From the NCBI GenBank assembly GCA_002323775.1, contig DCPV01000190.1, positions 10,445 through 36,453 on the forward strand: a DNA stretch of 26,009 nt, read 5' to 3'. Shown here one piece after another: positions 1 to 26,009 of the stretch. The notes beneath the pieces were generated by a model that worked only from the letters and a program-made list of their open reading frames with translations, ran no database searches and was not told where the DNA came from. The position numbers were made by a program, and so were the translations under genes. Position 1 is the stretch's first letter. Each line of letters starts with the position of its first letter. The stretch is from Firmicutes bacterium UBA1535 (GTDB lineage Bacteria > Bacillota > Clostridia > Tissierellales > Sedimentibacteraceae).

Positions 1-612
1 GAAACTGAAGAAAGTCCAACAATATATGAGGTGCTAAGACATGAATGCAGTGCTGAAGAAGCTATACAGCACACGGAACTTATAGATATAATTCCTTCAA
101 ACATTTTATTAAGTGGTGTTGATTTAGAATTCACTCATACCGGCAGAGAATTTTTATTAAGGGAAGCATTATTAAATGTTCAGAATAAATACGATTATAT
201 AATAATTGATACTCCGCCATCTTTAAACATTTTAACAATCAATGCCTTCACAGTTTCTGATAAAATAATAATACCAATGATAGCAGATATATTTAGCTTG
301 CAGGGCATAACACAGCTTTATGAAACTATAGACAGGGTAAAAAAATACTGTAATTCTAGTATCATAATAGAGGGCATTTTGCTTACAAGATATAATAATA
401 GGGCTATACTTAGCACAGAAATTAAAGGAACTACTGAAATGGTAGCAAAAGAATTAAACACTACTGTTTTCAACACGCACATAAGAACAAGCATAGTCAT
501 CCAAGAGGCTCAGACAAAGCAGGAGAACTTATATTACTATGCACCTAAGAATGCGGCAGTCTCAGATTATATGAGCTTTGTAGAAGAATTGCTTGCAAGA
601 GAGGGAAAATAA
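1..612 (+). CDS. ParA/Soj-family ATPase, C-terminal part (5' end outside window)
   Basis: The reading frame is open from the first base, so the gene is cut by the window edge; 203 residues are visible. The fragment holds the Walker B-like segment IIIDTPPSLNILTINAF (Asp at fragment residue 70, followed by the TPP signature of ParA/Soj proteins), then IPMIADIFSLQGI and EGILLTRYNNR, all typical of ParA. The Walker A (deviant P-loop) lies upstream and cannot be checked. ParA ATPases dimerise on ATP and position chromosomes, plasmids or protein clusters such as chemoreceptor arrays. The next gene starts directly after the stop codon, so the two are surely co-transcribed. That gene does not look like ParB, so this ATPase may serve cargo positioning rather than DNA segregation (inference). 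MinD/FlhG-type proteins are the main alternative, but I see no C-terminal membrane-targeting helix. Confidence 0.9.
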   Translation, partial: ETEESPTIYEVLRHECSAEEAIQHTELIDIIPSNILLSGVDLEFTHTGREFLLREALLNVQNKYDYIIIDTPPSLNILTINAFTVSDKIIIPMIADIFSLQGITQLYETIDRVKKYCNSSIIIEGILLTRYNNRAILSTEIKGTTEMVAKELNTTVFNTHIRTSIVIQEAQTKQENLYYYAPKNAAVSDYMSFVEELLAREGK

Positions 613-1227
613 ATGGCAAAGACAAAAAAAGAATTTAATAAAGAAGCAATGTATAAAAAAATTATGCCCTCTATGTTTAGAACGAATGACGAAAGTCACA
701 AATCAGAGAACAAGAAGAACGACAATGCAGATGAAAGCAAAGAAAATGATATAGTCAATTCTAGTTTATCGAAATTATTTGAAAAAGCAGAAAAAATTAA
801 TTCAGAAGAAAATTTGGAAAACAATAATTTTAAAGATGTAAATTATAATTCTGAGGCTATAGAAGAAATAAAAATACAAGAGAAAAATGAAAGCCAAGAA
901 GAAGATTCAATCGATAAAGTTGATGATTCAGAAGATAATTTATCATATTCAGAGAGTAAATACACCGTAAATTTTATAGAGGTACTTATAAAGGACAAGT
1001 TAAATACTGTTTTAGAAAAATTCAAATGCTGTCAATGCGAGTCTTGCTTAGCCGATATTGTAGATACAGCACTTAGCAGTTTTCCAAAATACAGTTTTAC
1101 TGGAACAAAAAAAGAGACAGAAGAAGCATTTAAAGAGTTTAAGCAATCTAACAATATTGATGTAGTTTCTGCGATAATAAAGGCTATAGTATTAATTAGA
1201 AAAAAAGAAAAGCATAAAAAAAATTGA
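613..1227 (+). CDS. small acidic protein with C-terminal ComFB-like domain
   Basis: The protein has 204 residues. Residues 1-115 are highly charged, rich in Glu, Asp, Asn and Lys, and probably disordered. The C-terminal part (about 117-200) carries a Cys-x2-Cys-x2-Asp pattern (C142, C145, D148), then Ala-Leu and FPKY at 157-160. This matches the ComFB family core (C-x2-C-x2-D, then ALN-x-LPPKY). ComFB was named from a Bacillus competence operon; homologues in other bacteria have been reported as cyclic-di-nucleotide receptors (family knowledge). The ATG follows the parA stop with no gap, so translation is probably coupled. The TGA stop lies inside the terminator stem. No ParB HTH or nuclease motif is seen, so a ParB role is unlikely. 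The domain call is by eye from a short motif; overall function is unknown. Confidence 0.7.
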   Translation: MAKTKKEFNKEAMYKKIMPSMFRTNDESHKSENKKNDNADESKENDIVNSSLSKLFEKAEKINSEENLENNNFKDVNYNSEAIEEIKIQEKNESQEEDSIDKVDDSEDNLSYSESKYTVNFIEVLIKDKLNTVLEKFKCCQCESCLADIVDTALSSFPKYSFTGTKKETEEAFKEFKQSNNIDVVSAIIKAIVLIRKKEKHKKN

Positions 1228-1258
1228 GTATTTATATTATCCGAATACTCAATTTTTT
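1217..1258 (+). terminator. intrinsic terminator after the parA-comFB-like pair
   Basis: A perfect 10-bp stem (ATTGAGTATT at 1223-1232 pairing with AATACTCAAT at 1244-1253) is preceded by a run of A and followed by TTTTTT. The A-run on the left makes it potentially bidirectional. It also covers the stop codon of the upstream gene. Confidence 0.85.
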
Positions 1259-1281
1259 ATTATGATATTATTTATAATCAT

Positions 1282-1321
1282 AAAAAAGGGAGTTGTCAGC
1301 TAATTTGCTGCTTCTCCCTTT
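1282..1321 (-). terminator. intrinsic terminator of the minus-strand operon
   Basis: AAAGGGAG (1285-1292) pairs with CTCCCTTT (1314-1321), with an inner CAGC/GCTG pairing. Read on the minus strand, the stem runs into a T-tract (complement of the A-run at 1282-1287). It lies just past the stop of the SLH protein gene and ends that transcript. Confidence 0.8.
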
Positions 1322-1337
1322 ATCAGTACATAATACA

Positions 1338-3434
1338 CTATTTTTCTTCTCTATACATTCCAATTACTGAAATAATTATATCTTTATAATATGGATTGTT
1401 TTTTATGTCATTAAAATTATAATATTTATTATATAATTTCTCAATCTGAGCAAATTCACCTGCTGAAGTAGATAAATCGTAAAGCTTATTTATAGCAAAT
1501 ATTACTTCTGCTCTGGTTATATTATCTCCAGGATTAAACTTATCACCTTTAGCAGTCATAATACCTCTGTTTGCTAATTTTAAAATATCAGCCTTAGCAT
1601 AAACATATGGCTGCGTTATATCTGTAAAGCTATAATTATTTACAGCAGGGATACTTGCAATCTTTGATTTTAAGGTGCTTATATTACTTATCATTTTAGC
1701 AAATTCTGCTCTTGACAAAGGATTGTCAGGCTTGAAAGTCTTGTCCTTATAGCCCTGTATATAACGCTTTGAAACTGCCATAGCAATATAATTTTCTGCC
1801 CAATGCCTAGATATATCACTTAGCTTTGCTTTATCCTTTAGACTTATATCATAAGGCAAATCATTTATCCTACACAGTATGGCTACCATTTGGGCTCTTG
1901 TTACCGTCCCGTTTGGTAAAAATTTAGTATCGCTTAAGCCTTTCATATAAGCAGGGAATATATTGTTATAATAAGTATTTTCATCAGTATTATAGTAATA
2001 TGGATCTCCGATATTGCTAAACAATGCTTTCACACTTGGATTACCATGAACATGCAGACCTAATGTCTTTGCATATAAAACATATCTTTTATTTTTAATT
2101 TCCACGGTCTCTACTGTTCTGTTACCTGATGTATCAACACATATGAATGAATACTCTCCATTGTATTTGAACTCAGTTGGATGCTTATACTCAAATTGTG
2201 CATTACTCTTAGAATTTTGTATTGGTACATATTTTCCGTCATATGTAATTATATAATCAAGCTTTAGGTTATCTTTTAGCTTTAATTCAAATTTATCTTC
2301 ATATGTTATTGCTATGCTTACTTCAGGTCTTATAAAATCTATATCCTTAATGTTGAATTTAAACAATTCTCTTAAACCTGATTTAGACTCGGCAAGAATT
2401 TCATAGCTTCCATTTTCTGTTATATAATCCATCGCAGGATCAACTATAATATCCTGACCAGCAGCGAAATTATAAGCTCTGTATGTTGTTAAAACATTTC
2501 TTGTATCTATCGATGGCTGCCATATTATCATGAGATAAAATTCACCTTGCCTCATTAGTCTTACATTCAACTCTTTACCCTCAACATCAAATGTAAAATT
2601 TGATACATTGTTATTAGCCATATTTGGAACATAGTATTTAATTTCCATCGTATCTACAACAGTATTGCTTGGCAGCTTAACTGTACGGATTTTATCCAGG
2701 GCTGCGTTAAATAAGCATTGCTTTTTCTCATAATCATATTGTAAGGTCAGATTATTATAAAGTAGATTTAAGTCAAAATCAGTTTTATTCAAATCATCTA
2801 TATCGCTGTATGATGTACTAGCTTCCTTTATGCCCTTAATCTCATAATAAAATGTCCTCTTTTGTCCAGAGCCATCATATACCGTAAAGGGATATATACC
2901 ATTTTTATCAGCAGGAAAGCTTGCTGTAGTTCCCTCAACCATGTAGCCTGATGGAAGATATATATAAAAGCTTGTAAATGCTGAATCCTTTGAGCTTACA
3001 TTGATTGTTATGGTTTTTATTTTATCCTTTACTGTTTCAGCTTCTGTAAAACTTGCTTTTAAACTGGTATTAGTGTATACAGAAACATAAATGCTGGATC
3101 TAATGTTTCCAACTTCCGCTGTAATTACAATTCTACTGCCTGTTTTTAATGCTTTGATAGTTCCATTTTTGTCAACACTTACAACGGATTTGTCTGATGA
3201 ATAAAATGTCACATCTTTATTATCCGCATCAGTAGGATTAAACTTTACATCTAGCTTTATTATATCTCCAACTTCGATATATAGATTTTTATTATCATTG
3301 AGCGTTATCGAACGCAACTGCTTATTTGTAACTGTAGAACTTGCAAATGCAAGATTGTTTAGTATAAAGCTATTTGTTGTAAAGCTAATCAATAACGCAA
3401 ATAATATTAAAAATGAAATAAATTTTTTAAGCAT
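1338..3434 (-). CDS. secreted SLH-domain surface protein with Big_2 (Ig-like) domain
   Basis: A 698-residue exported protein. Its ATG at 3434 is chosen because AAGGAGGT sits 6 bases upstream; an earlier in-frame TTG lies before that site. Residues 1-31 form a signal peptide (LKK, hydrophobic core, AFA cleavage site). Residues about 38-118 are a bacterial Ig-like Big_2 domain (pattern SSDKSVVSVDKNGTIKALKTG). The middle, about 125-480, is beta-rich with no family recognised. The C-terminus has three S-layer-homology repeats at about 485-525, 536-585 and 602-650, with the TRAQ, SRAE and TRAE signatures. SLH modules bind pyruvylated secondary wall polymers, so the protein should sit on the cell surface. 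It is the last gene of a minus-strand block whose other products are cytoplasmic, and its link to them is unclear. Confidence 0.88.
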   Translation of the reverse strand: MLKKFISFLILFALLISFTTNSFILNNLAFASSTVTNKQLRSITLNDNKNLYIEVGDIIKLDVKFNPTDADNKDVTFYSSDKSVVSVDKNGTIKALKTGSRIVITAEVGNIRSSIYVSVYTNTSLKASFTEAETVKDKIKTITINVSSKDSAFTSFYIYLPSGYMVEGTTASFPADKNGIYPFTVYDGSGQKRTFYYEIKGIKEASTSYSDIDDLNKTDFDLNLLYNNLTLQYDYEKKQCLFNAALDKIRTVKLPSNTVVDTMEIKYYVPNMANNNVSNFTFDVEGKELNVRLMRQGEFYLMIIWQPSIDTRNVLTTYRAYNFAAGQDIIVDPAMDYITENGSYEILAESKSGLRELFKFNIKDIDFIRPEVSIAITYEDKFELKLKDNLKLDYIITYDGKYVPIQNSKSNAQFEYKHPTEFKYNGEYSFICVDTSGNRTVETVEIKNKRYVLYAKTLGLHVHGNPSVKALFSNIGDPYYYNTDENTYYNNIFPAYMKGLSDTKFLPNGTVTRAQMVAILCRINDLPYDISLKDKAKLSDISRHWAENYIAMAVSKRYIQGYKDKTFKPDNPLSRAEFAKMISNISTLKSKIASIPAVNNYSFTDITQPYVYAKADILKLANRGIMTAKGDKFNPGDNITRAEVIFAINKLYDLSTSAGEFAQIEKLYNKYYNFNDIKNNPYYKDIIISVIGMYREEK

Positions 3435-3466
3435 ATAAATACCTCCTTGTGCCAAACCTACAAGTT

Positions 3467-4093
3467 TTAATAATCATTTTTTTTATGTACCTGTAGCTGT
3501 CTTTCATATAAATATTGATATATAATACTTTCGTCACTGCTTGTTAGTCCTTTGAATATGCAGCCATAGTTACTATAACTAAACTCATCGCTTGGGTCGT
3601 CTATTCTTATAATACTTGCTTCAATAGGGACGACATTACGCTTATAATAATCAAAATTAAAGACGATAGTATCTCCTACAAAGAACTCTGTTTGTGAGGT
3701 AAATAACATTCCGCCTACAGATAAATTCAATATTTTAATTTCTATAGGATTTTCGGATTGAACAATTTTATTTTCTCTCATCACTAATTTGAGTTCTAGC
3801 TTATAATCTGTTCGTACTTTTAAACTTTTTCTTCGTTCTATTGTGGTATGATATTTTATAATTTTAGCTGATAGCTGCATGTCAGCAGCAAGACTTACTT
3901 GACACTCATATACTGCTATACCTGCCAGCTCGTTGTAAATGTTTATAAATATTGTAGATTTTGAGGGAACAGTAGGCATATGGTTGCCTTTTACAACTAT
4001 CATATTGCCTGCTAATCTTTCCAAGTTACCTTTTCCTAAATAATTTTTTTCCTCATCAAATATCTTAACTAAAAGTGGCTGTACCTTTGACAT
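3467..4093 (-). CDS. PilZ-domain protein (YcgR-like), probable c-di-GMP effector
   Basis: A 208-residue protein. Residues 1-80 resemble the N-terminal YcgR/DgrA-type beta domain, and residues 85-205 are a PilZ domain. The second binding motif is intact (NLSVGG at 123-128, D/N-x-S-x2-G). The first motif reads RRKSLKVR at 87-94, so the expected second arginine of R-x3-R is lysine 92. PilZ domains bind cyclic di-GMP, and YcgR-type proteins slow flagellar rotation or act on secretion and surface factors (family knowledge). The start follows GGAGG by 7 bases. It lies between the FtsA-like gene and the SLH gene with short gaps, so it is co-transcribed. Whether the Arg-to-Lys change weakens ligand binding cannot be told from sequence. 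Confidence 0.85.
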   Translation of the reverse strand: MSKVQPLLVKIFDEEKNYLGKGNLERLAGNMIVVKGNHMPTVPSKSTIFINIYNELAGIAVYECQVSLAADMQLSAKIIKYHTTIERRKSLKVRTDYKLELKLVMRENKIVQSENPIEIKILNLSVGGMLFTSQTEFFVGDTIVFNFDYYKRNVVPIEASIIRIDDPSDEFSYSNYGCIFKGLTSSDESIIYQYLYERQLQVHKKNDY

Positions 4094-4114
4094 TAATAAT
4101 CCTCCTAACTAGTA

Positions 4115-6175
4115 TTAACTCCCCCATTTAATAGTTATTGCATCGCCATCATTTATTATCCCTGTATATGAAGCTCCCTCTCCGTTATGCAAAATTATTA
4201 AGTTGCCTTGAGGATTTGTTGGATCTATATCAGCATAGTTTATCATATCAGCAAAGATATAAGGTGTCCTATCCTCTCTTGTTTTAAGCTCTAAAATTTC
4301 GTCATTTAGGGTTACGTAAATTTTATCTTTAAAGGTACTTGCTACATCTGATGATGCAGAATGATTTGAATTTTCAAGATTTTGTTCATCTGCGATTAGC
4401 TGATTGGTAGTAGAATCACCTGCAAAATCTAAAAAATCGTTCTGCACTAAATCAATTTTCATCCCATCATTTAGAGTTGTCTCTAAACTGATTTTTATTC
4501 CATCGGAGTAAAATGAATAATATTCAGCATTTATTTCATATAATTCTATTAGATGGAATAGCTTGGTCACATTTATTATTTCGATTATATCCGAATTGCC
4601 GATTACATAATCTTGGTCTACCTCAACATTATTTAGCAAATATTTTGTTCCTAAATTTATTTCTATATTGTTAAAAATTACCTTGCCGCTTGTATGAGTA
4701 TTGTCAACAATATCAGCTATTTTAACAACCGGTGTTACCCCATCAACGGCTGGGATAACTTCTATTACATCTCCTGGATTAATCCTTGTTTCAATATTTG
4801 CAACATCTCGATTTACAAATATTTGAGCAGGAGTTGAATATTCTCCTTTATAATAGTAATCTTTGTTGTTTAGAGTAAAGCTTAGGTTTTTACCTGAAAA
4901 ACCCATTAGCTTACGAGAATCAAAGCCTGACATAAGTAGGGCATCCATGACCTTCATTTGTCTAATGCTATAAAGTCTTACCTTTTCACCATTAACTGTA
5001 ACGCTGAAAAAATCATAGTTGTTGCCTGCTATGCTCGAATACGCTATACCTATAGGTGTTATAAGCTCTGGGTCGAAGCTTGATAGGGAACTTGTATCGA
5101 CATTTTTTACTGACTCCTTAGTTCCTATGGCAATTCTAAATTCTGGCAAACCTAAGAATTCAGAAATATATTTTTTCATGCGAGGAGTTTTACTTCCTCC
5201 GCCTATCAAAAACACAGCAACAGGAGACTCCTTGTTTAATATCAATATTTTTTCAGATATCTCCTTACATAGATTTATTATTGCATCTTCGATGGATGAT
5301 ATTACTTCATTTTTATCAAGAGAAACAGTCATACCAAGTATATCTGTAAATTCTATTGTTTCACTATCGCCAAGCAAGGATAATTTTATTTTTTCAGCAG
5401 TATTAAAATCTACAATATATTTTTTCATTATACTTTCGCTTATCTCATCTCCTGCGACAGTTGCCATGTCGTAGCCTATGATACTTCCATTTTTTGAAAC
5501 AGCTATATCAGACGTTCCGGCACCTATATCAACAAGAGCTAGGTTCAATAGTCTTAAATCCTTTGGTATAACTAAATTCATAGCAGCGATAGGCTCAAGA
5601 GTTAAACCGGCTACATTTAGTTTGTTTTGGTCCATACAAGCGTACAATCCCTCAACAACTATATGAGGTAAAAATGCTGCTATAATTTCTATGCCCACCT
5701 TATCAGCTCTATGCCCTACTATATTTGCTATGCTTGTATCATCTAGCTTGTACTCTAAAACACTATAACCAACACAGTAAAATCCTTTTCCATCTTTAAG
5801 ATTTTCATAAAAAACATCATGAGCTTTTTGTAAGGCTTCCATTTCAAACTGTGAACGCATTTCCTCGCTTATATGCTTTTTAGAATCAATCTTTTTTTCA
5901 TATAGAGCTTTTTCTGTCTTTAAAGAACGACCAGCTGCGGCGATATATACATTATCTAGCTTGAAGCCTTGACTGGCTTCAAGTTCTTCCTTTACCTTCT
6001 GTATAACTCTGCTGACCTTTTTTATGTCTTCTATCTGACCATCTACCATTGCACGCTGCTCATGAAAAACACTCTTAATGTCAATAAGTTTTAGAGAATT
6101 TTCAACTTTTTTAGCAACAACACCGACAATAGACCTCGTTCCTATATCAAGAGAAAAAACTATATCATTGTTCAT
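4115..6175 (-). CDS. FtsA-like actin-fold ATPase with long C-terminal extension
   Basis: A 686-residue protein, against about 400-450 for normal FtsA. The actin/Hsp70 ATPase motifs are present: phosphate-1 SLDIGTRS (8-15, D10), phosphate-2 VDIGAGTSD (215-223, D216) and the adenosine loop LIGGGSKTP (323-331). The segment between them resembles the SHS2/1C region of FtsA and PilM. After about residue 385 there is a beta-rich region of roughly 300 residues with recurring valine/isoleucine and DGVTP-type turns, which I do not recognise. No C-terminal amphipathic membrane helix of the FtsA type is seen. True FtsA normally sits next to ftsZ; here the neighbours are flagellar-export-like and PilZ genes. 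A role in a flagellar or envelope assembly scaffold is more likely than septation, but that is inference. A weak GGAAAG site precedes the ATG. Confidence 0.75.
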   Translation of the reverse strand: MNNDIVFSLDIGTRSIVGVVAKKVENSLKLIDIKSVFHEQRAMVDGQIEDIKKVSRVIQKVKEELEASQGFKLDNVYIAAAGRSLKTEKALYEKKIDSKKHISEEMRSQFEMEALQKAHDVFYENLKDGKGFYCVGYSVLEYKLDDTSIANIVGHRADKVGIEIIAAFLPHIVVEGLYACMDQNKLNVAGLTLEPIAAMNLVIPKDLRLLNLALVDIGAGTSDIAVSKNGSIIGYDMATVAGDEISESIMKKYIVDFNTAEKIKLSLLGDSETIEFTDILGMTVSLDKNEVISSIEDAIINLCKEISEKILILNKESPVAVFLIGGGSKTPRMKKYISEFLGLPEFRIAIGTKESVKNVDTSSLSSFDPELITPIGIAYSSIAGNNYDFFSVTVNGEKVRLYSIRQMKVMDALLMSGFDSRKLMGFSGKNLSFTLNNKDYYYKGEYSTPAQIFVNRDVANIETRINPGDVIEVIPAVDGVTPVVKIADIVDNTHTSGKVIFNNIEINLGTKYLLNNVEVDQDYVIGNSDIIEIINVTKLFHLIELYEINAEYYSFYSDGIKISLETTLNDGMKIDLVQNDFLDFAGDSTTNQLIADEQNLENSNHSASSDVASTFKDKIYVTLNDEILELKTREDRTPYIFADMINYADIDPTNPQGNLIILHNGEGASYTGIINDGDAITIKWGS

Positions 6176-6207
6176 AATTATCTACTTTCCTTTCCTAGTC
6201 ATCGTTT

Positions 6208-6231
6208 AGGATGATATTTGCAATACATCCT
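6208..6231 (-). other. small inverted repeat between the FlhB-like and FtsA-like genes
   Basis: AGGATG (6208-6213) and CATCCT (6226-6231) form a 6-bp stem with a 12-base loop in the 73-base gap before the FtsA-like gene. No T-tract follows on the minus strand. It could be an RNA processing or stability element, or chance. Confidence 0.35.
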
Positions 6232-6241
6232 GTAAATATTA

Positions 6242-6559
6242 TTAAAGCTCTGCGTTTTCCCCAGTATTTTCTTTTTCCGATTCCTTTTTTGTTACGTTAG
6301 GATTATAATTTAAGAAATAAACGTATATATCAACTATAGTCTTAAAAAGCTCCTCCGGTATTTCGCTTCCTAGCTCCAGTTGAGAAAGCATGGTAGCAAG
6401 TGAGTCATCCTTATATACAGGAACACCGTTTTTTTCAGCAATTTCAACAACCTTTGAAGCAACATAGCCACTTCCGGAGGCTACAACAACTGGAGCAGCA
6501 TTTTTATTTGAATTATACTTAAGCGCTACGGCACGCTTTGAATTTTTATGCGATGACAT
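6242..6559 (-). CDS. FlhB C-terminal-domain homologue (YlqH/FlhX type)
   Basis: A 105-residue protein equivalent to the cytoplasmic domain of FlhB/EscU type III export switch proteins, without membrane segments. RAVALKYNSNKNAAPVVVASG matches the FlhB stretch after the autocleavage site. The NPTH tetrad itself is absent: the protein begins MSSHKNSKRAV where FlhB would have NPTHYAV. ELGSEIPEELF near residue 75 is the conserved C-terminal FlhB signature. The ATG at 6559 is chosen because GGAG lies 10 bases upstream, whereas an in-frame GTG nearly touches that site. The gene overlaps the end of the upstream gene by 14 bases, implying coupled translation. Bacillus YlqH/FlhX is the known counterpart and can partly replace the FlhB C-terminal domain. 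A substrate-specificity role in flagellar export is likely. Confidence 0.85.
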   Translation of the reverse strand: MSSHKNSKRAVALKYNSNKNAAPVVVASGSGYVASKVVEIAEKNGVPVYKDDSLATMLSQLELGSEIPEELFKTIVDIYVYFLNYNPNVTKKESEKENTGENAEL

Positions 6560-8009
6560 TGATACCACGCTCCTTTATAAATTTTGTTCCGAAAACTTCA
6601 TTGAATTTTCTTTGTTTAGTACATTCACTTACATAAATATCTGTAATTGATATATTGTTTTTCTTAACAATATTCATAATATCAGTTCTTATTTTTGAGC
6701 CAAAATCCTTTAAAGAATTTGGAATTGATATATCCAGCGAAATTTTATTGTTTTTAGAAAAAATTATTGTTTCAAAATACCCGACATTTTCTATATCAAA
6801 GTTTAAGAAAATTTTATATAAATCAGCATTTTCTTCATCTCTTGAGGATTTTTTTGAGCTGTCTTTTATATTTTCTTCATGGATTTCTTTACTTATCCAA
6901 AGCTCGGAGAACATGAATACTCCACCATAATTTACAGGTAAGAAAATATGGACTAGAGGAACTTGGACATTGTTGCTAGTCAAAAGGCTCTCTTGTATAT
7001 TTTCAAACGTAGTTTTATTTACATGGTTTTTATCATCCTTAATACCTGAGTCAATCATCTTGAACATAAAATCTAAGGAATTGTTTTTTATATCGGAACT
7101 ACCCCTAAAGGTATTGATAAGAGCTTGCTTTAGCTCTGATACATCATTATCGCTTAAATTAAAGCTATATTTCATATAGTCAAGCAATAAATCAGCAGAA
7201 TCGAGGAAATTATCCTGAAGTCCTTTCTCTAATCTGACAATGTTGTGGACTAGTACAGATATATAATCTCTAACTATACCAAAATCATTTGTTTTGGCAA
7301 CATACTTTCCAAGGTAAGGGATAATTTCGTTTTTTAACAGCTCTAAATTTTTACTGGCATTTGTCTCAGGCTCATCAAGTATTATTTTATTGGCCATGGA
7401 CTCAAAGCTTTCCTTTAAAATTTCAGGCATATTATCAGTTATTTGCTTTAAAATATTTTCAATCGCCTTAGTAGAATCATCAGCAGATAAAAAACAGTCG
7501 TAACCTTTTAAGAAATTAGCTATTACATTTTTAAAATCATCACTTGGATTTGCTTTTAAAGCATTTCTTATGAAATTAAAGAACTCACCTGAAAACTTTG
7601 TATAATTATTATGTTGAAATTTAATAAAATCAAGCATTTGTTCATTATCCATGTCGATATCTTTAACAAATTCTTCAAAAAATAGCTTCATTAAAGGGTT
7701 GCTTTTTATGTTAGAGTTTACAAACTGTCTGCTTAACAGGAGTTTTCTCATGTTTTCTATAAGCGTCGGAGCAAGATCCAAGGACTGTAAAAATTTGATA
7801 AATACAGAATTTGGATTATGACTGATATTACTGCTTTGATTTTGATTATTAAGAGCTGCTTGCTCAGGCTTTATAGCTTTATTGACAATATTAGGATCTA
7901 AAATGTCAAATGGTGACAATATCTCCGGTTTTTCGGGAACTCTAACTCTATTCAAATTGTTGTTTGTACTGTTTATATTGTTAGCAGTTATTTTTATATT
8001 TTCTAACAT
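6546..8009 (-). CDS. FliK/YlqG-like protein (possible hook-length control paralogue)
   Basis: A 487-residue protein with no transmembrane segments. The ATG at 8009 follows GGAGG by 7 bases; the earlier in-frame start precedes that site. The N-terminal 60 residues are Asn-, Pro- and Gln-rich and low-complexity. Residues 80-340 look helical. The last 140 residues carry a beta-rich domain (VPLVHIFLPVNYGGVFMFSE, then FETIIFSKNNKISLDISIPN) resembling the C-terminal core of FliK. Pairing with an FlhB-C-terminal gene mirrors the Bacillus ylqG-ylqH pair, which is the main reason for the call. In flagellar export FliK contacts the FlhB cytoplasmic domain to switch substrates, so these two proteins probably interact. 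Direct sequence similarity to FliK is weak by eye, and it could be an unrelated partner. Confidence 0.6.
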   Translation of the reverse strand: MLENIKITANNINSTNNNLNRVRVPEKPEILSPFDILDPNIVNKAIKPEQAALNNQNQSSNISHNPNSVFIKFLQSLDLAPTLIENMRKLLLSRQFVNSNIKSNPLMKLFFEEFVKDIDMDNEQMLDFIKFQHNNYTKFSGEFFNFIRNALKANPSDDFKNVIANFLKGYDCFLSADDSTKAIENILKQITDNMPEILKESFESMANKIILDEPETNASKNLELLKNEIIPYLGKYVAKTNDFGIVRDYISVLVHNIVRLEKGLQDNFLDSADLLLDYMKYSFNLSDNDVSELKQALINTFRGSSDIKNNSLDFMFKMIDSGIKDDKNHVNKTTFENIQESLLTSNNVQVPLVHIFLPVNYGGVFMFSELWISKEIHEENIKDSSKKSSRDEENADLYKIFLNFDIENVGYFETIIFSKNNKISLDISIPNSLKDFGSKIRTDIMNIVKKNNISITDIYVSECTKQRKFNEVFGTKFIKERGINVIA

Positions 8010-8142
8010 AGCAAATCCTCCAAAAATTAGCACGTAATTTGTAGTTTGTATAATTATTGTTTTGGGTATAAATACTAATATAAAGTATCCATAAATATTT
8101 TTTCCAAATTAGGAGAAAAGTATATTACATTTATTAAAAGTA

Positions 8143-8151
8143 TGATATAAT
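8143..8151 (+). promoter_or_regulatory. possible extended -10 (SigA-type) promoter upstream of cheA
   Basis: TGATATAAT is a perfect extended -10 (TG-N-TATAAT), but no good -35 lies 17 bases upstream. It would give a leader of about 170 bases and a low, SigD-independent level of cheA transcription. In DNA this AT-rich such a match may occur by chance. Confidence 0.35.
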
Positions 8152-8249
8152 TATTATAACTAAAAATTACAATAATTGCACTAAAAAATTTTTAAAACGT
8201 ATATATTTTTGCAAAAAAATACAAATTTTTATTTTTTTCTAAAAAATGC

Positions 8250-8276
8250 TAAACTTTTTAGCTGAATAGCCGATAT
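8250..8276 (+). promoter_or_regulatory. SigD (sigma-28) promoter of the che operon
   Basis: TAAA at 8250-8253 and CCGATAT at 8270-8276 are separated by 16 bases, a near-perfect match to the flagellar sigma-28 consensus. The same GCTAAACTTTT start and the same 16-base spacing recur before the flagellin gene. Transcription should start near 8283, giving a leader of about 45 bases. Confidence 0.9.
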
Positions 8277-8327
8277 ACATAATGTATAGTGAATAATAGA
8301 AATATAAATAAGCTTATGGAGGTAAAA

Positions 8328-10385
8328 ATGGAAAACAATTTTGACTCAGTAGTCGATATGTTCTTGTTTGAGGCAAACACTCTGTTGGAGCAATTAGACG
8401 AAATACTTTTGAGGGTTGAAGAAAACAAACAGTTCAGTGCAGATTACATCAATGAAATATTCAGAATAATGCATACAATTAAAGGGTCGGCAGCCATGAT
8501 GCAATTCAATGGAATTATGACTATATCTCATAAAATAGAAGATTTATTCTTTTATATAAGAGAAAATGGTCTAAATGATGATAGATTTACTGAACCTTTG
8601 ATTAGTTTGGTATTTAAGTGTACAGATTTTATCAAAAATGAAATTACAAAAATTCAAAACGAAAGCCCTTTAACAGAAAGCATAGGGGAATATGAGGAGC
8701 AAATAAAGGAGCTTCTTGATGTAGTATCAGGTAAGAAAGAATACATAAAAAACGGCAATGGTAAAAATGATGCTAAAGCTGTACAAGTTAAGCCCGCAGA
8801 TAAAGCAGTAGAAAAAACAGATAATTCTGAAAAAAGATACTGTATTAAGGTAGATTTTGATGATGGAAGCGGTATGGAAAATCTAAGAGCATTCATGATT
8901 ATTAATCATCTTAAAGATATAACATCCAATTTTACATATGAGCCAGAAGATATAGAAACTAACAAAGAAACTATTAAAGATATTTTACAAAATAGCTTTA
9001 GAATATATTTTGATAATGAAGTTGACATGAAGTATGGAATCGAAGTAATAAAAGATACTCTTAATATTAAGAACTATACAGTTGTTGAAAAAGAGGAAAC
9101 TATAAAGAATGAGCCTAAAGCTGAGAAAGAAAACAAAACTGTAGCTACACAAAAACAGGAAACAAATCAATCAACTGAACAAAATAATATATCTAAGCAA
9201 AATAAACAAAGTCTAATCAGTGTTAATTTATTCAAATTGGACAAGCTAGCTAACCTAGTTGGAGAAATAGTTATAACAGAATCTATGGTAGTGTCAAATC
9301 CTGAAGTAAACAAGCTTAATTTAGATAGTTTTACAAAGGCTACAAGAGAGCTTAGAAAGCTTACAGATGAGCTGCAAAATGTTGTTATGTCATTAAGAAT
9401 GGTTCCTGTTTCAGGAGTTTTCCAAAAAATGAAGAGAATCGTACGTGATATGAACAAAGAGCTAGACAAGGATGTTGAACTTGTTTTGGTTGGAGATGAC
9501 ATAGAGCTTGATAAAACAATTGTTGATGGTATAGCAGACCCAATCATGCACCTTGTAAGAAATTCTATGGATCATGGTATTGAAACTGCTGAAGAAAGAA
9601 TTAAAAAAGGTAAGAACCCAAGAGGGACAATAACTCTTACAGCAGTAAATACTGGCGGAGAGATATTAGTATCTGTTGAGGATGATGGAAAGGGATTAAA
9701 TCCAGAATACATTCTGTCAAAAGCAAAAACTCGTAATCTTTTACAGAAGCCAGAGTCTGAATATACAATGAAAGAGATATTCTCGTTCGTTATGTTGCCG
9801 GGCTTTTCAACAAAGGATGCAGTAACTGAGTTCTCAGGTCGTGGAGTAGGTATGGATGTTGTTAAGAAAAACATAGATGCTGTAGGCGGCAATGTTGTCT
9901 TAGACAGCAAGATTGACAGAGGAACAACAGTAACGTTTAAGATACCTTTGACATTGGCTATAGTAAAGGGTATGCAGGTAGAAGTAGGCGGCACAGAATT
10001 TATCATACCTATTAATAACATACAACAATCCCTAAATATCAATAGAAAGGATATCGTTGTAAACACTGATGGCTCTGAAGGTATAATGCTCAGAAATAAA
10101 TGCTATCCTATTGTCAGACTTCATGAATTGTACGGTATAGACTCAGGCATAAAGGCGCTTGAAGAAGGTATATTGGTACTCGTTGAGGTTGATGGCAAAG
10201 GATATGGAATATTTGCAGATAAGTTGCTTGGAGAGCAGCAAGTAGTTGTAAAACCAGTGCCTGTATTATTAAATAAATTCGACATAAAAAGTGTCGGAAT
10301 ATCAGGTTGTTCAATACTTGGGGATGGAAGTATAAACTTAATTCTCGATGTAATGAGCATATACGAGAGTGTTTTGGAGGCTTAA
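8328..10385 (+). CDS. cheA: chemotaxis sensor histidine kinase CheA
   Basis: A 685-residue cytoplasmic kinase that autophosphorylates in response to chemoreceptors and passes phosphate to CheY and CheB. The ATG at 8328 is preceded by GGAGG at a 5-base spacing; upstream in-frame starts lack such a site. Domains: P1 Hpt about 1-120 with phospho-acceptor H49 in MHTIKGSA; P2 CheY/CheB-docking domain about 168-258; P3 dimerisation about 290-365; P4 ATPase about 365-540, with the N-box DPIMHLVRNSMDHGIE near 404, G1 DDGKGLNP, and the ATP lid GFSTKDAVTEFSGRGVGMD; P5 CheW-like domain about 545-685. Length and order are those of a normal CheA. It is the first gene of cheA-cheW-cheR-cheB. No cheY is in the window, so the response regulator must be elsewhere. 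Confidence 0.98.
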   Translation: MENNFDSVVDMFLFEANTLLEQLDEILLRVEENKQFSADYINEIFRIMHTIKGSAAMMQFNGIMTISHKIEDLFFYIRENGLNDDRFTEPLISLVFKCTDFIKNEITKIQNESPLTESIGEYEEQIKELLDVVSGKKEYIKNGNGKNDAKAVQVKPADKAVEKTDNSEKRYCIKVDFDDGSGMENLRAFMIINHLKDITSNFTYEPEDIETNKETIKDILQNSFRIYFDNEVDMKYGIEVIKDTLNIKNYTVVEKEETIKNEPKAEKENKTVATQKQETNQSTEQNNISKQNKQSLISVNLFKLDKLANLVGEIVITESMVVSNPEVNKLNLDSFTKATRELRKLTDELQNVVMSLRMVPVSGVFQKMKRIVRDMNKELDKDVELVLVGDDIELDKTIVDGIADPIMHLVRNSMDHGIETAEERIKKGKNPRGTITLTAVNTGGEILVSVEDDGKGLNPEYILSKAKTRNLLQKPESEYTMKEIFSFVMLPGFSTKDAVTEFSGRGVGMDVVKKNIDAVGGNVVLDSKIDRGTTVTFKIPLTLAIVKGMQVEVGGTEFIIPINNIQQSLNINRKDIVVNTDGSEGIMLRNKCYPIVRLHELYGIDSGIKALEEGILVLVEVDGKGYGIFADKLLGEQQVVVKPVPVLLNKFDIKSVGISGCSILGDGSINLILDVMSIYESVLEA

Positions 10386-10386
10386 T

Positions 10387-10845
10387 ATGAGTGAAAATAA
10401 TGTAATGATTCAAAAAGATTCAGGAATAGAAAAATATTTGTCTTTTTATTCAGCAGATGTTGAATATGCAGTAAATATCAAATATGTTACAGATATTATA
10501 AACCTATTGCCTATAACATTTTTACCAAAAATACCAAAATATATAAAAGGTATAGTAAACCTAAGAGGTAAGATAGTACCAGTAATTGATATAAGAATGA
10601 GATTTGGCAAGGAAAGCATTGATTATACAGAAACAGCCTGCATTATCGTTATGGAGTATTCCGATATTACAGTAGGAATATTGGTTGATGCAGTAGCAGA
10701 GGTGGCAGATATAGAAACAGCAAGTATTATGACACCACCTAAAGGAAGTTCTAATGAAATCAACAGATTTGTAAACGGAATTTCTAAGAAAAACAACAAA
10801 GTAAAATTATTGATAAACAGCATGAGCTTGTTTGAGGTTGAATAA
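10387..10845 (+). CDS. cheW: chemotaxis coupling protein CheW
   Basis: A 152-residue protein consisting of a single CheW domain. It bridges chemoreceptor tips and the P5 domain of CheA in the array. Typical features are KYVTDIINLLPITFLPKIPKYIKGIVNLRGKIVPVIDIRMRFG (described by position: residues about 29-72, with the IVNLRG core) and the C-terminal VGILVDAVAEVADI. The ATG at 10387 is one base after the cheA stop, and its GGAGG lies inside the last codons of cheA, so translation is coupled. Confidence 0.96.
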   Translation: MSENNVMIQKDSGIEKYLSFYSADVEYAVNIKYVTDIINLLPITFLPKIPKYIKGIVNLRGKIVPVIDIRMRFGKESIDYTETACIIVMEYSDITVGILVDAVAEVADIETASIMTPPKGSSNEINRFVNGISKKNNKVKLLINSMSLFEVE

Positions 10846-10899
10846 TTTGGAAAGTTTAAACAAGTTAAGCGAGATTAAAGCTGTCAGGAGGATAAGCAT

Positions 10900-11709
10900 A
10901 TGATTCAAATTACAGATAAAGAATTTACTGAATTGGTTGAATTTATGCACAAAAATTACGGTATAAATTTAATAAACAAAAGACAGTTGATAGAAGGTAG
11001 GATGTCTAATGTCTTGGATAAAATGGGCATGAAAAGCTTTAGTGATTATATAACACTTATTAAAAGAGGAAATAATGAACACATAGAAACTCTTATAAAT
11101 AGGTTAACTACTAATCACACATTTTTCTACAGAGAGGACAATCACTACAAATTTTTAAAGGAAGTTGTTTTGCCGGAGCATGAGTCTAAAAGCGTCACTA
11201 GAAATTTTAATATATGGAGTGCAGCCTGTTCGTCTGGAGAGGAGCCATATACTATTGCAATGGCAATAGATGATTACTTTGGTGCTAAAAAATCCTTATG
11301 GAACACAAGGATACTGGCTACAGATATATCGCAAAATGTTCTTAATAAAGCAAAGGAAGCAATTTATCAGGAGGAAAGCATAAAAGGTCTTCCTCCTACT
11401 TGGAAAACAAAATATCTTAAAAAATTAGATAATGGCAAATATGAAATCATCCCTCAGATAAAAAATGAGGTACAGTTTAAAACATTTAATTTAATGGAGC
11501 CTATACCAACTTTACAAATAAACAAATATAACTTGATATTTTGTAGAAATGTTATGATTTATTTTGATGTAAATACAAAAAATGATTTGATTAATAGACT
11601 TTATGATGCTCTTGTACCAGGAGGATATTTATTTATCGGTCATTCAGAGACTGTGCAAAGAGAAAAATCGAAATTTAACTATATTTGCCCAGCGATATAT
11701 AGAAAATAA
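10900..11709 (+). CDS. cheR: chemoreceptor glutamate methyltransferase CheR
   Basis: A 269-residue SAM-dependent methyltransferase that methylates glutamates on chemoreceptors for adaptation. The N-terminal helical domain (about 1-75) includes LINRLTTNHTFFYRE, the conserved CheR segment leading into the catalytic domain. The SAM-binding part has WSAACSSGEEPYTIAM near 103-120, the ATDIS segment, and FCRNVMIYFD near 212-221, all hallmark CheR motifs. The start follows CAGGAGG by 7 bases. It lies between cheW and cheB and should be counterbalanced by CheB. No C-terminal TPR or receptor-tethering extension is present. Confidence 0.97.
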   Translation: MIQITDKEFTELVEFMHKNYGINLINKRQLIEGRMSNVLDKMGMKSFSDYITLIKRGNNEHIETLINRLTTNHTFFYREDNHYKFLKEVVLPEHESKSVTRNFNIWSAACSSGEEPYTIAMAIDDYFGAKKSLWNTRILATDISQNVLNKAKEAIYQEESIKGLPPTWKTKYLKKLDNGKYEIIPQIKNEVQFKTFNLMEPIPTLQINKYNLIFCRNVMIYFDVNTKNDLINRLYDALVPGGYLFIGHSETVQREKSKFNYICPAIYRK

Positions 11710-11727
11710 TGCAAAAGAATTGCTATG

Positions 11728-11760
11728 TGACACTAATCTAAAAAAATTAGATTAGTGTCA
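11728..11760. other. perfect 14-bp hairpin without U-tract between cheR and cheB
   Basis: TGACACTAATCTAA (11728-11741) pairs exactly with TTAGATTAGTGTCA (11747-11760) around a 5-A loop. The bases after it are AACGATAA, so it is not a standard intrinsic terminator on the plus strand, and the minus strand has no T-tract either. It could be an mRNA stability or processing element, a partial attenuator, or a protein-binding palindrome. Confidence 0.7.
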
Positions 11761-11799
11761 AACGATAATTATTACTGAAAAAGAAGGGAAGATAATATA

Positions 11800-12903
11800 A
11801 TGAGTTCACGAAAAATAAAAGTGCTGATAATTGATGATTCATTATTATTTAGAAATGTATTGAAGCAGGAACTTTCCAAAGATCCACATATAGACGTTGT
11901 CGGCATGGCAGTTGATCCTATAGATGCAGAAGATAAGATAAAAGTTTTAAAACCAGACATAATTACTTTAGATGTTGAGATGCCTAGAATGAATGGTATC
12001 ACATTCCTAAAGAAGCTAATGAGAGAAAATCCAATAAAGGTCGTATTGGTAAGCTCATTGAATATAAGCGTTTTTGATGCCTTAGATGCTGGAGCTGTAG
12101 ACTTTGTTAAAAAGCCTGATATGAGCAGTAAAAACGAGTTGACTAATTTCTATTTTGAACTAAGCGGCAAGATAAAAATTGCTCATATAGCCAAGTTGAA
12201 AATTAAAGCAACTGAAAGCTCTAGTGCAGGTATAGGTTTAGCTAGCTCAACTTCTGCTTCAAGCACTGCTGCTCAAACTACTACTGAAAAAACACCAACG
12301 CTTACTAATCTTAATCTTGGCTTTCTTTCTCCACAGCAGGTCATAGCAATAGGAGCATCAACTGGTGGGACAGAAGCAACGCTTGAGATACTGAAAAAAT
12401 TGCCTAAGGAGGTGCCTGGGATTTTAGTTACTCAGCATATGCCTCCGGGATTTACTAAAATGTATGCTGACAGATTAAACAAATTATGTCAGATGGAAGT
12501 AAGAGAGGCAGTAAATGGAGACAGACTAACGGCAGGACTTGCTTTAGTAGCCCCTGGAGATAAGCAAATGCGTCTAGTTAAGGATGCAAAGGGCTATTTT
12601 GTACGTTGCTTAGGTGAAGAAAAGGTGAGTGGTCACTGCCCGTCAGTGGATGTACTATTTGAATCAGTATCGAAAGTAGCAGGAGCAAATGCTATAGGTA
12701 TAATCCTAACAGGTATGGGCAAGGACGGAGCAGACGGACTTCTAAAGATGAGGACATCAGGAGCTTATACCATAGGACAGGATCAAGCAAGCTGTGTCGT
12801 TTACGGTATGCCAAAGGTAGCTTATGATATAGGAGGAGTACAAATTCAAAGCCCTATAACAGAAATAGCAAATATTTTAATAAAACAACTAAATAAAAAA
12901 TAA
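11800..12903 (+). CDS. cheB: chemotaxis response-regulator methylesterase/deamidase CheB
   Basis: A 367-residue protein that removes methyl groups from, and deamidates, chemoreceptors once phosphorylated by CheA. The receiver domain (5-105) has the acidic pair D12/D13, phospho-acceptor D58 in TLDVEMPRMNG, and K104 in DFVKKPD. A Ser/Thr/Ala-rich linker spans about 138-166. The methylesterase domain (about 178-365) has the catalytic triad S187 (IGASTGGT), H213 (TQHMPPGF) and D309 (GMGKDGADG). All key residues are present. The start is preceded by AAGGGAAG. A strong hairpin separates it from cheR, so its expression may differ from that of the first three che genes. Confidence 0.97.
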   Translation: MSSRKIKVLIIDDSLLFRNVLKQELSKDPHIDVVGMAVDPIDAEDKIKVLKPDIITLDVEMPRMNGITFLKKLMRENPIKVVLVSSLNISVFDALDAGAVDFVKKPDMSSKNELTNFYFELSGKIKIAHIAKLKIKATESSSAGIGLASSTSASSTAAQTTTEKTPTLTNLNLGFLSPQQVIAIGASTGGTEATLEILKKLPKEVPGILVTQHMPPGFTKMYADRLNKLCQMEVREAVNGDRLTAGLALVAPGDKQMRLVKDAKGYFVRCLGEEKVSGHCPSVDVLFESVSKVAGANAIGIILTGMGKDGADGLLKMRTSGAYTIGQDQASCVVYGMPKVAYDIGGVQIQSPITEIANILIKQLNKK

Positions 12904-12904
12904 A

Positions 12905-12948
12905 TTGTGACGATATATATAGTAAGCGATGATATTATATCATCACAA
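12905..12948. other. inverted repeat after cheB, no U-tract
   Basis: TTGTGACGATATA (12905-12917) and TATATCATCACAA (12936-12948) pair over 13 positions with one mismatch. An alternative inner hairpin is GATGATA/TATCATC. What follows is TAAAATATTG, not a T-run. It lies 2 bases past the cheB stop and may be an atypical end-of-message structure or a processing site. Confidence 0.5.
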
Positions 12949-13099
12949 TAAAATATTGATACTAATTTTTGATAGCTTGATTGCATAGAATTTTACTTTA
13001 CGAATAAAAAGAAAAAATATAAATTAGTATAAAATAAAAATTTAAAGTGTTTTACATATATATTTCGAAAAGGCACTCAGTAACGAAAGGAGAAAAATT

Positions 13100-15367
13100 A
13101 TGTCAACAACATCAAGTATTTATGGTTCGGGTGTAAGCTCAAAGCGTGTAAATGGACTTATGTCAGGGCTAGATACAGACGAACTAGTAAAACAAATGTC
13201 ATACGCAACTCAGACAAAAATAAATAAACAGTTTCAAGCACAGCAAAAGCTTGTTTATAAGCAGGACGCATTTAGAGACGTTATATCTAAATTGGTTAAA
13301 TTCAGCGATAAATATTTTTCGGCAACTTCAAAGACTAACATATTAAGTCCAAGCTTTTTTAGAGCAAATACCGCTAAATCTTCATCAAGCAATGTAACGG
13401 TTTCTGGAGATACGGAAGCTTTAAAGAATTTCTCAATAGATGATGTTATAAGTGTTGCATCTACTGCTAGATTTACTTCTAATAAAGAAGTATCCAGTGG
13501 AGTAATAACAAGTGGTGATATTGATTCTACTAGCAAATTCAACGCATTAGCAGGGCAGGCTATAACTCTTAAAAGTGGAGAAAAGACGTATACATTAAAA
13601 ATTGATGCAAATTTTGAGTTTAAAGATAGCGATCCACTTAAATCTGAGCTGGAACAAATTCAAGATGAACTTAATAGACAGATAAATAGCATAACAGCGC
13701 TTAAAAATGCTGGAGTTGAATACTCAATTGATGCTGGTAAATTAAAACTTAATCCTGGAACATTTGGTGAAGGAGTTTTAAAAGTATCATCTGTAGGGGA
13801 TGAAATAAAAGAACGTTTAAATATCGAGGTAGATTCAGGAGGTTCTTCTGGTGAAGTTATAGATACATCAGCAGTAGCTTTTCTAAAAGATGTAAACTTA
13901 AAAGATATTTTAGCAAAAGGCCAAATGACTTTCGACTACAATGGTATCCAGAAAACTATAAGCTTTCCAGATGCAGCATCTCCTGAAGCAATAAATACAG
14001 CTGAGAAATTTAAGATATATTTACAAGGCAAGCTGGACACTATGTATGGTTCAGGAAAGATACAAGTTGGAACAGATGATAACAAATTAACATTCGAAAC
14101 AACAGGAACAAACAATTTGTTTGGAATATCATCAATGAGTCAAGATATAAGCAAATATACCGGATTATCAGTTGGAAATTACAATCGTGTAAATAAAGAT
14201 TTAGCCATATCTAAGGCTGGTCTGAAAGATTCGTTAAATTCAACAGAGACAAATGCAGACGGAAAAAAATTATATGAAATAACTATTAATGATACGAAAT
14301 TTTCGTTTACAGAAGATTCAACACTGAATGATATAATAAAAGAAATAAATTCTTCTGATGCAGGCATAACTCTTACACATTCTGCAACAACGGATAAATT
14401 TACAGCTGTTTCAAAAGATACCGGAGCACATATGGACATTGTAATTTCTGATGATGTAGGAAATCTTGCTAATGTGCTTTTCGGACAAAAGGATGTTGCG
14501 GGTGGATATTCCGTAGAAAAAGGAACAGATACGGTTGTAAAAGTTACTAAAAATGGTGTAGAAGAAACCTTGACACGTAGTACAAGCAATATTAGCTTTG
14601 ATGGCATTAATATAGGTCTTACAAATAAGGCTGTAGGCGAAAAAAACATCACCTTTACTGTAAGTGAAGAAACTGATAAAGTTGTTGAAAAGATGGCTCA
14701 GTTCGTTGAAGATTATAATGAAATTGTAACATACTTAGATGCAAAACTCAGTGAAAAATCGAATAGCAAATATCCGCCTCTTACAGACGAGCAAAGAAGA
14801 GAAATGTCTGAAAGTGAAATAAAGCTTTGGGATGAAAAAGCAAAAGAAGGTATGTTGTATCTTGACTCTGATATGAATGCCTTGCTATACTCTTGGAAAG
14901 AGTCAGTATCAGGCTTTGTAGAAGGCAATAGCATGCACATGTCGAGCATAGGTATAGCATCAGCATTTGGAGATTATTCTGGTAAATTGGTCTTTAATGA
15001 AGAAAAATTTAGAAATGCTTATGCAACAGATGCTGAAAAAATTGAAGAACTCTTTACAAAAAATTCTAAAAATGCAACGACAGAGCAAAAAGGCTTAGCC
15101 CAAAGGTTAAAAGATGTTACTTCAAGAAATGTAGGAGTAGTGGGTGAAAAGGGAATTCTTGTTGAGAGAGCAGGAACTAAAGGCACTTCAAGCGAAAAAG
15201 CTAACTTCTTATATGAAAGAATAAAAGAATATGATGATATGATTGCAAAGCTAAAAACTAAATTGGTAGCTGAACAGCAAAAATATTATGCGAAATTTAC
15301 CGCATTAGAAAAAGCACTTGCTAATATGAACAGTCAAAGTTCATGGTTAAGTTCCCAATTTCAGTAA
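13100..15367 (+). CDS. fliD: flagellar filament cap protein FliD (HAP2), enlarged
   Basis: A 755-residue protein; it caps the growing filament and folds exported flagellin subunits at the tip. The N-terminal FliD_N domain (about 10-115) is clear: VNGLMSGLDTDELVKQMS followed by a coiled-coil segment to KFSDKYFS. The C-terminal FliD_C domain (about 480-750) ends in a long helix and SSWLSSQFQ. Between them lie about 350 residues of beta-rich, Thr/Ser/Asp-rich sequence that is longer than in typical FliD proteins of about 450-550 residues; these outer D2/D3-like domains are surface-exposed and usually variable. The ATG follows AGGAG by 7 bases. No convincing SigD promoter is seen in the 196-base gap upstream. 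It leads the fliD-fliS-fliT-like group. Confidence 0.95.
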   Translation: MSTTSSIYGSGVSSKRVNGLMSGLDTDELVKQMSYATQTKINKQFQAQQKLVYKQDAFRDVISKLVKFSDKYFSATSKTNILSPSFFRANTAKSSSSNVTVSGDTEALKNFSIDDVISVASTARFTSNKEVSSGVITSGDIDSTSKFNALAGQAITLKSGEKTYTLKIDANFEFKDSDPLKSELEQIQDELNRQINSITALKNAGVEYSIDAGKLKLNPGTFGEGVLKVSSVGDEIKERLNIEVDSGGSSGEVIDTSAVAFLKDVNLKDILAKGQMTFDYNGIQKTISFPDAASPEAINTAEKFKIYLQGKLDTMYGSGKIQVGTDDNKLTFETTGTNNLFGISSMSQDISKYTGLSVGNYNRVNKDLAISKAGLKDSLNSTETNADGKKLYEITINDTKFSFTEDSTLNDIIKEINSSDAGITLTHSATTDKFTAVSKDTGAHMDIVISDDVGNLANVLFGQKDVAGGYSVEKGTDTVVKVTKNGVEETLTRSTSNISFDGINIGLTNKAVGEKNITFTVSEETDKVVEKMAQFVEDYNEIVTYLDAKLSEKSNSKYPPLTDEQRREMSESEIKLWDEKAKEGMLYLDSDMNALLYSWKESVSGFVEGNSMHMSSIGIASAFGDYSGKLVFNEEKFRNAYATDAEKIEELFTKNSKNATTEQKGLAQRLKDVTSRNVGVVGEKGILVERAGTKGTSSEKANFLYERIKEYDDMIAKLKTKLVAEQQKYYAKFTALEKALANMNSQSSWLSSQFQ

Positions 15368-15395
15368 AATGCTTTTCTAATACAAACTAGTGTAA

Positions 15396-15426
15396 AATCA
15401 GTTGGAGTATAATACTCCAACTGATT
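15396..15426. other. perfect 14-bp hairpin between fliD and fliS
   Basis: AATCAGTTGGAGTA (15396-15409) pairs exactly with TACTCCAACTGATT (15413-15426) around a 3-base loop. The following bases are AAAAATCAATTTTTC, so the nearest T-run starts about 8 bases later. It is at best a weak terminator. It would leave fliS expression partly separate from fliD. Confidence 0.65.
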
Positions 15427-15459
15427 AAAAATCAATTTTTCTTAGAATGAGGTAAACAA

Positions 15460-15834
15460 ATGATTGATCCTTACAAAAATTATAAAAATATCTCTATCAA
15501 CACCATGTCAAAAGGAGAGTTATTAGTCTTGCTCTTTGACAAACTTGTACAGAGACTGACCTTAGCAACTATTCTAAACAAGGATAATAAGATAGACGAA
15601 GCTAATATAAATCTGAACAAGTCAAGAGAAATATTTAATTATCTGCTTATAAGTCTTGACAATAATTATAAATTATCAAAGGATTTATCTGAGCTATATG
15701 CCTTTTTTAACGCCCAAATCATTAAGGCCACTGCTAAAAGAGATATGGATTTAATAGAACAAATCTTGCCAATGATTAGAGAATTAAGAGATACATGGGT
15801 TGAGGCAGAAAAATTATCAAAGCTGAATAAGTAG
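15460..15834 (+). CDS. fliS: flagellin export chaperone FliS
   Basis: A 124-residue, all-helical protein. FliS binds the C-terminus of flagellin in the cytoplasm, keeps it unfolded and passes it to the export gate. The N-terminus reads MIDPYKNYKNISINTMSKGELLVLLFDKLVQRL, whose Tyr-x-x-Tyr-like start and E-L-x-x-L-L-F/Y-D-x-L core are the FliS signature. Length is normal. The start follows GAGGT by about 7 bases. Position directly downstream of fliD and upstream of flagellin is the usual gene order. Confidence 0.95.
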   Translation: MIDPYKNYKNISINTMSKGELLVLLFDKLVQRLTLATILNKDNKIDEANINLNKSREIFNYLLISLDNNYKLSKDLSELYAFFNAQIIKATAKRDMDLIEQILPMIRELRDTWVEAEKLSKLNK

Positions 15835-15842
15835 GTGGCAGA

Positions 15843-16277
15843 GTGATAGACTTATTAAATACTAAGCTTGAACTAATAAAAAAAATTGAAGAATTAACTT
15901 TTAATATATTAGAAATTCCATTAGAGGATGAAGAATTTGAGAATTCATTAAATAAGTACAATGAATTGATAGACAAAAGGCAAAATTTAATGAATGAGAT
16001 AGATGATATTGATTATAAGATTAATAGCATAGATTTGCAACTGATTAGCTTTAATAGTGATTTTACAAAATCTAAAGATTTATTAGAAACTAATATAAAA
16101 TTTATTTTAAAAAACATAATAGATATGGATAAGAAAATCAAGCTTAATACTGAAAAAGAACTTATACTGACCAAGAGAAAAATAAATGAGGCAGAGCAAA
16201 GACTTCAAACTTCTGACTTTGAACTTAATAAAGAAGATAAAAAGCCAATAGGATATTACTTAAATAAAAAAAGTTAA
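15843..16277 (+). CDS. FliT-like flagellar chaperone or coiled-coil protein
   Basis: A 144-residue protein, nearly all helical, rich in Glu, Lys, Ile and Asn, with heptad-like stretches throughout. It starts at GTG 15843, eight bases after the fliS stop, with AGGTGG just upstream; the next in-frame ATG is near residue 50 and would lose the first helix. I see no diagnostic motif. The call rests on size, helical content and position right after fliS, where FliT, the FliD chaperone, is normally found. DKRQNLMNEID near residues 43-53 resembles the FliT family segment with Glu/Asp-x-R-x-x-L. If correct, it binds FliD in the cytoplasm before export. It could instead be an unrelated small flagellar protein. 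Confidence 0.6.
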   Translation: MIDLLNTKLELIKKIEELTFNILEIPLEDEEFENSLNKYNELIDKRQNLMNEIDDIDYKINSIDLQLISFNSDFTKSKDLLETNIKFILKNIIDMDKKIKLNTEKELILTKRKINEAEQRLQTSDFELNKEDKKPIGYYLNKKS

Positions 16278-16283
16278 ATTGAC

Positions 16284-16326
16284 AGGACAATATGTTAGAT
16301 TAAGATTCTAAGTATTGTTCTTTTTT
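16284..16326 (+). terminator. intrinsic terminator after the fliT-like gene
   Basis: AGGACAATA (16284-16292) pairs with TATTGTTCT (16313-16321), including one G-U pair, and a six-T run follows directly. It separates the fliD-fliS-fliT-like message from the flagellin gene. Confidence 0.75.
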
Positions 16327-16380
16327 ATAGACAGAGCAGTAGAAAAGGTGGTATTTTTCAAAGGAAAGATTGGAGAAGAT

Positions 16381-16476
16381 ATGAACAGAAATATTTTTTA
16401 TAAAAAAATATTAAAAATTTTTAAAAATTTGCTAAACTTTTACAAACTTCGACCGATATATATATTAAGCGAGTAA
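16381..16476 (+). CDS. possible 31-residue cationic peptide overlapping the flagellin promoter
   Basis: An ATG at 16381 has GGAG exactly 5 bases upstream and opens a 31-codon frame ending at TAA 16474-16476. The product is Lys-, Ile-, Phe- and Leu-rich (NIFYKKILKIFKNLLNFYKL) and could form an amphipathic cationic helix. It overlaps the whole flagellin SigD promoter, and only about 50 bases separate it from the upstream terminator, so it would rely on readthrough. Its AT-rich composition makes a chance frame plausible. Confidence 0.25.
   Translation: MNRNIFYKKILKIFKNLLNFYKLRPIYILSE
16433..16459 (+). promoter_or_regulatory. SigD (sigma-28) promoter of the flagellin gene
   Basis: TAAA at 16433-16436 and CCGATAT at 16453-16459 with a 16-base spacer match the flagellar sigma-28 consensus and the cheA promoter in this window. 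A long A/T stretch (about 16391-16430) precedes it and could act as an UP element for this highly expressed gene. The expected start is near 16466, giving a leader of about 100 bases. Confidence 0.92.
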
Positions 16477-16486
16477 AATTGCTAAG

Positions 16487-16557
16487 AATTGTGTGGCAGG
16501 CGCCGCTACATAATTAAAATATATGGGAATGAATCCCGATTAAAAAATACATGGAGG
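16487..16557 (+). promoter_or_regulatory. structured 5' leader of flagellin mRNA, possible CsrA target
   Basis: An 11-bp hairpin (AATTGTGTGGC 16487-16497 with GCTACATAATT 16505-16515, two G-U pairs, loop AGGCGCC) is followed by a small one (GGGA 16525-16528 with TCCC 16534-16537). The ribosome site region ACATGGAGGT (16549-16558) matches 8 of 10 positions of the CsrA consensus RUACARGGAUGU core. In Bacillus, CsrA represses flagellin translation at such a site and FliW relieves it (known system). Neither csrA nor fliW is in this window, so control by them is inference. Confidence 0.5.
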
Positions 16558-16564
16558 TATTAAA

Positions 16565-17383
16565 ATGAGAATACAACATAACGTTAACGCATTAAATTCA
16601 CACAGAAATTTAACAATGAACACAGCTTCTATAGGTAAAAACTTAGAGAAATTATCATCAGGATACAAAATAAACAGAGCTGCTGATGATGCTGCAGGTT
16701 TAGCTATATCAGAAAAAATGAGAGCACAAATCAATGGTTTAGAGCAAGCTCAATCAAACGCTCAAGACGGTATATCATTGATTCAAACAGCAGAAGGTGC
16801 TTTAAATGAAACTCATGCTATATTACAAAGAATGAGAACATTGGCTGTACAAGCTTCAAACGGAACATATCAATCAGACGTTGACCGTGAGAACATTGAT
16901 GAAGAGTTAAATGCTTTAAAGAGCGAAATAGACAGAATAGCTAGTTCAACTCACTACAATAAGAATGACCTACTTAACGGTAGCTTAACTATTACATTCC
17001 AAATTGGAGCAAACGGAGTTGCAGATCAACAAGTAACATTAGGAGTATCAAGCCAAAATGCTTCTGCATTAGGAGTTAGTGCTGTTGGTGTTAGTACAGT
17101 TGCAAGTGCAAATTCTGCTATAAGTTCAATAGATGCAGCAATAAACAGTGTATCAAAAACACGTTCTAAATTGGGAGCTCTTCAAAACAGATTAGAGCAC
17201 ACAATCAATAACTTGGGAGTAGCTTCTGAAAACTTAACAGCTGCTGAATCAAGAATAAGAGACGTTGACATGGCTAAAGAGATGATGACATTCACTAAGA
17301 ATAACATCCTTACTCAAGCTTCTCAAGCAATGCTTGCACAAGCTAACATGCAACCACAAGGCGTATTACAATTATTACAATAA
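16565..17383 (+). CDS. flagellin, major filament protein
   Basis: A 272-residue flagellin. The N-terminal D0/D1 region (about 1-140) begins [16 protein letters not shown] and contains [29 protein letters not shown]. The C-terminal D1/D0 region (about 190-272) has [34 protein letters not shown] and a [10 protein letters not shown] end. The central variable domain is very short (about 140-190) and Ser/Ala/Gly/Val-rich, so this is a minimal flagellin. Its exposed Ser and Thr residues are the expected sites for O-glycosylation by the enzymes encoded nearby. GGAGG lies 7 bases before the ATG. Frequent Gln, Asn and Ala codons and the strong SigD promoter fit high expression. It is monocistronic, ended by a strong terminator. 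The symbol hag or fliC is used for such genes; which is locally used cannot be told. Confidence 0.98.
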
Positions 17384-17398
17384 TTATAGTATACTATA

Positions 17399-17427
17399 TA
17401 AAAAAGCGAGGTCACCTCGCTTTTTTT
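17399..17427 (+). terminator. strong intrinsic terminator of flagellin
   Basis: A GC-rich stem GCGAGGT (17406-17412) pairs with ACCTCGC (17414-17420; the central bases form the loop), with AAAAA before and TTTTTTT after. The A-run also makes it usable from the minus strand. Confidence 0.93.
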
Positions 17428-17480
17428 ATTGCTTTATCAATAATATCTAGTATTTATTATGAACTTCACATTTGTTATAT

Positions 17481-17519
17481 AATAAAAAAATAAATGAGTG
17501 TGCCAATATGCAGGCACAC
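17481..17519 (-). terminator. intrinsic terminator of the convergent glycosyltransferase gene
   Basis: Read on the minus strand, GTGTGCC and GGCACAC (plus-strand positions 17513-17519 and 17498-17504) form a 7-bp stem with an 8-base loop, followed by an interrupted T-tract (complement of 17481-17494). It lies just past the stop of the glycosyltransferase gene. Confidence 0.75.
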
Positions 17520-17525
17520 CCATCA

Positions 17526-19643
17526 CTAATTAATTGTTTTTTCTAATTCTTGAATTTCAATATCATTTGGATTTAGTGTTTTATATTCAGCTAATATGAG
17601 TTTAGCGTCATTGAAATTATTTTTATTAATTAGCTCTTTAATATTGTTCTTTATTGTAATAGCCAGAATTTCAAATTCAGATAACTCATTTGGAATATTG
17701 TTTTCTTCATTCTCTTCTAAACTTTCAGTTAATATCGAGATGAGATTTTTCATCGAATTATTTGCTGATAGTGCTTTTCTAAGCAGTTTTATATAATTGA
17801 GCTTAGAATTATTTGCTAAAGCTTCATTTGCTTTCATACAATAATAACCAAACTGAATGTTTTTAGGAACTAAATCTATATTTTCATCATTAAGGATGTT
17901 TTCATTATATGTATTTATTAGATAGATTTCGAAGTTTTTGAGATATTTTTTAAATGAATTTATAATTATTTCCTTATCATCAGCATCATTTAAAGTAATT
18001 GATACCTCATATATAGATTTTAACAAATATGCTTCGTACGGATTGTTAGATTCGTAAGTATATGATGAAATTGTATCTAAAAAGTCATCATACTGCCTGT
18101 TTATTACATCAAAGCAAGCTAACAGACAATCAAAATCTAATTTGCTTTTAAATAATTTTAATGGCATATTATATTTTAAAACATAATAAACAATATCAAA
18201 ATAATGAATGTCAAATTTTTCAATTTCATTTAAAAATTCAGTTATTTGAGCTTTTACATCGTTACTTTTATCTTCATATACTTGTCTTATTTTCATATAA
18301 GTTATGTATGGGCTCTTTGATTTTATATCAAGCTTAGAAAGTAAGGATATAATTTTATGCTTTTCTTCAATGCGCTCATTTATGAAAGATTCAATGGATT
18401 TTTGTAAATTAGATTCAAATTCTTCATTTCTGTCAAGTTCAACTGTGTACAAATACTTGAGATCATCATAGTTGTTTTGAATTCTCATCACTTCTAAATA
18501 AAGTTTAAATAAAAAGTCTTGGCTCATTTTAAATTCACAGCTAAAAGCTAACATTTTTTTTATCAGTTCTTTAGCCTCTTCGCATCTTTCAAGTTTGAAA
18601 TATGAATTTATAACATTTAGAGAAGCTAAATATAGCGAAAAATTATCGGCACAAATTAATGCTCTGTTATAAGCTTCACGTGTTGTGTGCTTCCCATCTG
18701 CATACTTATCAAAATGCTCTTTATATTTTATATAAGTTTCTACGCATTCTGCATATTTATTTAAAGAGTTGAATGCAAACAGCATATAATAATATACATC
18801 GGTATCCGATGCTAATATATCTGACTTGGATTTAAAATACAAATCAGCTTCATTTAAAACTTCCCAATGCTTATTCAAACCTGCATATGTTGCCATTAGA
18901 TTAATAGATAGTGCGCAGTACATATTGTTATTGCCTTCTTTTATAGCAAGCTCTTTACCTATTTTATAATGTTTTAATGCTTCTTCTCTGTTTTTTAGTG
19001 TATCACGCATAGTGTATGATTCGCCAAGTTCTTTTCTTAACTTTGGATTATTAGGCATTGTTTCTAATTGTTTTAGTAACAAATCAATATTTCTTTTATG
19101 CTTAGCTTTCGCTTGTTTTTCACTAGCAAGTATATAACCATAATGATTAAATTTTGTCTTTGTCAAATTTTTTACAGGCAAAATAAAGGGTATTTGTTCA
19201 TGAACAATACCTATGAACCTTGTTTCCTTTGTCAATTTTCTCATTCTAGGGATTAAAACAGATGAGCTTGAATTTCTCTCTTTATTTTTATAGTTCACAA
19301 TATAATAACTTGCTGACATGTATTTTTTATATTTTTTTGATTTGAAAAATTCAATTATTTCATTTGAATTCTCAAGTATTTCATCGGCGTCAATAAACAT
19401 ATACCATTCACCTTTAGCATAGTCTATAGTAACATTTCTTGCTGCCGCAAAATCATTGCACCATTCAAAGTAATATACCTTATCAGTGTATCTCTTCGCT
19501 ATCTCAACGGTTTTGTCTGTTGAACCTGTATCAACTATAATTAATTCGCTTTTTATATTCTCTAAAATAGGTTTTAGGGCTGTTAAGCATTCATCTAAAT
19601 ACTTTTCTTCATTTTTCACTATCATTCCTATAGAAAGTATCAT
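17526..19643 (-). CDS. GT2 glycosyltransferase with long helical (TPR-like) tail, probable flagellin glycosyltransferase
   Basis: A 705-residue protein. Residues 1-100 and beyond form a GT-A family 2 domain: LSIGMIVKNEEKYLDECL, IIVDTGSTDKTVEIAK and the metal-binding FIDADE (D85-x-D87). WCNDFAAARN at 61-70 is typical of the SunS/TPR-type GT2 subgroup. From about residue 230 to the end it is helical with TPR-like repeats, often used to hold a protein acceptor. GGGAGG lies 5 bases before the ATG, and a good SigA-type promoter lies at 19701-19729. It is convergent with flagellin, the location of the flagellin glycosyltransferase in Clostridioides difficile and other clostridia. It may attach the first sugar to flagellin Ser/Thr using a nucleotide sugar. 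The acceptor is inferred from context only. Confidence 0.82.
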   Translation of the reverse strand: MILSIGMIVKNEEKYLDECLTALKPILENIKSELIIVDTGSTDKTVEIAKRYTDKVYYFEWCNDFAAARNVTIDYAKGEWYMFIDADEILENSNEIIEFFKSKKYKKYMSASYYIVNYKNKERNSSSSVLIPRMRKLTKETRFIGIVHEQIPFILPVKNLTKTKFNHYGYILASEKQAKAKHKRNIDLLLKQLETMPNNPKLRKELGESYTMRDTLKNREEALKHYKIGKELAIKEGNNNMYCALSINLMATYAGLNKHWEVLNEADLYFKSKSDILASDTDVYYYMLFAFNSLNKYAECVETYIKYKEHFDKYADGKHTTREAYNRALICADNFSLYLASLNVINSYFKLERCEEAKELIKKMLAFSCEFKMSQDFLFKLYLEVMRIQNNYDDLKYLYTVELDRNEEFESNLQKSIESFINERIEEKHKIISLLSKLDIKSKSPYITYMKIRQVYEDKSNDVKAQITEFLNEIEKFDIHYFDIVYYVLKYNMPLKLFKSKLDFDCLLACFDVINRQYDDFLDTISSYTYESNNPYEAYLLKSIYEVSITLNDADDKEIIINSFKKYLKNFEIYLINTYNENILNDENIDLVPKNIQFGYYCMKANEALANNSKLNYIKLLRKALSANNSMKNLISILTESLEENEENNIPNELSEFEILAITIKNNIKELINKNNFNDAKLILAEYKTLNPNDIEIQELEKTIN

Positions 19644-19693
19644 AGTATCCTCCCAAAATATATAAAATTATTCTTTCTTTAATCTACAAAATA

Positions 19694-19702
19694 TGCTATA
19701 AT
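19694..19702 (+). promoter_or_regulatory. extended -10 promoter of the glycan operon
   Basis: TGCTATAAT is a perfect extended -10 (TG-N-TATAAT), about 80 bases before the ATG of the FkbM-glycosyltransferase gene. The -35 region is T-rich but poor. It overlaps the -10 of the divergent promoter by two bases. Confidence 0.5.
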
Positions 19703-19729
19703 TATACTATAAATATACGTAAACATCAA
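19701..19729 (-). promoter_or_regulatory. SigA-type promoter of the TPR-glycosyltransferase gene
   Basis: On the minus strand TTGATG (19729-19724) and TATAAT (19706-19701) are spaced by exactly 17 bases, a good SigA match. It faces away from the glycan operon, and its -10 overlaps the plus-strand -10, so the two promoters probably exclude or co-regulate each other. Confidence 0.65.
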
Positions 19730-19782
19730 TATAAGAAAGTGAAATTTATACAAAATATGATATAAGTTAGGAGTGATTAAAT

Positions 19783-21822
19783 ATGTACTTTGAAATGTTA
19801 CTTAATTCCTTAAATACATTTGAGCAATTAGTCGAATTAATTAATTCAAATAGCATAGATGAAATCGTTAATTGTGTTGCACAAGAGACTGATATACCTT
19901 TGGAGGAGCTTCTTAATCTGCCAATGGGAGGATATTCTAAGGGTAAAAAAAGTGGAGCATATTATTATGTTATGATTGATTTAAAGAAGAACATTAATCA
20001 ATACATATGGTTATATAATAATTTGTGCGATGAACGTTCAAGAGATGTATTATTAAATCTTTTAAGATATAGGATACTTCCTAGTACTAAATATTTAGGT
20101 TTAGCTTATGATGATATTCCGCAATATTTTGATGCTGATATAGTAAAGTGCAGTGATGATGAAGTCTTTGTAGATTGTGGAGGTTTTACTGGTGATACGG
20201 CAGAAAGCTTTATTAATAATTTTGGTAAATATAAAAAGATTTATATTTATGAGCCTTCGCCAGAGAATGTCAAAACATGTGTAGAAAATACAAAGAATTA
20301 TAGCAATATAGAAGTTAGGCAATTTGGAGTCGGTGATAAAATAGAAAAACTGAAATTTTCCAAATCTGGTTCGGCAAGCAGTGTCGTTAATAATTCGGCA
20401 GAAGAATATGATGAGATAAATATTACAACATTAGACAAGGATATTGAAGAAAAAGTTAGTTTTATAAAAATGGATATAGAGGGCTCTGAAATACAAGGAA
20501 TAATAGGGGCTAAAAATCATATAAAAAATGATACGCCTAAACTTGCGATATGTGTATATCATATCGTCTCAGATATATGGGAAATACCTAAGCTGATATA
20601 TGCGATAAATAAGAATTATAAATTTTATATAAGACATTATGAAAAAAGTGTAAATTGGGAAACAGTTATTTATGCTATTCCAAAAGATGATAATATACAT
20701 ATTAAGAGAACAAAAGATATAAATGGGGTATATGCTATTTCGGGGATACATGGAAACTGGTGCAACGATCAGCTTACAAAGGATTGTGGAATAATACCAT
20801 ATTTATTGCATAAAAGACACGGGTATGATTGCTATATGGTCGGTGAAAAAAATGGAGACTATCCATTTTTAGAGACTTATGTAAAAGGCTTAAAGATGAA
20901 GTTTATAGACAGCTGTGATCCTAATAACTTGTGCAATTATATAATAAATAACTATAAAGACATTGATGTATTAGTTCTTTATGGATTATATTTTACTTTT
21001 GTCGAAAGTTCCATTTTGTATAAAAAACTTAGACCAGATGGAAAAATTATATTGAATTTAGATGCAAGTTCACATTGGATGGATAGAGTTTTATTCAATT
21101 CCGATTGGTGTACTGGATTATTAAATAGTTGTGATATTATAGCAACATCATGCAAAAAATTGCAAAGACATCTAAATATTAAATGGCCATGTTGGAATAT
21201 AGAGTATATGCCAAACGGGTTTTATAATTTTGCCAATTTAGATATTGATGTTGAATATAATAAAAAAGAAAACACTATTATTACTGTTGGAAGAATAGGT
21301 ACTGACCAAAAGGCAAATCATGTACTTATGGAGACCTTTGCTTTGTTGTCAAAAAGGTTAAATGATTGGAAATTAAAACTAATTGGCAAGGTTGAAGATA
21401 GTTTTAAACCATACATAGAAGAATATTTCACTAAATATCCTCAACTAGTGGATAAAGTTATATTTACTGGATTTATAGCTGATAAGACAGTTTTGATGAA
21501 TGAATATAGAAAGGCTAAAATTTTTGCTTTAACATCTATATTTGAAGGCTCACCTAATGTTGCTGCGGAAGCTCAGATAAATGGATGCTATATGGTAACA
21601 AGCAATATTGACGCTTCAAATGATATAACTAATAATGAAAAATGCGGCAAGATATTTTCGATTGGTGATGTTGAAAAACTATATGAAATTTTGTTGGAAG
21701 CATGTACAAATGAAGAGGAGTTAAAGACTGCATCGTATAATGCTATAGAATACGCAAAAACTTTTCTTGATTGGGATCAAAATATAGATAGATTGAATTA
21801 CATGCTAAAAGAAGAAGTATAA
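19783..21822 (+). CDS. FkbM-family methyltransferase fused to GT4-type glycosyltransferase
   Basis: A 679-residue two-enzyme protein. Residues 1-110 are helical and not recognised. Residues about 125-305 form an FkbM SAM-dependent O-methyltransferase: VFVDCGGFTGDTAESF (D131, G133, G134), YEPSPEN with E157 binding the SAM ribose, and FIKMDIEGSE (229-236). Residues about 315-679 form a GT-B glycosyltransferase: ISGIHGNW near 320, TIITVGRIGTDQKANH as the donor-domain start, and FEGSPNVAAEA (E588-x7-E596), the nucleotide-sugar binding motif of family GT4. Such a protein would transfer a sugar and methylate it or its neighbour. AGGAG lies 8 bases before the ATG. It leads an operon of methyltransferases and glycosyltransferases next to flagellin, so a role in flagellar or surface glycan synthesis is likely. 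Confidence 0.85.
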   Translation: MYFEMLLNSLNTFEQLVELINSNSIDEIVNCVAQETDIPLEELLNLPMGGYSKGKKSGAYYYVMIDLKKNINQYIWLYNNLCDERSRDVLLNLLRYRILPSTKYLGLAYDDIPQYFDADIVKCSDDEVFVDCGGFTGDTAESFINNFGKYKKIYIYEPSPENVKTCVENTKNYSNIEVRQFGVGDKIEKLKFSKSGSASSVVNNSAEEYDEINITTLDKDIEEKVSFIKMDIEGSEIQGIIGAKNHIKNDTPKLAICVYHIVSDIWEIPKLIYAINKNYKFYIRHYEKSVNWETVIYAIPKDDNIHIKRTKDINGVYAISGIHGNWCNDQLTKDCGIIPYLLHKRHGYDCYMVGEKNGDYPFLETYVKGLKMKFIDSCDPNNLCNYIINNYKDIDVLVLYGLYFTFVESSILYKKLRPDGKIILNLDASSHWMDRVLFNSDWCTGLLNSCDIIATSCKKLQRHLNIKWPCWNIEYMPNGFYNFANLDIDVEYNKKENTIITVGRIGTDQKANHVLMETFALLSKRLNDWKLKLIGKVEDSFKPYIEEYFTKYPQLVDKVIFTGFIADKTVLMNEYRKAKIFALTSIFEGSPNVAAEAQINGCYMVTSNIDASNDITNNEKCGKIFSIGDVEKLYEILLEACTNEEELKTASYNAIEYAKTFLDWDQNIDRLNYMLKEEV

Positions 21823-21838
21823 ATTAGGAGAAGATAAT

Positions 21839-22879
21839 ATGGGATATTTAAATGCAGCTGAAAATAAAATTTATTTTATTTCTGACAATGGTGAAAAAGT
21901 ACTTTTATTAGACTTGTTGGATTTTTTATCTAATCGAAGCAATGTTCCTTTGCATTTTATTGGAGATAATAAATCGTACGAAATAATTCCAGATATAATA
22001 ACAAATCTTATAAGTGAATATAATGAGGTCAAAGGTGGTAATGGTGACCCTACTGATAGCTCAATGATGCTGCTTGTGGCGATAATGATTATAAAGAGAT
22101 TCATGTATAGATCTAAAAAAAGCAACATATTAGAAATTGGATGTACAGATGGAACTTTAAGCTATTTAATAGGTTTATTGATGAAATATTTTGAAAAAAT
22201 TAATTTGCATTGTGTATCTGATGTTATTAGTAGCGATAGTCAATCTGATTGGTTGAATAAAATAATGAAATTAGATAATGCTGATAACATTTCTATTACC
22301 TATGCTAATTATGACAATATCAATTTAAAAGACTCATTCTATGATATAACAATTATAAATAGCAATGATTACTTTGAAGATCCTGAAAATTTAATAAGAA
22401 ATTGTATAGATTTAACTAAAAAAGGTGGAATGTTATTGTGCATCGGAAAACATCAACCACTTCTTTGCAGTACATTCCAGGCTATAATTGATGATTGTGA
22501 TACATATGAATTTAATGTTGATAATATAATATTTACAAAATTACTAGATGATAGAGACAAAATAGAGGGATTATCTATCTCAAATAAAAATAAACTTGGA
22601 GAAATCAAAGCAAGTTTTATTGGGTTAGAAAGTAAAGTTAATAAAATAGAGTGTTTAGATATTGATAATTTAGATAATATTATTTCTATTGTTAGTGAAC
22701 TTCAAAAACAGGTACTAGAGATTTATGATAGTATGGACAATATTGATATAAAATTTGAGCTATCTGAACTTAAAGAAGTATTAATAAACTATAGAGTAGC
22801 AAAAAGTACAAGAGAGAAAGATTTTAATATATACTTAGATATTTGCAAGGAAAAATATTATAATGTTAAAATGATATGA
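21839..22879 (+). CDS. class I SAM-dependent methyltransferase with coiled-coil C-terminus
   Basis: A 346-residue protein. Residues about 80-205 form a Rossmann methyltransferase: ILEIGCTDGTLSYLIG at about 97-112 is motif I, YDITIINSNDYFEDPENLI is motif II/III, and KKGGMLLCIGKH follows. Residues 1-80 are a helical lead and residues about 240-346 are a helical, Glu/Lys/Ile-rich segment, probably coiled coil. The substrate cannot be told from sequence; by position in the glycan operon it may methylate a sugar hydroxyl or amine. AGGAG lies 8 bases before the ATG, and the gap to the upstream gene is only 16 bases, so it is co-transcribed. Confidence 0.8.
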   Translation: MGYLNAAENKIYFISDNGEKVLLLDLLDFLSNRSNVPLHFIGDNKSYEIIPDIITNLISEYNEVKGGNGDPTDSSMMLLVAIMIIKRFMYRSKKSNILEIGCTDGTLSYLIGLLMKYFEKINLHCVSDVISSDSQSDWLNKIMKLDNADNISITYANYDNINLKDSFYDITIINSNDYFEDPENLIRNCIDLTKKGGMLLCIGKHQPLLCSTFQAIIDDCDTYEFNVDNIIFTKLLDDRDKIEGLSISNKNKLGEIKASFIGLESKVNKIECLDIDNLDNIISIVSELQKQVLEIYDSMDNIDIKFELSELKEVLINYRVAKSTREKDFNIYLDICKEKYYNVKMI

Positions 22880-22934
22880 TGAAGTCATATGTAACAATGT
22901 AATTATTATTAGAATTTAATACTTGGAGAACAAT

Positions 22935-24455
22935 ATGAGAATAGAAACTAATGAAAATGAAATTTTTATTGATATGGGAGATTTTGAGAGGCCTGAACCT
23001 AAAGAAAATGTTAGAAAAAATAGGATGAGTTATTATAATAATATTTATGAATCTAACGAAATAAATATAGGGATATTTGTTTTAGGATATAATAGAGTAG
23101 ATAAAACTAAAGAATGTATAGAAAGTATATTGAAGTATACAAGTGATATAAAATATGAATTGATATTAATAGATAATAATTCTACCGACGATACATATGA
23201 ATATTTTAAGTCTGTTTCTTATGAGCATAAAAAAATAGTAAGATTAAGCAAGAATACAGGATTTGCATTTGTTTCACAGTTATATACTTCTGTATTTAAG
23301 GGTAAATACTATGTAATAGTTACTAATGATGTCATTGTAACACAAAACTGGCTATCAAATCTGATGAAATGTATAGAATCTGATGATTCTATAGGTATGG
23401 TTTCTCCAAAATCATCTAATGTTAGTAATCTACAGCAAGTAAGTTTAAATTTTAATAATCTTGACGAAATGCAAGCGGAAGCTAAAAAATTTAATATAAG
23501 TAATCCTCTAAAATGGGAGGAGAGAATTAGGCTTATTAATATAGTATCTGTTGTAAAAAAAGAGGTATTTGATTTAGTGGGTTTTACTGATATTGGTTTT
23601 TTTCATGATTTTAGCGAAGATGATTATTCTTTAAGAGTTAGGCGTGCTGGTTACAAGTTGATTTTATGCGGAGATACCTTTGTTCACCATAATCATGATT
23701 ATTGGAACATGGAAAACAAAGATCCTGTTGAGTTTAACAAATCTTTAACGTCTGGAAGAAATAATTTTAAGGAGAAGTATTTTGATATTGATGCGTGGGA
23801 CGATGTGCTTAATTTTGAAACTTTACCATTTAATATAGATACAATACCGTTGCAGGCTATTCCGAAAATTCTCGCAATTGATGTCAGATGCGGGACTCCT
23901 ATATTACAACTTAGAAATTTGTTAAGAGAAAATAATTTATTATACTCTGAGTGTCACGCATTTACATCTAATGCAAAATACTACAACGATTTATTGTACG
24001 TGACTAATGGGAAAGTAAAATGTGATCGAATAGATTATTTGACGGAACATTATTCAATAAATAGTTTTGATTTTATAATTTTAGGAGAGGTTATAAATGA
24101 TTACGCAAAGCCTATACAACTTTTACAAGAGCTTTTGCAATTTCTTAAACCAAATGGACAATTATTGATGAAGCTTCAAAATATTTTTGATTTTAAGATG
24201 CTTTTGCATATGATGGGACAAGCACAAGATGTTGACAGCAATATGCCTATTGTTATTTCAATAGAAAGTATTTTATCTTGTTTAGAGCTTATGAAAGTGA
24301 AAAATGTGAAATTGTCAGCTACTCAATATAACATGGATGAAAATTATATCAAATTTTTTGAGGATGTTGTTAGAAATACAAATCTCACTGAGTTAGTCGG
24401 TGAGACAGCAAAAGGATTAACTATAAAAGAATATGTGATTTGTATTACCAAATAG
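22935..24455 (+). CDS. GT2 glycosyltransferase fused to a methyltransferase-like domain
   Basis: A 506-residue protein. ATG 22935 is preferred because GGAG lies 6 bases upstream; an in-frame TTG at 22923 would overlap that site. After a 40-residue acidic lead, residues about 44-290 form a GT2 domain of the rhamnosyltransferase-like type: NIGIFVLGYNRVDKTKECIES, LILIDNNSTDDTY, VTNDVIV as the metal-site segment, and FSEDDYSLRVRRAGYKL as the ED-x-Y catalytic region. Residues about 305-500 look like a SAM methyltransferase (ILAIDVRCGTPILQLR, then FDFIILGEVINDYAKPIQLL and LKPNGQLLMKLQN), with a degenerate glycine loop, so activity is uncertain. It is the second glycosyltransferase-methyltransferase fusion in the operon, in reverse domain order to the first. 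Confidence 0.82.
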   Translation: MRIETNENEIFIDMGDFERPEPKENVRKNRMSYYNNIYESNEINIGIFVLGYNRVDKTKECIESILKYTSDIKYELILIDNNSTDDTYEYFKSVSYEHKKIVRLSKNTGFAFVSQLYTSVFKGKYYVIVTNDVIVTQNWLSNLMKCIESDDSIGMVSPKSSNVSNLQQVSLNFNNLDEMQAEAKKFNISNPLKWEERIRLINIVSVVKKEVFDLVGFTDIGFFHDFSEDDYSLRVRRAGYKLILCGDTFVHHNHDYWNMENKDPVEFNKSLTSGRNNFKEKYFDIDAWDDVLNFETLPFNIDTIPLQAIPKILAIDVRCGTPILQLRNLLRENNLLYSECHAFTSNAKYYNDLLYVTNGKVKCDRIDYLTEHYSINSFDFIILGEVINDYAKPIQLLQELLQFLKPNGQLLMKLQNIFDFKMLLHMMGQAQDVDSNMPIVISIESILSCLELMKVKNVKLSATQYNMDENYIKFFEDVVRNTNLTELVGETAKGLTIKEYVICITK

Positions 24456-24484
24456 ATTATATTTTTATTAGGAGGAGATAACTA

Positions 24485-25873
24485 ATGAGTAATACAGTTT
24501 TTTCTATAGTAAAAAGTTGGGCAACAAAAGAAGGAAATGTAAATGGAAAAAGTGACATATTAAAATGGATAGAAAATTTAAATAGTACTGTAAAGGTGAG
24601 TATTATAAAAAATAAGCTGGAAGATAGCGAATACTGGTATTATGAAAAAGATGAGGGCTCAATAGTAAATAAGAATAGAAGTTTTTTTAGTATAAGAGGA
24701 TTGCAAAAAAAAGATGCTTGTAAAATTATTGATGAACATCCTATAATAATTCAAAATGAAATTGGATATTTGGGTTTAATATGCAAAGAAATAGATGGAG
24801 TCATAAACTTTTTGATGCAGGCAAAAATTGAGCCGGGAAATATTAATAAAATTCAAATTTCACCTACTATCCAAGCCACAAAAAGTAATTTTACTCAAAA
24901 ACATGGTGGAAATAAACCATTATATTTTGATTATTTTATAGATGCTTCAAGTTATGAGGTAGTTGTTGACCAAATACAATCAGAGCAGTCTTCAAGGTTT
25001 TATAAAAAGAGAAATCGTAATATAATAATCAGAGTTGATGATGATATAGAAGTTTTACCAAATTATAAATGGATGACATTAGGACAAATAAAAGAATTAA
25101 TGAAAATTGATAATTTAGTCAACATGGATACAAGAACGGTGATATCATGTATCCCATTTAGCAATAATACTATTTCCATAGATGAAATTGAAGAATTAGA
25201 AAAATTATTTGATGATAAAGAACTATTTAAATCTATATTTTATGGAGAACAAAGAAATGTGCTACCCACTATATACCAGTACATTAATAATTATAAAATG
25301 TTTGATGAGAGCAATATAAAGTTAGTTGACATTTATTCTTTGAATGATTGGTATATGAAAGATGGGGAATATATTTGTAAAAATAATTATCCATTTAAAA
25401 TAGTATTTTGTGATATAGAAATCGAAGGACGAGAAGTAAGGAATTGGACACAGCCTTTATTTGAAGCTACTGGCATATCAACCTTTGGATTAATCATGTA
25501 TAATGATAATGGCATAAAAAAATTTATTATTAAAGCCGTAAGTGAAAATGGATGTTTTGATAAAATTGAATTAGGGCCAAGCGTCCAAAATGAAGCTGGA
25601 CATGAAATTAAGTTTAATGAAATAGATAAGTTATTTTATAGTAATTTGGAAAATAATAGACATATAGTATATGATTGTTTGCTTTCAGAAGAAGGCGGAA
25701 GATTTTATCACGAACAAAATAGGAATGTAATAATGCAAATACCAAAAACAGATTTGATTAATTTACCTACTGGATATTTTGCTGTTGACTATAAAACTTT
25801 AAATAATTTAGTTCAAATAAATAACTGTTTAAATATTCAGCTTAGAAATTTATTATCATTATTGGAGGCTTAA
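24485..25873 (+). CDS. NDP-hexose 2,3-dehydratase (EvaA/TylX3-type)
   Basis: A 462-residue enzyme. It removes water across C2-C3 of NDP-4-keto-6-deoxyglucose, the committing step to 2,6-dideoxysugars. The hallmark segment is clear: AKIEPGNINKIQISPTIQ (113-130) and ATKSNFTQKHGG (131-142). The protein is an internal duplication, as in the family: EQSSRFYKKRNRN (167-179) recurs as EEGGRFYHEQNRN (402-414), an offset of 235 residues, and the SPTIQ segment recurs as GPSVQ in the second half. Length is normal for the family. AGGAGG lies 9 bases before the ATG. The family is best known from macrolide and glycopeptide antibiotic clusters. Here the neighbours are flagellin and glycan genes, so a deoxysugar on the flagellar or surface glycan is the expected product. 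The sugar nucleotide supply genes are not in the window. Confidence 0.93.
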   Translation: MSNTVFSIVKSWATKEGNVNGKSDILKWIENLNSTVKVSIIKNKLEDSEYWYYEKDEGSIVNKNRSFFSIRGLQKKDACKIIDEHPIIIQNEIGYLGLICKEIDGVINFLMQAKIEPGNINKIQISPTIQATKSNFTQKHGGNKPLYFDYFIDASSYEVVVDQIQSEQSSRFYKKRNRNIIIRVDDDIEVLPNYKWMTLGQIKELMKIDNLVNMDTRTVISCIPFSNNTISIDEIEELEKLFDDKELFKSIFYGEQRNVLPTIYQYINNYKMFDESNIKLVDIYSLNDWYMKDGEYICKNNYPFKIVFCDIEIEGREVRNWTQPLFEATGISTFGLIMYNDNGIKKFIIKAVSENGCFDKIELGPSVQNEAGHEIKFNEIDKLFYSNLENNRHIVYDCLLSEEGGRFYHEQNRNVIMQIPKTDLINLPTGYFAVDYKTLNNLVQINNCLNIQLRNLLSLLEA

Positions 25874-25874
25874 T

Positions 25875-26009
25875 GTGACGAAAATTAGATTAGGAATAGT
25901 CGGAACCGCGGAAATTGCTTTTAGAAGATTTTTACCAGCATTAATTAAAAATGATAATTTTGAATATATAGGAGTTGCTTCAAGAGATATAGAAAAAACT
26001 AAAAAATTT
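25875..26009 (+). CDS. Gfo/Idh/MocA oxidoreductase, probable NDP-hexose 3-ketoreductase, N-terminal part
   Basis: The first 45 residues of a gene that runs out of the window. It starts at GTG 25875, one base after the dehydratase stop, with GGAGG in the last dehydratase codons at a 6-base spacing. The N-terminus (MTKIRLGIVGTAEIAFRRFL, then PALIKNDNFEYIGVASRDIEKTK) is a Rossmann NAD(P)-binding fold of the Gfo/Idh/MocA family. The A-E/D-I-A-x-R-R-x-L-P-A stretch resembles sugar 3-ketoreductases such as KijD10, which reduce the unstable 3,4-diketo product of 2,3-dehydratases. This fits its coupling to the preceding gene. With only 45 residues the catalytic Lys-Pro motif cannot be checked. Confidence 0.8.
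   Translation, partial: MTKIRLGIVGTAEIAFRRFLPALIKNDNFEYIGVASRDIEKTKKF

Follow-up and report, generated by a model that had tools for sequence, protein, structure and literature searches.

RESULTS

A putative deoxysugar gene pair at the end of a glycosyltransferase run beside fliC

The window, by which we mean the whole 26,009-nt stretch analyzed here, contains CheA-CheW-CheR-CheB-FliD-FliS-ORF-FliC in this order, followed by a GmaR-like GT2 glycosyltransferase gene on the opposite strand and by genes for an FkbM-GT4 fusion, a methyltransferase-like protein, a GT2 protein with a methyltransferase match (GT2-MT), a 2,3-dehydratase, and a Gfo/Idh oxidoreductase. Within the window, glycosyltransferase and sugar genes adjoin the flagellin gene in a flagellar cluster, as in a flagellin glycosylation island. 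The features considered below are as follows (the 195 aligned dehydratase sequences include that of the window):

8289–16277, forward strand: CheA-CheW-CheR-CheB-FliD-FliS and one further ORF, ahead of fliC (Pfam); partly syntenic with genome G668
16565–17383, forward strand: flagellin FliC, 272 aa (PF00669 and PF00700)
17400–17426, forward strand: terminator-like hairpin 3′ of fliC (hairpin search)
17493–17524, reverse strand: terminator-like hairpin 3′ of the GmaR-like gene (hairpin search)
17526–19643, reverse strand: GmaR/SunS-like GT2 glycosyltransferase whose C-terminal region is long, likely a flagellin transferase (best PDB match, GmaR)
19783–21822, forward strand: FkbM-type methyltransferase fused to a GT4 glycosyltransferase; opens the co-directional run that reaches the dehydratase gene
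21839–22879, forward strand: methyltransferase-like protein, 346 aa (weak matches, below curated cut-offs)
22923–24455, forward strand: GT2-MT, a GT2 glycosyltransferase whose C-terminal part weakly matches methyltransferases (PF00535, E = 1e-14; PF08241, E = 3e-4)
24485–25873, forward strand: predicted NDP-hexose 2,3-dehydratase, complete; 462-aa ORF with two tandem EvaA-like halves, AGGAGG upstream
24830–24832, forward strand: codon of E116, counterpart of EvaA E139 in pocket A (195 of 195 aligned sequences)
24860–24889, forward strand: SPTIQATKSN signature, residues 126–135 (identical in 185 of 195 aligned sequences)
24983–24985, forward strand: codon of E167, counterpart of EvaA E190 in pocket A (195 of 195 aligned sequences)
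25875–26009, forward strand: start of a Gfo/Idh/MocA oxidoreductase of the sugar 3-ketoreductase type; 45 codons, the window ending inside the gene

Beside the chemotaxis block lie genes for a 686-aa FtsA/PilM-like ATPase (4115–6175), long homologs of which are found in numerous genomes of Clostridia (the best-scoring matches are 42% identical), and for a 108-aa FlhB C-terminal-domain protein (6242–6568). An SLH-domain protein with a Big_2 domain (Pfam) is encoded at 1338–3455. The window CheB shares 71% identity with that of Sedimentibacter sp. zth1, its best match carrying a species name, and up to 88% with other matches.

The G+C content of the 17526–26009 part is 0.273, compared to 0.325 for 8289–17383 and 0.313 for 1–8033. 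The dehydratase was not detected at E = 1e-60 in any of the 67 genomes of the order of G190, a possible relative of the window organism (59% identity of CheB), nor in the order of G228 (0 of 58); elsewhere, the same query matched 3 of 225 and 8 of 391 genomes at E = 1e-100. The lower G+C content together with the absence of the dehydratase from the 67 genomes of a possibly related order suggests that the low-G+C part arrived horizontally. Low G+C content is also common in glycosyltransferase genes.

The dehydratase and its partner

The product of the 24485–25873 ORF matches Pfam PF03559 in two stretches (E = 2e-116). The sole distinct PDB sequence found for it at E = 0.001 was EvaA of chloroeremomycin biosynthesis (4j7g; E = 6.7e-74), which was also retrieved with the second half alone (E = 1.4e-22). 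The two halves align with each other (26% identity over 141 aa, E = 4e-14), which confirms that they arose by tandem duplication. By these matches, the ORF belongs to the PF03559/EvaA 2,3-dehydratase family, and the initial sequence-only reading, which had recognized a full-length 2,3-dehydratase with its signature and duplicated halves, is confirmed. The window enzyme resembles EvaA in its whole length, its two halves, and its pocket-A glutamates. The EvaA version of the signature is SPTVQATRSN. According to an excerpt of PMC8987622 (other papers are likewise cited from excerpts unless their text is named), pocket A is the active site of EvaA, and E139 and E190 are likely catalytic; both glutamates are present in the window dehydratase (E116 and E167). 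A protein 99% identical to the window dehydratase exists (P0002).

The Gfo/Idh gene starts with a GTG at 25875, one base past the TAA codon of the dehydratase gene and just downstream of a GGAGG sequence. The first PDB matches of its 45 visible residues were the sugar 3-ketoreductase entries 3rc7 and 3rbv (E = 1e-4); we take the 3rbv-series enzyme to be KijD10. The same residues are up to 69% identical to Gfo/Idh neighbors of related dehydratases, and a full-length member of this Gfo/Idh cluster, L001, matches 3rbv with E = 9e-65. The top PDB match is thus shared by the window fragment, which shows the N terminus only, and a full-length relative. The proposed resemblance to KijD10-type 3-ketoreductases is seen over the 45 residues available. 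Taken together, the two families make deoxysugar chemistry, i.e., dehydration followed by 3-ketoreduction, very likely.

The glycosyltransferase run

From 19783 on, all genes through the Gfo/Idh gene lie on the same strand, separated by 16, 43, 29, and 1 bases; the 29-base gap between GT2-MT and the dehydratase gene was counted in favor of a flagellar role. Enzyme families and gene order support the earlier view of the pair as consecutive deoxysugar steps, co-directional with glycosyltransferases adjoining flagellin. The start of GT2-MT is uncertain (TTG at 22923, with an in-frame ATG at 22935), and its PF08241 match is just over the cut-off. In the window, 5 terminator-like sites were found, versus 2.1 in shuffled sequences. 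Since an opposite-strand gene and two terminator-like hairpins lie between them, fliC and the glycosyltransferase run are not one transcript.

The 705-aa GmaR-like protein matched GmaR (22ao, E = 3.1e-27) and next SunS (E = 6e-21) in PDB. The GmaR match is confined to the N-terminal 195 residues (the solved GmaR chain has 204 aa), and no TPR profile was found in the window protein at E = 0.01 (Pfam). GmaR is presumably the flagellin O-GlcNAc transferase of Listeria; SunS, which the protein also resembles, is a peptide S-glycosyltransferase. Five island proteins lack any segment above the hydropathy threshold of 1.6 (two come near, with 1.58 and 1.54), which fits cytoplasmic glycosylation without a flippase. 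No flippase, polymerase, or priming transferase was found in the window up to position 26009 by Pfam and hydropathy searches.

Relatives of the transferases in flagellin islands of other genomes

An island with flagellar genes on both flanks was seen only in G668, a genome chosen for its GT2-MT match and hence not an unbiased sample: when 67 genomes from its order were searched at E = 1e-35, no other had a GT2-MT relative. There, CheW, CheB, fliC, and a GmaR-like glycosyltransferase (31% identity over 729 residues) are followed further on by GT2-MT (50% over 459), RmlC-like, nucleotidyltransferase, two epimerase, FlhB-like, CheA, CheR, FliD, and FliS genes. No dehydratase was detected in G668 at E = 1e-60. 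In Clostridioides genome G307, the fliC island comprises fliC, a GmaR-like glycosyltransferase (29% over 740), GT4, GT4/GT2, a GT2 protein (39% over 441 to the window GT2-MT), an epimerase, an RmlC-like protein, a C-methyltransferase, a nucleotidyltransferase, and a radical-SAM protein; the GT2 protein has no methyltransferase match at E = 1e-5.

Of six genomes examined for their flagellin regions, three (G307, G217, and G668) have a GmaR-like relative directly downstream of fliC; the flagellin pieces from G001, G003, and G093 showed no such neighbor. The pieces of G001 and G217 span only part of the flagellar regions. GT2-MT relatives also lie beside FkbM, GT4, and radical-SAM genes in G354 and G409, with no fliC match in the 39 kb covered from each, and a 33% identical relative lies 8 kb from the dehydratase gene of G001. 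Relatives of the window transferases thus sit in flagellin islands together with other nucleotide-sugar genes, a place taken here by the 2,3-dehydratase and the predicted 3-ketoreductase. The suggested link of the pair to flagellin is thereby strengthened, both by the GmaR match in PDB and by the transferase relatives inside flagellar regions of two other genomes.

Two observations concern these islands themselves. A PF08484 methyltransferase gene (L114:6731–7876) lies beside the RmlC-like and epimerase genes downstream of fliC in G307, suggesting that a Clostridioides flagellin is decorated with a C-methylated sugar. Both flagellin islands and GT2-MT clusters contain several genes for radical-SAM/SPASM proteins, interspersed with glycosyltransferase genes (L126/L127 in G668, L103/L106 in G354 and G409, and L114:4701–5825).

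Relatives of the dehydratase in surface-glycan loci

Among the 80 loci listed, out of 187 confirmed in species genomes, the dehydratase ORF was called in 74, and Gfo/Idh was the next gene in 59 of these 74. Per 80 listed loci, the Gfo/Idh cluster was present in 72, RmlA in 50, RmlB in 44, NAD epimerase in 43, RmlC in 41, and UDP-galactopyranose mutase in 32, each cluster name resting on one representative. Of 136 upstream neighbors of related dehydratases, 112 were aligned and scanned (24 were left out by hand: those shorter than 120 aa and some that were truncated, on the reverse strand, or later in order); the commonest were GT2 proteins (18) and polysaccharide flippases (9), with no flagellar family among the 25 of 57 families listed. 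Searches with the flagellar and chemotaxis proteins of the window (E = 1e-5) yielded no match in any of the 80 listed loci, covered up to 10 kb per side; the same FliC query detects flagellins in eight of nine flagellin-region pieces. In five genomes with both a dehydratase and a flagellin (G001, G003, G093, G217, and G307), no FliC was found within roughly 20 to 40 kb of the dehydratase, and in four of them the two genes are on different contigs.

The sequence-only reading had called the pathway antibiotic-type, a label that is not borne out. Listed relatives of the window dehydratase are mostly Bacillota surface-glycan enzymes with 52 to 67% identity, whereas actinobacterial plasmid copies (40 of 85 records listed, all actinobacterial) are 27.6 to 35.5% identical. 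In a tree of 36 hand-picked sequences, EvaA not included, three actinobacterial copies stand apart from the 33 other sequences with a support of 100/100. EvaA, for its part, belongs to an antibiotic cluster, whereas the window enzyme is surrounded by flagellin and surface-glycan genes. In the three actinobacterial regions, the Gfo/Idh gene is directly adjacent in one, one gene away in another, and absent in the third; PKS or NRPS genes lie beside the dehydratase relative in two. By descent, as far as sequence comparison goes, the window dehydratase is a surface-glycan enzyme of a Bacillota branch, since its relatives occupy surface-glycan loci, none of the 80 listed is near flagellar genes, and flagellin lies apart in five genomes. 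Flagellar use is therefore argued from the present neighbors and not from the dehydratase family.

A related cassette is found in G307, whose dehydratase is 99.8% identical to P0007 of Clostridioides sp. ES-W-0016-02. It has the order dehydratase-Gfo-RmlC-epimerase-Glf-(130-aa ORF)-RmlA-RmlB-priming transferase and is flanked by SecA/CWB2 genes and by a CWB2/C1-peptidase gene, i.e., it lies in an S-layer–type locus. The CWB2/C1-peptidase gene is presumably Cwp84-like. In G307, 2.9 Mb of contig separate the flagellin and dehydratase genes; were the contig circular, the shorter way round would be 1.3 Mb. The locus (L107 1170 to L108 11694) also has glycosyltransferase genes and a gene for a Wzy-like protein. 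A 2,6-dideoxyhexose in a Clostridioides surface glycan is possible; it would be unlike the solved glycan of C. difficile S-layer cassette type 11, which contains no dideoxy sugar (PMC6254364) and whose description lacks the words “dideoxy” and “dehydratase” in its text.

These loci raise the possibility that the window pair opens a cell-surface polysaccharide or S-layer glycan cluster merely downstream of flagellin glycosylation genes, its sugar going to the wall or the S-layer. Related dehydratases adjoin GT2s, Polysacc_synt flippases, RmlA/B/C, and UDP-galactopyranose mutase; an ORF with at least eight hydrophobic segments is present in 51 of the 74 loci (among those listed); and the G307 cassette shows such a setting directly. 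The SLH protein at 1338–3455 points to S-layer–type surface proteins in the window organism, and the window stops inside the second gene of the pair, for which reasons we keep this explanation. Against it, GT2-MT lies immediately upstream of the dehydratase gene on the same strand and is related to proteins of the G307 and G668 flagellin islands, and the four complete genes from 19783 on do not appear to encode membrane proteins. We hold a wall or S-layer destination to be unlikely, though it is the main rival.

DISCUSSION

Our analysis suggests a pathway in which RmlA and RmlB, encoded outside the window, would supply dTDP-4-keto-6-deoxyglucose. The EvaA-type enzyme would dehydrate it at C2/C3, and the Gfo/Idh enzyme would reduce the resulting 3-ketone to yield dTDP-4-keto-2,6-dideoxyhexose, to be completed by an epimerase and/or a 4-ketoreductase, also encoded outside the window. 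In the cytoplasm, the GmaR-like enzyme would attach the first sugar to Ser/Thr residues of flagellin; the FkbM-GT4 and GT2-methyltransferase proteins would then lengthen the chain with the 2,6-dideoxyhexose and O-methylate it. The enzyme families, pocket-A residues, and gene order are read from the sequence, as are the flagellin-region relatives of two transferases, and on this footing the dTDP-4-keto-2,6-dideoxyhexose pathway is well supported. From the same data we infer the activity of the enzymes, the stereochemistry of the sugar, the transferase that would use it, and its presence on the filament.

We consider it likely that the locus represents the part of a flagellin glycosylation island where the sugar is made, providing a 2,6-dideoxyhexose for the flagellin chain. 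Flagellin as the destination, which rests on gene neighbors, is itself probable. Counted against it were the absence of flagellar genes from the listed dehydratase loci and the separation of dehydratase and flagellin in five genomes; the oppositely oriented gene and two hairpins between fliC and the glycosyltransferase run; the GT2-MT relatives without fliC in the DNA covered (G354 and G409) and the 33% relative in G001; the G307 GT2 relative without a methyltransferase match; the SunS resemblance of the GmaR-like protein; and the lack of a GmaR-like neighbor of fliC in the G001, G003, and G093 pieces.

A further explanation, overlapping with the preferred one in its flagellar destination, is that the diketo product ends up in an amino sugar or a sugar deoxygenated further, so that no plain 2,6-dideoxyhexose is made. 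Aminotransferase clusters 12 and 13 are found near related dehydratases (in eight loci each, among the loci listed), and Fuc3N occurs on C. difficile type B flagellin (PMC5207245). However, the gene that follows the dehydratase encodes a 3-ketoreductase-type Gfo/Idh, which would reduce away the 3-keto group that amination at C3 requires, with amination at C4 still possible; we judge such diversion rather improbable. A role for the pair in a secondary-metabolite (antibiotic) cluster is highly improbable and was rejected: two of the three actinobacterial regions do have relatives beside PKS or NRPS genes, but the listed actinobacterial copies are distant, the three placed in the tree form a separate, fully supported group, the largest window ORF has 755 aa, and no PKS/NRPS domain was found in the window proteins scanned.

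The closest template for the proposed flagellin glycosylation is the C. difficile type B locus. In its flagellin glycan, GT1 adds GlcNAc, and GT2 (PF00535 and PF08241) adds two rhamnoses, which it is proposed to methylate; the locus also has a gene similar to that of the dTDP-sugar aminotransferase FdtB (PMC5207246). Like the window, it combines GT2-type transferases beside fliC, a GT2-methyltransferase protein, and a dTDP-sugar gene (PMC5207246, PMC5207245). By analogy, the window GT2-MT, which matches the same Pfam families, PF08241 weakly, may act similarly. In contrast to the sugar proposed here, the type B sugars are GlcNAc, rhamnose, and Fuc3N, and the excerpts describe no 2,3-dehydratase (PMC5207246, PMC5207245). 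Clostridium islands also resemble the window in that flagellar genes enclose genes for GT2/TPR flagellin transferases and for dideoxyhexose synthesis; there, 3,6-dideoxyhexoses are predicted on the flagellins of C. sporogenes, C. thermosuccinogenes, and C. butyricum DSM 10702, which are products of a chemistry other than the 2,6-dideoxy one proposed for the window (PMC13317340). A protein-bound 2,6-dideoxyhexose, digitoxose, is carried by the S-layer O-glycan of Tannerella forsythia (PMC4030854, PMC6120980). This case is like the proposed one in that the sugar decorates a bacterial surface protein, but it involves an S-layer and not a flagellum, in another phylum. GmaR, the nearest PDB relative of the transferase adjoining fliC, is alike over the N-terminal part alone. 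Flagellin sugars known or predicted in the literature examined (in part, from excerpts) are nonulosonic acids, GlcNAc, rhamnose, Fuc3N/Fuc4N, glucose, and 3,6-dideoxyhexoses.

In open-licence PMC, where the comma-bearing enzyme name is not searchable, we found, among the papers listed, no report of a 2,3-dehydratase or a 2,6-dideoxyhexose on flagella, and flagellin and digitoxose occur together only in Tannerella papers. While flagellin glycosylation islands are known, what looks new here is an EvaA/KijD10-type pair plugged into one. The filament may therefore carry a sugar not reported, within open-licence PMC, on any flagellum. We lean, by a narrow balance, toward a broader view in which a transferable dTDP-2,6-dideoxyhexose module, composed of a 2,3-dehydratase and a 3-ketoreductase and often accompanied by an RmlC-type epimerase, a 4-ketoreductase, RmlA, and RmlB, serves three outputs in Bacillota: wall or capsule, the Clostridioides S-layer locus, and, in the window, a flagellin island whose filament would bear a possibly O-methylated 2,6-dideoxyhexose.

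Glycosylation of flagellin can influence how cells move, how the immune system recognizes them, and how phages adsorb. A 2,6-dideoxyhexose has a lower polarity and a greater acid lability. Such sugars are typical decorations of antibiotics; their presence on a filament, if true, would widen the list of flagellin sugars. It would also provide Bacillota enzymes for making dTDP-2,6-dideoxysugars and would mean that one sugar-making module is common to several surface-glycan systems.
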